Position numbers and translations under genes: made by a program. From Planctomycetota bacterium (GTDB lineage Bacteria; Planctomycetota; Phycisphaerae; UBA1845; UTPLA1), in assembly GCA_015654675.1 (NCBI GenBank), contig JAATGM010000017.1:62001-126000 (forward strand): DNA of 64,000 bases, written 5' to 3'. Position 1 is the first letter of the stretch. Every line of letters starts with the position of its first letter. Below are positions 1 to 64,000 of this stretch, piece by piece. The notes below the pieces were generated by a model, which was not told the origin of the DNA, searched no databases, and worked only from the letters and a program-made list of their open reading frames with translations.

Positions 1-1137
1 AGCGGAATTTTGCGGCGCGGGGTTATGTGTGTAATTGCTCCCGGAGTTGTGATCGATCCGGAAGTGCTGATCGGTGAGATCGATGGTCTGACTGCTCGCG
101 GCCTTGAAGTGGGAAGAAATCTGCAGTTGTCCAGCCGGGCGCATGTGGTGATGCCGTGGCACAAGAAGCAGGATCGGCTCTCGGAGGGAGCACTGGGGGA
201 AGATCGCAAGATTGGAACGACCGCGCGCGGCATTGGACCGTGTTACGCGGACAAGATGTTGCGGACGGCGGCCGTGCGGGTCGAGGATTTGTACAAGCCG
301 GACGCATTTCGCGCGAAGGTGACCGACGTGGTCGGCCAACGCAACAAGTTGTTTGCGGCGCTGTTCGGCGATCACGAGCCACTGGATGCGGAGCAGATCG
401 CGGGGCAATACCTGCGGTTCGCGGAGCGGCTGCGGCCGTTTTTGACGGACACGACGCCGTATCTGCACGATTGCATTTCAGCCGGCCGGCGGATGCTCTT
501 TGAGGGAGCGCAGGGCACGCTTCTTGACGTCGATCATGGGACGTATCCGTTCGTTACGAGCAGCAATTGTGGTGTCGGCGGTGTGGCCTCTGGGTCGGGA
601 GTTCCGCCGCGAAGCGTACAAAGCGTCGTCGGCGTGATGAAGGCCTACTGCACGCGCGTCGGGAGCGGGCCGTTTCCGACGGAGCAGGACAATTCGACCG
701 GGCAGCTCATCCGAGAGCGTGGGCATGAATACGGGACAACCACCGGGCGGCCGCGGCGGTGCGGTTGGTTTGACGCGGTGGCGGCGCGCTATTGTGTGGC
801 GCTAGGAGGTGTGACGCAGATTGCGCTGATGCACCTGGACACTTTGGCGACGCTCCCGGAGGTCCGGATATGCACGGGATATCGACTGGAGGGGCGGACA
901 ATTGAGCAGTTCGTGCCCGATTGCGAGCTCCTGGGGCGAGTTGAGCCGATATTTGAAACGCATTCGGGCTGGCGGGGCGATATTTCGGGCGCGACAGCCA
1001 TCGAACAATTGCCGTCCGAGGCACGTCGGTATGTGGAGCGGCTGGAGGTGCTGCTGGGGGCGGCCATCACGCTGGTAAGCGTAGGGGCCGATCGAACAGC
1101 CACGCTGCATCGCACTTCGCATGCGGGAGCGAACTGA
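1..1137 (+). CDS. purA: Adenylosuccinate synthetase, 5' end outside window
   Basis: Ligates IMP and aspartate with GTP to give adenylosuccinate, the first committed step of AMP synthesis; cytosolic. The frame is open from base 1 (SGILRRGV...), so about 75 N-terminal residues, including the GTP-binding P-loop, lie upstream; the first in-window start codons are internal. Family landmarks seen are GTTARGIGPCYADK, FEGAQGTLLDVDHGTYPFVTSSN, GVMKAYCTRVGSGPFPTE and TTGRPRRCGWFDAVA, so the IMP- and aspartate-binding core is intact. The TGA stop is one base before the uppS ATG, which suggests a shared transcript. Family identity is certain; only the true start is unknown. Confidence 0.97.
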   Translation, partial: SGILRRGVMCVIAPGVVIDPEVLIGEIDGLTARGLEVGRNLQLSSRAHVVMPWHKKQDRLSEGALGEDRKIGTTARGIGPCYADKMLRTAAVRVEDLYKPDAFRAKVTDVVGQRNKLFAALFGDHEPLDAEQIAGQYLRFAERLRPFLTDTTPYLHDCISAGRRMLFEGAQGTLLDVDHGTYPFVTSSNCGVGGVASGSGVPPRSVQSVVGVMKAYCTRVGSGPFPTEQDNSTGQLIRERGHEYGTTTGRPRRCGWFDAVAARYCVALGGVTQIALMHLDTLATLPEVRICTGYRLEGRTIEQFVPDCELLGRVEPIFETHSGWRGDISGATAIEQLPSEARRYVERLEVLLGAAITLVSVGADRTATLHRTSHAGAN

Positions 1138-1138
1138 C

Positions 1139-1924
1139 ATGCCGACGATGCAACGACTTGATCCGCGTGAGCTGCTCGGCATCGGGCCCGAGCGATTGCC
1201 GCGGCATGTCGCGATTATCATGGACGGTAACGGGCGCTGGGCTCGGCGTCAGGGCCTTCCGCGGGTGAGCGGACATGAGGCTGGCGCTGCAAATGTTCGC
1301 GAGATCGTGACCGAATGCGCGCGGCTGGGCATCGAGTGCCTGACGCTTTACAGCTTCAGCATCGAAAACTGGAAGCGGCCGCTGGATGAAATTGAGCACC
1401 TCATGCGGCTGTATGTGCAGTACCTGATCAGCGAGCGCGATGAGATCATGTCCAACGACATTCGCGTGTTGCAGGTCGGGCGGCGCTTCGGCCTGCCGCC
1501 GAAGGTGCTGCGCGAATTGGATGAGACCGTATCGCTATCGAGCCGAAACACCGGGATGAAACTCTGTCTGGCGATCAACTATGGCTCGCGGGCCGAATTG
1601 ACGGATGCGGTTCGTGAGATCGCGGGACGGGTGAAGCGCGGCGAACTGTCGCCCGAACAAATCGACGAGCGGATGATCAGCGACTCGCTTTACACGCGCG
1701 GTTTGCCCGATCCGGACCTGTTGATTCGCACAGCGGGCGAGCTGCGTGTGAGCAACTTTCTGCTCTGGCAGATCAGCTATGCCGAACTGTTTATCAGTGA
1801 CGCGTATTGGCCTGATTTTCGCCGTGAGCAGCTTCATGCCGCGATTCGGGCGTACGCGCAGAGAGAGCGTCGATTTGGTACTCTAGATGCTTCACCGGCC
1901 GAGGCGGCCGGGAACGAAGGATAA
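1139..1924 (+). CDS. uppS: Isoprenyl transferase (undecaprenyl diphosphate synthase)
   Basis: cis-Prenyltransferase that condenses isopentenyl diphosphate onto farnesyl diphosphate to make the C55 lipid carrier for envelope glycan synthesis. The protein is 261 aa, normal for the family. It has the substrate-binding MDGNGRWARRQGLPRVSGH segment with the catalytic Asp, the SIENWKRP motif, and a C-terminal LLIRTAGELRVSNFLLWQ signature. The ATG at 1139 is preferred over 1121 because a CGGGAGCG ribosome site sits about ten bases before it and it abuts the purA stop. It is probably cotranscribed with purA and the following secreted protein. Confidence 0.96.
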   Translation: MPTMQRLDPRELLGIGPERLPRHVAIIMDGNGRWARRQGLPRVSGHEAGAANVREIVTECARLGIECLTLYSFSIENWKRPLDEIEHLMRLYVQYLISERDEIMSNDIRVLQVGRRFGLPPKVLRELDETVSLSSRNTGMKLCLAINYGSRAELTDAVREIAGRVKRGELSPEQIDERMISDSLYTRGLPDPDLLIRTAGELRVSNFLLWQISYAELFISDAYWPDFRREQLHAAIRAYAQRERRFGTLDASPAEAAGNEG

Positions 1925-1936
1925 GGATCGGCAACG

Positions 1937-2929
1937 ATGAAACTATCGCGACGTTGGGTATTTCTCCTGGGCGCTGCCGTGCTGGCCGTCGGTTCGGGAA
2001 CGGCCTGGGCGGAGGAAACTAAGAGTAGCGGTTCCGAGCCACCGGCAATCAAATGGGAGAAACTGGGGGCATCGAGCGGGCGGGCGCTGATCTTTCTGCC
2101 AGCGCTGGGGATGCCGGGTTCGTACTGGTCAAAGGTGTATGAGCCGTTGGCCGCGACGCACCCGATCTATGTCGTGACATTGGCCGGCAGCGGCGGCTTA
2201 GCGCCGATCAGTGGCCCGCGACTCGACAAAACAGTCGATGCCGTTGCCAACATGATTAAGGCCGAAAAGCTGGACAAGCCAATTCTAGTGGGGCATTTGC
2301 TCGGCGCGCACCTTGCGATGCGGGTCGCCGCTGCATATCCAGACGCAGTTGGTGGCGTGTTCGCATTTCCGCTGCTGGTCGAACGATCGCCCCCTGAGAG
2401 ACGGGCGGAGGACGCGAAAAGAGCGGCGGCCAGCTACCTCGAAGTCGAGAAGGACATGTGGATGCCGTCGATTTCCGTGCAGATTAAGAGCTCGGTAGAG
2501 GATTCGGCGACCGCGTCAAAGCTGATCGACCTGATGCAGCAGTGTGATCAAAAAACGTACGGCGAGCTGATGGGCGAGATCATGGCCGACAACTATGAAG
2601 CATCGCTCTCGAGGATCAAGGTGCCGATATTCCTCATTGCCCCCATCAGCCCCGCATCGAGGAACATCGATCTGGATAAACAGTTCGAGCGGCTTTCAGC
2701 CGCGATTCAAGCACGGCTGGACCTGATGCGCCGCCTGTATCCAAATATTACCAAGTGCGAGGTCGCACCGATGAGGAACACCCGGCTGTTTCCGATGCTG
2801 GACGCACCGGACCGCGTCGTCTTTCACATTGAACGCTACCTGGCCCGCGTCGACAAACCGCAGACTCAGTGGGGCACCACAGTGGTGGATGCCCCGGCTT
2901 CGGCCCCCGCGGCGGGTGAAAAGCCGTGA
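1937..2929 (+). CDS. Secreted alpha/beta-hydrolase-fold protein lacking catalytic residues (copy 1)
   Basis: 330 aa with an N-terminal signal peptide (about residues 1-25, ending AWA). The body looks like an alpha/beta hydrolase: a strand ending in FLPALGMPG where the oxyanion loop normally lies, then the nucleophile elbow at 119-124. That elbow reads GHLLGA, with Leu121 where the family has the catalytic Ser. The C-terminal stretch reads RLFPMLDAPDRVV, with Leu where the usual GHFPML motif has the catalytic His. A hydrolase activity is therefore unlikely; a binding or structural role is inferred. The next gene is a paralogue overlapping by four bases. The true ligand is unknown. Confidence 0.8.
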   Translation: MKLSRRWVFLLGAAVLAVGSGTAWAEETKSSGSEPPAIKWEKLGASSGRALIFLPALGMPGSYWSKVYEPLAATHPIYVVTLAGSGGLAPISGPRLDKTVDAVANMIKAEKLDKPILVGHLLGAHLAMRVAAAYPDAVGGVFAFPLLVERSPPERRAEDAKRAAASYLEVEKDMWMPSISVQIKSSVEDSATASKLIDLMQQCDQKTYGELMGEIMADNYEASLSRIKVPIFLIAPISPASRNIDLDKQFERLSAAIQARLDLMRRLYPNITKCEVAPMRNTRLFPMLDAPDRVVFHIERYLARVDKPQTQWGTTVVDAPASAPAAGEKP

Positions 2930-3954
2930 AACGGGCCGCGTTGGTATTCCTGTTGGCTTCTGCCTGCGTGAGTGCGCAGCCGGCCAGCACCCAGCATGCG
3001 GCCGCCGATCAGGACGCTCCCGCCGCAATTAAGTGGGAGAAGCGCGGCGCCGCGAGCGGGCAGGCAATCATCTTTTTGCCGGCGCTGGGATTTCCGGGAT
3101 CGAGCTGGGAAAAGGTGGCCGCCATATTTGAAAAGGATCACCCTGTCTACTTGGTCACTTATGCGGGAAACGACGGTGTCCCGCCGACGAATCAACCATT
3201 TCTGACTCGGATCGTTCGCGATGTGGGAATGATGATCAAATCCGAGAAACTTCAGAATCCGGTGCTGGCAGGGCATCTACTGGGGGGCCACGTTGCACTA
3301 AGCGTGGCCGCGGCAAATCCGGATGCGATCGCGGGGGTTTTCTGCATGCCGCTGATCGTACCGCGTCCGGCTCCGGCGGAGCGGCGAAAGGAGGCGATGA
3401 AAGCGATCGCCTATTACGCGCGCGGCACTGATGAAATGTGGGACGCAAACCTGTCGATGGAAGCAGCGCGCGCCGTGGAAGATCCGGCGATCGCTGACCA
3501 AATTCTAAAGAAACTTCAAAAGGCGGACCGCCTCACCTACTGCGGTTTAATTGGAGAAATGGTCGCCGATGTCATCGAAGCGCGCCTGCCACAAATCAAG
3601 TGTCCGGTGCTCTTGGTTGCATTAGTGGGCCGGCCGCGTGATAGCGATGACCCCGATGTCAAATTGATGAAGCCGCAGGAATATGCGCGAACCGTCGTGG
3701 ATCGGATGCGGGGTTTGTTTCCGGGCTTGGCCAGATGCGATACTGTGTCAATCCGAGGGACCCGAATAGTGCCCTTATACGACCAGCCAGACCGGGTTGT
3801 CATGCCGCTTGAGCGGTTTTTGACGAAAATGGCCGATCCAAAGGCCCTGTGGGGCACGACCCTCGACGTGCCCGATCTCGCTCATCCGGACAACGGCAGC
3901 GGCAACCCACGTTCGCATAGGCCCGCGACGAGAGTCCCCACTTCAGGCAGTTGA
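2926..3954 (+). CDS. Secreted alpha/beta-hydrolase-fold protein lacking catalytic residues (copy 2)
   Basis: 342 aa paralogue of the preceding protein, starting at GTG 2926 inside the stop of copy 1 (GTGA overlap), so translation is probably coupled. The N-terminus is a signal peptide (cleavage near VSA|QP; Cys14 gives a weak lipobox-like look). It shares IKWEKRGAASGQAIIFLPALGFPGSSW-type features with copy 1. The elbow at 116-121 is GHLLGG with Leu118 in place of Ser, and the position of the catalytic His is hydrophobic (RIVPLYDQPDRVV). Both copies losing the same two residues suggests loss before duplication. The function is unknown. Confidence 0.8.
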   Translation: MKRAALVFLLASACVSAQPASTQHAAADQDAPAAIKWEKRGAASGQAIIFLPALGFPGSSWEKVAAIFEKDHPVYLVTYAGNDGVPPTNQPFLTRIVRDVGMMIKSEKLQNPVLAGHLLGGHVALSVAAANPDAIAGVFCMPLIVPRPAPAERRKEAMKAIAYYARGTDEMWDANLSMEAARAVEDPAIADQILKKLQKADRLTYCGLIGEMVADVIEARLPQIKCPVLLVALVGRPRDSDDPDVKLMKPQEYARTVVDRMRGLFPGLARCDTVSIRGTRIVPLYDQPDRVVMPLERFLTKMADPKALWGTTLDVPDLAHPDNGSGNPRSHRPATRVPTSGS

Positions 3955-4025
3955 TGTCGCCGAACGGATACGGAGCTACAATAATCCGGCATCTCGGGAG
4001 CGTGTCAGGATTGTCACCGAATCGT

Positions 4026-4709
4026 ATGATTGATCTTCGCAGGCCGGTCCCCATTTTTCCGCTGCCGAATTGCGTGCTCCTGCCGCGAGCCATTCTTCCA
4101 TTGCATATTTTTGAGCCGCGCTATCGGGACATGCTGGCGGACTGCCTGAACAGCTCGCCGCTGATTGCGATGGCGGTGCTTTCGCCGGGATATGAGGAGA
4201 AATACTACACGCACATCGCGGCGATCCGGCCTGTGGTGTGCGTTGGCGAGATCATGCGGCACGAGAAGCTGGACGACGGCCGGTACAACATCCTGCTTCA
4301 GGGAATCGCGCGGGCGACCGTTGTGAGCGAAGACCGGGAGAAGGTATATCGTCGCGGGATATTGAAGACCGTGCCATGTTGCGGGCCGTCCAAGGCATGC
4401 GAGGCGATGTCACTTCGTATGCGGGTTCTGGCGGCGTTGGACGAGCCGCGCGTGCGCGGGCTGGCGAACCAATGTGGGTGGCGGCGCGTGGCAGAATCCG
4501 AAGAGATCCCCGTCGGCGACGTGGTGGACTTCCTGGCGAGCGGCGTGAGTTGCGACGCCGATACCACACTCAAGTTCCTGGAAGAGCCCGATCTTGGGCG
4601 ACGGATGGATATGCTGGTTGAGGCAATGCGGAAGTACGCGGATCGCCATGAGGCGGCGCCGCCCGAGAGCGCGGGCAAGCCGTGGCCACGTCGATCGGGT
4701 TGTAACTAA
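4026..4709 (+). CDS. LON substrate-binding-domain protein
   Basis: 227 aa from ATG 4026 (an upstream in-frame ATG at 3954 would add 24 residues; neither has a strong ribosome site, but family members begin close to the PIFPLPN motif). The protein is a stand-alone N-terminal domain of Lon protease: PIFPLPNCVLLPRAILPLHIFEPRYRDML at the start, then a GEI..HEKLDDGRYNILLQGIARA segment, and a helical C-terminal part. No AAA ATPase or Ser-Lys protease domain follows. Such proteins are assumed to bind proteins, but their cellular role is not established. It is the last gene of the plus-strand run from purA and converges on the thiolase operon. Confidence 0.88.
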   Translation: MIDLRRPVPIFPLPNCVLLPRAILPLHIFEPRYRDMLADCLNSSPLIAMAVLSPGYEEKYYTHIAAIRPVVCVGEIMRHEKLDDGRYNILLQGIARATVVSEDREKVYRRGILKTVPCCGPSKACEAMSLRMRVLAALDEPRVRGLANQCGWRRVAESEEIPVGDVVDFLASGVSCDADTTLKFLEEPDLGRRMDMLVEAMRKYADRHEAAPPESAGKPWPRRSGCN

Positions 4710-4736
4710 GATTAGCCCAGAATTCCCGCGGGGATT

Positions 4737-5918
4737 TCAAACTTTTTCCAGGACAACGGCGACGGCGTTTCCACCGCCCAGGCAGAGACTGGCGACTCCG
4801 CGCTTGGCGCCGCGCTGATCCATCGCATCGAGCAGCGTGCAGGTAACGCGGGCGCCGCTGGCGCCGATCGGATGGCCGAGTGAGATGCCGCCGCCGACCA
4901 CATTCGTGCGGGCGTGGTCGAGGTCGAGCAGACGCATGCAGGCCAGCATCTGGGCGGCGAAGGCCTCGTTGATTTCAACCACGTCAATGTCCTTCAGTGT
5001 CAGACCCGCCCGCTGCAGGGCGAGCTTGATCGCACCGACCGGCGCAGTGAAAAGGTCTTTCGGGGGCGTGCCAAAGACGGCCTGCGAAACAACGCGTACC
5101 TGTGGCTTCCAGCCGTGCTTCTTCGCCGCGTCGGCCGAGCAGACCAGCAGCATGGCGGCCCCGTCGGACAGCGTCGAGGCGTTGCCGGGGGTGACGGTGC
5201 CGTCTTTGCTGAAGGCGGCGTTGAGTTTGGCCATGCCTTCGACCGTGGCGTCTTCTCGAATGGTTTCGTCGACGTCGAAGCTGATCGTGTCCTTGCGAGA
5301 CTTGATCTGAACGGGCGCGATTCGGCTCTTGAACACGCCGGCGAAGCGAGCGGCGGACGCGCGCTTGTGGCTTTCGACGGCGAAGGCGTCCTGTGCGTCG
5401 CGCGCGATGTTGTGACGGCGGGCGGTGTCGTCGGCGCAGACCCCCATGATCCAATGCTCGAAAGGACAGGTCAGGCCGTCGCTGAGCATTTCGTCTTCGA
5501 GTTGGGTGTGGCCGAACTTATTGGCGCCGCTTCGCACGCCGCGAACGAGAAATGGAGCGTTGCTCATGCTTTCGATGCCGCCACAGAGTGCGACAGAGAT
5601 ATCGCCGGCTCGAATCGCACGGTCGGCGGTCATGATGGCCTGGAGACTCGAACCGCAGACCTGATTCACCGTGACGGCGGTGATCGTGTCGGGCAGCCCG
5701 GCCTTGAGGGCGACCTGCCGGGCCGGGTTCTGGCCACAACCTGCCTGCAGGACGTGGCCAATCCACACTTCGTCGATTTGATCCGGCTTCGCGCCGACGG
5801 AATCAAGCGTCGCCTTGGCGACCTGAGCGCCGATTTCCATGGCTGAGAGCGGGGAAAGCGTGCCGAGAAACTTTCCGATGGCGCTCCGCTTTGCGGAGAC
5901 GATAACGGTGTCCGACAC
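4737..5918 (-). CDS. Acetyl-CoA C-acetyltransferase (thiolase)
   Basis: 393 aa thiolase that condenses or cleaves acetoacetyl-CoA and acetyl-CoA. Seen directly: the nucleophile Cys88 in NQVCGSS, the EINEAFA loop, the GGGISLGHPIGASGAR segment with the active-site His, and the C-terminal CLGGGNA with the second catalytic Cys. The start is GTG 5918, preceded by AAGGAG seven bases upstream. It is the last gene of a three-gene minus-strand operon behind two acyl-CoA dehydrogenases (15-base gap), which points to beta-oxidation or short-chain acyl-CoA metabolism. Biosynthetic (PHB or mevalonate) use cannot be excluded. Confidence 0.95.
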   Translation of the reverse strand: MSDTVIVSAKRSAIGKFLGTLSPLSAMEIGAQVAKATLDSVGAKPDQIDEVWIGHVLQAGCGQNPARQVALKAGLPDTITAVTVNQVCGSSLQAIMTADRAIRAGDISVALCGGIESMSNAPFLVRGVRSGANKFGHTQLEDEMLSDGLTCPFEHWIMGVCADDTARRHNIARDAQDAFAVESHKRASAARFAGVFKSRIAPVQIKSRKDTISFDVDETIREDATVEGMAKLNAAFSKDGTVTPGNASTLSDGAAMLLVCSADAAKKHGWKPQVRVVSQAVFGTPPKDLFTAPVGAIKLALQRAGLTLKDIDVVEINEAFAAQMLACMRLLDLDHARTNVVGGGISLGHPIGASGARVTCTLLDAMDQRGAKRGVASLCLGGGNAVAVVLEKV

Positions 5919-5933
5919 GGGCGGCTCCTTCGA

Positions 5934-7148
5934 TCAGATTTGCGTGATGCGCTCGGGATGCTCGATGAGCGTCTCGGCGATGGTGAGACGCTGCATTTCG
6001 CTGGTGCCTTCGTAGATCTCAGTGATCTTGGCGTCGCGATAGAGCCGCTCGACGCCTTCTTCGCGGCAATAGCCCATTCCGCCGTAGACCTGCACCGCTT
6101 CATTGGCGCAGAAGCGAGCGGTTTCGGAGGCGTAGACCTTGGCCATCGCGCCGATCCACATGAGAGATTTGTCGTGCTGATCCTTGGCCCAGGCGCCTTT
6201 GTAATTAAGGGCCCGCGAGGCGGCGATGCGCACGGACATATCGGCGATCTTCCACTGAATGGCCTGATACTCCGCAATGGCCTGGCCGAACTGCTTGCGC
6301 TGCAAGGCGTATTTCGCGGCCTTATCCAGTGCCATCTGTGCGATGCCGATGCCCTGGGCGGCGATTCCGAGGCGTCCGCCGCCGATGGCCGCGAGGGCCA
6401 CGCCGAGGCCGCGACCACGCTCGCCGAGCAGCGCGTCGGCTGGAATCTTCACATTATCGAAGACCAGCTCGGTCGTACTGCTGCCGCGAATGCCCATTTT
6501 TTCTTCGTGTTTACCGACCGTGATGCCGGCCGTCTTCTTGTCGATAATGAATGCCGAGGCATTACGACGATCGGCGTCTTCACTCCGCGTAATGAGCAGA
6601 ATGACGTTGGCCTCGGCGCCCGTCGTGACCCAGCACTTGGTACCGTTAATCAGCCAGTGATCGCCTTTGAAGGTAGCGCGGCACTTCATCGCACCGGCGT
6701 CCGAGCCGCTGTCGGGCTCGCTCAGACTGAAGCAATTGAGCAACTCCCCGCTGGCCATCCGCGGCAGCCATTTCTTCTTCTGCTCGGGGGTGCCGTATTT
6801 CAGGATAGGGTCGATCACGAGCGAGTTCTGCACTGAGATAATTACGCCAACCGAAGCATCACAGCGCGAGAGCTCCTCGACGATGATGCAGGATGCGAGG
6901 GCATCCATCCCGGCCCCGCCAAATTCCTCGGGGATGCAAATGCCCATATACCCCATTTCGCCAAGCTTCTTGATGATCTCGGCCGGGAACTTGCCGTGGA
7001 CGTCGCGGTCGCCGGCGCCGGGCAGAATCTCGTTTTCGGCGAACTCACGAATGGAATCGCGCAACATCTTGTGCGATTCGTCGAGCTCATAGCCGAACGG
7101 AATCGTTTCGTCGCTGATCGCGCCGGCGTGGGATTGGGTGGCTGTCAT
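5934..7148 (-). CDS. Acyl-CoA dehydrogenase (first of pair)
   Basis: 404 aa FAD-dependent acyl-CoA dehydrogenase that makes trans-2-enoyl-CoA and passes electrons to ETF. Landmarks are FSLSEPDSGSDAGAM (FAD/substrate loop), WLINGTKCWVTTGAEA, the QVYGGMGYCREEGVERLYRDAKI segment and YEGTSEMQR, whose Glu is the usual catalytic base of short/medium-chain enzymes. The start at ATG 7148 follows an AAGGAAGG ribosome site; an upstream extension to 7253 has no support. It lies 26 bases after the second dehydrogenase and 15 before the thiolase. Substrate chain length cannot be told from sequence. Confidence 0.94.
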   Translation of the reverse strand: MTATQSHAGAISDETIPFGYELDESHKMLRDSIREFAENEILPGAGDRDVHGKFPAEIIKKLGEMGYMGICIPEEFGGAGMDALASCIIVEELSRCDASVGVIISVQNSLVIDPILKYGTPEQKKKWLPRMASGELLNCFSLSEPDSGSDAGAMKCRATFKGDHWLINGTKCWVTTGAEANVILLITRSEDADRRNASAFIIDKKTAGITVGKHEEKMGIRGSSTTELVFDNVKIPADALLGERGRGLGVALAAIGGGRLGIAAQGIGIAQMALDKAAKYALQRKQFGQAIAEYQAIQWKIADMSVRIAASRALNYKGAWAKDQHDKSLMWIGAMAKVYASETARFCANEAVQVYGGMGYCREEGVERLYRDAKITEIYEGTSEMQRLTIAETLIEHPERITQI

Positions 7149-7174
7149 GTATCGATCCGCCTTCCTTTGTCTGA

Positions 7175-8326
7175 TCAGGCCGAGCGCTTCTGGAACTCGG
7201 CGCGGGCGATGAGCATTCGTTGAACTTCGCTGGAACCTTCGCCGATCTCGCACAGTTTGTTGTCACGGACAAGGCGCTCGACGCAGATGTCTTTCGTGTA
7301 ACCGGCGCCGCCGTGAATCTGGATGGAATCCCACCCAACGCGGCTGGCCATTTCACTGGCAAATAGCTTCGCCGTGCTGGCGGCCTGCTTGTCGCCCCGG
7401 CCGGCATCGAACGTGCTCGCGGCCTGGCGGACGAGAATGCGGGCGGCTTCGACCTGGGTTTCCATGTCGGCCAGCTTCATTTGGATGGCCTGGTTGGCGT
7501 GCAGGGGCTTGCCGAAGGCCTTGCGCTCGGCGGCGTACTTGACGGCCTCTTCGAGACAGCCGCGGCCGAGGCCCAGCGAAAGCGATGCGATGGTCACACG
7601 GCCGCGATCCAGCACGCGGAGGGCGTCGACATAACCATCGCCGAGCTTACCGCAGAGGGCATCCTCGCCAACGCGGACGTTTTCAAAGCTGAGCGGGACG
7701 GTGTCGCTGGCCCGCATTCCCATTTTGTCTTCCGGCTCGCCGACCTCGAGGCCCTTGACGCTGCGCTCGACAATAAATGCACTAAACGCTCGCGCTCCCG
7801 GCTGCGGCGACGTACGGGCGATGACGACAAAGACGCCGGCCCGTTTGCCGTTAGTGATCCACATTTTCTGGCCATTGATGACCCAGCCGTTGCCGTCTTT
7901 TTCGGCGCGGGTGGTCAGCGCGGCGGCGTCGGTCCCGCAGTGCGGCTCGCTCAAGCACCAGGCGCCGACGATTTTCGCGTCAGCCAGTTGCGGGAGATAC
8001 TTTCGCTTCTGGGCATCGTTGCCGGCGAGCTTAATGTGATTGGTACAAAGGCCCGAGTGGGCCGCGATCATGAGGGCTGTCGCGCCGCAGTGACGGGCAA
8101 TTTCCTCGACGACGACGGTCATGGCGAGCAGGCCCTGACCGGCCCCGCCGTACTCCTCCGGGATTGTGACGCCGAGCAATCCCGCCTCGCCCATCTTCTT
8201 GATGGTCTCGTCGGGAAGCCATTTCTCGGCATCCCACTTTCGCGCGAAAGGCGCGATGTGCTTCTGGGCGAAGTCGCGGGCGAGGTCGCGAAAGGCGACC
8301 AGGTCTTCGGGTAGTGCGAATTGCAT
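7175..8326 (-). CDS. Acyl-CoA dehydrogenase (second of pair)
   Basis: 383 aa acyl-CoA dehydrogenase, first gene of the minus-strand operon. Motifs: WCLSEPHCGTDAAAL, WVINGQKMWITNGKRAG, the middle-domain KMGMRASDT segment, IHGGAGYTKDICVERLVRDNKL, and GEGSSEVQR, which keeps the Glu catalytic base although the usual Tyr before it is Gly. An AGAGGACC ribosome site precedes ATG 8326. Two different dehydrogenases in one operon with a thiolase suggest two chain lengths or a branched-chain substrate (inference). The divergent ABC transporter gene starts 114 bases away. Confidence 0.94.
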   Translation of the reverse strand: MQFALPEDLVAFRDLARDFAQKHIAPFARKWDAEKWLPDETIKKMGEAGLLGVTIPEEYGGAGQGLLAMTVVVEEIARHCGATALMIAAHSGLCTNHIKLAGNDAQKRKYLPQLADAKIVGAWCLSEPHCGTDAAALTTRAEKDGNGWVINGQKMWITNGKRAGVFVVIARTSPQPGARAFSAFIVERSVKGLEVGEPEDKMGMRASDTVPLSFENVRVGEDALCGKLGDGYVDALRVLDRGRVTIASLSLGLGRGCLEEAVKYAAERKAFGKPLHANQAIQMKLADMETQVEAARILVRQAASTFDAGRGDKQAASTAKLFASEMASRVGWDSIQIHGGAGYTKDICVERLVRDNKLCEIGEGSSEVQRMLIARAEFQKRSA

Positions 8327-8439
8327 GCGATAGGTCCTCTTTTGGCTCCAGTATGGGCCAAAATCGGCGACGCTTCAAGGTTGTTACGCGCGCCCGGCGA
8401 TTGATCTTTGCCCGGGGCGGGTCTAAAACGCGCTCGAAG

Positions 8440-9825
8440 ATGCTGAGTTTGTCAAAGATAACAAAGCGATTCGGCTCGGCGGTGGCGCTCGAAGACGTTT
8501 CGATTGCGTTTGAACCGGGATCGGTACACGCCGTCCTGGGGGAAAACGGGGCCGGCAAGACGACGCTGATGCGGATCCTGTTCGGACTGCTGCAACCCGA
8601 CTCGGGGCTCATCACGCTGAACGGGTTGCGACTGGAACTACGCCGGCCGGCGGACGCACAGCGGGCGGGGATCGGGATGGTGCATCAACACTTCAAACTG
8701 GTCGAGCAGATGACGGTGGCGGAAAACATTGTGCTTGGGGAGCGCGCCAGCGGACGCTGGCTGCCTCGATCGGCTGTGCGGCAGCGGGCTTTGGAAGCGG
8801 CGCGGCGGACCGGGTTGGAGATCGAGCCCGATCGGCGGGTAGAGGAGTTGTCGGTCGGACAGAGACAACGGGTTGAATTGCTGAAGGTATTACAGCACGA
8901 GGTCTCGACGCTCATTCTTGACGAGCCAACCGCGGTTTTGACGCCGGCAGAGGTGGAGCAGCTCTTTGCGGCGGTTCGCGCTCTACGCGGCCGCGGATGT
9001 CGAATAATCTTCATCTCGCACAAGTTGGCGGAGGTCTCGGCGATCAGCGACGTGGTGAGCGTATTACGGCGCGGGCGGCTGATTTGCACTGAGGCGATTG
9101 GCAAGCTGTCTCCCGCCGATTTGGCGGAGCGAATGGTGGGCGAGCGTCTTGCACCCAGCGAACGGCAACCCGGTCGCGCCAGTGGCGAGCCGGTGCTGGA
9201 ACTGCGGGAACCGCCGCTCAGCGTGCGGCGCGGCGAGGTCGTTGCCATTGCGGGCGTCGACGGAAACGGACAACAGGAGCTAACCCGGGCAATCGTCGAG
9301 CAGGCATGGCCGGCGCATATCGCCGATGACCGCCAGCGTGAAGCGCTGGTGCTGCCGATGAACGTGGCCGAGAACGCGATACTAAAGCGACACGAAGAGG
9401 CGGAATTTTCGCGATGCGGCTGGCTGCGCCGCGCGGCGATCGGGGCATTTGCCGAGCGAATTGTGCGTGAGTTTGACGTTCGCGGGCCCGGAATCCGGTC
9501 CGCAGTGGGAGCACTTTCGGGAGGGAATCAGCAGAAACTCGTAGTCGGGCGGGAACTATCCGGGAAGCCCACCCTGATCGTCGCGGCGAATCCCACACGC
9601 GGCCTGGACGTCGCGGCGACGCAATTTGTCCACGGCCGGTTGCTGGCGGCCCGTGATGAGGGCGCAGGCGTGGTGCTGATTAGCGCTGACTTGGATGAAA
9701 TTCTGCTGTTGGCGGACCGAGTGCTCGTGATCTACGCCGGGCGGCTGACGCCGGCGCCACCCGATTTGTCCGGGGTATTCGACGCCTCTGCGATTGGACG
9801 GATGATGGCAGGGCTGGCGGCGTGA
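8440..9825 (+). CDS. Nucleoside/sugar-type ABC importer, double ATPase with shortened second domain
   Basis: 461 aa with two nucleotide-binding domains, as in BmpA/RfuB-type importers. Domain 1 is complete: Walker A GENGAGKTT, the ELSVGQRQRVE signature, Walker B LILDEPTA. Domain 2 has the usual degenerate Walker A (GVDGNGQQEL), the ALSGGNQQKL signature and AANPTRGLDVAAT. Only about 23 residues separate GNGQQEL from LPMNVAEN, where relatives have roughly 50, so a beta-hairpin region of domain 2 appears deleted. The start at ATG 8440 matches the beginning of homology. The permease gene overlaps by four bases (GTGA). No substrate-binding lipoprotein is in the window. Confidence 0.9.
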   Translation: MLSLSKITKRFGSAVALEDVSIAFEPGSVHAVLGENGAGKTTLMRILFGLLQPDSGLITLNGLRLELRRPADAQRAGIGMVHQHFKLVEQMTVAENIVLGERASGRWLPRSAVRQRALEAARRTGLEIEPDRRVEELSVGQRQRVELLKVLQHEVSTLILDEPTAVLTPAEVEQLFAAVRALRGRGCRIIFISHKLAEVSAISDVVSVLRRGRLICTEAIGKLSPADLAERMVGERLAPSERQPGRASGEPVLELREPPLSVRRGEVVAIAGVDGNGQQELTRAIVEQAWPAHIADDRQREALVLPMNVAENAILKRHEEAEFSRCGWLRRAAIGAFAERIVREFDVRGPGIRSAVGALSGGNQQKLVVGRELSGKPTLIVAANPTRGLDVAATQFVHGRLLAARDEGAGVVLISADLDEILLLADRVLVIYAGRLTPAPPDLSGVFDASAIGRMMAGLAA

Positions 9826-10880
9826 CCGCGGCCGGGCGGCAACGCGCGACCGCATTGGCCGCATCGCTGGGAGCGGCGGCGGGCGGGCTGCTGGTCATGC
9901 TTGGCGTAGTTGCGGCGTTTGGGTATGACGCGCGCGACGTGGCGCGGGCATTCGGCGTTGCGGTGGCGGGGAGTTGGGATCGATTTGCCGCCGTGTTGCT
10001 GGTGGCCTGTCCATTGATCGTCATTGGGCTGGCGCTGACGCTCGCGTTTCGGTGCGGAGTCTGGAACATCGGGGCCGAGGGGCAGTATCTGCTCGGAGCG
10101 TTGGGCGCGGCTGTCGCGGCGCGATTGCTGGCACGCGGTCCGGGCGTTCTGGTGCTTTCGGCCGTACTGGCGGCGGGGCTCGCCGGCGGCGCAGTTTGGG
10201 CCGGTGTCGCCGCTGTGTTGAAGCGCTATCGAGGTGTGCAAGAAGTGCTCAGCACGATCCTGCTCAATTTCGTCGCGATCCAGATCGCGGCGATCATCGT
10301 TCGAGGATGGCTCGTTGACGCACACAGTGCCGACCGGGATACGACCGCCGAAATCTCGGCGGCGGCGACCCTGTCGATTCTGTACGCGCCGGCAGGTCTG
10401 CACGCCGGAATCGTCATCGCGATCGGACTTGCACCGCTGCTGTGGGTCTTCCTGGAGCGAACGACGTGGGGGTTTCGCACGCGAGCCGTCGGACTGAATC
10501 CGATCGCGGCCGGGCTGGCGCGAATTCCGGTCGGGCGCTTCGGCGTGGGTACGTTCGTGATGAGCGGCGCGCTGGCGGGACTGGCCGGGGCCATCGAGCT
10601 GTCGGGAAACACGCACTACCTGACGGCCTCGTACGCAAGCGGATATGGCTACACGGCCATTGCGGTGGCGTTATTGGCGCGACTTGAGCCGCTCGGGGTG
10701 ATTCCGGCGGCGATTTTCTTTGCCGCGCTGGAAACCGGCGTGCGCGGGCTGCAGAAGTCGCCGGATCCTGCGCTGGCCGGGTTTCCGACCGTTCTGACCC
10801 AGGTGGCGCAGGGGGTCGTCATTCTCGCGACAGTGATGCTGACGCGAACGCGGCTCGGCGGAGCAGGGCGCGCGCGATGA
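9822..10880 (+). CDS. ABC importer permease 1 (nucleoside/simple sugar family)
   Basis: 352 aa integral membrane protein of the BPD_transp_2 type. It has about eight to ten hydrophobic segments and the family-typical NIGAEGQYLLGALGA motif near residue 80, followed by VQEVLSTILLNF. It starts at GTG 9822 overlapping the ATPase stop, so the two are translationally coupled. The partner permease is not adjacent: it begins 1.9 kb downstream, beyond an opposite-strand gene. The substrate is not inferable; nucleosides, riboflavin and simple sugars are the known options. Confidence 0.9.
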   Translation: MTAAGRQRATALAASLGAAAGGLLVMLGVVAAFGYDARDVARAFGVAVAGSWDRFAAVLLVACPLIVIGLALTLAFRCGVWNIGAEGQYLLGALGAAVAARLLARGPGVLVLSAVLAAGLAGGAVWAGVAAVLKRYRGVQEVLSTILLNFVAIQIAAIIVRGWLVDAHSADRDTTAEISAAATLSILYAPAGLHAGIVIAIGLAPLLWVFLERTTWGFRTRAVGLNPIAAGLARIPVGRFGVGTFVMSGALAGLAGAIELSGNTHYLTASYASGYGYTAIAVALLARLEPLGVIPAAIFFAALETGVRGLQKSPDPALAGFPTVLTQVAQGVVILATVMLTRTRLGGAGRAR

Positions 10881-10907
10881 GATTGAGTCCATTCCCTCAT
10901 CGCGCGC
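10870..10907. terminator. Strong hairpin between convergent genes
   Basis: Perfect 12-bp inverted repeat, GCGCGCGATGAG (10870-10881) with CTCATCGCGCGC (10896-10907), around a 14-base loop. It overlaps the stop codon of the permease and lies 25 bases beyond the end of the convergent dockerin gene. There is no T-tract on either side, so it is not a classic intrinsic terminator, but a bidirectional RNA 3'-end role is plausible. Confidence 0.5.
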
Positions 10908-10931
10908 CCCGTAACCACACTGAGTCGAGCG

Positions 10932-12425
10932 TCAGCACCCGCCGCCGCTAACCAGGCACATCGCAAACGGGTTGACGTCCGCGACGCCAATCTGACCGTC
11001 GGGCGTCGTTTCGAGGTCTCCGGCGCAGCGCTCAGTCGGAGTGCCGCCGCCGATCACGAGGCGATCCACGAAGCGGGCGATATCGGCACCATTGACGAGG
11101 CCGTCGCCATTCAGATCGCCGCGAGTGCACGCGATGGCTGCCGGCGCGATCGTCGTGGCGGTCATATCCACGGCATTCAGTTTGAACTGCGCGAGCTTCA
11201 AGATGCCCGGCGACGGGGCGACGTCGGCATCGAAGCGGAAGTTGGAGAGCGTGCCCCAGCGAAGGGCGTTGCCGTTGGGATTGTCGGCGTAGGACTGGGC
11301 AACCGACCAGGTCACCGCGCCCCCCGCGACGACGGGAGCCCAATCGGCGCCATCCGTGGTCACGTCATTAATGCCGTCGCCGTCGTAATAATTCACGTCG
11401 TGAAACCCGAGATGGCTTAAGGTGGCGTAAATCGACACAGGAATGCTGATCGACGCAACCGCCCGGTCCGACGAGAGATTCTGCACCGCATACTCATAGT
11501 GATAGAGTCCGCCGCCAAGGTTCGTGGCCTGGGCCGATACGATGACCAGTCCCGTGAAACCGCCGTCCTCGGGCGTCACAACGTCCGTTTCGGTTACCGT
11601 CGGGTCGAGGTCCTTCCATGCCCGAATCCCCGGGCGCTGGCGGATGGTTTCGACGTTGGGATCAGTTCCGAAGACTCCGAAAGTCCAATTGCTGCCGCTG
11701 CCATTGACGGAAATCTGGCGATAGGAAGCATTATTGTTTTGGTTTCCAGCGGCCGCGTCGTCTTCGGTGTTGTATTGGCCCTCGACAAAATACTTCGTGG
11801 GGGCGTTGCGTGTGGTTGATGGCTCGAGATCGAGCACGTCAATGCGCAGCCGCCGCCCGGTATTTGCACCCGTGAACGGCGGATTGGCCGTGGGTTCGGC
11901 GTGCTCGCCCGTGACCGGATTGATCTGCCAGCGCGGGCTGACATCACCCTGCGTCCCGTTTCGACCGGCCGCGTAGGGGTCGGAGCAGCCCACGCCGAGC
12001 TTTTCAAACGTGCCGGGATTGGTGCAGGCGCAGCAAACGCTCTGTGCGAGGGCCGCGAACCCGTGCTTGGCCCATGTTTGGCCGATCTGCTCGAAGCGGG
12101 TGTAGCCGGCCGCATCGGGCTTCAGGCGGAAACAGTTCTGGGAAATGACGGGATGGCGATCATCCGGGTCGGGATACCAGTTGACCGTGGTGTTCCCGAT
12201 ATTGCAGGAAGTCGTGCCGACGGAGAATGCGACGTACGTGTGGCCGTTAAGCGAATCGCTTCCGAAGGACACGATTTGCTGGCTGCCCTGCAACTGGGCG
12301 AGCGTTCCTACGATAAGATCGGGCCCGTTGCTCGGACCCGGACAGGCGGCCCAGGCCGAGCTTAGCGCGATGCCGAAGCAAATGGGCCCAATGAGTGTCA
12401 GAGATGATCGTGGATCGCGATTCAT
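10932..12425 (-). CDS. Secreted protein with C-terminal dockerin-like repeats
   Basis: 497 aa. The start at ATG 12425 has GGAGGACACTTC directly before it; the longer frame to 12512 is not needed. Signal peptide residues 1-27 end SSAWA. The mature part is Cys-rich in the N-terminal third (QSVCCACTNPGTFEKLGVGC) and has no domain I recognise. The C-terminus carries two EF-hand-like dockerin repeats: DLNGDGLVNGADIARFVDRL, then DGQIGVADVNPFAMCL, ending GGGC. It is oriented against the flanking ABC permease genes and splits them. A good minus-strand promoter lies at 12599-12628. Confidence 0.85.
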   Translation of the reverse strand: MNRDPRSSLTLIGPICFGIALSSAWAACPGPSNGPDLIVGTLAQLQGSQQIVSFGSDSLNGHTYVAFSVGTTSCNIGNTTVNWYPDPDDRHPVISQNCFRLKPDAAGYTRFEQIGQTWAKHGFAALAQSVCCACTNPGTFEKLGVGCSDPYAAGRNGTQGDVSPRWQINPVTGEHAEPTANPPFTGANTGRRLRIDVLDLEPSTTRNAPTKYFVEGQYNTEDDAAAGNQNNNASYRQISVNGSGSNWTFGVFGTDPNVETIRQRPGIRAWKDLDPTVTETDVVTPEDGGFTGLVIVSAQATNLGGGLYHYEYAVQNLSSDRAVASISIPVSIYATLSHLGFHDVNYYDGDGINDVTTDGADWAPVVAGGAVTWSVAQSYADNPNGNALRWGTLSNFRFDADVAPSPGILKLAQFKLNAVDMTATTIAPAAIACTRGDLNGDGLVNGADIARFVDRLVIGGGTPTERCAGDLETTPDGQIGVADVNPFAMCLVSGGGC

Positions 12426-12776
12426 GAAGTGTCCTCCGCGGACCGCCGGCATGCGCCAGAATTGTGATGACGCGGGCCAAGCAGGGTCCAAAGAAATGAG
12501 ACGATTCGCCACTCAAACTGCTCTTGGCGACGAACGCCGCCACGAGTGTTCCGGTCGAACGGCGCCGGCGACAACTGCGCGCCGCACGGCGAAGCTTGAT
12601 ACTAATTCTTGCGCGACTCGAATTTCAAACAAAATCGCGCGACGTTGTCCGAAATTCGGCGCGCGCTTGCGCGCGATGTGCACGTGCAAAGATTCGGCGC
12701 GCTTTGGACGTGACTCAACCCACACTCTTCGTGCTGTCGCACATCCCTGGTTACCAGCCCACGGGTGCACGCACAC
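12426..12776. other. Intergenic region between dockerin gene and permease 2
   Basis: 351 bases with no supported gene. It holds the 5' leader (about 165 bases) and promoter of the dockerin gene, and several GCGC-rich inverted repeats around 12658-12700, for example a CGCGCGC-TT-GCGCGCG-like hairpin. No clear plus-strand promoter or ribosome site for permease 2 was found here. Confidence 0.6.
12599..12628 (-). promoter_or_regulatory. Sigma-70-like promoter for dockerin gene
   Basis: Minus-strand -35 TTGAAA (12623-12628), 18-base spacer, -10 TAGTAT (12599-12604). It matches five of six bases at -35 and four of six at -10, and implies a leader of about 165 bases before ATG 12425. Confidence 0.5.
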
Positions 12777-13679
12777 ATGAACACCGCCGCGTGGTCGATT
12801 TTTGTTCGGGGCGCGGAAGCGGCAGTTCCGCTCCTGCTCGCAGCTACCGGTGAACTCATCGCCGAGCGCTCGGGACTGATCAACATCGGCATTGAGGGCA
12901 CAATGCTGGCCGGCGCGTTTGCCGGGGCGGCTGCGGCCTGGTGGAGCGGCTCCGCGTTTTGCGGAGCGGCGGCCGCGACAGCAGTCGGTGCGGCAATCGG
13001 GCTCATCTTCGCGCTCTGGACGGTGGCGGGAAGGCGCGACCAGATCGTAACTGGGCTGGGAGTCAATCTGCTCGCGGCCGGGCTGACTGGCGTAGCCGTT
13101 CAGCGAATCACCGCGCATTGCGCCGCCGCTGGGACCGCATTTACTCCACCTGGGCTGTGGGAAGCAGCTCCGTTCGACGTAGTCATGGTTGCGGCAATTC
13201 TTCTAACTGTCCTGGTGCACATTGCGCTTTACCACACCCGTGCCGGGCTGACGTTGCGGGCGGTGGGCGAAAACCCGGCGGCGGCCGATGCTGCCGGCAT
13301 TCGCGTGGGAATGGTGCGGACGATGGCGGCCACGGCCGGCTGCGCGATGGTGGGGCTGGCCGGCGCCTACCTGTCCCTCGGCCTGACCCGGACCTTTCAG
13401 GAGCAAATGACCGGGGGGCGTGGTTTCCTGGCGCTGGCCTTGGTCATCGTCGGAAGGTGGACGCCGGTGGGGGTATTCGCGGCCGCGTTGCTCTTCGGGC
13501 TGCTGAACTCATTGCAGGAGGTCCTGCAGCCGGCTTTGGGTACGCACGTTTACTTGCTCTATCCAGCGCTGCTGGCGATGCCCTACGTGCTCACGCTTGT
13601 CGTGCTGGCGGGTTGGGCAGGAAGAACACGACCTCCGGCATCGCTCGGCGCGCCCTACGATCGCGGGGCGGAGGCGTAG
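12777..13679 (+). CDS. ABC importer permease 2 (nucleoside/simple sugar family)
   Basis: 300 aa permease, partner of the protein at 9822. It shows the conserved LPLLLAATGELIAERSG-like and NIGIEGTMLAGAF segments near the N-terminus, LRAVGENPAAADAAG in the central cytoplasmic loop, and RGFLALALVIVGRWTP near the end, all typical of this family. There are about eight hydrophobic segments. GTG 12765 is an alternative start; neither has a clear ribosome site. It is separated from the rest of the transporter by the dockerin gene, so its expression must come from its own promoter or from readthrough. Confidence 0.9.
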   Translation: MNTAAWSIFVRGAEAAVPLLLAATGELIAERSGLINIGIEGTMLAGAFAGAAAAWWSGSAFCGAAAATAVGAAIGLIFALWTVAGRRDQIVTGLGVNLLAAGLTGVAVQRITAHCAAAGTAFTPPGLWEAAPFDVVMVAAILLTVLVHIALYHTRAGLTLRAVGENPAAADAAGIRVGMVRTMAATAGCAMVGLAGAYLSLGLTRTFQEQMTGGRGFLALALVIVGRWTPVGVFAAALLFGLLNSLQEVLQPALGTHVYLLYPALLAMPYVLTLVVLAGWAGRTRPPASLGAPYDRGAEA

Positions 13680-13684
13680 GCCCG

Positions 13685-14218
13685 ATGGAGATCAACCGCA
13701 ATTCGAAATCCGGTGGGGAACTCGCTTCGGTGCAGGTGAGGCACGATCTGCGCCCGGGAGACATTGGGGCGGTCGTCTCAATGCACGGATTGATCTACGC
13801 CCGCGAACACGGATTCGATGCAACATTTGAGGCCTATGTCGCCGGTCCGTTGGCCGAATTCGTCATGGCCCGCAGATCGCGGGATCGAATCTGGCTCGCC
13901 GAGCGAAACGGGAAATTGGTCGGCAGCGTCGCCATTGTCGAAGCGGCCGCGCGGAATGCTCAACTGCGCTGGTTTCTCGTCGATCCGCAAGCGCGCGGAA
14001 CCGGCCTGGGACGGCGGCTACTCGCCGATGCCGTGACGTTTTCAAAGGGCTCGGGCTATGAATCGCTCTTCTTGTGGACCGTCAACGCGCTCGCAGCCGC
14101 AGCGCGGCTCTATCGGGAGGCCGGCTTCGTCAAAACCGAAGCCCGGCCGGGCCGCATGTGGGGCGTAAACGTCGTGGAAGAACGCTACGAGATCCGCTTT
14201 ACAGCGCAATCCGACTGA
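13685..14218 (+). CDS. GNAT-family N-acetyltransferase
   Basis: 177 aa acetyl-CoA-dependent acyltransferase. The fold is recognisable from RHDLRPGDIG near the start, a central strand LVGSVAIVEA, the acetyl-CoA pyrophosphate loop LVDPQARGTGLGRRLLADA (motif A), and the C-terminal VNALAAAARLYREAGF (motif B). It resembles the acetyltransferase half of MarR-GNAT fusion proteins but has no helix-turn-helix domain here. ATG 13685 begins five bases after the permease 2 stop, so the two are probably cotranscribed. The substrate is unknown. Confidence 0.9.
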   Translation: MEINRNSKSGGELASVQVRHDLRPGDIGAVVSMHGLIYAREHGFDATFEAYVAGPLAEFVMARRSRDRIWLAERNGKLVGSVAIVEAAARNAQLRWFLVDPQARGTGLGRRLLADAVTFSKGSGYESLFLWTVNALAAAARLYREAGFVKTEARPGRMWGVNVVEERYEIRFTAQSD

Positions 14219-14234
14219 GAAGGCCGAGTCCCGA

Positions 14235-16052
14235 TCAGGACTCTTTCTCCTCTTCGCCTTCCTCATCCTGCTTCCCGAAGATGACCTCGTGGCTGATGAT
14301 GCCGGTCGACTCTTCGCCGGCGCCATGCAGACCGCCGCGGCGCTGCTTCGGCTGCTTGCCGCCGGTCTTGGCGGCATTCGGATCGACTTCGGTCGTCGAA
14401 CCGGCTGCCCAGTCGGCCCGCTTCTTCGAGAGGGCGATCTTGCGCTCCTGCGAATCGACGCGGAGAATCTTCACTTCGAGGTCCTGACCAATCTGGACCT
14501 CGTTGTGCGGATCCTCGACCTTGTGATCAGCCAGCTCGGACACGTGCAGGAGGCCTTCAAGATCCTGCTCCAACTCGACGAAGACGCCGAAGTTGGTGAT
14601 CTTGGTCACCTTGCCCTGAATGATCATGCCCGGAATATAGCGATCCGGTACAGCGCGAAGCCACGGATCCTCGGTCAGCTGCTTGAGCCCAAGTGCGATG
14701 CGTTGCTTCTCCTGATCGACGCTCAGGACTACGCACTTGATCTCGTCGCCCTTCTTGAGCAGTTCCGACGGATGGCCGATCTTCTTGGTCCAGCTCATGT
14801 CGGAGATGTGCAGCAAGCCGTCGATGCCTTCTTCGATCTCGATGAAGGCGCCGTAGTTCGTCAAATTGCGGACCTTGCCGGTGACGATCGTGTTCGGGGG
14901 ATATCGCTCGGCCACGCGTGTCCACGGATTCGTCTCGGTCTGCTTTAGGCCGAGCGAAATCTCCTGCTTCGCCTTGTTCACGTCGAGAACAACGCACTCA
15001 ACCGTGTCGCCGCCGTTGAGCAACTCGGACGGGTGGTTGATGCGGCGGGTCCAGCTCATCTCGCTGATGTGAATGAGGCCCTCAATACCGGCCTGCAGCT
15101 TCACGAATGCGCCGTAGTTGGTCAGACTGACGACCTCGCCCTTGACGCGCGAATTGACCGGATACTTGCCTTCCACCTCGTCCCACGGGTTGTTTTGCGT
15201 CTGCTTGAGGCCGAGGGCGATCTTCTCACGCTCCTTGTCGATATTCAAAATCTTGATCTTGATGCGGTCATCGACCTTGAGGATTTCGCTCGGGTGCCCG
15301 ATGCGATCCCAGCTCATATCGGTGATATGCAGCAGACCGTCGATGCCGCCCAAATCGACGAACGCCCCGAAGTCGGCAATGTTTTTCACGACGCCGTCGC
15401 GAATCTGGCCGAGTTCGATCTCGCTCATGAGCTTGTGCTTGGCCTCAGCCCGCGTGTCTTCCAGAAGCTTCCGGCGCGAGACGACAATGTTGCGGCGCTC
15501 GGTGTCGATCTTGATGACGATCGCTTCGACCGTGCGGCCGAGATATTCGTTGATGTCGGCCGGCCGGCGGATATCGACCTGGCTGGCCGGGAGGAAGACG
15601 GGCACGCCGATGTCGACCAGCAGTCCGCCCTTGATCTTGCGTGTAACCTTGCCGGAGACCTTCTTGCCCTCTTGGCATTCGGCCATGACCATTTCCCAGC
15701 CGCGGATTCGGTCGGCCTTGCGCTTGGAAAGAAGAATCGTGCCGCCGTCGGACTCCAGCGCTTCGACAAGGACTGAAATCTCCTCGCCGACTTTGATCGC
15801 GTTGCGATCGTCCCACTCATCGATCGGAATGTACCCCTCGCTCTTGAGGCCGACGTCGACCACGACTTCGTTGCCGCTGATTCCGCGGATGCGGCCCGAC
15901 AGGATGGACTTCGACTTCTGGTCGCCGACGGTCTTGTCGATAGCACCGGTGACGGTTTGAGTTTCAAGTGACCCGCCGAAAGCGTCGGCAAGTTCGCGAT
16001 TGAGGTCGTCTTCGTCGATCCGGATGCTGTCGAGCAGTTCGTTCATGGCCAT
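14235..16052 (-). CDS. rpsA: 30S ribosomal protein S1
   Basis: 605 aa RNA-binding ribosomal protein that brings mRNA to the 30S subunit. Six S1 domains follow one another: two divergent N-terminal ones (ribosome-anchoring type), then four close repeats each ending in a variant of IALGLKQTxxNPW. The fifth and sixth repeats show TNYGAFIEIEEGIDGLLH- and TNFGVFVELEQDLEGLLH-type cores. The C-terminus is a Lys/Gln-rich linker and an acidic tail (DEEGEEEKES). ATG 16052 or 16046 can start it (MAMNELLD); there is no strong ribosome site, as is common for rpsA. Upstream in-frame extension to 16376 is non-coding leader. Confidence 0.96.
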   Translation of the reverse strand: MAMNELLDSIRIDEDDLNRELADAFGGSLETQTVTGAIDKTVGDQKSKSILSGRIRGISGNEVVVDVGLKSEGYIPIDEWDDRNAIKVGEEISVLVEALESDGGTILLSKRKADRIRGWEMVMAECQEGKKVSGKVTRKIKGGLLVDIGVPVFLPASQVDIRRPADINEYLGRTVEAIVIKIDTERRNIVVSRRKLLEDTRAEAKHKLMSEIELGQIRDGVVKNIADFGAFVDLGGIDGLLHITDMSWDRIGHPSEILKVDDRIKIKILNIDKEREKIALGLKQTQNNPWDEVEGKYPVNSRVKGEVVSLTNYGAFVKLQAGIEGLIHISEMSWTRRINHPSELLNGGDTVECVVLDVNKAKQEISLGLKQTETNPWTRVAERYPPNTIVTGKVRNLTNYGAFIEIEEGIDGLLHISDMSWTKKIGHPSELLKKGDEIKCVVLSVDQEKQRIALGLKQLTEDPWLRAVPDRYIPGMIIQGKVTKITNFGVFVELEQDLEGLLHVSELADHKVEDPHNEVQIGQDLEVKILRVDSQERKIALSKKRADWAAGSTTEVDPNAAKTGGKQPKQRRGGLHGAGEESTGIISHEVIFGKQDEEGEEEKES

Positions 16053-16760
16053 AAGAGACTGGGCTTTCACCTGCCCGGCGCACGCGCTCCGGGCACAGGA
16101 TTCACAATCGATCTCGAGCGTGTCAAGCTGAGACGTGGGGACAAACCAAACCGGGGGGCGCGAAACGCTCGCGTCCTTGCTCCACGGCATGGAGGTCAGG
16201 GAGTATATCGGAGGACCGGAAGGCCCGCAAAGATGGAAGGTTAAGTTTACTAGTCGCCAATAAACAGAGGCGGCTGCCAGTCCGGCGGGCCGCCTCCATC
16301 GGTTCATCCTCGACAATGGTGGGAGTCGAGGTCGCAATGGAAGATAGGAAACGCCTACGGGCGTGTGGGATGACAAATACAGGAATTTCGCAAATAGGGG
16401 CGGCTGGAGTCCTCCACGCTCGCCCCCAGTCCATCGCGGGCTCGGTCGGGGGAGGGCCGCCGAACCCGGGGATTGAACGCCGAATCATAGCGCCGAAATG
16501 CCGACGGTTCCGCGGGGATCGTTGAAGGGCAATTCGCTGATCGACTCTGAAGTCGCCTATTGTGTCGAGAAACCGATCGTGGTTGTGAGCGGCGGGAGAG
16601 GGCAAGATCGCGGTGAGAAGTGAAGCGACGTAGACGCGCCGGATCGGCCGCGCCGGCCGGCAGATCGACTCGCCGACGAAGCTGGCACAGGCAGCGTGGG
16701 TGGATAAGATCAGGTCCCGAGGTTCGGTCGGCGCAATCGGTCATTCACTGACCAGAATCC
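16053..16760. other. Intergenic region between rpsA and tRNA
   Basis: 708 bases with no supported gene. It holds the rpsA promoter and leader, and a strong imperfect hairpin at 16397-16426 (GGGGCG arms with an inner GGAG/CTCC stem) that on the minus strand is followed by TATTTG. I tested it by eye for tmRNA, 6S and SRP features and found no convincing match. Confidence 0.5.
16202..16231 (-). promoter_or_regulatory. Candidate rpsA promoter
   Basis: Minus-strand -10 TATACT (16202-16207) with an 18-base spacer to a weak -35 TTTGCG (16226-16231). It would give a leader of about 145 bases, long enough for autogenous control by S1. Confidence 0.4.
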
Positions 16761-16833
16761 GGGCCCGTAGCTCAATGGTCAGAGCAAGGGACTCATAATC
16801 CCTGGGTTGTCGGTTCGAGTCCGACCGGGCCCA
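16761..16833 (+). tRNA. tRNA with anticodon CAT (Ile2 or elongator Met)
   Basis: 73-nt cloverleaf: acceptor GGGCCCG with CGGGCCC, D-arm GCTC/GAGC, anticodon stem AGGGA/TCCCT with loop CTCATAA, T-arm GTCGG/CCGAC with loop TTCGAGT, discriminator A, no encoded CCA. Anticodon is CAT. It is not the initiator type. Base pairs C4-G69 and C5-G68 resemble the tRNA-Ile2 set that TilS modifies to lysidine in E. coli, so Ile2 is possible; elongator Met is the alternative. Its 3' 44 bases plus one are repeated at 30113-30157, marking it as the likely attachment site of the island. Confidence 0.95.
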
Positions 16834-16834
16834 T
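16790..16834 (+). repeat. Direct repeat, left copy (tRNA 3' half)
   Basis: 45-base segment from the anticodon stem to one base past the tRNA. It matches 30113-30157 at 44 of 45 positions (C at 16801, T at 30124) in the same orientation. This is the layout of an attL site at an intact tRNA. Confidence 0.85.
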
Positions 16835-16951
16835 GCTTCTTATTATCTAAATCTGCGCCTAGCGGAACGGGGACTCGGGGTTCCTGCGCCGATGCTGGCG
16901 TTGGTAGCGGATCGTCGCGGTGCCTAGAGCCGTCGGGGGGGGTAAGGACTC

Positions 16952-17935
16952 TTACGCGCGGCCTTCCTGCGGCACCGGACACGTTTTTAGGTAGTCGAGC
17001 AACTCTGAGACTTGGGAAGTCGCCAGCGCCACACATGAGTCGGCGCCGCCATAGTAGATTCGGACCTCGCCGGTCGCCTTATTGAGAATCCAGCCGCAGG
17101 GGAACACGACATCGCCCACGTCGCCTTGGCGCTCGTAGGGCATTTCTGCCGCGAAGATCCATTCGTCGCTGCGGCGGAGGACGATACGCGGATCTTCGAG
17201 GTCGAGCAGTGCGAGTCCAAGACGATAGAGGCATCCGCCGGCGGTGTGGCGGACGCCGTGATAGAGGATAAGCCAGCCCTCGGGGGTTTCGAGTGGGGGA
17301 GGGCTGAGGCCGATCTTGTTGGCATCCCACCAGGCGCCGCGGCGCGCGTGCATGAGAACGTGATGGCTGCCCCAATGAATCAAGTCGGGCGAAAACGACA
17401 GCCAGATATGCGCACCGGAGCTGCCGGCGGAGACCGGCCGATGGATCATGGCGTACCGATTTCCAAAACGGCGCGGAAAGATGGCGGCGTCCTTGTCTTC
17501 CGGCGGCATGACGGGGCCGAGGCGCGTAAAGGTGATGAAGTCTTTGGTTCGGGCCAGCGAGACGAGGGGGCCGCTGGGGGAGTAAGCCGTATAGGCGATG
17601 AGCCACTCATTGCGATCCTCGACCCAGGTCAGGCGGGGGTCTTCGATGCCCCAGGCCTCTTCGGCGAAGTTCTTCGGATCGGGAGCAAAGCTGGGGGCCG
17701 AATCGATATGCCAATTTGAGATGCCATCGTTGCTTCGCGCGACGGTTAGGTGTGAATGGCCGCGGCGGTCTTCGACGCGCACGAGCAGGATGGTCTCATC
17801 GCCGATCTGACAGGCGCCGGCGTTAAAGACGGTGTGAGCTGGATAGGGCCAGTCGCGGGCAGTGAGGATCGGATTTGCGCTGTGGCGATTGAACAGCACC
17901 GGGTGCAGGCCAGGGGGTTTGGATTCTCGATACAT
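16952..17935 (-). CDS. GH130-family mannoside phosphorylase/glycosidase
   Basis: 327 aa five-bladed beta-propeller enzyme of glycoside hydrolase family 130, which acts on beta-mannosides, often by phosphorolysis. Seen: NPILTARDWPYPAHTVFNAGA, RVEDRRGHSHLTVARS, the AWGIEDPRLTWVED segment that carries the general-acid Asp, and DANKIGLSPPPLETPEGWLILYHGV. Length is normal. An AAGGAAAACAGA ribosome site precedes ATG 17935. It is the last gene of an operon with a six-hairpin protein and a GT4 glycosyltransferase, a set that suggests making and trimming of a mannose-containing glycan or glycoside (inference). Phosphorylase versus hydrolase is not resolved. Confidence 0.9.
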   Translation of the reverse strand: MYRESKPPGLHPVLFNRHSANPILTARDWPYPAHTVFNAGACQIGDETILLVRVEDRRGHSHLTVARSNDGISNWHIDSAPSFAPDPKNFAEEAWGIEDPRLTWVEDRNEWLIAYTAYSPSGPLVSLARTKDFITFTRLGPVMPPEDKDAAIFPRRFGNRYAMIHRPVSAGSSGAHIWLSFSPDLIHWGSHHVLMHARRGAWWDANKIGLSPPPLETPEGWLILYHGVRHTAGGCLYRLGLALLDLEDPRIVLRRSDEWIFAAEMPYERQGDVGDVVFPCGWILNKATGEVRIYYGGADSCVALATSQVSELLDYLKTCPVPQEGRA

Positions 17936-17980
17936 TCTGTTTTCCTTCTGCGCGAGTTCTCGTCGTTGACTCGCGAATTG

Positions 17981-19135
17981 TTATCCACCGACTGCCGCGA
18001 TCTTTCGCCTTTTCGGGGGCGCGGGCTGCAGTTCGGCGTGATGCATTTCTGACAATAGGTAGGCCAGCGTCGACTCGGCTCCCTGGTTTCGATTGACGCC
18101 CGATGCCTGCAGACCGTCGCAGCATGCCCCGAGCCGGGCATCGACGAGCGTTTGTCCGAGACTGTTGCGGCCGTGAAACCAGTTGCGAGCGCGATGGAAG
18201 GCGGCGATGTAGTGCTCTTCGCCGAGGAGGCGAAATGCGGCGAGGGCGGCATCGGCCATTGTGGCGGCTTCGACCGGCTGTTGATCGTAGGGGGACTTTT
18301 CTTCGCCGTGCGAATACCACGCGCTGTTGCCGACGGGCCAGAAAACTCCGTCTGTCGTTGTCCGGCTGTCGAGGAAGGCGAACGACGCCTTCGCAACGTC
18401 GACGAACGGTTCCTTGGGCCAGCATTCGGCTCCGATGAATAGGGCGTGGGGCAAGACCGCGTTGGCATAGGTCATTCGCGACTCAAACCACTGCCAGTCG
18501 GGGCGCTCAGAACGGTGATAGCATTCGAGTAGTCGCTGCGCAGCGGAAAAGGCGACGCTTTCGAGCGATTCGAAGTTTGTCACACCCGCCGACCTCAGGT
18601 GGCCCCAGGCCTGGACGACGTAGGCCTGCGCACGGATGCTGCGGAGATCGGCGATGGTGGGCAGAACGCGCTCAATCAGCTCGCGCGCCAGGATGCGGTA
18701 ATCATTTGGCAGACTGCTACCGAGCACTTCGGCCAAGGCGCGGACGGCCTGGCCCTGACAATCGCCGTCTCCGTCAGTGTCGAGCCAGTGACGCTGGTAG
18801 CTCAGCAGGTTGTGGAATCCGCCGCCAGGACGACGGGCGTACTCCAGGAGACTCAAATACTTTGTTACCCGGCTCAGCATGCGCGGCTTGGCGTGCTGGC
18901 ACCAGAGGCGCGTGCAGAGGCGGAGGGCGCGGGCGTTGTCGTCGATGGTGTAACCGCTTTCGCGGCGAGGTACGCTGTAAATTGCGTGCTGGATGAGCCC
19001 AGTGGAATCCGTCATTCGGTCCAGGTGGGTGAAGGAAATGGCGGGTGGGGCGGATTCCAGCGCGCGCCTTGGGTCGACCGTGCCATCGGCTTGCGTCTTT
19101 TCCTCGGCGATCATTAGCGTATTGACTCCATTCAT
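17981..19135 (-). CDS. (alpha/alpha)6-barrel glycosidase-like protein
   Basis: 384 aa, predicted mostly helical. Motifs include SGYTIDDNARALR, YARRPGGGFHNLLSYQRHWLD and WPVGNSAWYSHGEEKSPYDQQPVEA, which I associate with proteins fused to or adjacent to GT4 glycosyltransferases and annotated as glycosidases or glycosyltransferase C-terminal parts. The DDN and DQQP motifs lie where a six-hairpin barrel would place acidic active-site residues. ATG 19135 overlaps the stop of the GT4 gene (TAATG), so translation is coupled. Enzymatic function is inferred, and substrate is unknown. Confidence 0.75.
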   Translation of the reverse strand: MNGVNTLMIAEEKTQADGTVDPRRALESAPPAISFTHLDRMTDSTGLIQHAIYSVPRRESGYTIDDNARALRLCTRLWCQHAKPRMLSRVTKYLSLLEYARRPGGGFHNLLSYQRHWLDTDGDGDCQGQAVRALAEVLGSSLPNDYRILARELIERVLPTIADLRSIRAQAYVVQAWGHLRSAGVTNFESLESVAFSAAQRLLECYHRSERPDWQWFESRMTYANAVLPHALFIGAECWPKEPFVDVAKASFAFLDSRTTTDGVFWPVGNSAWYSHGEEKSPYDQQPVEAATMADAALAAFRLLGEEHYIAAFHRARNWFHGRNSLGQTLVDARLGACCDGLQASGVNRNQGAESTLAYLLSEMHHAELQPAPPKRRKIAAVGG

Positions 19136-20370
19136 TACACCGCTCCGGGCAACAATTTGTGGGACTGGCCATTTGAGCCGACTCTTGGTGGGGACATCGC
19201 GGACACTTGAGTGCGTCTATTAGCGCTTGCGGTTGCAATATCGGTGAAGAAGTTGAGATACTCGCGGCCCACGTTCGGCCAGCGCATCGGTCTGGCATAT
19301 TCGTATGCCTTTCGGCGGGTCTCCAGTCGGAGTGGTTCGTTTTGCATAAACTGAAGGACCGCCTCGGCAAGCGGGTCGCTCTGACAGAACGGCACCAGCA
19401 GGCCGCGTCCATTTGCGAGGACTTCTTCGGCATATAGATAGGAAGTGCTGACCACCGGCCGGCCCGCGGCCATGGCATAGGCCAACGTTCCGCTCGCAAT
19501 CTGGTCTTTTCCAACGTAGGGAGTGACGTAGACGTCGCAGGCCTGCAAGTGCTCTAGGAGATCTTCGAGACAGAGGAACTTGTTTACAAAGCGAACATGC
19601 GCGCCGACGCCGAGCTTCTCGGCCATCTCGACCAAACTCTCGCGATAGACTTCTCCCTCCTGGCGTTTGACCTGCGGGTGCGTCACGCCAACGATCAGGT
19701 AAATCGCTTCGGGAAAGGCCGCCACGATGCGCGGCATGGCCTTAATCATGTACTCCAGCCCTTTACCGCGGTTGATCAGTCCAAAGGTGCAGATGACGCG
19801 CCGGCCGGCCAGACCCAGCCGCAGCTTGTGGTCCGCTTCATGGTTCGGGGCTACCTCGGGGACTCCGTGCGGGATCATCCGCACGCCCGCGTCTGGCACA
19901 TCGTAGACACTTGATAGCAGGCGCGCGGCGACGTTGGTCATCACCACGATTCCGTGACTGTGGGCCGCCAGGTGCCGGATGATTCTTCGCGGTTGGGGGG
20001 CCGGCTCCGTCATTAATGTATGCAGGGTGAGTACGATTGGTTTGTGACAGGAGAGAACGAAGTCGAGGATCCTGGCGCCCCATTCGCCCGGGTACAGGCC
20101 GAATTCGTGCTGCAGACTGATTACATCGTATGGGCCGTCATTCGCGAATTCCGCGGCACGGCGATAGGCGTCTTTCTGATTGTTGTTGATGATGTGGGCG
20201 ACGCGCGGGTCTTCATAATCGAGGCCGAGAGTTTTCTGAATCGCGGCCAGTGCAGAGACCGGCGCCCGCGCTGCCAAATCGAGTGCGTCTGCCGAATCCT
20301 TCGTGAACGTGGCCAAGCCGCATTCTTCAGGCGGATAAGTGGATACAAACAATGGTCGGACGGCTCGCAC
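19135..20370 (-). CDS. GT4-family glycosyltransferase
   Basis: 411 aa GT-B-fold retaining glycosyltransferase using a nucleotide sugar. N-terminal domain begins [15 protein letters not shown], typical of this GT4 subgroup; the C-terminal domain has [19 protein letters not shown], the EX7E-like donor site in [17 protein letters not shown], and [13 protein letters not shown]. It starts at GTG 20370 with GGAGGTGTTAC directly upstream. It is the first gene of the three-gene sugar operon (GT4, six-hairpin, GH130). Cytosolic; sugar and acceptor are unknown, though mannose is likely from the GH130 partner. Confidence 0.9.
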
Positions 20371-20420
20371 GTAACACCTCCAAGCTCAGCAGGTACGATT
20401 CAGGATCGAATTCGGCTGCA

Positions 20421-20648
20421 TCAAGCTTTCCGGGCGCCCATAACGATCGCGCCGACACCGCCGGCCAGCGCCAATCCGCCAAGGATCGGCGACAGCGGCA
20501 AGGTCTTTTGCGTATCGGCCGTCAGTTTGACGCCTCCCACGTTCACCAGCGTGTCGCGCTTCGTGTAGCTGACGCCCTGCCAGATGAGGGCTGCGGCTCC
20601 GAGGACGGCCAGTATTACTCCGATAGTGATCAAGTTATTACGACCCAT
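20421..20648 (-). CDS. Small membrane protein (DUF3185-like)
   Basis: 75 aa with two hydrophobic helices: LITIGVILAVLGAAALIW near the N-terminus and PILGGLALAGGVGAIVM near the C-terminus, separated by a short loop VSYTKRDTLVNVGGVKLTAD. This arrangement matches DUF3185-type proteins of unknown function that recur near stress genes. AAAGGAATCACGAT precedes ATG 20648. It follows the small DUF3309 gene by 41 bases and so may share its transcript. Confidence 0.7.
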   Translation of the reverse strand: MGRNNLITIGVILAVLGAAALIWQGVSYTKRDTLVNVGGVKLTADTQKTLPLSPILGGLALAGGVGAIVMGARKA

Positions 20649-20689
20649 ATCGTGATTCCTTTCGATGCGCGTGGGCGTTGCGTCCGCGA

Positions 20690-20848
20690 CTAGAAGCGAT
20701 GGCCGGTTATCACGAGAACGAGCAAGATGACCACGACGAGGCCGAGCCCGCCGCTTGGTCCGTAGCCCCAGCTTTTGCTGTGCGGCCACGCGGGAAACGA
20801 TCCGAGGAGCATCAGCACCAGGACGACGAGCAATATGGTGGACAACAT
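20690..20848 (-). CDS. DUF3309 small membrane protein
   Basis: 52 aa protein with an N-terminal helix LSTILLVVLVLMLLG, the central WPHSKSWGYGPSGGLG motif typical of DUF3309, and a second helix LVVVILLVLVI. A textbook AAGGAG ribosome site lies eight bases before ATG 20848. Function is unknown; family members are small membrane proteins common in bacteria that carry osmotic or envelope stress genes. It sits with other such proteins in the island. Confidence 0.85.
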   Translation of the reverse strand: MLSTILLVVLVLMLLGSFPAWPHSKSWGYGPSGGLGLVVVILLVLVITGHRF

Positions 20849-20957
20849 GTCAATTCTCCTTGCAGCTGCGATCCATTTCGCAATGTGCGGTTCGCGTCAT
20901 TTGTTCCGGACGCGTGACGGTTATTCGAGTCTCTTTCTGCCGCGGTTCGGGGCGGAG

Positions 20958-22565
20958 CTATGGACGATCCTTCGGGTTTGCCTTTTGCGGTTCCTTTGAC
21001 TTTGGCGTGAGTTGTTCTGGCGCAGGCGGCTGCTTCAACACCTTCACCACTTCGTCGGCGGCGGCCGGTCGCTTGGGCTCGGGCGCTTTGGGGTCGATCT
21101 TCGGAACCTGGTGACGCTTTGGCGGGGCCTGCTCTTTCGTGAGCTTGTCGGCCGGCTTCGCGACGATGGGTGACCGCGGGGCTTTCAATCGCACTGGAGC
21201 CGCGACCGGCGGGACCATTTGGGGAGCGGGTCGATCGGCGGGCTTCGCAGCAACTGCAACATTCCCGGAAGGAATGGTCTTCGGCTGCTCGATCGGTTGT
21301 GACGGTTTCGACGGGGCGACGAGGACCTTTCTGTCCATCTTCTGGCGTTCACCGCGGTATTGCTGGATTTGTTGCCCGAGTTGCGCGAGCTTTAGTCTTT
21401 CATCCTGGGCGAGTGGTTGAAACCGCTGGGGGCCGCCGACGCGCTTGATGAATTGAGCCAGGGGCGCAGCGAAGGAGAGTCTTTGGTCATCGGGGGCGAC
21501 GCCTTTCGAGAGTAGGTCGCGCATCGCGGCGAGGGTACGCACAGGTCGTGCTTCATCGTGGTCTCGACGCTGAGTGAACGCCGTTTCGTTGCGCTGCTGC
21601 CAGTCTCGATCGTTGCGATGTTCCCAGCGCTGATGGGCGAAGATCGGGTCGTAGCCGAAGCGATTCGAATTAGCCGCGAACGGCGAGTAGTAGCCCGCGG
21701 TCTGGTAAGCCGGGGCGTAGTAATCGCCAAAGTAGTAGTGTTGGTATCGCGGTCGCAAGAAGAGCTGATTCGCAAAGACGGACAGGTTAATGACGATCGA
21801 CGGCGAATATCGGAAGTCTGGTCGCGAATACGCTGGAGAATCGAAGTACACGGGCGCGAATAGAACGCCGCGGCGGTCGATGGAATGATCCCAGTAGCCG
21901 TCGGAAAAGACATAGCCGCGCGGCGCCCACGTGTAGTGAGCTGGGACCCAATCCCAATCCGGCCGGCCGGCTGCCCAGTAACCCGGGCGCCAGGCGTAAC
22001 GGCCTGACTGCCAGATCCAGGAACCTGGTACCCAACCCAAGTTCGTCGCAGGCGCGGCAATATTGGGGCCGACCTCAAGGGAGACGGGCGGCTGCGGAAG
22101 ATATTCGGTTTCAGTTTCGGCTGCGTCGGCCCAGTAGCCAGAGGTCCATTGGAAGCTCTGGCCAGACTGGCCCCAATAGCCGGGTGTCCACTGCCGTCCG
22201 GGCGGAAGATCGCGCCAGATTCCGCTGACCCACAGATAATTATTGCGTTCGTCATCCCAGGCCCAGTAGCCGGGAATCCACGAGACGTTAGCACCGTCGG
22301 GTCGCTGGTCGGGCGGCAGTTCTTCGATGATGTCGGGCGGCGCCTGCGAGACGACGATACCAGGCTCGGGGTTGAAGGTGACTGTCTCTGCAAATGCCTC
22401 GTGGACCGGACCGCGCGTCAGGATCTGCATTCCTTGCTGGGTGTCGGACAAATCGCCGTGTGGGGCAATGGCGCCTTGGAATGAATCCGCTGTTTCCAGC
22501 CCGAACGCCGCGAGGACGATGACCAGGGGCATTAAGGTGCAAATGGCTGCACGACGTACTTTCAT
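20958..22565 (-). CDS. Secreted WxxGYW-repeat protein
   Basis: 535 aa from ATG 22565 (GGAG seven bases upstream). Signal peptide at residues 1-27. Residues about 90-240 contain at least six Trp/Tyr-rich units of the type WIPGYW, WTPGYW, WTSGYW, WVPGSW and WRPGYW, a YXWGXW-like repeat family found in envelope proteins. A Tyr-rich stretch (YQHYYFGDYYAPAY) follows, then a long Pro/Lys/Ala-rich C-terminal tail (about 150 residues), probably disordered. Likely periplasmic or outer-surface. The function of the family is not known. Confidence 0.8.
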   Translation of the reverse strand: MKVRRAAICTLMPLVIVLAAFGLETADSFQGAIAPHGDLSDTQQGMQILTRGPVHEAFAETVTFNPEPGIVVSQAPPDIIEELPPDQRPDGANVSWIPGYWAWDDERNNYLWVSGIWRDLPPGRQWTPGYWGQSGQSFQWTSGYWADAAETETEYLPQPPVSLEVGPNIAAPATNLGWVPGSWIWQSGRYAWRPGYWAAGRPDWDWVPAHYTWAPRGYVFSDGYWDHSIDRRGVLFAPVYFDSPAYSRPDFRYSPSIVINLSVFANQLFLRPRYQHYYFGDYYAPAYQTAGYYSPFAANSNRFGYDPIFAHQRWEHRNDRDWQQRNETAFTQRRDHDEARPVRTLAAMRDLLSKGVAPDDQRLSFAAPLAQFIKRVGGPQRFQPLAQDERLKLAQLGQQIQQYRGERQKMDRKVLVAPSKPSQPIEQPKTIPSGNVAVAAKPADRPAPQMVPPVAAPVRLKAPRSPIVAKPADKLTKEQAPPKRHQVPKIDPKAPEPKRPAAADEVVKVLKQPPAPEQLTPKSKEPQKANPKDRP

Positions 22566-22666
22566 TTTCCTACTCCATCGATGAGGTGAATTCATTTGAC
22601 CGATGTTTAGCCGCGAAGTCGGACGACGCACCGACCGGCTGCGGCCGGCAATTAATCGTGCGACTC

Positions 22667-22900
22667 TCAGCAGTTTCCGTAGGGCGCCGGGAAGCCGAAC
22701 ATCGCATCAATTCGCGCGCCGACCAGTCGGGGCCGATCGCGACTCACTACCGGATAGACGGTTGCGTCTTCCTTCACTTCAAAACTCAGTCTTACGCGAT
22801 TGCTCGCGATCTCGAGTACGGTGACCGTCAGCAGGCGTTCGAACGGATTCTCGCCGCCTACTGCGACCGACTCGCCTTTTCGTATCGAAAGTTCCAACAT
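22667..22900 (-). CDS. CsrA-family protein, divergent
   Basis: 77 aa from ATG 22900 with GGGAGGTTTGGAC upstream. N-terminal MLELSIRKGESVAVGG and RLLTVTVLEIASNRVRLSF align with CsrA beta-strands 1-4, with a short insertion (ENPFER) after GG. The strand-5 region reads ATVYPVVSRDR instead of the usual VHREEI, so the Arg that contacts RNA (Arg44 of E. coli CsrA) is missing. RNA binding is thus doubtful; a regulatory or decoy role is possible. It is monocistronic or paired with the WxxGYW gene 101 bases downstream. Confidence 0.75.
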   Translation of the reverse strand: MLELSIRKGESVAVGGENPFERLLTVTVLEIASNRVRLSFEVKEDATVYPVVSRDRPRLVGARIDAMFGFPAPYGNC

Positions 22901-23067
22901 GTCCAAACCTCCCGATTCGTCAATCATCCTTGAACGTACTCCACACCTGTTTCGGTGCGCGGCTTCTACCAGGCCGCTCATGCCTCCGACCCCCCTCTGG
23001 GCCGGAGGCAGAGTCCCGGTGAATCGCCCGCCGGTGCGACTTGCGTCGCGCGGCGAGCGGGATCAAG

Positions 23068-23238
23068 TCAATTCGGCGCTCGTCTGAACATGCCGGCCAG
23101 GAAGCTCAGTACGGCAAGGACGAGGAAAACGAAGACGAGGATCTTCGCGCCTTCCCATGAGTAGCTCGCCACTCCGCCGAATCCGAAGAAGGCGGCGATC
23201 AATGCAATCACAATGAAGATGACGGCCAGTCGTAGCAT
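23068..23238 (-). CDS. DUF1328 (YtjA-family) small membrane protein
   Basis: 56 aa: first helix MLRLAVIFIVIALIAAFFG with a GFGGVA turn, then a second helix ILVFVFLVLAVLSFLAG and a short basic end. This is the YtjA/DUF1328 layout. AAGGAG lies eight bases before ATG 23238. The family is widespread, small and of unknown function, often induced under stress. Its neighbours in the island are of the same kind. Confidence 0.88.
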   Translation of the reverse strand: MLRLAVIFIVIALIAAFFGFGGVASYSWEGAKILVFVFLVLAVLSFLAGMFRRAPN

Positions 23239-23355
23239 GATTAGTTTCTCCTTGCCGAATCAGCGATTGCCTAAACTAGTGCCACGCACCTCGAGAACCC
23301 CGATGCCCGCTTCAACTGCTAGCAGTCGCAAAGCGGGCTTCGGGGGTTGTAGTCG

Positions 23356-24225
23356 CTAAGCGCCCGCCTTGGTCCAATAGGGCTGAGCGTTGTAGTAGGT
23401 GTGGGTTTCCGTGGCCCAACGCTGGTCGGTGACATTCGGCCAATTGTTCTTGCCGAAACCGACCGAGTCCTTGAGCTGATCCTTGTTGACGTTGAGGACA
23501 TACGCCTTGGCGTCCGTCGGGAGGGTCAGGGCGCTCCAGGGCACAGCGAAGAACTTGTCGTTGTAGGAGAGAACACCGTAGAGAATGCGGCCGCAATCGG
23601 GATCGATGACGAGATCGCTAAGCTTGCCGATGTCCTGCTTCTGAGCATCCACGACGTTCTTTCCGCACAAGTCGCTGCACTTCTGCCAGGCGGTCGTGCG
23701 CTGGTTCCAGCGCTTTCGATAGTCGCCGGCCGCGTCGTCCGATGCCGAATTCCAGTACGGCGTCACGTTATAGAACTTGTAAGTGGATGTCGCCCACTGC
23801 TCGTCGGCGAAGTTCGGCCAGTGGGCCTTCTCGAAACCGGTGGCGGTCTTCAGCCGGTCCTTCTCGACGTTGAGGGTAAAGGCCTTGCTGTCGCCGGAGA
23901 GTTCGAGCGACTGCCAGGGGATGGCGAAGAGCTTATCGCCCATTCCCAGAAATCCGCCGAAGGACAGGACGCCGTAGAGGATCCGGCCCGAATTGGGATC
24001 GACGACGATGTCCTCAATCTTTCCGAGGTTTTCGTTGGCGGCGTTAACGACCTTTTTGTCCATGAGGTCGGTGCATTTCTGCCACCGTTTGCCCATGCTG
24101 AAGTCGTTGGCGGACGGCGTGGCATCGCCGGCCATGGCCAGCCCGCTGAGGGCGAGCACGGTCACAGTAGTGGTTGATGCGATCACCCACTGTTTGATGG
24201 TCTTCGATTTGATACTTGTAATCAT
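23356..24225 (-). CDS. Exported protein with two PRC-barrel domains
   Basis: 289 aa from ATG 24225 (GGAG seven bases upstream). Signal peptide residues about 1-32 end AMAG. Two PRC-barrel domains in tandem: one with LMDKKVVNAANENLGKIEDI..PNSGRILYGVLSFGG, the other with LCGKNVVDAQKQDIGKLSDL..PDCGRILYGVLSY; each ends with an FAVPW/FAIPW strand and a short W/Y-rich linker. PRC barrels are protein-interaction folds. Periplasmic location and a stress-related role are inferred from the signal peptide and context. Confidence 0.88.
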   Translation of the reverse strand: MITSIKSKTIKQWVIASTTTVTVLALSGLAMAGDATPSANDFSMGKRWQKCTDLMDKKVVNAANENLGKIEDIVVDPNSGRILYGVLSFGGFLGMGDKLFAIPWQSLELSGDSKAFTLNVEKDRLKTATGFEKAHWPNFADEQWATSTYKFYNVTPYWNSASDDAAGDYRKRWNQRTTAWQKCSDLCGKNVVDAQKQDIGKLSDLVIDPDCGRILYGVLSYNDKFFAVPWSALTLPTDAKAYVLNVNKDQLKDSVGFGKNNWPNVTDQRWATETHTYYNAQPYWTKAGA

Positions 24226-24325
24226 TTTGTTCTCCGTGTGGCGTCGATCCGGCACGGCTACGCCGCTGTGCCTTCACGCGCCTTGTCAACCTCGTGCGTC
24301 GCGGTCCAATTTGGACGGCGATCGA

Positions 24326-24886
24326 TTAGCGCCAATATTCCGGCGTAAACTCCCAGCCCTGGGGGGAATTCTGCCACCCACCGGCGACAAAAAGCTCACC
24401 CGGCCTGAGTTGCTCAATGCGACCCGGCTGCCATGAGAAGCCGCTGGCATCCGCGACCCAATGGCCGCCGACCCAGAATTCCTCACGGCCCGGAGTGTGT
24501 GAAGGAGTCTCAACTCGTGTAAGCGGTGGTTCCTTTGCGGATACGACAGTCACGTGAGATTGCTGGCTCTCGGCCGTCGCCAGTCCGGGTCCGTATCGGG
24601 ACTCTGCGGCGTGCGCGCGTGTCTGATCAGCGACCGACGGAGCGGCGACAGTGTGTGTCTGCATGTTTGAGTCATAAGACTGCCGAGTGCTGTAGCTCGT
24701 GTCATTAACGGACTGCTGCCGCGGCGGGTAGAGGGGAGTTTCCGAACGCGACGCAACGTACGTTGTATTGCGGCGCGACTCGTTCGTGCGTGTCGACTTG
24801 TCAGTCGACGCGCATCCGGACGATAGCGTTAGGCATGCCGCGGTTGGCAGCAATGCCGAGGTCATTCTCAGGAATTTGGTAAACAT
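24326..24886 (-). CDS. Lipoprotein with WxxGxW-type C-terminus
   Basis: 186 aa. The N-terminal signal ends LSSGCAST, a good lipobox, so it should be lipid-anchored. The middle is Ser/Thr/Gln-rich and probably disordered. The C-terminal 50 residues hold WVGGHW, FSWQPGRI, FVAGGW and GWEFTPEYW, related to the WxxGYW units of the protein at 20958. An AAGGATGACTCA site precedes ATG 24886. It may be the third gene of the operon led by the first structured RNA (mpsC, csrA, lipoprotein). Function unknown. Confidence 0.75.
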   Translation of the reverse strand: MFTKFLRMTSALLPTAACLTLSSGCASTDKSTRTNESRRNTTYVASRSETPLYPPRQQSVNDTSYSTRQSYDSNMQTHTVAAPSVADQTRAHAAESRYGPGLATAESQQSHVTVVSAKEPPLTRVETPSHTPGREEFWVGGHWVADASGFSWQPGRIEQLRPGELFVAGGWQNSPQGWEFTPEYWR

Positions 24887-25047
24887 TGAGTCATCCTTTT
24901 CTGTTTGCGTTCGCTTTCACTCTCGGGCGACGTTTCTGCCGCATACGCGGCGAAACGCGTCAATCGTCGACTTTGTGATTTCATTCCCGTCATTCGCCTC
25001 CTTTCCATCTGCACGGAAAGGGCCGCGTCCGTGCGACAGGGCCCGGA

Positions 25048-25389
25048 CTAATCGCCCGATCGCTTTCCTAAGTCCCCGCCTGAAGCACTCAATGAGCCGG
25101 ATTCCGCCGGCGATGCCGCGGGCGCTGCGGGGCCGCCGCCTTCGTTGTCCCACCGATCGAGTTCACCCTTGCCCACTGCGGAGCATTCCGCTGTTTGGCC
25201 CGGAGGAACGCGGCCGGCATTTCGTTCCCAGATTTCCTGACGCAGGACGGATACATTCGGATCGCCGTCGAATCCCAGTCGAACTTTGCTTCCGCTGACC
25301 TCCAGCACGGTCACGGTGAGCATGTGTTTGCCGCTGTCCTTGCCGCTGACGACAATGGATTCAAGGGGCTTTCTCGTCAGGACCAGCAC
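25048..25389 (-). CDS. csrA: CsrA-family RNA-binding regulator with C-terminal extension
   Basis: 113 aa from GTG 25389 (CGGAG eight bases upstream). Residues 1-60 match CsrA: MLVLTRK, a short insertion (KDSGKH), LTVTVLEVSGSKVRLGF, then VSVLRQEIWERN, which keeps the RNA-contacting Arg. CsrA dimers bind GGA motifs in mRNA leaders and change translation or stability. The rest is a Gly/Pro/Ser-rich tail of about 50 residues not found in canonical 61-aa CsrA. It lies 16 bases after the MpsC gene in the operon headed by structured RNA copy 1, so it could regulate its own leader (inference). Confidence 0.87.
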   Translation of the reverse strand: MLVLTRKPLESIVVSGKDSGKHMLTVTVLEVSGSKVRLGFDGDPNVSVLRQEIWERNAGRVPPGQTAECSAVGKGELDRWDNEGGGPAAPAASPAESGSLSASGGDLGKRSGD

Positions 25390-25405
25390 GGCGCTCGCTC
25401 CGTTC

Positions 25406-25825
25406 TCATGGCTGGTCGTCCGTTCCGGTTTTGTTCCAGACGTCTTCGGGGATGCTGCTGGCGAGCAGATAGACCTGGACCGTTGTGCCGGAAGAAAAGA
25501 CTCCAACAACGGTACCGCTGGCGGGTTCGACTTCTGCTGTCGCTTCACGAACTTCGACGCCGGTGATTCGCTTGATCTCTTCGCGCAGGGAACTGGAAGT
25601 TGTGGTAAAGAGTTGCCGGTGGAACTCCTGCACTTGGGCAGCGCCGGCGGGACTTCGCGCCAGGTTGCGTTCGGCTTCAGATAGCGCGCCGTGCAGGGTG
25701 ATGACCAGGGTGCCGTCGCTCTGGACGACACTGACCGATTGAGGCGCATGCCCGGTGCGCTGCTTCTCGTAAGCGCTTGCAGCGCGGGCGATTCGTTGAG
25801 CCATGTTCGAATTGATTTTGTCCAT
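25406..25825 (-). CDS. MpsC/DUF2294-domain protein (copy 1)
   Basis: 139 aa from ATG 25825 (MDKINSNMAQ); ATG 25834 is an alternative. The body matches DUF2294, now called the MpsC domain after a staphylococcal Na+-dependent membrane-potential system: RTGHAPQSVSVVQSDGTLVITLHGALSEAE, then AQVQEFHRQLF and EEIKRITGVEVREATAEV. No membrane segment is visible, so it would be cytosolic. It is the first gene after structured RNA copy 1 and is followed by csrA. The staphylococcal partners MpsA/B are not in the window, so function here is open. Confidence 0.8.
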   Translation of the reverse strand: MDKINSNMAQRIARAASAYEKQRTGHAPQSVSVVQSDGTLVITLHGALSEAERNLARSPAGAAQVQEFHRQLFTTTSSSLREEIKRITGVEVREATAEVEPASGTVVGVFSSGTTVQVYLLASSIPEDVWNKTGTDDQP

Positions 25826-25881
25826 CGGTGCCATCCCGGGTGAACGCGTTTGGCCCGCGTTACCGAAAAACTGAGCGGAAT

Positions 25882-25990
25882 AAAAAAAGCCGACGTGGTC
25901 GAACACCCTCAGGTATTCAATCACGTCGGCTTACTCTTCAACGGGCCCCCCGGCACTGCCGGGCTGCCCTTTATCTCGTCGTCCGACGAC
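25882..25990 (-). ncRNA. Structured leader RNA with intrinsic terminator, copy 1
   Basis: On the minus strand: a conserved GTCGGACGAC stretch, a hairpin at 25943-25969 (GGGC..CCCGGC/GCCGGG..GCCC), a linker GTTGAAGAGTA, then a long hairpin with outer arms AGCCGACGTG/CACGTCGGCT (25888-25897 and 25922-25931), inner arms GAATACC/GGTGTTC and a four-base loop, ending in seven U (25882-25888). It is copied at 28576-28684. The terminator sits about 57 bases before the MpsC start, the place for an attenuator or riboswitch. I could not match it to a known riboswitch class by eye. Confidence 0.7.
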
Positions 25991-26124
25991 TGAGTTCAGA
26001 ATGTTTGTGGAACCAAGTTGAGCTTCTTAGATCGGCTCTGCTTGTGAATCGGATCATAGTCGCTGCGGCGAGGAAAGCAAGCGAATTGTCGTCGGACCAG
26101 CGGGACTCACGCGCAACTCGGACA

Positions 26125-26283
26125 TCACTTGTCGTTGTTCGAATCGTCCTCCTTCACTTTGTTGTAAACTTCTTTGCCAACCGACATGGCGGCCTTGCCG
26201 GCTATCCACGTGCATTGTGTCTGCGAGAGGATGGCTATTATCACGATCGATCCGAGCAGTTTGATCATCCATGTTCGTTTCAT
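26125..26283 (-). CDS. Small exported or membrane-anchored protein
   Basis: 52 aa. ATG 26283 overlaps the stop of the lysozyme-like gene (ATGA), so it is coupled to it. Hydrophobic N-terminus MIKLLGSIVIIAILS is followed by QTQC, a weak lipobox, and then a charged tail SVGKEVYNKVKEDDSNNDK. It may be a lipoprotein partner of the lysozyme-like protein; no family recognised. Confidence 0.6.
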   Translation of the reverse strand: MKRTWMIKLLGSIVIIAILSQTQCTWIAGKAAMSVGKEVYNKVKEDDSNNDK

Positions 26284-26729
26284 CGTAATGACCTTCTTGC
26301 GGGCGAGTGGTGCGGCAGTACAGCACGCGGCCTGGCCAGGCGGGCGCGGACTCGTTGCCAATACTGAATAGTCGACTGCTTCAATTGCCCCGTGGGACCG
26401 CCGTTGTGAATGCGTGCGAGCGTTTCGAAATCGGGGAGCAGCAGCGCGTCAGGACAATATCGCTGCCAATAGGCGAGCATGACGGATTCGGAATAACCGC
26501 GATTCCGGCAATCGTCCCACGATCCCGGAATGCCGCTGTCTTTCCAATAGGCCCGCGATATCTGATAGGGTCCGATTGAGCGACCGCCGTCGCCGACGGC
26601 CTCATGACTGTTGGCTACTCCGCCGGACTCGACCGACCGGATCGCATCGAACAAGAGTACCACACGGTCGTTTGGGTTCGCGGCGATGGCGACCAGGGCA
26701 CATGACACTGATAGGAATATGCTCAACAT
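26280..26729 (-). CDS. Invertebrate-type (destabilase) lysozyme-like exported protein
   Basis: 149 aa with an N-terminal signal peptide (cleavage near AIAA). The core has AIRSVESGG with a candidate catalytic Glu, GRSIGPYQISRAYWKDSG, YSESVMLAYWQRYCP and ARIHNGGPTGQLKQSTIQYWQRV, which follows the order of i-type lysozyme (GPYQI..YW..C..V..Y..RY..ARIHNGGP..YW). The disulphide-rich Cys pattern of animal enzymes is mostly absent. Probably a peptidoglycan-acting muramidase in the periplasm (inference). It follows the sigma-factor gene by 36 bases in the operon led by RNA copy 2. Confidence 0.75.
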   Translation of the reverse strand: MLSIFLSVSCALVAIAANPNDRVVLLFDAIRSVESGGVANSHEAVGDGGRSIGPYQISRAYWKDSGIPGSWDDCRNRGYSESVMLAYWQRYCPDALLLPDFETLARIHNGGPTGQLKQSTIQYWQRVRARLARPRAVLPHHSPARRSLR

Positions 26730-26765
26730 TCGACTGGCTCATTGCTTTGGAACTCGGAGAATCAC

Positions 26766-27611
26766 TTAGCTCAGGACGGCGTCTTCGCCGATGGCCCGGC
26801 GGAGCTTGCAGAATGCCCGAAACTCAATCTTGCGGATGCGCTCCTTACTGAGGAGCATCTGCCGGCCAACCCGGTCGAGCGTGGGACGTGGGTAGTATTC
26901 GAGTGGTTGATTGGGAGCTGGAAACCTTCTAGAGAGGACCTCCCGCTCGACGTGAGATAGCTCGGCGCGGTTGTTTCTCATGATTTCGCTCAACCGTTCG
27001 ACGTAGAGCATTTCGCTTTCGGCACGGCGCGTTTCCGGGAAATCGCTCTTTTCAAATTCGGGGTCGAACTCCGCGGTCAGGGTCGAGCGGCGACGCACAT
27101 CTCGATACGCCAACTTCGCGAACGCGCGCAGGATTGCATTGCAGGCGTAGGTGCTGAGGCGGAAGCCGCGCCACGGATCGAATGTATCAACTGCCCGCAA
27201 CAAGGCGATCATGCCCTCGCTCAATAATTCATCGTGGTCGGGCCCCATGAAGCGGCTTCGGCCGAGCAGGTTGTAGACCAGGCCTATGTTGGCATCGATT
27301 AATCGTTGCCGGATCGCGTGATAGCGACTGGCCCAGCAATCGTATTGGGGATTGATCGACGGGCGAAACGATCTGGCGGCCTGCTGATAGAAGTGGCTCA
27401 GTCTATATGCACAGAAATTGAGCTGCTTGAAGAGCAGGGTTTCCTCGATCGGGTCGATGCGGCTGGCGTTGACGGGCAGCTCGGTCCAATCCGCGAAGAG
27501 AATCTTCTCTGTGGACGAGCACTCCAACTCGACATTCATGATGTAGGGCGGGGGATGCAGCCAGCCGGCGATATGGGCAGAGTTCGATTTTTTTGTGACG
27601 ACACGACGCAT
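26766..27611 (-). CDS. Sigma-70-family RNA polymerase sigma factor
   Basis: 281 aa from ATG 27611. Region 2 is clear: ANIGLVYNLLGRSRF..DELLSEGMIALLRAVDTFDPWRGFRLSTYACNAILRAF, including the core-binding and -10-recognition helices. Region 4 is LSHVEREVLSRRF..TLDRVGRQMLLSKERIRKIEFRAFCKL, a helix-turn-helix for -35 recognition. Region 1.1 is absent and region 3 is reduced, so it is an alternative group 2/3-like factor. No anti-sigma gene is adjacent. It lies four bases after the DUF1571 gene and before the lysozyme-like gene, so it may control the island's stress genes (inference). Confidence 0.88.
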   Translation of the reverse strand: MRRVVTKKSNSAHIAGWLHPPPYIMNVELECSSTEKILFADWTELPVNASRIDPIEETLLFKQLNFCAYRLSHFYQQAARSFRPSINPQYDCWASRYHAIRQRLIDANIGLVYNLLGRSRFMGPDHDELLSEGMIALLRAVDTFDPWRGFRLSTYACNAILRAFAKLAYRDVRRRSTLTAEFDPEFEKSDFPETRRAESEMLYVERLSEIMRNNRAELSHVEREVLSRRFPAPNQPLEYYPRPTLDRVGRQMLLSKERIRKIEFRAFCKLRRAIGEDAVLS

Positions 27612-27615
27612 TGAT

Positions 27616-28518
27616 TCACATTCCGTACGTAAGAGGTTCAAAGTCCTGGTCGGTCAGCCCGACCTGCATGCGGACGCTTCGATATTCGTATTTGGCGATG
27701 AGATTTCGGGGCTGACGATCTTCATTTGAATAGCAGTAGATCGCGACAGGCACGCGGAACTCTTTGTCGACAAGGATTTCGGCGATGCGGTCTGGGTAGA
27801 CCCCGCCCTCGCCCTTGAATGGAAGAATGCGCCTGACCACCCAGACCGGCCTGCCGTCGAATTGGGTTTCGCCGATGAAATCGATCGTTAACTCGCCGTT
27901 TGATCTGGCGAGTTCGCTGACCCCGATAAGGCGGTCGAGGGTCTTCTGGAATCCAAAATCGTCAATGAATCTTCGCGATACCCTACGGGCCCGGCAGCCA
28001 TGGATCGGCTCCTTTACGCTCTTGACGAAGATTCGGGCAATGGCGCCGGGTTGTGCGATCGCCAGTTCGCGTTCGGCGGGGTCAGTCGCGGTCGCGTCGT
28101 TCCATCGGCCTTTGACATAAAGCACGCGGGCGGCCAAGCCGGGGTTTCGCTGCCATTCCATATAGACGCTGTAGGGGGCGTGCCGGAATTTGACCTTGAT
28201 CTCCTGTTCCTTGCTCATCCCGTCGGGAAGAAGCTCTTGCTTGACCATCACGCATTCGTAGTCGATCACAGCTCGCAGATGCTGAGTGCGGGCTTCGATC
28301 AGTGCTTTCAGCGGATCGTGCCGAATGAGCGCCTCGAACGAGTCGGCGTTTGCCATTTCCGTCTCTCGAATGATCGGGGCCTGCCGGTCGATTGAGGCGT
28401 TGGGTCCGGCGCTCAAAGGGAATTGCGAACAGAAAATCGCGATCAACCCGAAGCCGAGGAAAAACCTCGCTCGGTTGCGATTGATCCGCTTCATCAGATT
28501 TGAAACTGCCTGCTTCAT
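27616..28518 (-). CDS. DUF1571-family exported protein
   Basis: 300 aa with a basic N-terminus and signal segment FFLGFGLIAIFCSQFPLSAG. The mature part has the DUF1571 pattern: DYECVMVKQELLPDG..EQEIKVKFRHAPYSVYMEWQRNPGLAARVLYVKGRWND, and a C-terminal DGRPVWVVRRILPF..RIAEILVDKEFRVPVAIYCYS. The fold resembles LolA/outer-membrane-lipoprotein-sorting proteins in general outline, but this is only a similarity of pattern. It is the first gene after structured RNA copy 2 and heads the operon DUF1571, sigma, lysozyme-like, small protein. Confidence 0.82.
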   Translation of the reverse strand: MKQAVSNLMKRINRNRARFFLGFGLIAIFCSQFPLSAGPNASIDRQAPIIRETEMANADSFEALIRHDPLKALIEARTQHLRAVIDYECVMVKQELLPDGMSKEQEIKVKFRHAPYSVYMEWQRNPGLAARVLYVKGRWNDATATDPAERELAIAQPGAIARIFVKSVKEPIHGCRARRVSRRFIDDFGFQKTLDRLIGVSELARSNGELTIDFIGETQFDGRPVWVVRRILPFKGEGGVYPDRIAEILVDKEFRVPVAIYCYSNEDRQPRNLIAKYEYRSVRMQVGLTDQDFEPLTYGM

Positions 28519-28575
28519 CGGTCCTGTTCCGGGTGACCGCGGCCTGTCCGCACCACCATGAAAATTGAGTAAAAC

Positions 28576-28684
28576 AAAAAAAGCCGACGTGGCCGAACAC
28601 CCGCAGGTATTCGATCACGTCGGCTTACTCTTTAACGGGCCTCCCGGCGCGGCCGGGTTGCCCTTTAGTTAATCATCCGACGAC
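28576..28684 (-). ncRNA. Structured leader RNA with intrinsic terminator, copy 2
   Basis: Same order as copy 1: GTCGGATGAT stretch, hairpin 28637-28663 (GGGC..CCCGGC/GCCGGG..GCCC), linker GTTAAAGAGTA, long hairpin with arms AGCCGACGTG/CACGTCGGCT (28582-28591 and 28616-28625), then seven U (28576-28582). Differences from copy 1 fall in loops or keep pairing: inside the long stem T-A became T-G and T-G became C-G. It stands 57 bases before the DUF1571 start. Confidence 0.7.
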
Positions 28685-29244
28685 TTCGATTTCATATCAT
28701 TACCGGAGCTCTATGAAGGATCAGAAAGACTCCGGACGTGGTTGAATCATAGCATGTGGATTGAGGAAGGCAAGGCGAGCTTTCAGTGGCGTTGGCCTAG
28801 GCGGGTCGGCCGGAGTGCAATTCCAAACATTCTCGGTTCAGCAATTGCCGCGTTTGCTTGCGTGGAACGATCAGGACTTCGACGAGCCCGTCGCGACGCG
28901 GCCGAGTGTTGCCAAAGGCGCGCGTCTCGATACTGGAGTTCAAAGCTGCGGCCAGGACAAGGGCACCAGGAGCGACGCCAGGGCTTGGGTCGCTCAGAAG
29001 CTGATTTCCCCTCCGCAGCTCGGTCCACTGGTTCGCACTGCAGCTACAAGCAAACAAGTCGAGGGAAGCCGACATGCGATTCACAGGAGCCCCATTCTTG
29101 GTTACAATCCGGATCTCGAATCCGAGAAAGCGACGGAACAATCATCCGCGAATTGGATCGAGCATTCATTTCCCTCGATCATAATGCGTGAGTGAGTTCG
29201 GAGCGTGCTTCCGCAGGCGGATCGGGAACTCGTGGAGTTTGATC
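28685..29244. other. Intergenic region, no convincing gene
   Basis: 560 bases. Several frames stay open (28742-29191 and 28761-29195 plus, 28797-29141 minus) but none has a good ribosome site or recognisable motifs, and their translations are Arg/Ser-rich. The end nearest 28685 should hold the promoter of RNA copy 2; the end nearest 29245 holds a GGAG ribosome site for the next gene. Confidence 0.5.
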
Positions 29245-29625
29245 GTGAAGACGCAGGGAGAGATCGAAGCCGCCATTTGCGATGGGATCAGTCGGTTTGA
29301 GCAGGAATACATGGGGCGGGGGCCCAAGGATATTCATGCATTCCTGATCAACGACCTGCTCGTGGTTCGGCTGAAGGGGGTTCTGACGGCGGCTGAGCAA
29401 CAGTTGGTCAAGGTGCTTCCATCCGATAAGGGGCGGGATCTGCTCAAACAGGTCCGAAGCCAATTGATCGAAACCGGGCGGCCGGTGATGGAGGCGATGG
29501 TTAAGGCGGTGACCGGCGTGACGGTGGTGAGCTTGCACCACGACATCAGCACGGTGACGGGGGAGGAGTTGGTGGTTTTTACGTTCAGCGAGTCGCCGCT
29601 GTTTCGAGAGGCGAAGCGAAAATAG
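29245..29625 (+). CDS. MpsC/DUF2294-domain protein (copy 2)
   Basis: 126 aa from GTG 29245, which has GGAG seven bases upstream; the longer frame from 29188 has no such site. Domain features: EAAICDGISRFEQEYMGRGPKDIHAFLINDLLVVRLKGVLTAAEQQL, then MEAMVKAVTGVTVVSLHHDIST. The VVSLHHDIST strand and GRGPKDI motif are typical of this domain. It is the only clear plus-strand gene inside the island and is distant in sequence from copy 1. Cytosolic; function unknown. Confidence 0.8.
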   Translation: MKTQGEIEAAICDGISRFEQEYMGRGPKDIHAFLINDLLVVRLKGVLTAAEQQLVKVLPSDKGRDLLKQVRSQLIETGRPVMEAMVKAVTGVTVVSLHHDISTVTGEELVVFTFSESPLFREAKRK

Positions 29626-30112
29626 GCATTGCGACGACGGCGTCGCTGATCGTAACGGCCGTGTTGTAAAGGTGGTTCCGCGGGGATGGCGGCGGTTCAT
29701 CCGGCCAGCAGGTGCTTGAGGTCCTTAGCACAGCGATTAGCGGTGGGGCGGCCGAGGTTTGGATTGGCCTGCGACGCTGGCGGCTGCCAGCGGCGAATGG
29801 GACTCGAAATGCGCGGAGTTGCGCGAGTGGCCGAATAGACCATGCGCGATCGCCTACGTCGATGACGTTGCGTGGCGTGCCATCAGGCGGCGCCCGCCCC
29901 CACCCGGGCTAGCACCACAATGGCCTCCCGAACCGACATGGGCAGCCCCGGCCAAGCTCGGCGGATTAGGTCGAAATCGGGGTCGACGGAGGCGCTTCCA
30001 GTCGGATTTGCAGCGCATTCTGCAGCGCGTGGCGGGTTGCCCGGATCGGCGGCTTGACGTAACTCGCGATTGTCTGGATTGTTGCCGCCGGTTTCGGCAT
30101 CGGATGATGCGC
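29626..30112. other. Right end of island, no intact gene
   Basis: 487 bases between MpsC copy 2 and the right tRNA repeat. Open frames are present but without ribosome sites or known motifs, except the minus-strand tail listed separately. Confidence 0.5.
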
Positions 30113-30119
30113 GACTCAT
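29883..30119 (-). pseudogene. Possible integrase C-terminal remnant
   Basis: 78-residue minus-strand reading frame beginning within the right tRNA repeat and running into the island. Its end DPDFDLIRRAWPGLPMSVRE AIVVLARVGAG resembles, from memory, the short (D/L)..AWP.LP..(V/I)R..I..(L/M)V tail seen after catalytic domains of planctomycete tyrosine recombinases. No catalytic Arg/His/Tyr residues are present, so it would be only the last piece. The likeness could be chance; this needs a database search. Confidence 0.3.
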
Positions 30120-30157
30120 AATCTCTGGGTTGTCGGTTCGAGTCCGACCGGGCCCAT
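30113..30157 (+). repeat. Direct repeat, right copy (partial tRNA)
   Basis: 45 bases identical to 16790-16834 except T for C at 30124. It contains the anticodon loop, variable loop, T-arm and 3' acceptor strand but no 5' half, so it cannot form a tRNA. This is the expected attR of an element inserted in the tRNA 3' end. Confidence 0.85.
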
Positions 30158-30174
30158 TGCTGGAGGTTTGCGGC

Positions 30175-30714
30175 GTGAGCGAACGGCAGGCAGCGCGATC
30201 GCGGTCTCTCGATCGGGAAGAGTGGGGTTCGCTCGATGCCGACCAGGCGCGATATCTTCGGCGGCGGGTGCGCTTCTGGCGCAATGTCGCCCTGATGCTC
30301 GTGATGTGCATCGGTCTGGGCGTCGTGGTTTACTTCGTGCGACGCTCGGCGATCGCCGACCGATGCAAAATGTCCCTGACCCACTACGCAAAGCTCGCCG
30401 AGGCACTCAAACTGAACGAGGCGAACGTGGCCACCCTCGAGCTGCGCTGGCGCTACCTCGATCCGGCAAAGGATGGCCTGCCGCCGTCGCACTATCAGCT
30501 CATTCCGAACAACTGGAATTTGATCCCCAGCGGTGCGGAGGAGATTCCGTTGGCGGTCTGCGCCGAACCGCACGGAACGCTGATCGCCGGCGGGCGCAAC
30601 GTGTTGTTCAGGTCGGCTACGGCCTGGCAGGTGAAGTGGGTACCCGAAGACATCGGGGCGGCGCTGGCCGAGCAAGGGGCCAGATCCGAGAAATCTCTCA
30701 TGATGGTTCGCTAG
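30175..30714 (+). CDS. Single-pass membrane protein of unknown function
   Basis: 179 aa from GTG 30175, chosen for the GGAGG nine bases upstream; the frame upstream runs into the tRNA repeat and is not coding. Residues about 1-35 are charged and cytosolic (LDADQARYLRRRVRFWRN), followed by one helix VALMLVMCIGLGVVVYFV, then an external part with RYLDPAKDGLPPSHYQLIPNNWNL. No family recognised. The start lies only 17 bases past the repeat, so before insertion the gene would have followed the tRNA directly. It converges on mnmA with a four-base overlap. Confidence 0.75.
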   Translation: MSERQAARSRSLDREEWGSLDADQARYLRRRVRFWRNVALMLVMCIGLGVVVYFVRRSAIADRCKMSLTHYAKLAEALKLNEANVATLELRWRYLDPAKDGLPPSHYQLIPNNWNLIPSGAEEIPLAVCAEPHGTLIAGGRNVLFRSATAWQVKWVPEDIGAALAEQGARSEKSLMMVR

Positions 30715-31811
30715 GCCCTTGGGCCGCCTGAGTCGATCCATCCGCCCGCAATGACATCATCGCCGTCATACAGCACAAGCGCCTGACCGGGCGTGACCGC
30801 CGACTGAGCCGCGTCGAACTCGACAGCGACGCGCTGCGGGTCGAGCACCGTCACGAGCGCTGCCGCCGCGACGTGGTTGTAGCGAATGCGTGCCTCGGCT
30901 CGGAACGGAGCAGTGGGGGGCGAAACCCACCAGATCATTGAGCTGGCCGAGAGCGAGCTGGATTCAGTCTCCTCGCGCGGCCCGACCACGACCGTCGACG
31001 TCGCCGAATCGAGCGCGGTCACATAGACCGGACTCCCGACCGCGACACGCAAACCATGCCGCTGTCCGAGTGTAAATCCCGGCAATCCGTCGTGCCGCCC
31101 CAGCATTCGACCGTCGGAGTGTCGGATTTCGCCGGGCTTAAATGCCTCGGGGCGTCGCGCCCGAACAACTTCGGCGTAATCGCGATCGGGTACGAAGCAA
31201 ATATCCTGCGACTCGGCCTTGTCATGCAGCGAAAGCCCAAGTCGGCGGGCGTGCTCGCGCACGGCGGACTTGGGCAGATCGCCGATGGGAAAAATGGTCC
31301 GCCCGCGGGCGATCTCCGGAATTCCAAACAGCACGTAAGACTGATCCTTGCGAGCATCGAGCGCCCGCGAGAGTCGTGCACGGCCATCGCGTTCGGCCAG
31401 CCGGGCATAATGCCCGGTGGCGACCCGCGTCGCGCCGACGACGTCGGCATAGGCCAGCAGCTTTCCAAACTTGAGCCACTGGTTGCACATCACGCAGGGG
31501 TTCGGCGTGCGCGCGTTGGCGTACTCGTCGGCGAAATAGTCGATCAGCCGCGAAAAGTCCTCTTCGAAGTTGAGCGCGTAAAACGGAATTCCGAGCTGGC
31601 CGGCGACGCGACGTGCATCGGCGGCATCCGACGCGGAACAGCAGCCGCGATGGCGGTCGGCGATCGGCAGGAGCGTGTTCTCGGGCGCATGATTCCCCAC
31701 GCGCATGAAGACGCCGACGACGTCGTGGCCCTGCTCGACCAGCAGCCCCGCGGCGACGCTGCTATCGACTCCGCCCGACATGGCGACCAGGATTCGCTCT
31801 CGCTGCGACAT
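30711..31811 (-). CDS. mnmA: tRNA-specific 2-thiouridylase
   Basis: 366 aa. Transfers sulfur to U34 of tRNA-Lys, -Glu and -Gln using ATP. Features: PP-loop SGGVDSSV near the N-terminus, TPNPCVMCNQWLKFG with the first catalytic Cys, RKDQSYVLFGI, and AESQDICFVPD with the second catalytic Cys; the C-terminal beta-barrel ends GQALVLYDGDDVIAGGWI. ATG 31811 begins the homology; the frame continues upstream to 32150 but that is the neighbouring gene's antisense. A promoter sits eight bases before the ATG, so the mRNA is probably leaderless. Confidence 0.95.
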   Translation of the reverse strand: MSQRERILVAMSGGVDSSVAAGLLVEQGHDVVGVFMRVGNHAPENTLLPIADRHRGCCSASDAADARRVAGQLGIPFYALNFEEDFSRLIDYFADEYANARTPNPCVMCNQWLKFGKLLAYADVVGATRVATGHYARLAERDGRARLSRALDARKDQSYVLFGIPEIARGRTIFPIGDLPKSAVREHARRLGLSLHDKAESQDICFVPDRDYAEVVRARRPEAFKPGEIRHSDGRMLGRHDGLPGFTLGQRHGLRVAVGSPVYVTALDSATSTVVVGPREETESSSLSASSMIWWVSPPTAPFRAEARIRYNHVAAAALVTVLDPQRVAVEFDAAQSAVTPGQALVLYDGDDVIAGGWIDSGGPRA

Positions 31812-31819
31812 ATTGCACC

Positions 31820-31848
31820 AGTTTAGCGCCGGAGGGTGGGCGGAACAA
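31820..31848 (-). promoter_or_regulatory. mnmA promoter, likely leaderless transcript
   Basis: Minus-strand -35 TTGTTC (31843-31848), 17-base spacer, -10 TAAACT (31820-31825), then eight bases to the ATG at 31811. Transcription would start at or within two bases of the start codon, and no ribosome site is present. Confidence 0.5.
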
Positions 31849-31920
31849 TATCGCGCAAACGAAGCGGGCCGCCGACGGATGTCAGCGGCCCGCGACGAAT
31901 ACTGATCGACCGAGGACGAT

Positions 31921-33822
31921 TTACTCGTCGTCGTCCGACTTGGCCGGCTTCTTAGCGCCGTCGTGGCCCTTATCGGCCGGCTTCTTGGCGGCCGGTTTCT
32001 TGTCCGAAGCGCCGTCGCCCTCGTCATCGTCGTCACCGGCCTGAGCGGCCATGGCGGCGTCCTTGATGGAGGTAATGAGCTCCATCGGTACGAAAATATC
32101 CATCCGGCTGGACGACGCATCGACGCTGGTCGCGCCGGCAACCGGTGCATTCACCTTGCCGAGCTTGAACGGCATCTGCTCGCTCTCGTCGAGTGCCGTC
32201 ATGATTCGCTGGATTCCGTCGGCCAGCGCGTCGACCGCCAGATAGAACTCGCTGGTCTTCTTTGCCGGCAGATGCTTCTGCACCCGTTGAATGCTGGCCT
32301 CGCCGCCGAGCCCGCCGCTATCGGTCTTGGCCGCATCGACGATCTTGGTAAAGCGGGATTTGCCGCCACCAATGCCCAGCGCCAAATAATCTTTGCCGAC
32401 CGGACCGAAGCGCATCGTCAGCCCTTCGCTTCCGAGAACCTTCTTGATCGACTCGGCATCTTCGGGCTGCACATTTTCACCCAGCTTCGAAACATCGAAC
32501 GAGAGCTGGTCGATCTTCGATCCGCCAATTTCGTCAGCTCCGACCTTGTGATCGAGCGCCGACATGATCTTCTTGAACTCCTCGTCGTCCGAGAGTCCCT
32601 TGATTTGCGTCACGAGCTTGCCCATGCGGCTCATCGCGTCCGACGGGTCCTTGCACTGCATCACAAGGGCGAGACCCATGATGCCATCATTCCCTTGCAG
32701 CACGCTCATGGAAAATGCCGCGTCGCCGAAGAGGTTGACGAGGCCGTTCGCGTCCTTGATAAGCGCTTTCAGCTTGTCGGCGTCCACCTTTTCCTTGGCC
32801 TGCATCACGCCGAGCAACTGGTTGACGGCCTGCTCAATCTGCTTATCGGTGGCCTCAACCTTTTCACCGGCGACGGCACCCATCGTGAATGCAAACTCTT
32901 CCTTCGGAAGGCGCTGCATCAGCGTCTGCGAGACGGGCTTGCGGCCGGCAATCATCTTGGCGACTTCGGATCCGGCCTTCGGTGTTCCGAGGCCCACCAG
33001 TCCGACACCGCTCTCATCGATCGAAACGCAAAGGTCCGCCGCACCCAGTTGCCCCAGTGTCTTGATCATTTCCTCAACTTGTCCCGCGCTGGCGCCGCCC
33101 TCGGGGCCGGCCATGGCGGACATCATCTGCGTGAAGCCCTTGATCTGCTCGTCATATTCCTTGATCCAGGTCGACGCGGCGAACGCGATGGCAATGTCGG
33201 CCTTGGCAAATGCCGCGGAGCGTTGCTTCTCAATTGCCGAGGCCATCGAACTCTTGGCCTTGGCGACCGCGAGGCAGGCCTCTTTGGTACGGCCGATCGC
33301 GACAAACGATCCCTTCTTGGCCGCGAAGCATGGTTGACCCATGAGGGAACATTTCGTGACATCGCCGCTCGCGGCGTCATCCTTGGCGGCCGGCTTCTTG
33401 GCCCCACCCTCGTCGTCACCCTCTTCGCCGCCCGGCGCAGCACCGGCTGCGAGCTTCTTGATCAACCCATCGGCGTTTGTCGTCGGAATGAGAACGACCA
33501 CGCCGTTGGGGCCCATCGTCTTAAAATCCATAGAGATCAGCGCGAGACCGCCGGATCCGTCGAGATCCTCGCCCAGGCCGAGTGAACCCTGTGCCGTGGC
33601 AACCAGGGGCGGAATAGGCATCTGAAGCTGCTTGCCGAGCATGGCAAACTTCGTATCTAGGTCTTTCATGCTGGGAATCATGAGGACCGCCCATGCGTCG
33701 GCGGGAATGGCCTCCATGAGCGCCTTCTGAGAAGCGGCGCGGTCGGCAAAGCTCGGCAAGGCCGGCAATGCCACGCTCAACGCGGCAAAAGCGAGAAGGG
33801 TACGGTGACGCAGTCGAATCAT
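31921..33822 (-). CDS. Large secreted protein of unknown function
   Basis: 633 aa from ATG 33822 (AAGGAG eight bases upstream). Signal peptide residues 1-26, ending PSFA. The mature start EAIPADAWAVLMIPSMKDLDTKFAMLG recalls planctomycete DUF3352-like secreted proteins. An acidic/Lys-Ala-Pro insertion (EEGDDEGGAKKPAAKDD) lies near residue 150 and a similar low-complexity tail ends the protein (KKPADKGHDGAKKPAKSDDDE). Similar architecture is seen in the next gene and at 46970. No catalytic motif seen; likely periplasmic. Confidence 0.8.
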   Translation of the reverse strand: MIRLRHRTLLAFAALSVALPALPSFADRAASQKALMEAIPADAWAVLMIPSMKDLDTKFAMLGKQLQMPIPPLVATAQGSLGLGEDLDGSGGLALISMDFKTMGPNGVVVLIPTTNADGLIKKLAAGAAPGGEEGDDEGGAKKPAAKDDAASGDVTKCSLMGQPCFAAKKGSFVAIGRTKEACLAVAKAKSSMASAIEKQRSAAFAKADIAIAFAASTWIKEYDEQIKGFTQMMSAMAGPEGGASAGQVEEMIKTLGQLGAADLCVSIDESGVGLVGLGTPKAGSEVAKMIAGRKPVSQTLMQRLPKEEFAFTMGAVAGEKVEATDKQIEQAVNQLLGVMQAKEKVDADKLKALIKDANGLVNLFGDAAFSMSVLQGNDGIMGLALVMQCKDPSDAMSRMGKLVTQIKGLSDDEEFKKIMSALDHKVGADEIGGSKIDQLSFDVSKLGENVQPEDAESIKKVLGSEGLTMRFGPVGKDYLALGIGGGKSRFTKIVDAAKTDSGGLGGEASIQRVQKHLPAKKTSEFYLAVDALADGIQRIMTALDESEQMPFKLGKVNAPVAGATSVDASSSRMDIFVPMELITSIKDAAMAAQAGDDDDEGDGASDKKPAAKKPADKGHDGAKKPAKSDDDE

Positions 33823-33938
33823 TTCTGGCTCCTTCCGGAAAATGCGTGGAATGGAAGAATCTGCACAACCACTTGGGTTTGACTTATAGGAACTTTGCCC
33901 CACCCCGTCAAGATTCGGCCGTTCATTCGACGACTTCT

Positions 33939-35804
33939 TCAACGACCCGTACCCTTCGTCGGGCGGGGAGCCGGACTCGCGGTTTTCTCCGCGGCTTTGA
34001 AATCTTGCGACATGCGCTTAACAAGCGGCACGCTGTTCACAACGTCATCGACCGACATATACGCCTCGCCGCGCACCCAGTCCGGCCCGGTCGTCATGGC
34101 CCAGCCAATCAGCGGCCCGGAGTCTTTGGGCAGTTCAATCGGCTGCTCAGACCGTCGAATGGCTCGTCGATGTCCTCCCGCGGAATGAACGCTGACACGA
34201 CCGTTTCCGACTTCGATCGATTCATCGGTCTGGGCGACGGCCGGCAAAAAGCGGGTTGCCCGCTCGACGTCGACGAATGCAACCATGCACGGATGGGATG
34301 GAAGACGCTTTGAAATTCTGACGATGGCCGGCAATTTGGAAAGCGTCGGCGCCTCACCGGACATTGATTTCACGAGCTGTTCGATCGCACTCGGATCGTC
34401 CGAAATGGCAAATGCGAGCGAATCCTTGCCAAACGCCGCGATCTGATAGACGGCGTCCTTGCCATAGATGGCTTCGATAAACGCTCGGCTCTTGTTGTTC
34501 TCTTTGCAGCTCGAGAACGCCATTTCCATCAAATCCAGATCACCGCGGCGGACGCTCTTGAACTCGCCGCCCGACGCCCACGACGGCGCGAACGCGTCCA
34601 TGACCTGGCTGCCCTGTTCGGAGATGCGCTGCAGCAGCTTGACGCCCTCGGCCGGGTCTTCAAAACGCTTCGCACCGAAGATCCCAAGCGTGCCGCGCGG
34701 CGAGAAATCGATCAGGGTCGCGGCGGCCTGCTCGCGATGATAAAACGATTCGCAATCGCTCAGTAATTGCGACATGGCCGGCTGGGTCGCGGCACCACCC
34801 ATACCGGGCATCTTCATCATGCGACCCATGAGGTCCTGCATGATGCCGCAGCCCTGGGCCGCCTTCGCATCCCATGCGAAAGCCGCCAGAAATGGCCGGC
34901 GATCGAGCCCGCGCCAGATGTCGCCTCCCGTCCGATGAATGCCGTTCAGGTAAGTTGCGACCGACGACTTGGGCTTGAATGCATGATAGTGAACGAAGCG
35001 GACGCCCTCGTCATCGATCTTCAGGCCCAGGTCCATCACGGTCATGTCGGCGCAGATTTTCGCGACGCCGTCCACAAACCAGCCGATTGCCGCGGCCTGT
35101 GCCTGACTCTGCATGTCATCCGAACCGATGGTTCCGGCATTGCCGAAAAATCGCATGAACGTCAGCGCCTGCCGGATCTCCGCCTGCCACGCATCGACAC
35201 GAACTCGAAGCAGCGTATCCGACTGATCGAGCAGCGATCGCTCTTGCTCATCGAGTGCCGACGCGAGCGATCGCCGCGTACTCGCACGCAAGGCGCGCAG
35301 CACGGGCTTTTGAGACTCGCACGCGAATACCCATTCGTCGCGGCGGCCGAAACAGGTGGCCCCAAGTTTCGCGACCGTGACGGGTTGATCCGGGTCGGCC
35401 GCAACCGCCCAGCGATCGATGGTGGCCGGCTTAAAGATCAGGACCGGGCGGTTGCCGGTCATTCCGCCGGGGGGGTAAACGATCGCCATGGGGGCCGACT
35501 CATCAATTGAATCCGCTGGCAGACGGATGCTTGAAATCAGCGATTGAATGGACTTCGGAGGAGTTCCGGGCTTGATGCGGCAGACGAGTTGATTGGTTCG
35601 ATCGGTGAAACGCTTCGGGTCGCGGACGACAATGACCAGTGGGCTGTCGGCAGCGATCTGCGGGAGAATGTCGCCCGCCATCGATGCGGCGGCCGCCAGA
35701 AACGTGATGCAAGTTGCGACGGAACACTGCTGGGCAATTGTAAGTCTTGCTGACGGCTTCAATTGTGTAATTTGAACACTCCCGACTGAAGGTGTTTTCG
35801 CCAT
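33939..35804 (-). CDS. Secreted protein of unknown function (DUF3352-like)
   Basis: 621 aa from ATG 35804; ATG 35843 is an alternative and neither has a strong ribosome site. A hydrophobic segment CSVATCITFLAAAASMAG acts as signal. The first mature strand IAADSPLVIVVRDPKRFTDRTNQLV parallels the start of the protein at 31921, and both contain repeated domain-like halves with DLGLKIDDEG or DLCVSIDESG strands. The order and orientation with 31921 (116-base gap) suggest an ancient tandem pair. Function unknown. Confidence 0.72.
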   Translation of the reverse strand: MAKTPSVGSVQITQLKPSARLTIAQQCSVATCITFLAAAASMAGDILPQIAADSPLVIVVRDPKRFTDRTNQLVCRIKPGTPPKSIQSLISSIRLPADSIDESAPMAIVYPPGGMTGNRPVLIFKPATIDRWAVAADPDQPVTVAKLGATCFGRRDEWVFACESQKPVLRALRASTRRSLASALDEQERSLLDQSDTLLRVRVDAWQAEIRQALTFMRFFGNAGTIGSDDMQSQAQAAAIGWFVDGVAKICADMTVMDLGLKIDDEGVRFVHYHAFKPKSSVATYLNGIHRTGGDIWRGLDRRPFLAAFAWDAKAAQGCGIMQDLMGRMMKMPGMGGAATQPAMSQLLSDCESFYHREQAAATLIDFSPRGTLGIFGAKRFEDPAEGVKLLQRISEQGSQVMDAFAPSWASGGEFKSVRRGDLDLMEMAFSSCKENNKSRAFIEAIYGKDAVYQIAAFGKDSLAFAISDDPSAIEQLVKSMSGEAPTLSKLPAIVRISKRLPSHPCMVAFVDVERATRFLPAVAQTDESIEVGNGRVSVHSAGGHRRAIRRSEQPIELPKDSGPLIGWAMTTGPDWVRGEAYMSVDDVVNSVPLVKRMSQDFKAAEKTASPAPRPTKGTGR

Positions 35805-35875
35805 TCTTGTAGGCGGCCTATCTTGTGTCCGGGCGACCTCCATGACAAGAGGAGAACGGGAGGGGGGGAGGGGGT

Positions 35876-36907
35876 TCACGCAATATCGGCCCCCAGCCGG
35901 GCCCTCAGCGCGTTGGCGGTCATTCGATCAGCAAAGTGACAGGCCGTCATTTGCCCCGGTCGGTCTCCCTCGCGTTCCTCGCACTCTGGTCGCTCTTGGC
36001 GGCAACGATCCTCAGCAAACGGACAGCGCGGATGAAAAGCGCATCCGGCGGGGGGGCGAATGGGCGACGGCGGCTCACCCGGAAGCGCGAGCCAGCGATC
36101 CGAACGCCGTTGATGCGGGTCAGGGGCAGTCGCGAGCAACGCCTGGGTATAGGGATGGCGCGGATTCTCAAATATGGCCTCGGTCGGGCCCTCCTCCACG
36201 ATTCGTCCGAGATACATGACCGCGACGCGGTCGCACAATTGGCGAATGACAGGGAGATTGTGTGCGATGAAGAGCAGCGCGACTCCCGATTGGCGGCGCA
36301 AGTCGGCGAGCAAATTGATGATCTGCGACTGAACCGACACGTCCAGCGCTGAGACCGGTTCATCGCAAACGAGCAGGCGCGGGTTTGTCGCCAGCGCGCG
36401 GGCAATTCCAATCCGCTGGCGCTGTCCGCCTGAAAACTGCCGCGGCAATCGCCGCATGTGCTCGGGCTGCAATCCGACGCGCTGGAGAAGATCGGCAACT
36501 CGATTGGATAACTCATCGCTCGTGGCAAGCGAGTGCGCGCGGAGCGGTTCCGCAAGAATGGCTTGAACGGTCATCCTCGGATCGAGACTTCCATACGGAT
36601 CCTGGAAAATCAGTTGCGCCTCGCGGCGCCACGCCCGTAAATCGCGTCCAGCAAGTGCAAGCACATCGCGCCCGGCGAACTCGACACGGCCCGAAGTCAC
36701 CGCAACGAGTCGAAGAATCGCTCGCGCGAGAGTGGTCTTGCCGCTGCCGCTTTCGCCGACGATTCCAAGCGCATGCCCCGCATTAAGTCGAAGCGAGACG
36801 CCGTCAACCGCCCGCACAACTTCGCGCGATCGGCCGAATGCTCCACCGCGCAATGGAATATGGACGCGAAGATCGTCGACGGACAACAGTGGGGGGGTCG
36901 CGCTCAT
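35876..36907 (-). CDS. Oligopeptide ABC transporter ATPase (OppF/DppF type)
   Basis: 343 aa ATPase: Walker A GESGSGKTT, Q-loop LIFQDPYGSLDPRMTV, signature FSGGQRQRIGIARAL, Walker B LLVCDEPVSALDVS. The C-terminal extension GCAFHPRCPFAEDRCRQERPEC has the four-Cys pattern of Opp/Dpp ATPases that can hold an iron-sulfur cluster. ATG 36907 overlaps the OppD stop (ATGA). Last gene of a five-gene peptide importer operon. Confidence 0.93.
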   Translation of the reverse strand: MSATPPLLSVDDLRVHIPLRGGAFGRSREVVRAVDGVSLRLNAGHALGIVGESGSGKTTLARAILRLVAVTSGRVEFAGRDVLALAGRDLRAWRREAQLIFQDPYGSLDPRMTVQAILAEPLRAHSLATSDELSNRVADLLQRVGLQPEHMRRLPRQFSGGQRQRIGIARALATNPRLLVCDEPVSALDVSVQSQIINLLADLRRQSGVALLFIAHNLPVIRQLCDRVAVMYLGRIVEEGPTEAIFENPRHPYTQALLATAPDPHQRRSDRWLALPGEPPSPIRPPAGCAFHPRCPFAEDRCRQERPECEEREGDRPGQMTACHFADRMTANALRARLGADIA

Positions 36908-37881
36908 GCCTCTGCCTTCCAGCAGCGCACGATTCGACCATCCGCGAATGCCCCCGCAGCCGGAACCTCGTCGCGACAGCGGGCTTCGTCTCGGCCAAGC
37001 TCGCAGCGCGGATGAAAGGCGCAGCCGCTCGGCTCATCGCCTGCCGATGGCACCGTTCCGGGGATGACAGTCAGCCGCGCCGCCGGTCTCTCGAGAGACG
37101 GTATGCATGCCAGCAGGCCCCGCGTGTACGGATGCAATGGACGCTCAAGAATGTCATCTGTCGCACCGCGTTCGACGATCCGGCCCGCGTATATCACCGC
37201 GGCCTGGTCCGCCATCCGGGCGACGACGCCAAAATCATGCGTGATGAGCAGCAGGGCGAGCCCGGTTTCTTCCTGAAGCGATTGAAGCAGCGACAGAATC
37301 TGGGCTTGGATGGTCACGTCCAAAGCCGTCGTCGGCTCGTCGGCAATCAGAACCGCCGGCCGTGCCACGAGGGCGATCGCGATCATGACGCGCTGCCGCA
37401 TTCCGCCAGAGAGTTCATGTGGGAAGCTCGCGGCACGGCGATCCGCGTCCGCAATTCCCACGCGATCGAGCATCCGCACTGCTTCGGACCATGCCTCGGC
37501 GCGACTTTTCCCCGATGCGAGTTCGGCCGATTCAGCGACCTGTGCGCCTACCGTCATGAGCGGATTTAGCGCGGTCATGGGTTCCTGGAAAATCATGGCG
37601 ACGCGCCGCCCTCGAATCCGTGTCATCGCGCGCTCCGGTAGCGCGAGCAAATCAACGCGGTCGAGCTCGACGGTCCCGGACGTTGTCCGTGCGGAACGAG
37701 AGTTGAGCAATCGCATGATGGCCAGCGCCGAAATGCTCTTACCGGAACCACTCTCGCCCACCAAGGCGAGCGTCTGCCGCGGCGCGAGGCCAAACGACAC
37801 CTCGTGTACGACCGCTCGCCAGCCGGTCGGCGTCCGTACGGCAACGCCCAGGTTGCTGACGTCCAGGACGCGGTCACTCAT
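36904..37881 (-). CDS. Oligopeptide ABC transporter ATPase (OppD/DppD type)
   Basis: 325 aa ATPase: Walker A GESGSGKSI, Q-loop MIFQEPMTALNPLMTV, signature LSGGMRQRVMIAIAL, Walker B VLIADEPTTALDVT, and the C-terminal GCAFHPRCELGRDEARCRDE Cys-containing extension. It starts at ATG 37881 within the OppC stop (ATGA). The frame upstream to 37986 is not coding for this protein. It works as a heterodimer with the following OppF-type ATPase. Confidence 0.93.
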   Translation of the reverse strand: MSDRVLDVSNLGVAVRTPTGWRAVVHEVSFGLAPRQTLALVGESGSGKSISALAIMRLLNSRSARTTSGTVELDRVDLLALPERAMTRIRGRRVAMIFQEPMTALNPLMTVGAQVAESAELASGKSRAEAWSEAVRMLDRVGIADADRRAASFPHELSGGMRQRVMIAIALVARPAVLIADEPTTALDVTIQAQILSLLQSLQEETGLALLLITHDFGVVARMADQAAVIYAGRIVERGATDDILERPLHPYTRGLLACIPSLERPAARLTVIPGTVPSAGDEPSGCAFHPRCELGRDEARCRDEVPAAGAFADGRIVRCWKAEA

Positions 37882-38783
37882 GCCGGATCCTCGCCCGACA
37901 ACGCCGCTTGCATTCCGTCTCCAACGAGGTTGAGCGCCAGCAGCGTCAGCGACAACATGCCGCATGGAAACGCCAGCAGCCACCAAAAGCTCTGCACGCT
38001 GTTGATCGCGGCAACACCCTCCGCCGCGAGATTACCCCAGCTAGGCATTGGGGGCTGAATGCCGATCCCGAGAAAGCTCAGGAACGACTCCTGCAAGATG
38101 GCCTGCGGAATTGTCAGCGTCGTGTACGCAATGATCGGGCCGGCGAGATTCGGCAGCAGGTGGGTCCGCCAAATACCGATTGGCCCGACGCCGATCGCCC
38201 GGGCAGCTTCTACAAATGGACGGGCTTTGAGCGATAACACCTGCGTACGAATAATCCGCGCCATCGTCAGCCAGCTCACGCCGCCGATGGCCAGCATGAG
38301 CACAACAGCGTCCGTCATGCCGTGCGACATGCCCAGCCGCGACGACAACAATCCTCCCAATCCGATCTTGAACAGGATCACCAGCAGCAGATACGGCAGA
38401 CCGTATAGCACGTCGACAATCCGCATCATGAAGGCGTCGAGTCGCCCGCCGGCCATTCCGGCTAACGAGCCCCACACTACGCCGAGAAAAACGCTGAATG
38501 CTGCGGCGGCCGCCCCAACGCCCAGACTGACCGCGCCGCCCAACAGGCAGCGCGGCAGCAGGCATCGACCCAGCAGGTCGGTCCCGAACGGCGCGCGAGC
38601 AGTGGGGGGGGTACGTGCGGTTTCGAGATGCGTGGCCGCGAAACGACTCCGGGCCCACAATCCGCCGACTCCGCACGCCGCGATCATCAGTATCAGGAAG
38701 ATCGCGGCAGCCGACGCGGTCGGACGTCTGGCAAGCGACGGAGTAACTCCGATCGAAAATTCGCGTTCGGCAGCGACGATCAT
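37878..38783 (-). CDS. Oligopeptide ABC transporter permease (OppC/DppC type)
   Basis: 301 aa, about six membrane helices. N-terminal PTASAAAIFLILMIAACGVG is the first helix; FGTDLLGRCLLPRCLLGGAVSLGVG is the usual OppC motif; the cytoplasmic EAA loop is EAARAIGVGPIGIWRTHLLPNL. It pairs with the OppB-type permease. Start and stop overlap both neighbours by four bases (ATGA on each side), so the operon is tightly coupled. Confidence 0.92.
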   Translation of the reverse strand: MIVAAEREFSIGVTPSLARRPTASAAAIFLILMIAACGVGGLWARSRFAATHLETARTPPTARAPFGTDLLGRCLLPRCLLGGAVSLGVGAAAAAFSVFLGVVWGSLAGMAGGRLDAFMMRIVDVLYGLPYLLLVILFKIGLGGLLSSRLGMSHGMTDAVVLMLAIGGVSWLTMARIIRTQVLSLKARPFVEAARAIGVGPIGIWRTHLLPNLAGPIIAYTTLTIPQAILQESFLSFLGIGIQPPMPSWGNLAAEGVAAINSVQSFWWLLAFPCGMLSLTLLALNLVGDGMQAALSGEDPA

Positions 38784-39709
38784 GCCGGCGCACCCAGATT
38801 GACGCGCGGATCGATGAGCCCGTTCACAAAATCGACCAGAACATTCAGCGTGACCAGCATCGTGGAGTAAACCAACACGGTCGCCAGAATCAGCATCTGG
38901 TCGCGATTGAGCACGCCGTTGACGAAGTGAATGCCGAGGCCGGGCACGTTAAAGACGCGCTCGACCACAAACGAGCCAGTCATCGCCGCGGCCGTAGCCG
39001 GCCCGAGATAGCTCATGACCGGGAGAAGCGCATTCCGCAGCGCGTGCCGCCAGATGACGGCGGACTCACTGAGGCCTTTGGCACGAGCCGTTCGAATGAA
39101 ATCGCTGTCGAGAACCTCCGTCATCGACAATCGAGTCAGTCGCAGGATGTAGGCCATCGGAACCAGTGAGAGCGTCACCGCTGGGCGGAGCAGATCCAGC
39201 GGTCCTCCCCATGTGCCGACCGGCATGATCGGAAAGACGACACTGAAAAGGATGAGCAAAGCCGCTCCCACCACAAACGCCGGGACGCTGATGCTGAAGA
39301 CCGCCAGCCCAATAGCCGCAAAATCGACCAACCCCCCGCGGCGGAGTGCGGCAAGCGTCCCAAGTCCGACGCCGACGACCAGCGCGATGAGCACGGCCGT
39401 GAGCCCGATCGCGGCCGATACCGGCAAACTGGCTGCGATGATCTCGTTGCAGCTCCAGTTTTCATATTGCAGCGATTCTCCAAAGTCGCCGTGCATGAGA
39501 CGACCGAGGTAGCGCCAATAAAATGTCCAGTTGTCATCCATGCCATAGCGCTGTCGAAGGGCCTGCTCGAGCAGCGGCGGAAGCGCCCGCGACCCCTCGC
39601 GCTGAAACGGATTGCCAGGCACCGCCACCACCATGACAAAGGTCAGCGTGTAAATGACGAACAGGACGATCGGCACTTGCAGCAGGCGTGAAAGCAATCG
39701 ATGGGACAC
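38780..39709 (-). CDS. Oligopeptide ABC transporter permease (OppB/DppB type)
   Basis: 309 aa starting at GTG 39709. First helix LLQVPIVLFVIYTLTFVMVVAVPGNPF is typical of OppB, then GMDDNWTFYWRYLGRLMHGDFGESLQY (periplasmic segment) and the EAA-like loop DFIRTARAKGLSESAVIWRHALRNALLPV. About six helices. It is 21 bases after the OppA gene. Confidence 0.93.
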   Translation of the reverse strand: MSHRLLSRLLQVPIVLFVIYTLTFVMVVAVPGNPFQREGSRALPPLLEQALRQRYGMDDNWTFYWRYLGRLMHGDFGESLQYENWSCNEIIAASLPVSAAIGLTAVLIALVVGVGLGTLAALRRGGLVDFAAIGLAVFSISVPAFVVGAALLILFSVVFPIMPVGTWGGPLDLLRPAVTLSLVPMAYILRLTRLSMTEVLDSDFIRTARAKGLSESAVIWRHALRNALLPVMSYLGPATAAAMTGSFVVERVFNVPGLGIHFVNGVLNRDQMLILATVLVYSTMLVTLNVLVDFVNGLIDPRVNLGAPA

Positions 39710-39730
39710 GTGGGTTGTGTTGCTCCGGGA

Positions 39731-41545
39731 CTAATCGCTGCCGGCCGCGCCGGGTTGGCTGGTCGAAACGCGCACATTGCGAAGCAATGGCAGCAGCCGT
39801 GGACTGAGCGAGACCCCGGTCAGTCGCTTCGGGTCGAAGGCATAGATGTTGACATAATGAAAAAGCGGTACGGCCGGCATGCTGCCATTGAAAAGATAAC
39901 GCTCGCACTGCGCGAGCGCCTGCAACCGGGCGGATGCGTCAGGAAGGCCATCCGCGCGCGCAAGCATCCGATCGTATTCCGGATCGGCATAGGCCGAGTC
40001 GTTGTTCCCGTTGTCCGAGCGAAACACATCAAGAAACGTCGTCGGGTCGTCGTAGTCCCCGTACCAACTTGCCCGGGCGACCATGAAGCGATGTTGCTTT
40101 TTGTCTTCCCGGTAGGATTGGGCTTCTTTGCCGAGTAACCGCACCGGCACGCCCAGTGATTGCGACCACATGGCCGCGACCGACTGTGCGATCAACCCGT
40201 GATTCGCCTCGTTATTGAACAGAAGCGTCACCTCGGGGAAGCCGCGCCCACCGGGATAGCCGGCCTCGGCCAGCAGGCTGCGAGCCCGCGACAAATCGAG
40301 GCCCGCGCCTTCGACATGCGGATATCCGGTGATCATGCCCGGCGGGATGATCGTGGTAGCCGGCGGCTCATCGCGCCGCGTGACCTGCGAAACCAGGGCC
40401 ACGCGATCGACCGCCATGCTGAACGCGAGCCGCACCCGGGCATCGGCGAATGGATTGCGGCCTCCATCCGGCAACCACGGCAGGCAATTGAAGTTGTAAA
40501 AATAAGTGCCGAACGCCGGAAACGCATGCACGTCGTCGCGCTTGCGACCCGAGTGATTCAGAGCACCCGGCAATGGAGAATCAGATTGCTGCACCAGCTC
40601 CGGTGCAAAGCCCGCCTCCAGCGAAAGCAGCCAGCCGGCCCGACCCGTGGCATACATCAACCAGGCCGTGTCGACGCTGGCCACATCCAGCCATTCGACA
40701 CTACCGACCGCCACCGAGGCGGCGTCGCGATACGCGGGATTCTTCGTCAGAAGCAGCCCACGCTTGAACGTCCAGTCGGCCAATGAGTACGCCCCGTTAT
40801 ATTGCGTGTTCCCCGGCTTGCACCAGTGCGGATCGAAGAACAGCAGCCCTGTATCGCTCCACCGCGCAAAACGCTCGACGCTGCCACGATGGAGCGGCAG
40901 AAATACCGGTCCGGCCAGCAGACTTCGAAAGTACGCCACCTTTCGAACCAGTTCGATTCGCAAGGTGCGCCCGTCCTCGCGGACGATTCCGGTCTCGGAA
41001 AATCGGCGGTCCGCCTCCAATCGGTGCGCCGCCGCCGCCGCGCCGCGCTCGTTTGGCGGCAGACGTCCGATTCGCTCGATTTCAGTGTTTCGCCAATCGA
41101 CGTACTCACGCACTCCCCGAATCAGATAGAGAAAGAACGAATAATCGCGGGCAGTTCCCGGTTCGACCGCCCGTCGCCACGCAAAAATGAAATCGTCAGT
41201 CGTGACAGGATCGCCATTGCTCCAGCGCGCGTCGGTGCGAATCTGAAAACGAAGCGATGAGTCGTCGGACCCGGGAAGTTCGAGCGCGCAGCCCGGTTCC
41301 ACGCCAGTACTGCGCGCGCTGGGAACGTAAAGGCCTTCGTATAGTTGAGATGCGACGCGAATGTCCTGCAGCCAGCTCATCTGCGCCGGGTCCAGCGTCG
41401 CAATCGAGACGGCGTCAACGACCCGCAGTTCGGCCGCGGGCTCGCGCGGCGTCAGGCGCGTCAACCCGAGAATCAGTCCGACTAATCCCACGAGCGGAAT
41501 GAGCAGGCGCGCCGAACCGAATGAAAGCGACGATCGAGCGGGCAT
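39731..41545 (-). CDS. Peptide-binding protein of ABC transporter (OppA/SBP5 family)
   Basis: 604 aa extracytoplasmic solute receptor. Residues about 12-29 (ARLLIPLVGLVGLILGL) form a membrane anchor or uncleaved signal; there is no lipobox. SBP5 features: DAVSIATLDPAQMSWLQDIRVASQLYEGLY, RWSNGDPVTTDDFIFAWRRAVEP, a YNGAYSLADW strand, DARVRLAFSMAVDRVALV, and the late WYGDYDDPTTFLDVF. It heads the opp operon. Which peptides are bound is unknown. Confidence 0.93.
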   Translation of the reverse strand: MPARSSLSFGSARLLIPLVGLVGLILGLTRLTPREPAAELRVVDAVSIATLDPAQMSWLQDIRVASQLYEGLYVPSARSTGVEPGCALELPGSDDSSLRFQIRTDARWSNGDPVTTDDFIFAWRRAVEPGTARDYSFFLYLIRGVREYVDWRNTEIERIGRLPPNERGAAAAAHRLEADRRFSETGIVREDGRTLRIELVRKVAYFRSLLAGPVFLPLHRGSVERFARWSDTGLLFFDPHWCKPGNTQYNGAYSLADWTFKRGLLLTKNPAYRDAASVAVGSVEWLDVASVDTAWLMYATGRAGWLLSLEAGFAPELVQQSDSPLPGALNHSGRKRDDVHAFPAFGTYFYNFNCLPWLPDGGRNPFADARVRLAFSMAVDRVALVSQVTRRDEPPATTIIPPGMITGYPHVEGAGLDLSRARSLLAEAGYPGGRGFPEVTLLFNNEANHGLIAQSVAAMWSQSLGVPVRLLGKEAQSYREDKKQHRFMVARASWYGDYDDPTTFLDVFRSDNGNNDSAYADPEYDRMLARADGLPDASARLQALAQCERYLFNGSMPAVPLFHYVNIYAFDPKRLTGVSLSPRLLPLLRNVRVSTSQPGAAGSD

Positions 41546-41599
41546 TGAACAGGGAGAATATCGGCAGGGGGGTAGGACGTCGCGGAGCGGTCCGGCGAC

Positions 41600-42652
41600 T
41601 CAGGGTGCGAGGCCGATCGGAAGCTTCCAGGGACTACCGTTCAAGATGCCGGGCTTGTCCGTCGCGCCGATCCACGCGACCAGGGCGTCCTGTACTTCCT
41701 TGACCGGCGCGCCGGCCGAAATCTTCGCGGCAAGCCGTTGAGCGGCCGCCGGTGGAGTGCCGCCCGACGCCTGCACAATCTTGATCAGCGCGTCTTCACA
41801 GGCCTTGGCGCTGGCCTTTAGCCCGACACCGCCGCCTTTCGGGCCCAGTTGGGCGTATCGGCGACCATAAAGTGCCAGATGCCGTGCCAGACTCAGAACG
41901 AGCTTGCGCTGTGTGCCGGCATCACCTTTGATGCCGGGATATGCGGCCGCGGCGGCGGCGAACCCGGGTGCGTCCGAAATGTCGCGCCCAGCCCCTCGAT
42001 TAAGAGCGGCGACGCGGGCATCAAGAATCGCAATCAGTGCTCGCGCAATCTGGTCTGGAGCCGGGAAGTCGGGACGGCTAGCCGTTATCAAGAGCACTTC
42101 GTAGATTTCACGAAGAACGATGGGACTCGATTCAGACGCCCCTTGCTGACCAAGAGCGTCGATGACGGCTTCCGAGTCCTTTCCGTCCTTGGCCGTCGCA
42201 AGCATATTCCGCAGGGCCTTGGCCGCGACGTACCGAACTGCTGCTTCTGGCGAGGAAGCAAAGATCGTCACAAATTTTTCGCGGATGGCCGGGCTGCTGA
42301 CCTTTTCGAGCAGAAGCACCGTTCCGAGCGATGACTGTGATACGGTTGCTTGAGTGAAAAACGGATCGAATGCCCGAGCAAACTCAACGCCAAAAGCAGC
42401 CTTGAATTGCGCCGAAGTCTTCGGATCGTCGATGAGCTTTCGAAGGTCGGTCAGCAGTCGCACCCGGGGCGGCTCCTCCTTCGAATTGCCGAACTTTCGC
42501 GCCAAGTCGTCTGCCGCCGTCCCAATCCGCGCAATGTCGTCGTTGGTCAGCGTCGTCTTGGTTGCAAGCGGGGCAAGCTCGGCTTGAGCCAGCGCAACGG
42601 TCGACGATGCGACCATGGCCAGCGTTCCTGCCAGAAGCCCGATGCGGATCAT
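41600..42652 (-). CDS. Secreted helical-repeat protein of unknown function
   Basis: 350 aa from ATG 42652 with AGGA six bases upstream. Signal peptide MIRIGLLAGTLAMVASSTVALAQ. The mature protein is helical and Ala/Leu-rich, with HEAT-like stretches such as SPAIREKFVTIFASSPEAAVRYVAAKALRNML and SPIVLREIYEVLLITASR. It sits 54 bases upstream (minus strand) of the opp operon and could be cotranscribed with it. No enzymatic motif. Confidence 0.75.
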   Translation of the reverse strand: MIRIGLLAGTLAMVASSTVALAQAELAPLATKTTLTNDDIARIGTAADDLARKFGNSKEEPPRVRLLTDLRKLIDDPKTSAQFKAAFGVEFARAFDPFFTQATVSQSSLGTVLLLEKVSSPAIREKFVTIFASSPEAAVRYVAAKALRNMLATAKDGKDSEAVIDALGQQGASESSPIVLREIYEVLLITASRPDFPAPDQIARALIAILDARVAALNRGAGRDISDAPGFAAAAAAYPGIKGDAGTQRKLVLSLARHLALYGRRYAQLGPKGGGVGLKASAKACEDALIKIVQASGGTPPAAAQRLAAKISAGAPVKEVQDALVAWIGATDKPGILNGSPWKLPIGLAP

Positions 42653-42836
42653 AGAAATCCTGAAATTCCGAAGTCGTTCCGGTCGGATCGACGATTCCCC
42701 CCGTGTGCGCCACCGCACGGATATCGGCCGCCTACCGCTCGTATTTCACTAGACGCTAGCGGTCGGCGGCAGCGCGTGTCAAGTGCGGCCGCCCACCCGC
42801 CGGCCGATTCAGCGAGCGGCCGAGAACACCGAATGC

Positions 42837-42866
42837 TTGACGCAAAAAACGCGATCCGGCTATACC
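42837..42866 (+). promoter_or_regulatory. rex promoter, likely leaderless transcript
   Basis: -35 TTGACG (42837-42842), 18-base spacer, -10 TATACC (42861-42866). The rex ATG at 42870 is only three bases past the -10, so the transcript would begin near the in-frame GTG at 42873; a leaderless start at that GTG is the simplest reading. Confidence 0.45.
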
Positions 42867-42869
42867 TTC

Positions 42870-43574
42870 ATGGTGGGACGACCAACCTCAAAACCCGCCG
42901 GTGCAATTCGCGCCGACCACATCCCCGGCCCGGCCGTCAAGCGGCTGAGCTTGTACCTGCGCGAACTCGAAAACCACTTACGGGCCGGAAGCCAAACGGT
43001 CTCGAGCCGAAAACTCGGTACGGCCCTCGGCCTGACTGATGCCCAGGTGCGAAAAGACCTCGCCTACTTCGGGCAATTCGGCCATTCCGGCATCGGCTAC
43101 GACGTCGTCGAGCTGGCCGCGCGAATTCGGCGCATTCTCGGGACCGATCACCCCTGGAATGTCGTGCTGGTCGGGGCTGGCCACCTTGGCACCGCGCTCG
43201 CGGCGTACCGCGGCTTTTCACGCAAAGGTTTCAAACTGGTGGCGGTCTTCGACAACGATGCTCGAAAACTGGGGCAGAAGCTGCCCGGACTCGAACATGT
43301 GCCGGTGGTCGGCATGGACCAGATTGCCGCCATCGTTCGCGAACATACTGTTCACCTCGCCATCATCGCCGTCCCGGCCGCAGCCGCCCAGGACGTCGCC
43401 GACCGGCTGATCGCGGCCGGAGTCCGAGGCCTGCTCAACTTCGCGCCAGTCGCCCTGAATTGTCCCGAGACCACGGCCGTTTCGGCCGTCGACATGGCCG
43501 TCCAACTCGAACAGCTGAGCTTCCAGTTGGGCCGCGCCGGTCGCCCGCCCCGCGGATCGCCGAAGAAGCGCTGA
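42870..43574 (+). CDS. rex: Redox-sensing transcriptional repressor Rex
   Basis: 234 aa. Rex senses the NADH/NAD+ ratio and represses fermentation and respiratory genes. N-terminal winged helix: KRLSLYLRELENHLRAGSQTVSSRKLGTALGLTDAQVRKDLAYFGQFG; Rossmann domain: NVVLVGAGHLGTALAAYRGF, then VAVFDNDARKLGQ; C-terminal NFAPVALNCPETTAVSAVDMAVQLEQLSF swaps into the partner subunit. ATG 42870 lies on top of the predicted transcription start, so GTG 42873 may be the real start. Its target operons are not identified. Confidence 0.93.
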   Translation: MVGRPTSKPAGAIRADHIPGPAVKRLSLYLRELENHLRAGSQTVSSRKLGTALGLTDAQVRKDLAYFGQFGHSGIGYDVVELAARIRRILGTDHPWNVVLVGAGHLGTALAAYRGFSRKGFKLVAVFDNDARKLGQKLPGLEHVPVVGMDQIAAIVREHTVHLAIIAVPAAAAQDVADRLIAAGVRGLLNFAPVALNCPETTAVSAVDMAVQLEQLSFQLGRAGRPPRGSPKKR

Positions 43575-43720
43575 GATTGCCGCCGGTACAACTGTTTCAG
43601 GCCAAGCGTCCGATTGACTTTGGCCGATGAAACTGATATGACCATAGGCGTACAAGCCTATGTCGCGTCGGTTGTTGTGAAGGGGTCCACCGGCGCCGAG
43701 TAATACCGGGAGCGTGGTCC

Positions 43721-45628
43721 GTGTCCAACCAGTCGCCCAAGCGCCGTGGTGCGCTGTTTCCGCTGATCGTCGCATTGCTGGTGGTCGGCGTCATCGTCGC
43801 CGCGCCGTTCTACCTGCCGATCGTTCGATCCGACCAGGATAAGCTCGACGCCAATCTGCGGCCCTCGATAGAACGCGTCGCATCGAAGCTCACCGCGATT
43901 AATGCGAATCTCGCGTCGATGGCCGACCTGCGCAAGCAGCTCGACGCCGCCGACGTGAAGCTGACCGCCGACTCCGCGGTCGCCGCCGCCGAGAAGTCCG
44001 GCGCAGCGGCGGGAGAAATCGAAAAACAACTCGCCGATACGGCCAAGCTGCTCGCCGCGGTCCAGCGCAAATATCCCAACATCGGGGAGGGTCAACCCAT
44101 CTCCGAGAAACTGGGCGGTGCCTCCGGCCTCAAGTCGGCTGCCCGTTCATCGTTTGGTCCATTCCAAAAACTTCTGACAGACAATGAAGCCGCACTGCAG
44201 GCGGCCAGGCGCGACATCGACGCGCTCAAGTCGCAGGCCGTCGGCGAGGCCCGCGCGTCCAACAACTTCGCATTGAGTCAACTTGCTGCCGTAATCGCCT
44301 ACCAAAACGGCCTCCTGACGGCCAATCGTGCCGACTTGCAGCGTCGCCTCGCCCAGGCCGATCGCGCCGCCGCTAGCGATCTGCTCAGTATCGCCAACGA
44401 CGCTAAGCGGACCGAATCTGCGGTTCAGGCACAGATCCCAACCGCCCTGGCCGAACAGCTCGGAAAGGAGCACGACCAACTGGACGCGGCCCTGACAAAA
44501 TTGCGGGCAGCCCAGCAGCGACTCGATTCCGAAATCAAGACGCGCACTCAGGAAATGGACGGCCTTCGCACCCGCGCCGCCGACGCTCGCCGCAGGATGG
44601 GAGAGTTGGAAGCCAGCCCGCGCGGTGCCGCCAGCAACGAATATGCCCAACTCGCCTCCGATGCTCGCGCGGCCGAGCGCCGCGCCGACATCATCGAGAA
44701 GGGCACGTTGGCCGACGCCACAGTTGACGTTCCTCCGGATGGAAATCTGCTCGAAGCGACTTACACCGGCGGCACGCCGCAGGTCGGGCTGGTCGCTCTC
44801 CGCGTTCGGCAAACCGGTCTTCGCGCCGATCTGACCTCCCTGGCCAACCTCGCCGCCTCGGTTCAGAAGGATCTCGAACAGGCGAGCACCACGAAGGACG
44901 AACTCGAAAAGCGTCGCGACGAGATCAAGGAACTGGTCGCGAGCTCGGAGGCCGCCGCCCAAAAGCTACAAGCTCGCGCCGCCGCAAAATCCAAGGTGGC
45001 CCGCGAAGACGAGCAGAAGGCGATCGCATCGCTGGAGGCCGGCGCTCGAAGCGCTGCCGACGCCGCCCGAAACGCCCAGCAGCGCGGGCGGGAAGCCCGC
45101 GACCTCGCCAGCAAGACGTCACCGGACAAACCGAACGATCGGCTGAAGGACATCGCCGACGACAAAGACAGCGAAGCGGCGGCCCACTTTCTGGGCGGCC
45201 AGATTGCGGCCGCGACCGCCGAAGAATATTTGAACCGAATGCGTGACCAGCAGGCGGCGGGGGGCAAGGACGCCGAAGCCGTCTCGGACTCGCGCAAGAA
45301 GGGGCTTGCCGCAGCCGAGAAAGCCATCGCCGAATACGCGGCGGCCGACAAGCTCATCGGCGCCGGGAATTATTCATATTCACTCGGCGGGACACGCGTG
45401 CAAGGCTCGTATTATCGATGGCAGTTCCAGGCAGCCGAGGCGGGCGCCCACATGCTCGCTTCTCAATTCGCCGAGTCTGGAAAAACGCGCGACGAGCAGC
45501 GCGAGAAGGCCAACCAACTTCTGACCGAAGCCGTCAAGCAGCGCGAGGGCAGCCCGATGCTGTCCTCAGCCGTCGATACCCTTCTCTATCTGCAGAAAAC
45601 CTCGGTCGAGCCGGCCTCGACCGAGTAG
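43721..45628 (+). CDS. Membrane-anchored coiled-coil protein
   Basis: 635 aa from GTG 43721 (GGGAGC upstream). One N-terminal helix LFPLIVALLVVGVIVAAPFYL anchors it, and nearly all the rest is Ala/Lys/Glu/Arg-rich coiled coil, with a short globular piece near residues 550-600 (YSYSLGGTRVQGSYYRWQFQAAEAGAHML). The coils are probably extracytoplasmic given the positive N-terminus inside. It lies between rex and the convergent SAH hydrolase; no family or function recognised. Confidence 0.8.
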   Translation: MSNQSPKRRGALFPLIVALLVVGVIVAAPFYLPIVRSDQDKLDANLRPSIERVASKLTAINANLASMADLRKQLDAADVKLTADSAVAAAEKSGAAAGEIEKQLADTAKLLAAVQRKYPNIGEGQPISEKLGGASGLKSAARSSFGPFQKLLTDNEAALQAARRDIDALKSQAVGEARASNNFALSQLAAVIAYQNGLLTANRADLQRRLAQADRAAASDLLSIANDAKRTESAVQAQIPTALAEQLGKEHDQLDAALTKLRAAQQRLDSEIKTRTQEMDGLRTRAADARRRMGELEASPRGAASNEYAQLASDARAAERRADIIEKGTLADATVDVPPDGNLLEATYTGGTPQVGLVALRVRQTGLRADLTSLANLAASVQKDLEQASTTKDELEKRRDEIKELVASSEAAAQKLQARAAAKSKVAREDEQKAIASLEAGARSAADAARNAQQRGREARDLASKTSPDKPNDRLKDIADDKDSEAAAHFLGGQIAAATAEEYLNRMRDQQAAGGKDAEAVSDSRKKGLAAAEKAIAEYAAADKLIGAGNYSYSLGGTRVQGSYYRWQFQAAEAGAHMLASQFAESGKTRDEQREKANQLLTEAVKQREGSPMLSSAVDTLLYLQKTSVEPASTE

Positions 45629-45640
45629 GACGGTCGCTCT

Positions 45641-46900
45641 TTACGTGCCTTCGTCGCTCGAGGCCAGATACTTCTTCTGATCGGTCGAGAGCTTGTCGAT
45701 CGTCACGCCCATCGCCTTGAGCTTCAGTTCGCTTACCCAATCCTCGATCGCCTGCGGCACGTTGTGAACGCCCACGGTCAACCGGCCGTTCCGCTCGACG
45801 GCATAGGACGACGCCAGCGCCTGCGTCGCAAAGCTCATGTCCATCACGCTGGCCGGGTGTCCTTCGGCGGCGGCGAGATTCACCAGCCGGCCGTCAGCCA
45901 GCAAGTAGATCCGTCGTCCGTTCCGCATAACATATTCGTCAACGTTGTTGCGGACCTGGCGATTGACCTTCTTCGAGAGCTTTTTCAGGGCCGGGATGTC
46001 GATCTCGACGTCGAAGTGGCCGCTGTTGCAGACCACTGCACCGTCTCGCATCTTGGCAAAGTGGCTGCCGTTCAGGATGTGCTTGTTGCCCGTGACGGTG
46101 ATGAAGAGGTCGCCGGTTTTGGCCGCCTCGTCCATCGTCATCACTTCATAACCTTCCATGACCGCCTCGAGCGCCCGCAACGGGCTGATCTCGGTCACGA
46201 TCACGTGAGCGCCCATACCGCGCGCCCGCGATGCAACGCCCCGTCCACACATGCCGAAACCGGCTACAACCACTCGGCGGCCGGCCATCAGCATGTCGGT
46301 GGCGCGAATCACGCCGTCCAGCGTGCTCTGGCCCGTACCGTAGCGGTTGTCAAACAGATGCTTGGTCGCGGCGTCGTTGACGGCGATCACCGGAAACTTG
46401 AGCCGGCCCTCGCGTTCCATCGCCCGCAATCGGATGACGCCGGTGGTGGTTTCTTCCATCGAAGCAATGATGTTTCCGGCCTCGCGTGTCCGCTTGTTGT
46501 GCAGCAGATTCACCAGGTCGGCCCCGTCATCCATCGTCAGATTCGGCTTCTTGTCGATGACGGCGTTCAGGTGGTTGTAGAAAGTGTCAACACTCTCGCC
46601 GCGGCGTGCAAAAGTCGGAATTCCAAAATCCTTCGACAAGCTCGCCGCCACGTCGTCCTGCGTCGAGAGCGGGTTGCTCGCGCACAGATAGACATCGGCC
46701 CCGCCGGCCTTAAGCGTCCGCATCAGGTTGGCGGTCTCGGCCGTGACGTGCAGGCAGCACGACATCCGGATTCCCTTGAGCGACTTTTCCTTCGCGAACT
46801 TCTCGCGGACAAGCTGCAGGACCGGCATATCGGCGTCGGCCCACTCGATGCGTTTCTTTCCCTTGGGTGCAAGCTTCATGTCGGTTACGTCAAACTTCAT
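45641..46900 (-). CDS. ahcY: S-adenosylhomocysteine hydrolase
   Basis: 419 aa NAD-dependent enzyme that splits SAH into adenosine and homocysteine, recycling the product of methyltransferases. Features: SCCLHVTAETANLMRTLKAGGA, CASNPLSTQDDVAA, VNDAATKHLFDNRYGTGQSTLDGV, the Rossmann loop VAGFGMCGRGVASRARGMGA, and GHFDVEID with NNVDEYV. ATG 46900 is chosen because AGGAG is five bases upstream (two bases from the ATG at 46903). A -10 TATACT on the minus strand lies at 46944-46949. Confidence 0.95.
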   Translation of the reverse strand: MKFDVTDMKLAPKGKKRIEWADADMPVLQLVREKFAKEKSLKGIRMSCCLHVTAETANLMRTLKAGGADVYLCASNPLSTQDDVAASLSKDFGIPTFARRGESVDTFYNHLNAVIDKKPNLTMDDGADLVNLLHNKRTREAGNIIASMEETTTGVIRLRAMEREGRLKFPVIAVNDAATKHLFDNRYGTGQSTLDGVIRATDMLMAGRRVVVAGFGMCGRGVASRARGMGAHVIVTEISPLRALEAVMEGYEVMTMDEAAKTGDLFITVTGNKHILNGSHFAKMRDGAVVCNSGHFDVEIDIPALKKLSKKVNRQVRNNVDEYVMRNGRRIYLLADGRLVNLAAAEGHPASVMDMSFATQALASSYAVERNGRLTVGVHNVPQAIEDWVSELKLKAMGVTIDKLSTDQKKYLASSDEGT

Positions 46901-46969
46901 CATGGCTCCTAAGAAATCAAAGGTTTCAACAATCGGGGGCAAAAGTATAAGGCAATGCGCCGATGGTCG

Positions 46970-48493
46970 CTATGGTGGGGGGGCAGCGCCGCGCGGCTCG
47001 CCCGCGAAAAACGGCAGGACCTCGCGCAAGGCCTGTGGTGACCAGCTGATGACGATGAATTGCTCGGTCACGGCCGCCGCCGGACCGGCGATTCCGGCCT
47101 GTATGTACCACAAGCCATCGTCGGTTTTCTGGACCGAGGCCCGAAAGAATGGCGTCGTTCCGTGTCTCGAAAGGCGGCGTTCCCACGCATCAAATGCCGC
47201 CCCGAGTGCCTTGCGGACTCGCGCTGCATCACGAATCGGAACCGCCAAAGTCAGGGCCAGCGGAATTCCCAGCGGGTGCGGCGGGTAGTCGAACAAGATC
47301 ACCTCGTTGCCGAGTCGATCGACAATTTCGCCGTCGATGTCGACTCCCAGATCGGCCTCGGTTCGCTTCCACCAGCGCCGCATGGCCGCCGCACCGCGCT
47401 CCGATTGAGCCGCGAGGATCGCCCGCGGGAGCGTCTCCACCAAAGTTCGCAATGGGGCGTCCAGCACCGCGAAATGTTTCGCTCCGGGTGGAACGAAGCG
47501 TCGATACGCCCCGATGCCGGCCTCGTCCCGCCCGTATCGATGGACGCGATCGCGCTCTCCGGTTCGCTCAAACCGATCAATCGACCAGATCCGGCCCGAT
47601 GTCCGAATGGCCCACAGGTCCCGTGCGACGCCGTCAGAATCCAGCGCGGCCCGCACGGCGCGCACCCGCTGCAACAGCTCCTCCGGCAGGCGCTTCTCGG
47701 CCTGTTGGTGGTTCAAGTAGACTTCGAACCAGTCCGCCGATCCCCCGCACGCAGCGTGTGCCCGCTCGTACCACGCGTCGGTCTGGAGCGAGCGCCGCGG
47801 CGCATCGATCGCGCCGGCCATCCGCTCCAGACTCCGCGCGCCGAAAGCGATGACGAAAAGGTCATCCATTTCGCACCACTCCCAGACCGCCCACCCCGGC
47901 AGTCGCGAGTCGCGCAGCGATTGGCCCTCAAATCGGCCGGCCCGCACGGGTGTCAGCCGCGCCAGTTCGTTGTTGGTGTATTTTCCCACCAGTCGATTGA
48001 GCGCCGCGGCCACGTCCTCATTTCGTCCGCCCGTCCGCAGGACGATGCCGATCTGCAGTTGATCAAGCCGCAGCGATGGCTGCGATTCGGCAGCACTGGC
48101 GGGCACGGCAGTGGCTGTCGCGTCCAGCATGGCCACCGCGAATTCGTTCCGCGCGAAAAGCGGCAACCACCCGGCCAGATCTGCGAAGACCTGGCCCTGC
48201 CCCGAAATCATGCCGGCCACATTCAGCATCCCGGCCAACGTCGCCAGTGCGTCCGCCGGGTTGGCCGCGGCCGGCTGCGATCCGGATCGGGCGGGAGACG
48301 ACGGCGGAGGCGTGCCATGGATGACAAGAATCGCGTCGGCCGGCACGGCCGCGAGCACCGGATGCGCGCCAGTCTTCTGCGCCAAAGCGGCTCCGCTCAC
48401 GCTGAAGAAAAAGGCGGCGACGATAATCGGAAAAGAGAAGCTGGTTCGCGGAAGTGGGGGGGCCATGCCGTAAGTCGGCGGCCGATGGACCAT
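46970..48493 (-). CDS. Secreted protein of unknown function
   Basis: 507 aa. ATG 48493 shares a base with the stop of the small upstream gene (TGATG), so it is translationally coupled; ATG 48466 is a possible internal start. Signal peptide ends GAALAQ. The first mature strand AAVPADAILVIHG recalls those of the proteins at 31921 and 33939, and a later FVPPGAKHFAVLDAPLRTLVETLP follows the same general pattern. A Pro/Ser linker follows near residue 60. No catalytic motif. Confidence 0.75.
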   Translation of the reverse strand: MVHRPPTYGMAPPLPRTSFSFPIIVAAFFFSVSGAALAQKTGAHPVLAAVPADAILVIHGTPPPSSPARSGSQPAAANPADALATLAGMLNVAGMISGQGQVFADLAGWLPLFARNEFAVAMLDATATAVPASAAESQPSLRLDQLQIGIVLRTGGRNEDVAAALNRLVGKYTNNELARLTPVRAGRFEGQSLRDSRLPGWAVWEWCEMDDLFVIAFGARSLERMAGAIDAPRRSLQTDAWYERAHAACGGSADWFEVYLNHQQAEKRLPEELLQRVRAVRAALDSDGVARDLWAIRTSGRIWSIDRFERTGERDRVHRYGRDEAGIGAYRRFVPPGAKHFAVLDAPLRTLVETLPRAILAAQSERGAAAMRRWWKRTEADLGVDIDGEIVDRLGNEVILFDYPPHPLGIPLALTLAVPIRDAARVRKALGAAFDAWERRLSRHGTTPFFRASVQKTDDGLWYIQAGIAGPAAAVTEQFIVISWSPQALREVLPFFAGEPRGAAPPP

Positions 48494-48744
48494 CAATGCC
48501 AGAACCGACGGCGGGGGGCGGCTTGGGAGGGTTCTGATGTTTCTTTGCCGCCATTCGGTGTATTGACGCGATGGTGCAATCGCGTGATTTCAATGACGTG
48601 ATTTCGCTCGGCCTCGTCGATCAGTCGCTCGACGCGTGTAAAGTCGCGTCGCTGGTCGGGCGTCAGTTGACGCGAAAGCTCCTGTTGCAGCCGTCGGGCG
48701 AGTTCAAGCGCGACCTTGAGCGGCTTCGGGCCCGAGTGAATCAT
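48493..48744 (-). CDS. Small soluble protein of unknown function
   Basis: 83 aa from ATG 48744, with GGAGGGTACTCC directly before it. Amphipathic helices: KPLKVALELARRLQQELSRQL and DFTRVERLIDEAERNHVIEITRL, then a Lys/Arg/Pro-rich tail. Coupled by TGATG to the secreted protein downstream. No family recognised. Confidence 0.65.
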   Translation of the reverse strand: MIHSGPKPLKVALELARRLQQELSRQLTPDQRRDFTRVERLIDEAERNHVIEITRLHHRVNTPNGGKETSEPSQAAPRRRFWH

Positions 48745-49125
48745 GGAGTACCCTCCGGAAGCGGGGCGGTTCGATGAGGCAAGACCCGCGATTTTTCCAT
48801 TCATCCGTGGATGGACCAACGTCTCATCGCCATCGGCGGAGATATCCTTGCGAGGCCGCGTCCGACTGGCTGGCCGAACGCATGGCAGCGCCGGCAGGAT
48901 CATTCTTGATGGGTGGCGCGGGCATGTCAAGTCCGAAAATGGCTGTAACTCCCTTTCGGGAATGGGTTTGTTAGCGGTCGCCGGCGCCCGCCTGCCGATG
49001 ACGCGATCCCTTACACCCAGTGCTTCCCGTACCCGCCCGTTTGATCGGCAAATCGATTCGGACTCGTCGATATCCATAATTATAGAATTGTGTAATATTG
49101 TTGCCTGGGTGCGGCCGGTGGATCC
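48745..49125. other. Intergenic region with AT-rich promoter patch
   Basis: 381 bases without a supported gene. A markedly AT-rich stretch at 49076-49100 (TATAGA, TAATAT) stands out from the GC-rich surroundings and probably contains the promoter of the winged-helix gene at 49126; no convincing -35 was seen. Confidence 0.45.
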
Positions 49126-49677
49126 ATGAAACCAACGCGAAAGAAAGCTAAACGAAAGGGCGTGAAGCGAAAGATCGCCTCCTCGATGCGGCGGCGGCTC
49201 GATGCGCCGGCCCTGTTTCCACGACTGCCACGCGGCCGAAAGGCCTTCGGCTCCGGCGTGCTGATCGCCGTCGCCGAATGTCAGGGCCGCCAGACTTCAC
49301 TCCGTATTATTCGACGCGAAGCATTCTCCGTCCGGGCTGGCGATCGAAACCGAACCCGACTGTTGGCGGGTGTCGATGAAAACAATCTGGCACGCATGCT
49401 CTCGGGAATCGGCCAGCGTCACCGGGTTGTCGTGCTGCGAGCGATTCTGGCCGGGGCCAATACGCACGCCGCGCTGAAAAAAGTCACGGGACTGGCGGCC
49501 GGACCCTTGTACCATCATCTGCGGAGTTTGGAGCGCGCCGCCTTGGTGACCTTTGTCGAGCGGAATCGTTACGACGTCAGCCGCGTGGGACGCGATCTGA
49601 TCATGCTCGCGACGGCGATATGTCCAGTTCGTGCCGGCAACGGTCGCGTTCCAACGGCGAAATCCAACGTCCCATAA
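49126..49677 (+). CDS. Winged helix-turn-helix protein
   Basis: 183 aa. The first 45 residues are very basic (MKPTRKKAKRKGVKRKIASSMRRR), like a nucleic-acid-binding tail. Residues about 115-165 make a winged helix of the ArsR/HTH_20 kind: RHRVVVLRAILAGANTHAALKKVTGLAAGPLYHHLRSLERAALV followed by a wing YDVSRVGRDLI. No sensor domain or metal-binding Cys pairs. Likely DNA-binding; targets unknown. The AT-rich patch upstream suggests an own promoter. Confidence 0.72.
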   Translation: MKPTRKKAKRKGVKRKIASSMRRRLDAPALFPRLPRGRKAFGSGVLIAVAECQGRQTSLRIIRREAFSVRAGDRNRTRLLAGVDENNLARMLSGIGQRHRVVVLRAILAGANTHAALKKVTGLAAGPLYHHLRSLERAALVTFVERNRYDVSRVGRDLIMLATAICPVRAGNGRVPTAKSNVP

Positions 49678-49724
49678 CGCATGTTATGTTGCGTTGAGTA
49701 CTATTCGAGTATTTCAACCTGCGA

Positions 49725-50024
49725 TCAGCGTTGTGCCCCGGGCGGGCGCGTAAATCGGGCGAACTCGACCATGTCGACGAGCTGCACCGTCTTTGTATTG
49801 ATGTTGTAAAAGTACGCCCCCATCCGCCCGACCGCCGCGTCTGTGATGAACACGACCTCCCAGTTCGACATGAACTGGCTCGTGACCATGACATAATCGC
49901 CGCCGCGATCGATTTCACCGACCGCCTGGACCGGCCGAGGCATCGAAAGCACCACGAGAATGCCGACCAGCAGCACCGTGGCCGTAATCGACAGGACTCC
50001 AATCGAAAAGGTCTGCTTATTCAT
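49725..50024 (-). CDS. Small membrane-anchored protein, pair member 1
   Basis: 99 aa: N-terminal helix GVLSITATVLLVGILVVLSM, then a beta-rich part GDYVMVTSQFMSNWEVVFITDAAVGRMGAYFYNINTKTVQLVDMVEF. It shares a pattern (VMV.....N..V..I.D...........) with the next protein upstream (minus strand), eight bases away, so the two look like a diverged tandem pair. Function unknown. Confidence 0.7.
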   Translation of the reverse strand: MNKQTFSIGVLSITATVLLVGILVVLSMPRPVQAVGEIDRGGDYVMVTSQFMSNWEVVFITDAAVGRMGAYFYNINTKTVQLVDMVEFARFTRPPGAQR

Positions 50025-50032
50025 CTCGGCAC

Positions 50033-50317
50033 TTATCTCCCACCACGGAAGTCACGCAAGAGGTCGCGGGCGTCTCGATGAAAGATACGCTTGGTCGAGC
50101 GATCGACTTCGAAAATGTGAAGATCGCGGTTGGCGAGGTCGATCACGTAGAGCACATCGTGATTCTGTAGCACGCTGCCAGACACCATCACGAAGTTGTT
50201 CGAAAGCGGAGCGGCCTGCGCCGCCGCCTCCGGCAACCGACCGGCCACAAGAATCAGCACGGTCGCCAGCAGCAGATTGACGCCGACCAGCAGGATGACG
50301 ATGGCACGTTTGCTCAT
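50033..50317 (-). CDS. Small membrane-anchored protein, pair member 2
   Basis: 94 aa: helix AIVILLVGVNLLLATVLILVAG, then NNFVMVSGSVLQNHDVLYVIDLANRDLHIFEVDRSTKRIFHRD. Same layout as the protein at 49725. GAGG lies five bases before ATG 50317. Three small genes in a row (50560 to 49725, minus) probably form an operon. Confidence 0.7.
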   Translation of the reverse strand: MSKRAIVILLVGVNLLLATVLILVAGRLPEAAAQAAPLSNNFVMVSGSVLQNHDVLYVIDLANRDLHIFEVDRSTKRIFHRDARDLLRDFRGGR

Positions 50318-50347
50318 AGGGCCTCGATTCCGCCTGCCGTATTTCGA

Positions 50348-50560
50348 CTATTTCACCGGCTCGCGCTTACTGTTCTTGAAGGCGATTGCGAGCGATGCCA
50401 CCAGGAATGCGGCCGCGACGACCCATGCGATCACCGGCGGCTGGGATTTTAGCATCGGCAGCGTATTCATGGTTGGGTCGCTGGCAGGATCCTGAGCGAG
50501 TACCGGCGACGCGGCCACGGCGACAGTCCCAATCAGGGTAAGAATCCGGGATGGTCGCAT
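50348..50560 (-). CDS. Small exported membrane protein
   Basis: 70 aa from ATG 50560 with AGGAG nine bases upstream. Signal-like N-terminus ILTLIGTVAVAASPVLAQ and a C-terminal helix VIAWVVAAAFLVASLAIAF ending in a basic tail KNSKREPVK. First of the three small genes; no family recognised. Confidence 0.65.
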   Translation of the reverse strand: MRPSRILTLIGTVAVAASPVLAQDPASDPTMNTLPMLKSQPPVIAWVVAAAFLVASLAIAFKNSKREPVK

Positions 50561-50587
50561 GCGCGGCTGCTCCTGACCCACTGTCAA

Positions 50588-51142
50588 TTATACGAGCGAC
50601 AGCGGCCGCGTAAAGCCGCGGCTATCCCCGGGGGTCGAACCGCCCCACTCCAGCTCGGGTGTTCGCGCCAATCGATCAAACTCGCGCCGCGGCAGGACAA
50701 ACGTCTTCCATTTGGGAGATCTCACGCGACGAGCGGCGCAATACTCATCGAGATGCACGATTCGAAATGAATACCCGCGCCCCGCGAAGATGAAAAAATT
50801 GCCCGCATGCTCGGCGCCCATCCCGCTTCGCCAATGTGCGAAGACAAACGCCGCCTGAAAGCCGGCACCGAATACCGACTGCCACTCGGCCAGGCCATCG
50901 AGGTCGCCCGCAGTGACCCACGAATCCAACCCCCTGCCCACCCCGCTGCCGGCAACTTTCCGCCCTTTCACATCCACGATGAAGTTGCGCCCCCGCTCGC
51001 CATAAACAACATAATCGAACAGCTTGATCCCCGGCCGACCCGGCACGCTGCGCCGAATATCCTCGACGGCGACAAACGGCGTCTGGCGCGCCGCCAGAAA
51101 GGCCTCGAACGCCAATTCGTAATGGCTGCGTCGCGTCAGCAT
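50588..51142 (-). CDS. HYExAFE-family protein
   Basis: 184 aa with the name-giving HYELAFEAFL at residues 7-16. The core LFDYVVYG..NFIVDVKGRK resembles the D..(D/E)xK active site of PD-(D/E)XK nucleases, so a nuclease-like fold is possible (inference). The family is mostly known from planctomycetes and relatives. ATG 51142 overlaps the last seven bases of hisS, so it is coupled to it. Function not established. Confidence 0.85.
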   Translation of the reverse strand: MLTRRSHYELAFEAFLAARQTPFVAVEDIRRSVPGRPGIKLFDYVVYGERGRNFIVDVKGRKVAGSGVGRGLDSWVTAGDLDGLAEWQSVFGAGFQAAFVFAHWRSGMGAEHAGNFFIFAGRGYSFRIVHLDEYCAARRVRSPKWKTFVLPRREFDRLARTPELEWGGSTPGDSRGFTRPLSLV

Positions 51143-52491
51143 TTCGGCGCCCCCAGAAACTCCGCCGGCCGGGCGATCAAATCCGCCATCGCCACGTCGC
51201 GCTGAGTCCCCGCGGCCATGTCCTTGAGTTCAACGCTCCCCTGCTCTCGGCTTTTGTCGCTCACGAAGACGACGTGCCCGGCCTTTTTCTCCGACGCTTT
51301 CGCCATTTGCTTGCCGACTGCCTGTCGCTGGTAGGAGAACTCGGTGCGATATCCAGCCCGCCGTAATGCCGCGACGATTCGTAGCAGCTCGTTCGATGGC
51401 AGCGATTCATCAGCAGCCGCCCCACCGGTACCACCGCCGACAATATCGACCACAAACACGCCGCCGCTCGCCGCCAGCGCCGGGACGCGCTTCAGGTCGC
51501 TCAGCAGCTCAAACAGTACCACGTCCCCCATTCCAAAGCCGACGCCGGTTAGCGGCTTGCCCCCCACCATCGCCAGCAGGTCATCGTATCGTCCGCCGCC
51601 GCAGATGGCGCGCAACGCCCTGCGGCGATCATACGCCTCGAAGACGACTCCGGTGTAATACGCCAGCCCACGAACCACCTGCAGATCCAATTTACAATAT
51701 TCTATAATATTAAGAGATGTCAGTGCACCCATCAACGCAGTCAGCCCGGCCGCGCCCGTCAGCCCGCCCAGTTGCGGCGCAACCTCGCGCAATCGTCCGC
51801 TCAGCTCGCCAACATCTGCCGCGCTCAATGCCGCCCAGAGCTTGTCAAACGCCAGGATTCCGGGAAACGCCTCGCCCCACCGCCGCGAAAGCTCTTCGAT
51901 CGGCATCTTCGACGCCTTGTCGAGGATTCCATACGCAATCGCGTGCCGCTCCAACTCCACTCCGATCGCCGTCAGAATTTCCGCCACCAGCCGCCGGTCG
52001 CTGATGTGGATCGCAAAGTCATCCGCCGTCAGTCCCAGCTCGCGCAGCCCCTCGACCGCGACCAGAATGCACTCGGCATCCGCCAGAACACCGCTCACGC
52101 CCAGGATGTCGACATTCCACTGGTGGAATTCGCGCAGTCGCCCGCGCTGCGGACGCTCGCCGCGATACATCCGCGGCATGCAGAACCATTTGATCGGTCG
52201 CGGCAGCGACCCCTGCCGCGCCGCCACCATCCGCGCCAGCGTCGGCGTCATCTCCGGCCGCATGGCCAGACTCCGCCCTCCGCGATCCGTCAGCGTGAAG
52301 AGCTGCTCGACAATCTCGTCGCCGCTCTTGCGTGTGTAGAGTTCAGTGTGCTCGAGCGTCGGTCCGTCGAACTCGTCGAAGCCATGCCGCAGCGAAACCC
52401 GCCGCCAGGCATCGAGAATCCACTGCAGCGGGGCATGGTCCTCGGGGTAGAAGTCGCGCGTGCCTTTGACTGCTGGAATGCTTTGGGCCAC
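51136..52491 (-). CDS. hisS: Histidyl-tRNA synthetase
   Basis: 451 aa class II synthetase that charges tRNA-His. Start is GTG 52491. Seen: KGTRDFYPED, motif 1 GFDEFDGPTLEHTELYTRKSGD, motif 2 RMYRGERPQRGRLREFHQWNVD, the histidine motif LAYYTGVVFEAYD, and motif 3 GGGRYDDL..GVGFGMGD near residue 320. C-terminal anticodon-binding domain starts near residue 350. It is divergent from rsmD, with a promoter at 52531-52558. Confidence 0.96.
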   Translation of the reverse strand: MAQSIPAVKGTRDFYPEDHAPLQWILDAWRRVSLRHGFDEFDGPTLEHTELYTRKSGDEIVEQLFTLTDRGGRSLAMRPEMTPTLARMVAARQGSLPRPIKWFCMPRMYRGERPQRGRLREFHQWNVDILGVSGVLADAECILVAVEGLRELGLTADDFAIHISDRRLVAEILTAIGVELERHAIAYGILDKASKMPIEELSRRWGEAFPGILAFDKLWAALSAADVGELSGRLREVAPQLGGLTGAAGLTALMGALTSLNIIEYCKLDLQVVRGLAYYTGVVFEAYDRRRALRAICGGGRYDDLLAMVGGKPLTGVGFGMGDVVLFELLSDLKRVPALAASGGVFVVDIVGGGTGGAAADESLPSNELLRIVAALRRAGYRTEFSYQRQAVGKQMAKASEKKAGHVVFVSDKSREQGSVELKDMAAGTQRDVAMADLIARPAEFLGAPKC

Positions 52492-52530
52492 AGGTTGTTT
52501 CCGTGAGTTTCGTGTCGGACCGCGGGCCCG

Positions 52531-52558
52531 ATTCTAGGCCCCGCCCGCCCCCGGTCAA
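52531..52558 (-). promoter_or_regulatory. hisS promoter
   Basis: Minus-strand -35 TTGACC (52553-52558), 16-base spacer, -10 TAGAAT (52531-52536), five of six matches at both hexamers. It gives a leader of about 30-35 bases before GTG 52491. Confidence 0.6.
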
Positions 52559-52589
52559 CGCCGCGATGTCTGCGACTTGCGCCGCTTCG

Positions 52590-52595
52590 TATAAT
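52590..52595 (+). promoter_or_regulatory. rsmD -10 element, likely leaderless transcript
   Basis: A perfect TATAAT ends seven bases before the rsmD ATG at 52603, so transcription should begin at the start codon. The -35 (TGTCTG at 52567-52572) is weak. Confidence 0.5.
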
Positions 52596-52602
52596 TGCCG
52601 CC

Positions 52603-53199
52603 ATGAGAGTGATCGTCGGACGTTACCGCGGACGCAAGCTGGTCGCGCCGGAAGGCCTCGCCACGCGCCCCATCCTCGACCGCGTCAAGCAGGCGCTCTT
52701 CGACCGGCTCGGCGCGCGCTGGGGCCTGCCGGGCGACTTGCCGGCCTTCGACGTGCTCGATCTGTACGCCGGCGCCGGCAACCTGGGCATCGAGGCCCTC
52801 TCGCGCGGTGCACAATTCTGCTGTTTCGTGGAAAACGCGCCGGCCGCCCTCGAATGCCTGCGAAAAAACGTGGGCCAACTCGACGATTCCGACGGGGTCC
52901 GGATCGTCCCGGCCGACGCGGCCACGGCGGTGATCCCGCCTCCCCCCAGTGCAGCATTTCGACTCATTTTTCTCGATCCCCCGTATCCGCTCAGCGTCGC
53001 CGTAACACCCGCCACGCCGCTCGGCCGAACGCTCGCGCGACTTGGCGCCGAGATTCCCGTCACCAACGACGCCCTCGTCGTCTGGCGTTTCGCCCGCGAA
53101 GTCCAGTTGCCTTCAGTTCTCCCAGGCCGCTGGAGCGTTGAGAATCGCCACGACTACGGCACGATGACCCTCGCCTTCCTCACGCGGGCCGCCACATGA
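52603..53199 (+). CDS. rsmD: 16S rRNA (guanine(966)-N2)-methyltransferase
   Basis: 198 aa SAM-dependent methyltransferase for G966 of 16S rRNA. Features: VGRYRGRKLVAPEG, RPILDRVKQALFDRL, SAM motif I VLDLYAGAGNLGIEALSRGA, and the catalytic motif IFLDPPY. Length is normal. GTG-like overlap: the next gene begins four bases before its stop (ATGA). Probably leaderless (see -10 entry). Confidence 0.93.
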   Translation: MRVIVGRYRGRKLVAPEGLATRPILDRVKQALFDRLGARWGLPGDLPAFDVLDLYAGAGNLGIEALSRGAQFCCFVENAPAALECLRKNVGQLDDSDGVRIVPADAATAVIPPPPSAAFRLIFLDPPYPLSVAVTPATPLGRTLARLGAEIPVTNDALVVWRFAREVQLPSVLPGRWSVENRHDYGTMTLAFLTRAAT

Positions 53200-54458
53200 C
53201 CAGCCGCCCCCCCACCGCCCGCGCCGCGGCTCTCCAGATCATCCGTACGCTGCACGATGCCGGCCACACCGCCTTGCTCGCCGGCGGCTGCGTCCGCGAC
53301 ATGCTCATGCAGCGCCGCCCGGTCGATTTCGATGTCGCTACCGGTGCCACGCCGCCGCAGGTGATCGGCCTATTTCGGCGGACGCAAAAAGTCGGCGTGC
53401 AATTCGGCGTCGTGATCGTCGGAGTCGGCCCGCACTGGATTGAAGTGGCGACCTTTCGCAGCGACTTCGACTACACCGATGGCCGGCGTCCGAGCGGCGT
53501 GCAATTCAGCGATCCGCAACACGACGCAGCCCGCCGCGACTTCACGATCAACGGCATGTTCTTCGATCCGCTCAAACGAGAAGTGATTGACTATGTCGGT
53601 GGTCAGCGCGACATCCGCTCCCGGCTCATCCGCGCCATCGGAGATCCGCAGCAGCGCTTCGCGGAAGACCATCTACGCATGCTCCGCGCCGTCCGCTTCG
53701 CGGCGCGACTCGGATTCGCGATGGACGATGCCACTCGCGCCGCGATCGTTCGCCATGCCGGGAGCATCGCCCGCGTCAGCCCTGAGCGCATCTGCGATGA
53801 ACTCGGGCGTATTCTGCAGCATAGCTCGCGGGCTCTCGGCTGGCGGGAAGCGAACGTAGTCGGCCTTCTTCCCTATCTGTGGCGCGGAGCCGATCGCCTG
53901 GTCGAGCACGCGCCATTAATCGAATCGCGCCTGGCGGCACTCGGCAACTCTTCGATCTCATTGGAGCTGGCGCTCGCCGCCGTCCTGCTTCCGCTTCCGG
54001 TCGGCGATATCCGCCACGCCTGTGTTGCCCTGCGAACGAGCAACCACACCCGCGCCGACGTCACGTGGCTATGTCAAAACGCTCCGCGCCTCACCGAACC
54101 GGATGCCCTGACGCTGGCCGACCTCAAATTGCTGATGGCCGGGCGTCGTTTTGACGAACTGATGAAGCTCACTGCCGCCGATCTCAAAGCCCGCCGCGCC
54201 AATCCCGCCCCCCACCGTCGCCTCGAACGCCGTGCCCGAGCCATACCAACGGATGAGATCGCCCCCCCACCGCTCCTGACGGGCGATCACCTGCATGCCA
54301 TGCACATTCCGCAAGGACCGAACTACAAGACAATTCTGGAGCAGGCATACGTCGCGCAGCTCAACGGCGAGCTCCACACGCCCGCTGAAGCACGCGCCCT
54401 CGCCGTTCGAATGATGGATGAATTGAAATCCGCGCCGGCTCCCCGTCGGAACCGATAG
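53196..54458 (+). CDS. CCA tRNA nucleotidyltransferase / poly(A) polymerase family
   Basis: 420 aa class II nucleotidyltransferase. N-terminal GGCVRDMLMQRRPVDFDVATGA holds the GG and DxD catalytic motifs; RRDFTINGMFFD and EDHLRMLRAVRFAARLGF are the next family motifs. The C-terminal part has an HTHMH-like TGDHLHAMHIPQGPNYKTILEQAY, typical of the arm domain. It adds CCA to tRNA 3' ends or tails RNA; the CAT tRNA in this window does not encode CCA, consistent with a need for the enzyme. Overlaps rsmD by four bases. Confidence 0.88.
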   Translation: MTSRPPTARAAALQIIRTLHDAGHTALLAGGCVRDMLMQRRPVDFDVATGATPPQVIGLFRRTQKVGVQFGVVIVGVGPHWIEVATFRSDFDYTDGRRPSGVQFSDPQHDAARRDFTINGMFFDPLKREVIDYVGGQRDIRSRLIRAIGDPQQRFAEDHLRMLRAVRFAARLGFAMDDATRAAIVRHAGSIARVSPERICDELGRILQHSSRALGWREANVVGLLPYLWRGADRLVEHAPLIESRLAALGNSSISLELALAAVLLPLPVGDIRHACVALRTSNHTRADVTWLCQNAPRLTEPDALTLADLKLLMAGRRFDELMKLTAADLKARRANPAPHRRLERRARAIPTDEIAPPPLLTGDHLHAMHIPQGPNYKTILEQAYVAQLNGELHTPAEARALAVRMMDELKSAPAPRRNR

Positions 54459-54628
54459 CGACATTTTCCCGCTGTCGAAGTCGCTAGGCCCGCCCCAATC
54501 ACGAAGTCAACACGCCTGCGCACCGGCGTCTGGTTCTTAGCGCATCCACTGGCGCGATGAAACTGCCGCTAGCGCTGCCGCCAATTTCGTCTGTAACGAT
54601 TATTTCGACGAACCACGCACAAGTGCGC

Positions 54629-54658
54629 TTGGATTCGCGCGATGCGCATCGGTATAAT
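54629..54658 (+). promoter_or_regulatory. Promoter of the giant secreted protein
   Basis: -35 TTGGAT (54629-54634), 18-base spacer, -10 TATAAT (54653-54658, perfect). It implies a leader of about 60 bases before GTG 54725. Confidence 0.6.
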
Positions 54659-54724
54659 GATTCACGCGGGTGGGTTCGATCGGTTCAGACCCCCATTCGG
54701 GTAACAATCTAAAAGAGCTGTGCA

Positions 54725-57700
54725 GTGCAGAGCGCATCGGGGACTCCGCTCAGTTACAGACTGTTTTTTTTCGCCGGACTGGTAGCGATGGCTGCTTCCA
54801 TTGCGCGGGCCGATCCGCCCTGTCCTGATCTGGTCATTTCGGAGTTCATGGCTCGCAATGTCCATGGTCTCAAGGATTCAAACGGCACATGTCAGGACTG
54901 GATCGAAATCCATAATCCGTGTCAGCCGTCGATCAATCTCGATGGCTGGTATCTCACCGACGACGACACGAATCTGACCAAGTGGCGCTTCCCGGCGGTC
55001 ACCATCGGGCGCGGTGAGTTTCTCACCGTCTTTGCCTCCGGCAAGAACAGGGCAGTGGCCGGCTCCGAGTTGCATACCAACTTCGTGCTCGATGCCGGAG
55101 GCGAATATCTTGCCCTCGTCCGCCCCGATGGCACGACGATACAACAACAGTTCTCCCCCAAATACCCCGAGCAGACGATCGACGTGTCCTACGGCTCGCC
55201 GCAGTCGGTATCGACCCTCGTCGCGCCCGACGCAACCGGCCGCTATCACGTTCCGACGGCCGCCGACGCCGGCCTCGGAACTACCTGGAGCGATCACTCC
55301 TTCAGCGACGCAAGCTGGATCAACGCACAATTCGGACTCGGCTTCCTCAGTACGTCATCATCGCAGTTCGACGTCACCTACTACAAGGCAAACATCAACG
55401 TCAATACGATCACCGACGCCGAAGCGGTCATCGCCGATCAATCCAAGCAAACCACCGTCGTCCATACCCAGGCGGCCTACATCAACTATCTGAACACCGG
55501 CGGAACGGCTCACTTCGCCGCCGATCTCCCATTCCCGGGAACGACGATCGGAAGCGACGTGGATGATTTCGTCATCCTCGCGACCGGAACGGTCATTATC
55601 CCCGCAGCCGGTAATTGGACGTTTGGCGTCAACAGCGACGACGGCTTCGCCTTGCAGCTCACTCACGGCACGGATGTCTTCAACACGTCATATCCAAACC
55701 CGCGCGGCCCGAGCGACACGCTGGCGGTGTTCAACATCCCGGACGCCGGAGCTTATCAACTTCGCCTGTCGTTCTACGAGCGCGGCGGCGGGTCAGGACT
55801 CGAGCTCTTCGCGGCATCGGGCAGCCATTCCGGCTTCGACTCCAGTTTTCGTCTCGTGGGTGACATTGCAAATGGCGGCCTCTCCGTCGTCGGCTTCGGC
55901 GGAGACGTGCATACGGACGTCCAGCCGGCCATGCTGAACGTGAATGCATCACTGTGGACGCGCGTCGGATTCAGCGTCGCCAACCCCGCCTCGCTCTCTT
56001 CGCTCATCCTCAAAATGCGTTACGAAGACGGTTACGTCGCCTACCTCAATGGCCAGGAAGTGGCCCGCCAAAATGCACCGTCATCCCCCCAGTGGGACTC
56101 AACCGCGACTGCCGATCGCCCCATCAGCGGGGCATTCAACTACGAATCGGTGGACCTCTCGGGGCATCTCTCCGCGATCCAAGCCGGCGACAACACCCTC
56201 GCGATTCACGGCCTGAACGATGGCGCCTCGAACGGCGACTTCCTCGTCTTGCCCACGCTGATCGGCAGTCAGGGAACGATCGACCCCACCGTCAAGCGCT
56301 ACTTCACGACGCCGACCCCCGGTACTTACAACAACGCCGGATATCCCGGCTTCGCCGGCAAGGTGCAATACAACGTCGCGAGCGGCACTTTCACCAACAA
56401 CTTCTCGGTCGCGATTACCACGAATTCCCCGACCGCCTCGATTCGCTACACCCTCGATGGAACAGCCCCCACCGCCACGACCGGCACGGTCTATTCCTCA
56501 CCGATCTCGATTACGGGCACCACGCAAGTGCGCGCCCGCGCCTTCGAAACCGGCCTCGCCCCCGGCCCGGTGCTCAGCCGCGATTTCATCAAGCTGGATT
56601 CAACCGCCCAGGCCTTCAGTTCCAATCTGCCCGTCGTCATCGTCGAAAACTTCAACGGCGGAACGCCCGGCACCGAAGACAATCAGCCGGCCCATCTGTC
56701 GCTTTTTGAACCCACGCTCGCCGCCGGAAATCGAACCGTCCTCACTGGCACGCCGACCATCGAAACGCGCTGCGGAATCCGACGACGCGGATCGAGCACG
56801 GCCGACCAGCCCAAGCCAAACCTCGCCGTCGAAACCTGGGACGAAGACGACGAAGATCGCGACATTATTCCGCTCGGCATGCCGCCCGAATCCGACTGGA
56901 TTCTCTACGCCCCCTACTACTACGACCGCGCCTTGCTGCGAAACGCCTTCGTCTACGAGCTGAGCAACGAGATCGGCCGCTACGCCGTCCGCACGAGATT
57001 CGTCGAGGTCTTTTTCGACAACAACGGTGGCGGCCTGACGACGGCCGACGACTACGGCGTCTATGTGCTGATGGAGAAGATCAAGCTCGGCCCCGATCGC
57101 GTGAACATCGATAAGATCGAGGTCCACGATGATGCCGAACCCCAAATCACCGGCGGCTGGATCAATAAGATCGATCGCGCCGACCCGGGCGACCTCGGCT
57201 TCGGAGCCGTCGGCCAGGGCATCCGCTATGTCGAGCCGAAGGAAGAGGAAGTCACTCCGGTACAGGCGGCCTGGATTCAGAACTATTTCAACAACTTCGG
57301 TAACGCCCTGTACGGCGCAAGCTTCACCGACCCTGTCAACGGCTACGCAAAATTTATCGATGTCGACGCCTGGATCGACCACCACATCCTGAACGTGCTG
57401 TCGATGAACGTCGATGCCCTGCGGCTCAGTGCCTACATGTTCAAGGGTCGCCAGGGCAAGATTCAGTTCGGTCCGGTATGGGATTTCGATCGCGCCATGG
57501 ACTCATACGACAGTCGCGATGACGTCCCGACCGCCTGGAACGGCACCGGCGACGCGACGCCGTTCTTTACCTATCCATGGTGGGACCGCCTGTTCCAGGA
57601 TCCCGACTTCTGGCAACGCTGGATCGATCGCTGGTTCGCATTGCGCCGTGCCCAGCTCTCCGTCGCCAACATGAACGGCATAATCAACGGCATGGCGGCC

Positions 57701-60700
57701 CAGTTGCAGGAAGCCCAGGCGCGCAACTTCGCCAAGTGGTCAGGCGTCGCGCCGGCCGTCAGCTATCCTGCCGAAATCACCAACATGGAAAACTGGCTTT
57801 CCATCCGCGCGGCATGGATCGATCAGCAGTTCCCGGCCCCCCCACAGCTGAGTCTCGCCTCTGGTCAGGTGCCGTTCGGCTCACAACTTAGCATCACCTC
57901 GGCCGTCGGCGCGATCTACTACACCACCGATGGATCCGATCCGCGCCTCTCGGGCGGGCTCATCTCCGGCTCCGCCCAGGCCTACCTGGGCCCGATCACA
58001 CTGAACACGGACACACACGTCCGCGCCCGCGTGCTCAACGGACCGAATTGGAGTGCTCCCACCGAAGGACAATTTATCCTCGCCTTCGCCGCCAATCCGC
58101 AGGTCGTCATCAACGAAATCATGTTTAACCCTGCCGGCGTCGGCGCCAACGAATTCATCGAATTGCGGAATCTTTCGACAACCGAAGCGGTCGACCTCTC
58201 CGGTTGGACGCTTGACGGTGTTGGCCTCGTTTTCGCGCCCGGGACGATTCTTCCGCCCAACGCCTACGCCGTCGTCGTCGAAGACCTCTCTACATTCCAA
58301 TCTACTCACGGAACATCGATCCTCGTCCTGGCCGACTACCCCGGCCAATTGGACAACGGCGGCGAGACGCTCGTCCTCTACGATCAGCACGGCATCGAGA
58401 AGGACCGCGTTGCCTACGACGACGTGGCCCCCTGGCCGTTGACGCCCGACGGCGCCGGCCCTTCGCTTGAGCTGATTGATGCGACGCGCGACAACAATCG
58501 CGTGGCGAACTGGGCCGCCAGCATTCCATCAGGCGGAACGCCCGGCGCGCCCAATAGCCGCGCCGGCTCAAGTTCCGATTTGCCCAATCTTCTGATCAGC
58601 GAGGTTCTGCCGCTGAACGCGACCACCAACGTCGACGAGCACGGCGATCACAACACGTGGATCGAGCTTTACAACCCGACCCAGGCCACCATCGACCTCG
58701 GCGGTCTCTATCTGACGAATAACTACGCTTCGCCTGCACTGTGGCAAGTCCCCGCCGGCACATCGCTGTGCGGTGGCGACTGGCTCCTGATCTGGGCCGA
58801 CAACGAGCCCGGCGAGGGGCCGCTCCACACCAGCTTCACGCTATCGCCGGCCGGCGGCTCGGTCGGTCTCTATACGCCCGGCGGACTCATCGTAGATTAC
58901 ATGAACTACCCCGCGTCAACCGCCGACGTCGCTTACGGCCGCTATCCCGACGGGGCCACGGCCCAGCATGTTCTCCCGCACCCGACGCCCGGCGCCGCAA
59001 ACGCAACCGGCACCTCAAAACTCATCCTGAATGAGTTTAATGGCGTCGCGTCCAACAAGTTCATCAAGAACAATGGCGTCGACACCTATTGGGGCCGCGT
59101 CGTCGGCAACGGCGGCGATTGGTTCGAGCTGGTTGTGACTGAAGATCATCTCGACATCCGCAACTGGACGCTGGTCATCACCGAAAACACCGGCGCGCCC
59201 GCTCAGGAGACCGATACGCTCGTATTCACCAACCACGCGCTCTGGTCCGATCTGCGTCGCGGTACCATCATCACCGTCTCCGAAGACCTCGCCGACAACG
59301 TCAGCTACAACCCGGCCGGCGGCGACTGGTGGATCAATGTCCGCGCCTCAAACGCGGGAACGGGCACCTATATCACGGCCGACAATTTCCCGGTCAGTAA
59401 CGACAACTGGCAGCTCACAATTAAGGATGCGCAGGGCCATGTCGTCTTCGGCCCGGCCGGTGAAGGCATCTCGCCCGTCTCCGGAATTGGCAACGACGAA
59501 ATCTGCAAACTCGAGGAAGACCCGTCCCCGTTCATCACCACCCGCTCTAACTATCAGGATGGTTCGTCCAGCACGTTCGGTTCTCCCAACATCTTCAACG
59601 GCGGAACGCTCACGCAGGACTTCACCGCGCTGCGAAACGTCTTTGAGCCGTGCTCGCAACCGTCTGACTGCAACGACGGAAACCAGTGCACCGTCGACAC
59701 CTGCACCTCCGGCCACTGCTCGCACATCGCCGGTTCACCCTGCTACGAATTACGCCTGAATAGCCCCGGCGTGTCGGGACCGCAGATCGAAACCTGCGGC
59801 ACCGGCGGCCTGACCCTGACAATCGACCTCACCGGCGTCGTCGAGCCCGTCAATGCCGTGCAGACCCTGTTGGCCTACGACCCGATGCGGTTGCAACTGC
59901 TCTCGATCACTCCCGGCGATGGCGTCGGCTCGCCCTGGGACGCTGCAACCCCCATCACATTCCAGGACAACAACGGCGCCGTCACTTACGCCCAGGTGCT
60001 CCTCGGCGGCAGCTCGTCAACTTCCGCCACCGTCGCAACCATGCACTTCACGGCGCTGCCGCTGGCCGGTTCACCTTCGCCGACCGTCGTATCGATTTCT
60101 CCTGGCTGCCTCCCGTACGTCACTCGTCTCACCACCACAGCCAGCGCTCCCATCGTTCCAACGCTCTTTGACTCAAAGCCAATCGTTCTGGTCCCGTGCC
60201 TCTCCGTCGATGTCTCGATTCCGGGCCTGATCGGCACCGCCGCTCCGGGAGCCGCGGTTGCAACTCGCGAGGTGCAATTTACGCTCTCCACCTGCTCCGG
60301 CTCGCCGGACGTGCGAACGCTCCCCCTCACATTCCACCGCGCCGGTTCCGCCGGCGTCGCGACGGTTCTGCTTGGCGCGGTGAATCCGTCGGCCGCATGG
60401 CTCGCCGTTCGCGAGAGCCACACGCTTCAGCGCAGCATTCCGATCAGTCTGGCGAGCGCAACGCCCACCGCCGCCGTGTCGCTCATCACCGGAGATTTCC
60501 AGACCGCCGGAACGCCGCAGGATGGCTTGATCGATATCGTCGACTTTGCGGTTCTCGCCTCTCGCTGGAACTCGCTGGTCACGGATTGTCCCTCCGGTGC
60601 GCCGGCCGATTGTGCTCGTGGCGCTGACGCCACCGGCGACGGCATCCAGGACACGGTCGATTTCACCGCCATCCAACTCAACTTCGGCGCCGTTGGCGAC

Positions 60701-61006
60701 CCGGCAGACGGTTGCCCGCCTCCGGTCCTCGTGTCTCCAAGCGGCCGTCCCACGGGCGGCGGTGGAGTCCTGACCGGCGCCGGCAAGCTGCCCCGTCTGG
60801 CCATTCGCACGTCCGACCTCGCCATCAGCTCGCGCTCCGCCGCGACAGCCGACCTCAACGGCGACGGCCAGATCGACGCCGCCGACGTCCGCCTCTTCGC
60901 TCAGCGAAATCGAATCACGCTGCGCCCCGAGTTTGAACGCAAGCTGGGCGTCATTGCCGCCCCGGCCAGCTCCGCTGTCCGTCAGTCCAGCAGCACGCGC
61001 AACTAG
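54725..61006 (+). CDS. Giant secreted protein: lamin-tail, PA14, CotH-kinase, cohesin and dockerin-like domains
   Basis: 2093 aa from GTG 54725; signal peptide about residues 1-29. Domains in order (rough): lamin-tail domain 35-150 (LVISEFMARN..WIEIHNPC); PA14-like 250-380 (NWTFGVNSDDGFALQL); chitobiase-C-like 540-620; CotH kinase about 640-1000 (RGSSTADQPKPN..GVYVLMEKIKLG..GPVWDFDRAMDS); a second chitobiase-C-like piece; lamin-tail domains near 1120, 1290 and 1440; a Cys-rich stretch (SDCNDGNQCTVDTCTSGHC); a cohesin-like domain near 1690; two dockerin-like segments (DGLIDIVDFAVLASRWN and DLNGDGQIDAADVRLFAQRN). CotH kinases phosphorylate spore-coat proteins in Bacillus; here the substrate is unknown. 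Extracellular or cell-surface location is inferred. Confidence 0.9.
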   Translation: MQSASGTPLSYRLFFFAGLVAMAASIARADPPCPDLVISEFMARNVHGLKDSNGTCQDWIEIHNPCQPSINLDGWYLTDDDTNLTKWRFPAVTIGRGEFLTVFASGKNRAVAGSELHTNFVLDAGGEYLALVRPDGTTIQQQFSPKYPEQTIDVSYGSPQSVSTLVAPDATGRYHVPTAADAGLGTTWSDHSFSDASWINAQFGLGFLSTSSSQFDVTYYKANINVNTITDAEAVIADQSKQTTVVHTQAAYINYLNTGGTAHFAADLPFPGTTIGSDVDDFVILATGTVIIPAAGNWTFGVNSDDGFALQLTHGTDVFNTSYPNPRGPSDTLAVFNIPDAGAYQLRLSFYERGGGSGLELFAASGSHSGFDSSFRLVGDIANGGLSVVGFGGDVHTDVQPAMLNVNASLWTRVGFSVANPASLSSLILKMRYEDGYVAYLNGQEVARQNAPSSPQWDSTATADRPISGAFNYESVDLSGHLSAIQAGDNTLAIHGLNDGASNGDFLVLPTLIGSQGTIDPTVKRYFTTPTPGTYNNAGYPGFAGKVQYNVASGTFTNNFSVAITTNSPTASIRYTLDGTAPTATTGTVYSSPISITGTTQVRARAFETGLAPGPVLSRDFIKLDSTAQAFSSNLPVVIVENFNGGTPGTEDNQPAHLSLFEPTLAAGNRTVLTGTPTIETRCGIRRRGSSTADQPKPNLAVETWDEDDEDRDIIPLGMPPESDWILYAPYYYDRALLRNAFVYELSNEIGRYAVRTRFVEVFFDNNGGGLTTADDYGVYVLMEKIKLGPDRVNIDKIEVHDDAEPQITGGWINKIDRADPGDLGFGAVGQGIRYVEPKEEEVTPVQAAWIQNYFNNFGNALYGASFTDPVNGYAKFIDVDAWIDHHILNVLSMNVDALRLSAYMFKGRQGKIQFGPVWDFDRAMDSYDSRDDVPTAWNGTGDATPFFTYPWWDRLFQDPDFWQRWIDRWFALRRAQLSVANMNGIINGMAAQLQEAQARNFAKWSGVAPAVSYPAEITNMENWLSIRAAWIDQQFPAPPQLSLASGQVPFGSQLSITSAVGAIYYTTDGSDPRLSGGLISGSAQAYLGPITLNTDTHVRARVLNGPNWSAPTEGQFILAFAANPQVVINEIMFNPAGVGANEFIELRNLSTTEAVDLSGWTLDGVGLVFAPGTILPPNAYAVVVEDLSTFQSTHGTSILVLADYPGQLDNGGETLVLYDQHGIEKDRVAYDDVAPWPLTPDGAGPSLELIDATRDNNRVANWAASIPSGGTPGAPNSRAGSSSDLPNLLISEVLPLNATTNVDEHGDHNTWIELYNPTQATIDLGGLYLTNNYASPALWQVPAGTSLCGGDWLLIWADNEPGEGPLHTSFTLSPAGGSVGLYTPGGLIVDYMNYPASTADVAYGRYPDGATAQHVLPHPTPGAANATGTSKLILNEFNGVASNKFIKNNGVDTYWGRVVGNGGDWFELVVTEDHLDIRNWTLVITENTGAPAQETDTLVFTNHALWSDLRRGTIITVSEDLADNVSYNPAGGDWWINVRASNAGTGTYITADNFPVSNDNWQLTIKDAQGHVVFGPAGEGISPVSGIGNDEICKLEEDPSPFITTRSNYQDGSSSTFGSPNIFNGGTLTQDFTALRNVFEPCSQPSDCNDGNQCTVDTCTSGHCSHIAGSPCYELRLNSPGVSGPQIETCGTGGLTLTIDLTGVVEPVNAVQTLLAYDPMRLQLLSITPGDGVGSPWDAATPITFQDNNGAVTYAQVLLGGSSSTSATVATMHFTALPLAGSPSPTVVSISPGCLPYVTRLTTTASAPIVPTLFDSKPIVLVPCLSVDVSIPGLIGTAAPGAAVATREVQFTLSTCSGSPDVRTLPLTFHRAGSAGVATVLLGAVNPSAAWLAVRESHTLQRSIPISLASATPTAAVSLITGDFQTAGTPQDGLIDIVDFAVLASRWNSLVTDCPSGAPADCARGADATGDGIQDTVDFTAIQLNFGAVGDPADGCPPPVLVSPSGRPTGGGGVLTGAGKLPRLAIRTSDLAISSRSAATADLNGDGQIDAADVRLFAQRNRITLRPEFERKLGVIAAPASSAVRQSSSTRN

Positions 61007-61071
61007 CCGCCTTCCGCGTTGCCAAAAGCGGCGCATACAGCATCCCGCTCGGGTAGCATGTCCGATTCCAA

Positions 61072-63144
61072 ATGCGCATCCGCTGGAAATTGCTGCTGCT
61101 GCTGCTCGCTATCTCGCTCCTGCCGCTGGGAATTGCCCTCACCTTCGGCCGGCGCGAGGCCATCCGCGCCACCGACCAGATCGTCGAACAAATCAATCAA
61201 ACGCTGCTAAGTGACGCCGAGCGATTTCTGCTTCAGACCGTCCGCGACCAGAGCCGCGTCATGCGCCGCGTGGTCGAATTCATCGATCAGAATCTCCGCC
61301 TTCAGGCCCGCGACGCCGAGCACTGCCTCGATGCCCCGCCTCCCGCCGATCCGCGCTTCCACATCATGGGCGAGCCGCCCCCCAACGCGGCCGATGGTTC
61401 GGCCCTCACGCGCTTCGACTATCTCGGTTTCTATATTTCTCCCGGCATCACCAAGGCGGCCGTCTACGACGACATGGCCCGCCTGACCCGGCTCCTTCCG
61501 GCCTACCAGATGGTCTATCGCGCCGAGCCCGAGATGATCCTCTGGCAATACGTCTCAATGACGAACGGCGTGCACTGCTTCTACCCCGGCGATGGCGCTC
61601 TGCCCGAGGGCTACGACGGCCGCAAGCGCCCCTGGTACACCGAAGCCGAAAAAGCCCGCAAACTCACCTGGAGCGCCCCCATGGTCGATCTGGGCACCGG
61701 CCAGATCGTTCGCACCGTTTCCATGCCGGTCTTCCACCGCGATGGTTCGCTGCTCGGCGTCGCCGGGATCGACATTCGCATGTCGGCCTCGCTCAGCGCC
61801 GTCGACCTGCCGCCGCAATGGCGCGATGCCGCCAAGACTTTCCTCGTCTTCCCGGATGTCGAAGCGGGCAAGCCGATCATCCGTGTCCACGCGCGCCCCG
61901 GCTACGAAGCCCCCGGCGGGGCCGACTCGATCGTCCCGTACGAGTCCGTGACATCCACCGACGCGTCGGTCTATGCCCACATCGTTGACGATCTGAAGGC
62001 CGAAAGGGCCGCCGTCCGCGTCCTGTCCTACCAGGATCGCCAGAGCTTCTGGGCCTACTCCGCCATGCCCGGCACCAACTCCTCGCTCCTCGTCATTCTC
62101 CCCCACGACGTCGTCGCCTCGCCGGCCATCAACGCCGACCGAAATCTCCGCGTCATCATCGACGCCCAGCGGACCTGGATCGCCATTCTGCTGGCCGGCG
62201 TCATCGTCGTGATCGCCGCGCTCGCCCTCTCCGCCTCGCGTTACGTAACGGAACCGATTCGCGAACTCGCGGCCGCCGCCCAGCGCATCGCCTCCGGAGA
62301 TCTCGATACGCCCGTTCGCGTCCGCTCGCGCGACGAACTCGGACAGCTCAGCCGCACCATGAACGCCATGCTGCCCCAGCTTCGCGATCGCCTCCGCATG
62401 CGCGAAGGCCTCGCCATCGCCCAGGCCGTTCAGAAGAGTCTGCTCCCCGACGCACCGCCGACCGTTCCCGGCTGGGATATCGCCGGACTCAGTCAGTTTT
62501 GCGACGAAACCGGCGGCGACTATTACGATTTCCTCGATCTCTCGGCCGACGCACCCGGTCGCTTCGGCGTCGCCGTCGGCGACGTCACCGGCCACGGCAT
62601 CGGCGCCGCCCTCATGATGGCCACCGTCCGCGCGCTGCTCCGCGCCGAGGCCCACGGCGCGACCTCGCTCGGCGAAGTCCTGGCGCGCGCCAATGTGGAG
62701 CTTCAGGACACCTCAGCCCGCACCATGCAGATCATGACCGTCGGCTGCCTTGTCTTTGACGCCGCCACCCGCAGCGTCCGCTGGTCTTCCGCCGGCCACG
62801 ACCCCGCCCTGCTGTTTGACCCCGCATCGCGCGCGTTCAGCGAGCTAGCCAGCACCGGCGTCCCGCTCGGCGTTGACCCCGGCTGGAAATACGAAGAGTC
62901 CGGCCCCGAAGAGATCCGGCCCGGCCAGATCGTCGTAATCGGCACCGATGGTATCTGGGAAGCCCGCAACCCGGCCGGCGAGTTCTTCGGCAAGGACCGG
63001 TTGAAGGAAACCGTCGCGACCGCCACCGGCCAAACAGCCGCCGAGATCTGCAAGGCCGTGACTGAAGCCGTGGCGGCGTTTCGCGGATCGCGTACGCAGG
63101 ACGACGATATCACCATTGTGGTCGTCCGAGCCGCGTTTGCTTAG
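61072..63144 (+). CDS. Membrane sensor PP2C-type (SpoIIE/RsbU) phosphatase
   Basis: 690 aa. TM1 at residues 5-23 (KLLLLLLAISLLPLGIALT), an extracytoplasmic double-Cache-like sensor (about 30-360, with RKRPWYTEAEKARKLTWSAP and GVAGIDIRMSA), TM2 near 365-385 (AILLAGVIVVIAALAL), HAMP (VTEPIRELAAAAQRIASGDLDTPV), then a PP2C domain from about 450: CDETGGDYYDFLDL, GDVTGHGIGAALMMAT, SSAGHDPALL and IGTDGIWEARNPAGEFFG, with the metal-binding Asp residues intact. Such enzymes dephosphorylate anti-anti-sigma factors; none is encoded nearby, so its partner is elsewhere. Confidence 0.94.
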   Translation: MRIRWKLLLLLLAISLLPLGIALTFGRREAIRATDQIVEQINQTLLSDAERFLLQTVRDQSRVMRRVVEFIDQNLRLQARDAEHCLDAPPPADPRFHIMGEPPPNAADGSALTRFDYLGFYISPGITKAAVYDDMARLTRLLPAYQMVYRAEPEMILWQYVSMTNGVHCFYPGDGALPEGYDGRKRPWYTEAEKARKLTWSAPMVDLGTGQIVRTVSMPVFHRDGSLLGVAGIDIRMSASLSAVDLPPQWRDAAKTFLVFPDVEAGKPIIRVHARPGYEAPGGADSIVPYESVTSTDASVYAHIVDDLKAERAAVRVLSYQDRQSFWAYSAMPGTNSSLLVILPHDVVASPAINADRNLRVIIDAQRTWIAILLAGVIVVIAALALSASRYVTEPIRELAAAAQRIASGDLDTPVRVRSRDELGQLSRTMNAMLPQLRDRLRMREGLAIAQAVQKSLLPDAPPTVPGWDIAGLSQFCDETGGDYYDFLDLSADAPGRFGVAVGDVTGHGIGAALMMATVRALLRAEAHGATSLGEVLARANVELQDTSARTMQIMTVGCLVFDAATRSVRWSSAGHDPALLFDPASRAFSELASTGVPLGVDPGWKYEESGPEEIRPGQIVVIGTDGIWEARNPAGEFFGKDRLKETVATATGQTAAEICKAVTEAVAAFRGSRTQDDDITIVVVRAAFA

Positions 63145-63284
63145 CCCGCAAGGCCGATCGGCCAAAATTGCCCCAGATTTGCCGTTCGGCCAATCGATAC
63201 ACTTAGTCTGGAAATCGTGCTTTCCGGCGGATATACCGCGCCGTAGTGTGGTCCGCTGGCGAGTTTGTCTTAAGGAGTTTCTGT

Positions 63285-63965
63285 ATGCGTCGTATCGTCC
63301 TCGCAATGTGTTTCGCAGGCCTCCTTGCCGGTTGCGAAGCACCCAAGACCGGCATGATGGACATGAGTCCGCCCAAGCCCGGTCCCGAAGTGGCCAAGCT
63401 CAATCGCTTCGTCGGAACCTGGGCCGGAACGGCCGAGATCGTGAAGCCCTCCCGCGAAGAAATGATGAAGATGATGCCCAAGGGCACGCCCATGCCGCCG
63501 CAACAGATGCAGGGCGGCGGGACCTATTCCTGGATGCCCGGCGGCCTCGTCCTGAAAATGGACGGATGGCACGAGATGGCCCCCGGCCAGCGAATGACCA
63601 TGGTTGAATACATGGGTTGGGATCCGCGCGAGCACGAATACTGGTCGGGCTACATCGGCGACACCGGCGAGCGCGGCCGCAGCGAGATCAAGATGGATGG
63701 CAACACCATGCACGTCGAGGCCAAGGGTTGCGACGCCAAAGGCAATCACGTGAGCGGCAAGGGCACCATGACCTGGGTCGACGACAACACGATCAACTGG
63801 ACCTGGACCGAATGCGGCGCGATGGGCGAAATGCAAATGAAGGGCACCAGCCGCCGCGTCGGCGCAACGCCACCGGCCCAGTCGATGCAACCAATGAACC
63901 AGATGGCGCCCTCAGCCGCGCCGTCCGGAAACGCCCCGCAGGAAGTCCAAGTCTCCCCCGGCTGA
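63285..63965 (+). CDS. DUF1579-like lipoprotein
   Basis: 226 aa from ATG 63285 with AGGAG eight bases upstream; the longer frame to 63246 is not needed. Signal ends LLAGCEAP, a good lipobox with Cys17. The mature part LNRFVGTWAGTAEI..MQGGGTYSWMPGGLVLKMDGWHEM..YMGWDPREHEYWSGYIGDTGE follows the DUF1579 pattern, a lipocalin-like beta-barrel. The C-terminal 30 residues are Pro/Met/Gln-rich. Envelope location is clear; function unknown. Confidence 0.82.
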   Translation: MRRIVLAMCFAGLLAGCEAPKTGMMDMSPPKPGPEVAKLNRFVGTWAGTAEIVKPSREEMMKMMPKGTPMPPQQMQGGGTYSWMPGGLVLKMDGWHEMAPGQRMTMVEYMGWDPREHEYWSGYIGDTGERGRSEIKMDGNTMHVEAKGCDAKGNHVSGKGTMTWVDDNTINWTWTECGAMGEMQMKGTSRRVGATPPAQSMQPMNQMAPSAAPSGNAPQEVQVSPG

Positions 63966-64000
63966 TCTCAACTTAGCGATTTTAGGTAACCCAACGCCCG

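Follow-up and report, generated by a model that had tools for sequence, protein, structure and literature searches.

A tRNA(CAU)-associated island in a Planctomycetota bacterium and the leader-like RNA, a candidate attenuator, that it carries

We consider it probable that site-specific recombination inserted a module of stress genes into the 3' part of a tRNA(CAU) gene in a Planctomycetota bacterium, and that a structured RNA within this module, D1, acts as an attenuator switch. The DNA concerned is the window, a stretch of 64,000 nucleotides (assembly GCA_015654675.1, contig JAATGM010000017.1, positions 62,001 to 126,000 of the forward strand), in which repeat boundaries and composition delimit an island body of 13,278 bp at 16835..30112. 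As mobile DNA the island is of a well-known type, and the RNA inside it matters more.

The left end of the island is an intact tRNA gene with anticodon CAU (16761..16833, plus strand), called Met by ARAGORN, but possibly a lysidine-type tRNA-Ile2, which its acceptor stem resembles. An att-like repeat of 45 bases, running from the anticodon stem to one base beyond the tRNA 3' end (16790..16834, plus strand), recurs in the same orientation at 30113..30157 (plus strand), with 44 of 45 bases identical at an offset of 13,323 bases and the sole mismatch in the right copy, within its anticodon-stem part. The first-pass annotation had described this recurrence with its single mismatch, as well as the lack of the 5' half from the right copy, and sequence comparison bears out both, the fragment starting at the anticodon stem. 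Searching the whole genome with the tRNA produced 14 matches: the gene itself, the fragment, a second CAU tRNA (85% over 62 bases), five further tRNAs and six that are short or weak. A third copy of the repeat was not among them, and the match of tRNA and fragment is confirmed as real and beyond chance. As in tRNA-site islands, the intact tRNA is retained and its 3' part lies as a direct repeat at the far end.

Between the repeats the GC content is 0.596 against 0.622-0.636 in equal-sized flank windows, about 3 points lower, and GC and tetranucleotide usage both fall outside the flank-window range, so that the comparison of composition suggested by the first-pass annotation sets the island apart. 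From left to right, the minus strand encodes a GH130 family glycoside phosphorylase-like protein (16952..17935; Pfam PF04041, 1.9e-54), a protein without Pfam match that stands between GH130 and GT4 in the same order in a relative, G001 (17981..19135), a GT4-type glycosyltransferase (19135..20370; PF00534, 2.2e-21), a small membrane-like protein without Pfam match that we take to be DUF3185-like (20421..20789), a WXXGXW-repeat protein (20958..22631; PF12779, 1.2e-6), a CsrA-like protein, CsrA1, with its start inferred at MLELSIRK (22667..22900; PF02599, 3.6e-5, below the curated cut-off), a PRC-barrel protein (23356..24255; PF05239, 5.4e-26), a protein without Pfam match whose N-terminus is lipoprotein-like by eye (24326..24886), a second CsrA protein, CsrA2, with a C-terminal extension and an inferred GTG start (MLVLTRK; 25048..25389; PF02599, 1.1e-11), an MpsC (DUF2294) protein, MpsC1, with inferred start (25406..25834; PF10057, 4.3e-20), a small ORF without Pfam match, similar to one in the G008 region (26125..26361), a destabilase/lysozyme-like protein (26280..26729; PF05497, 3.8e-7), a sigma-70 family factor (26766..27641; PF04542/PF04545) and a DUF1571 protein (27616..28518; PF07608, 8.5e-32). 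A second MpsC protein is divergent (29188..29625, plus strand; PF10057, 8.3e-36). On the left flank lies the ribosomal protein S1 gene rpsA, a long ORF divergent from the tRNA (14235..16376, minus strand, start not fixed). On the right, the gene g30175 (30175..30714, plus strand) begins with a GTG codon at 30175, 17 bases after the right repeat copy, in line with the earlier remark that it starts right after the repeat; it is the probable original right neighbour, its homologue adjoining mnmA at the same locus in the relative G011.

Between the repeats, neither an intact integrase gene nor a broken one turned up in the proteins scanned and the searches run (PF00589 and tblastn), the first-pass annotation having already noted the lack of an intact one; the integrase gene that a tRNA-site island would contain was thus not detected. 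The PF00589 search identified five tyrosine recombinases in the same genome, every one on other contigs, and tblastn of these five against the island gave no significant match (best E 0.08). Remnants sought with recombinases from G045, G017 and L326 yielded no credible island match: the G017 integrase ORF overlaps the tRNA, which explains why its two matches (E 6e-4 and 0.04) coincide with the tRNA and the fragment, and one match of L326 (E 2e-4; 78 residues, 31%), located in the WXXGXW gene, was not retained. In the search for phage genes, PHROGs applied to 10 proteins matched a sigma-factor family only. The Pfam and PHROGs scans of island proteins showed no IS or transposase, and no independent boundary was found within the repeats.

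The tRNA neighbourhood was compared in 15 of 16 family relatives (all but G004), on contigs of which some are short. Among those fetched, rpsA adjoins the tRNA, with the same divergent pairing, in G011 alone; a homologue of g30175 occurs in 11 of the 16 relatives and lies near the tRNA solely in G011, at 10.8 kb by contig positions. The flanks rpsA-tRNA and g30175-mnmA keep their order in G011 around an unrelated 10.8 kb of normal GC. Fifteen island query proteins gave no match at the 20-kb G011 locus (E 0.01), a 20-protein query set detected no island genes at that locus or in 20 fetched tRNA stretches, and the repeat is absent from G011, where the best candidate agrees with the 3' part of its own tRNA at 23 of 44 positions. 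No empty site was found, G011 being the only one of the 16 relatives seen with both flanks. Because G011 has 10.8 kb there without a repeat, variation at this locus may also have other causes. A rival account would have the right copy stem from an ancient duplication, on the spot, of the 3' part of the tRNA, with ordinary, vertically inherited genes in between, in accord with the missing integrase and with the large, repeat-free interval of normal GC in G011; however, the bounds of the copy, from the anticodon stem to one base past the 3' end, match att sites, the G011 content is unrelated, GT4 is patchy, the island composition is distinct and an unconstrained old copy should exceed one mismatch per 45 bases, and we regard this account as very unlikely. 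The original claim of a tyrosine-recombinase insertion is partly supported: the att-like repeat, the flanks common to G011, the composition and the patchiness speak for it, and no empty site was found to add to them.

Two other relatives, G045 and G017, members of the same order, carry tyrosine-recombinase genes at the same tRNA, beside and overlapping it respectively. The tRNA 5' half is copied exactly over 38 bases at a distance of 12.3 kb in G045 and over 42 bases at 20 kb in G017. These elements resemble the island in targeting tRNA(CAU) with a repeat that extends to the anticodon region, and differ from it in that the 5' half is duplicated exactly and a tyrosine recombinase is carried at the tRNA. 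One tRNA has apparently been used for insertion from both halves in related planctomycetes.

The distribution of the cargo is uneven. Of 17 family genomes, 4, the source genome among them, have close GT4 homologues (69-100% identity), two more have homologues at 43-45% and 11 have no match at E 1e-60; the survey of presence and absence recommended by the first-pass annotation accordingly finds GT4 patchy, and patchy cargo of different GC and tetranucleotide usage is a feature of tRNA-site islands. For DUF1571, patchiness is confined to close homologues and is not seen in the family as a whole. MpsC, CsrA and DUF1571 recur at unrelated loci in relatives, to which G001 adds GT4/GH130. The same cargo in the same order at unrelated loci had been named as evidence against insertion; part of the set does lie so, in similar order in G001 and loosely in G008. 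Since partial cargo sits at unrelated loci in these genomes, the module predates the present insertion, a result that does not contradict insertion. No matching tRNA repeat was found flanking the module in G001 or G008, and therefore the tRNA route is not the module's general rule; a tRNA-Ser repeat around the G001 module was considered and rejected, the tRNA-Ser lying 1.9 kb from GH130 and its 3' part not being found again on the opposite side. These modules away from matching tRNA repeats, together with the undetected integrase, would suit a history in which homologous recombination or transposition delivered the inter-repeat DNA, the tRNA fragment being the relic of a previous element that had nothing to do with it. 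That history is quite unlikely in our judgement, the searches above having detected neither an internal boundary nor an IS or transposase.

Tyrosine-recombinase insertion at the tRNA, with the enzyme acting in trans or since lost, is the best reading, and with it we infer both the recombinase and the direction of transfer. The incoming DNA would have brought a new tRNA 3' half, which now forms the left end, and the fragment at 30113-30157 would be the 3' half that it displaced from the host gene; as no integrase is left, the enzyme would either have acted in trans or have disappeared once insertion was complete.

Two copies of D1, an RNA of about 109 nt, lie on the minus strand of the island as structured, leader-like elements with a terminator-like hairpin: D1a (25881..25989), 46 nt upstream of the inferred MpsC1 start, and D1b (28575..28683), 56 nt upstream of the DUF1571 gene, which score 121.1 and 124.3 bits with model R1, for which they are themselves training sequences. 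D1a is followed by MpsC1 and then CsrA2, D1b by the DUF1571 gene and then the sigma-factor gene. The source genome has seven copies. The two island copies are absent from the first-pass annotation.

D1 reads as a candidate riboswitch-like attenuator. It has a pair of hairpins that covary, of which the second resembles a terminator, and its 5' segment can form an antiterminator. In 137 distinct rows, which include 16 model-building rows, a weak match on the opposite strand (L154:6846-6937) and G008 records duplicated under public names, and in most of which the CCGACGUG/CACGUCGG arms were preset by the search pattern, 94.0% of cells of the 31-pair structure are paired, against 30-47% when it is slid; both sides change in 27 of the 31 pairs, and none of 500 shuffles reached as high on any of five measures. 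The first 16 copies likewise have this conserved, covarying secondary structure. Over 131 copies conservation starts at UCGGAUGAC, without an upstream block, and no conserved promoter lies ahead of D1.

The position of D1 relative to genes is markedly one-sided. ORFs of at least 120 aa start within 100 nt downstream on the same strand in 77 of 113 copies, compared with 17/113 on the divergent side and 221/565 random places (26 of 139 matches, repeats or near locus ends, having been dropped), and 56 of the 77 start 18-75 nt past D1 within the 100 nt searched. A Shine-Dalgarno-like motif before 37 of 97 downstream ORFs is neutral evidence. A survey of 111 ORFs gives approximate counts: it drew on 108 of the 133 downstream ORFs from a mechanical first pass, some of them spurious, and also took in a trimmed MpsC1 and two neighbours on the divergent side (L167:9327-9794, L154:6196-6573). 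D1 might instead be no leader switch but an independent small RNA, or a terminator that recurs ahead of stress genes: it ends in a strong terminator-like hairpin, no promoter signal separates leader from small RNA, and several copies occur per genome. The strand bias towards downstream genes, the scant promoter space between D1 and most of these ORFs and the complementarity of the 5' segment to the terminator arm all argue against this alternative, which we think rather unlikely.

Folding points towards the attenuator. When D1 is cut before the terminator 3' arm, the mean probability of pairing between CCGA and the 5' segment is 0.96 in 111 copies and 0.31 with the 5' segment shuffled, and the UCGG/CCGA stem has a probability of 0.95 in truncated D1 vs 0.001 at full length; these means hold for copies with recognisable segments, 111 of 139 rows being kept after repeats, short rows and those without a recognisable UCGG or CCGACG were dropped. 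A further set of matches, A6, includes weak opposite-strand ones. The antiterminator register, chosen after trying five on 72 distinct rows of 100-128 nt, has 277 of 288 four-pair cells paired vs 3-49% in the four others. The stem itself shows no covariation (82.9% of cells paired vs 83.1% shuffled, 84 distinct rows); folding and register favour mutually exclusive antiterminator and terminator forms, covariation does not. During transcription the 5' UCGG would pair with CCGA into an antiterminator stem; should that stem not persist, this same CCGACGUG would join CACGUCGG as terminator and transcription would stop before the gene, the winning form being set by a bound ligand, ion or protein.

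One putative candidate for that protein is CsrA, binding conserved GGA motifs in D1 and thereby setting termination. A GGAUGA-like segment is conserved near the D1 5' end, CsrA2 follows MpsC1 downstream of D1a, and the two CsrA queries match 15 and 25, possibly overlapping, of 115 D1 contig stretches among the matches listed; yet GGA is not kept in every copy and CsrA1 falls below the Pfam cut-off, and control by CsrA is unlikely.

Among the matches listed, 63 of the 115 stretches hold homologues of island proteins and 52 hold none of island type, and five flank proteins match none of the 115. Planctomycete titles stand on 114 of these 115 and proteobacterial ones on none; matches per genome reach 19 in G008 and 14 in G001, some being opposite-strand matches to the same hairpin, and one case lies on a phage-like contig. 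Among named strains, Bythopirellula polymerisocia Pla144 has D1, at L284 and L323. Strong covariation, multiple copies in some genomes, occurrence in many planctomycetes and frequent placement before or near stress-type genes together give D1 its interest. A serious possibility, if a somewhat doubtful one, is that D1 is an undescribed Planctomycetota riboswitch class which, on sensing stress through an alarmone, ion or metabolite, turns on a dispersed general-stress regulon by antitermination, its modules travelling with the switch on islands and once on a phage-like contig. Should the antiterminator switch and stress control that we infer hold, D1 would reveal how stress responses are controlled in planctomycetes and offer an orphan riboswitch candidate for ligand screening.

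Among known RNAs, Rfam 15 at gathering thresholds detects tRNA only in the whole window. At E up to 5 the island stretch gives only P17 (E 0.39) and four other loci give three miRNA/snoRNA families (E 1 to 4.6), all far below cut-offs, one of the three, mir-341, lying on the opposite strand of a D1 copy; assignment of D1 to an Rfam 15 family is rejected. No title or abstract start listed by the literature searches pointed to D1, which is no proof of its being unpublished. The table columns of Weinberg et al. 2010 are reportedly RNA, cis-regulatory and switch. The Rhodopirellula-1 motif, with the row '?, y, ?' and no Rfam accession, is listed for Proteobacteria and Planctomycetes (PMC2864571). 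D1 and this motif may be identical. The motif's row spans Proteobacteria; of the D1 stretches listed, 114 of 115 carry planctomycete titles and none a proteobacterial one. The island departs from tRNA-associated islands in having no integrase and in that one syntenic relative holds other DNA there, and it shares with tyrosine-recombinase tRNA islands the tRNA 3' part as flanking direct repeat, the patchy cargo and the different GC. D1 is unlike riboswitches and attenuators in matching no Rfam 15 family and in preceding many gene kinds rather than a single pathway; like those that terminate transcription, it combines a conserved structured leader, a terminator-like hairpin before the start codon and, as predicted here, an alternative antiterminator stem.

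The only tRNA that ARAGORN predicts in the window has the anticodon CAU and lies at 16761-16833, and sequence comparison bears out the first-pass annotation that its 3' part is repeated, with 16790-16834 recurring at 30113-30157 in the same orientation with one mismatch in 45 bases. The repeat starts four bases 5' of the anticodon and ends one base beyond the tRNA, and crossover by a tyrosine recombinase within the anticodon loop is expected to leave a repeat of such span. Used as a query against the whole genome (4.93 Mb, 62 contigs), the tRNA recovered these two sites, the remainder being other tRNAs or short weak matches. The gene said to follow directly on the right repeat does so, its start at 30175 preceded by a GGAGG motif. 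The GC comparison proposed in that annotation places the intervening island (16835-30112), at 0.596, below all 241 equal-length flank windows (0.622-0.636), and in tetranucleotide usage the island lies at a distance of 0.150, where 49 flank windows reach 0.122 at most. The island was probably inserted by recombination at the tRNA.

An empty site, with the tRNA joined to the gene at 30175, was not found among 16 other genomes of the family, the genomes searched including none of the same genus. Both window flanks are shared by the relative G011, in which rpsA and the tRNA are followed by 10.8 kb and then by homologues of the gene at 30175 (44% identical), of mnmA (66%) and of the next two genes. 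The 10.8-kb interval encodes a beta-helix protein, a sigma factor, a kinase/solute-binding fusion and a small protein; its GC of 0.641 is near the flank values of 0.642 and 0.658, searches with 15 island proteins gave no match to it at E 0.01, and it holds no copy of the tRNA 3' part (best 23 of 44 positions). Such an unrelated interval of normal GC (L093, contig C22 of G011) suggests a site that is variable even without repeats. Among the tRNA neighbourhoods of 15 of the 16 relatives, where G016 and G006 are represented by short contigs, G011 was the only one with rpsA, or any of 20 query proteins including five from the flanks (E 1e-4), near the tRNA. Homologues of the 30175 gene and mnmA lie side by side in five relatives (G008, G009, G001, G005 and G016) and thus form an old pair, with no tRNA in the stretch around it in any of the five.

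The same tRNA appears to be used as a target elsewhere. When 60 relatives were searched with it, exact copies of its 5' half were found in G045 (38 bases) and G017 (42 bases), placed 12.3 kb and 20 kb upstream of the intact tRNA, respectively; the local repeat scans that found them covered 19 relatives. The bounding positions are 5188-5260 and 17552-17589 in G045 (L055, contig C20) and 123445-123517 and 143556-143597 in G017 (L057/L058, contig C10). A tyrosine-recombinase gene lies beside or overlaps the tRNA in both, that of G045 falling below the Pfam cut-off (E 5.6e-5). The integrase reading frame of G017 extends into the tRNA gene. These stretches resemble a mirror image of the window island, in that an element there would supply the 5' half.

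The cargo comprises what we take, from Pfam labels and general knowledge, to be stress genes, and PHROGs searches of 10 proteins gave no phage genes except a sigma-factor family. The first-pass annotation had counted the presence of the same genes, in the same order, at unrelated loci against insertion, and part of the set does recur: G001 carries MpsC, CsrA, MpsC, DUF1571, MpsC, MpsC, CsrA, GT4, an unnamed gene and GH130 within 16 kb, and in G008 part of it is scattered across about 58 kb with GT4 on a different contig. Neither a matching tRNA repeat around the set nor a homologue of the five integrases of the window genome was found in the 90 kb (G001) and 115 kb (G008) examined. In contig C1 of G001, a tRNA-Ser(TGA) near 2,666,898-2,666,984 is separated by about 1.9 kb from the module's GH130 end, and its relative orientation matches that of the window tRNA; no 3' copy of it was found at the other module end. 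GT4 has homologues at 69-81% in three of the 16 relatives (G009, G001 and G008) and at 43-45% in two more, the other 11 having none at E 1e-60. DUF1571, at above 60% in G001 and G008 only among relatives, is weaker evidence of patchiness because homologues occur in 60 of 61 genomes.

A 125-base repeat inside the island (86% identity) led to D1, an RNA of about 109 nt with seven clear copies in a search of its own genome. Sixteen aligned copies from this genome, G008 and G001 share two hairpins and a U tract after the second. Within the order, the covariance model R1 finds D1 in 42 of 114 genomes (E 0.001), and it finds D1 in at least 12 of 392 across the phylum (E 1e-5, own genome included), a lower bound with nine candidates scored per genome. 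When 84,980 species genomes were scanned with an exact pattern, at least 115 stretches came up; among the matches listed, all 115 hold an R1 match and 114 have planctomycete titles, at least three (L223, L291 and L325; JACRIM01) being apparently G008 itself, whose copies helped build R1. The remaining stretch, L322, is titled an Acidimicrobiales MAG; its D1 match at 1314-1423 is strong (105.6 bits) and may reflect either mis-binning or transfer, and none of the 20 query proteins matched its 8 kb. G486, a single 7.3-Mb contig from the same phylum outside this class, has nine matches, most near 3.65-3.67 and 6.89-6.90 Mb.

Across 137 distinct rows the 31-pair structure has standard pairs in 94.0% of cells, against 30-47% after sliding the partner strand, and both-side changes in 27 pairs; no shuffle matched it on any of five measures. 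Because the pattern behind most rows fixes CCGACGTG and CACGTCGG, independent weight attaches to the first hairpin and the upper stem but not to the lower terminator stem. In folding of the transcript up to the terminator 3' arm, a 5' UCGG/CCGA stem forms with mean probability 0.95; it gives way to the terminator when the transcript is folded at full length. In its best register this complementarity of four bases is kept in 277 of 288 cells, as against 3-49% in four others (72 copies, not all pattern-chosen). Covariation was looked for in this stem and gave no support; the stem sequence hardly varies, perhaps because one strand is shared by the two stems. We infer that D1 switches by antitermination.

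ORFs of at least 120 aa start within 100 nt after 77 of 113 copies; the divergent side gave 17 of 113, and places picked at random 221 of 565. Approximate Pfam counts for 111 neighbouring ORFs are MpsC 21, BON 4, DUF1571 4, KaiC 3, ice-binding 3, CsrA 2, YflT 2 and HSP70 1. Among the matches listed, 63 of the 115 stretches encode a homologue of any island protein and 52 none (MpsC2 44, MpsC1 36, CsrA2 25, in sets that may overlap), and the five flank proteins have no match. With good confidence, D1 is a conserved structured RNA positioned as a leader; judging from the genes it precedes, it may respond to stress. The viral contig L326 (IMGVR_UViG_3300032397_001619; 22.5 kb, 13,951 bases examined) has at 2306-2938 D1 and, after it, an MpsC homologue (60% over 146 residues). 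This phage-like carrier of an MpsC gene and its leader-like RNA also encodes terminase, portal, endonuclease VII and integrase. A title-level literature search found no published description pointing to D1, Rhodopirellula-1 being represented in it by a table row alone; that row, which has no Rfam accession, places Rhodopirellula-1 in Proteobacteria and Planctomycetes (Weinberg et al., 2010; PMC2864571).
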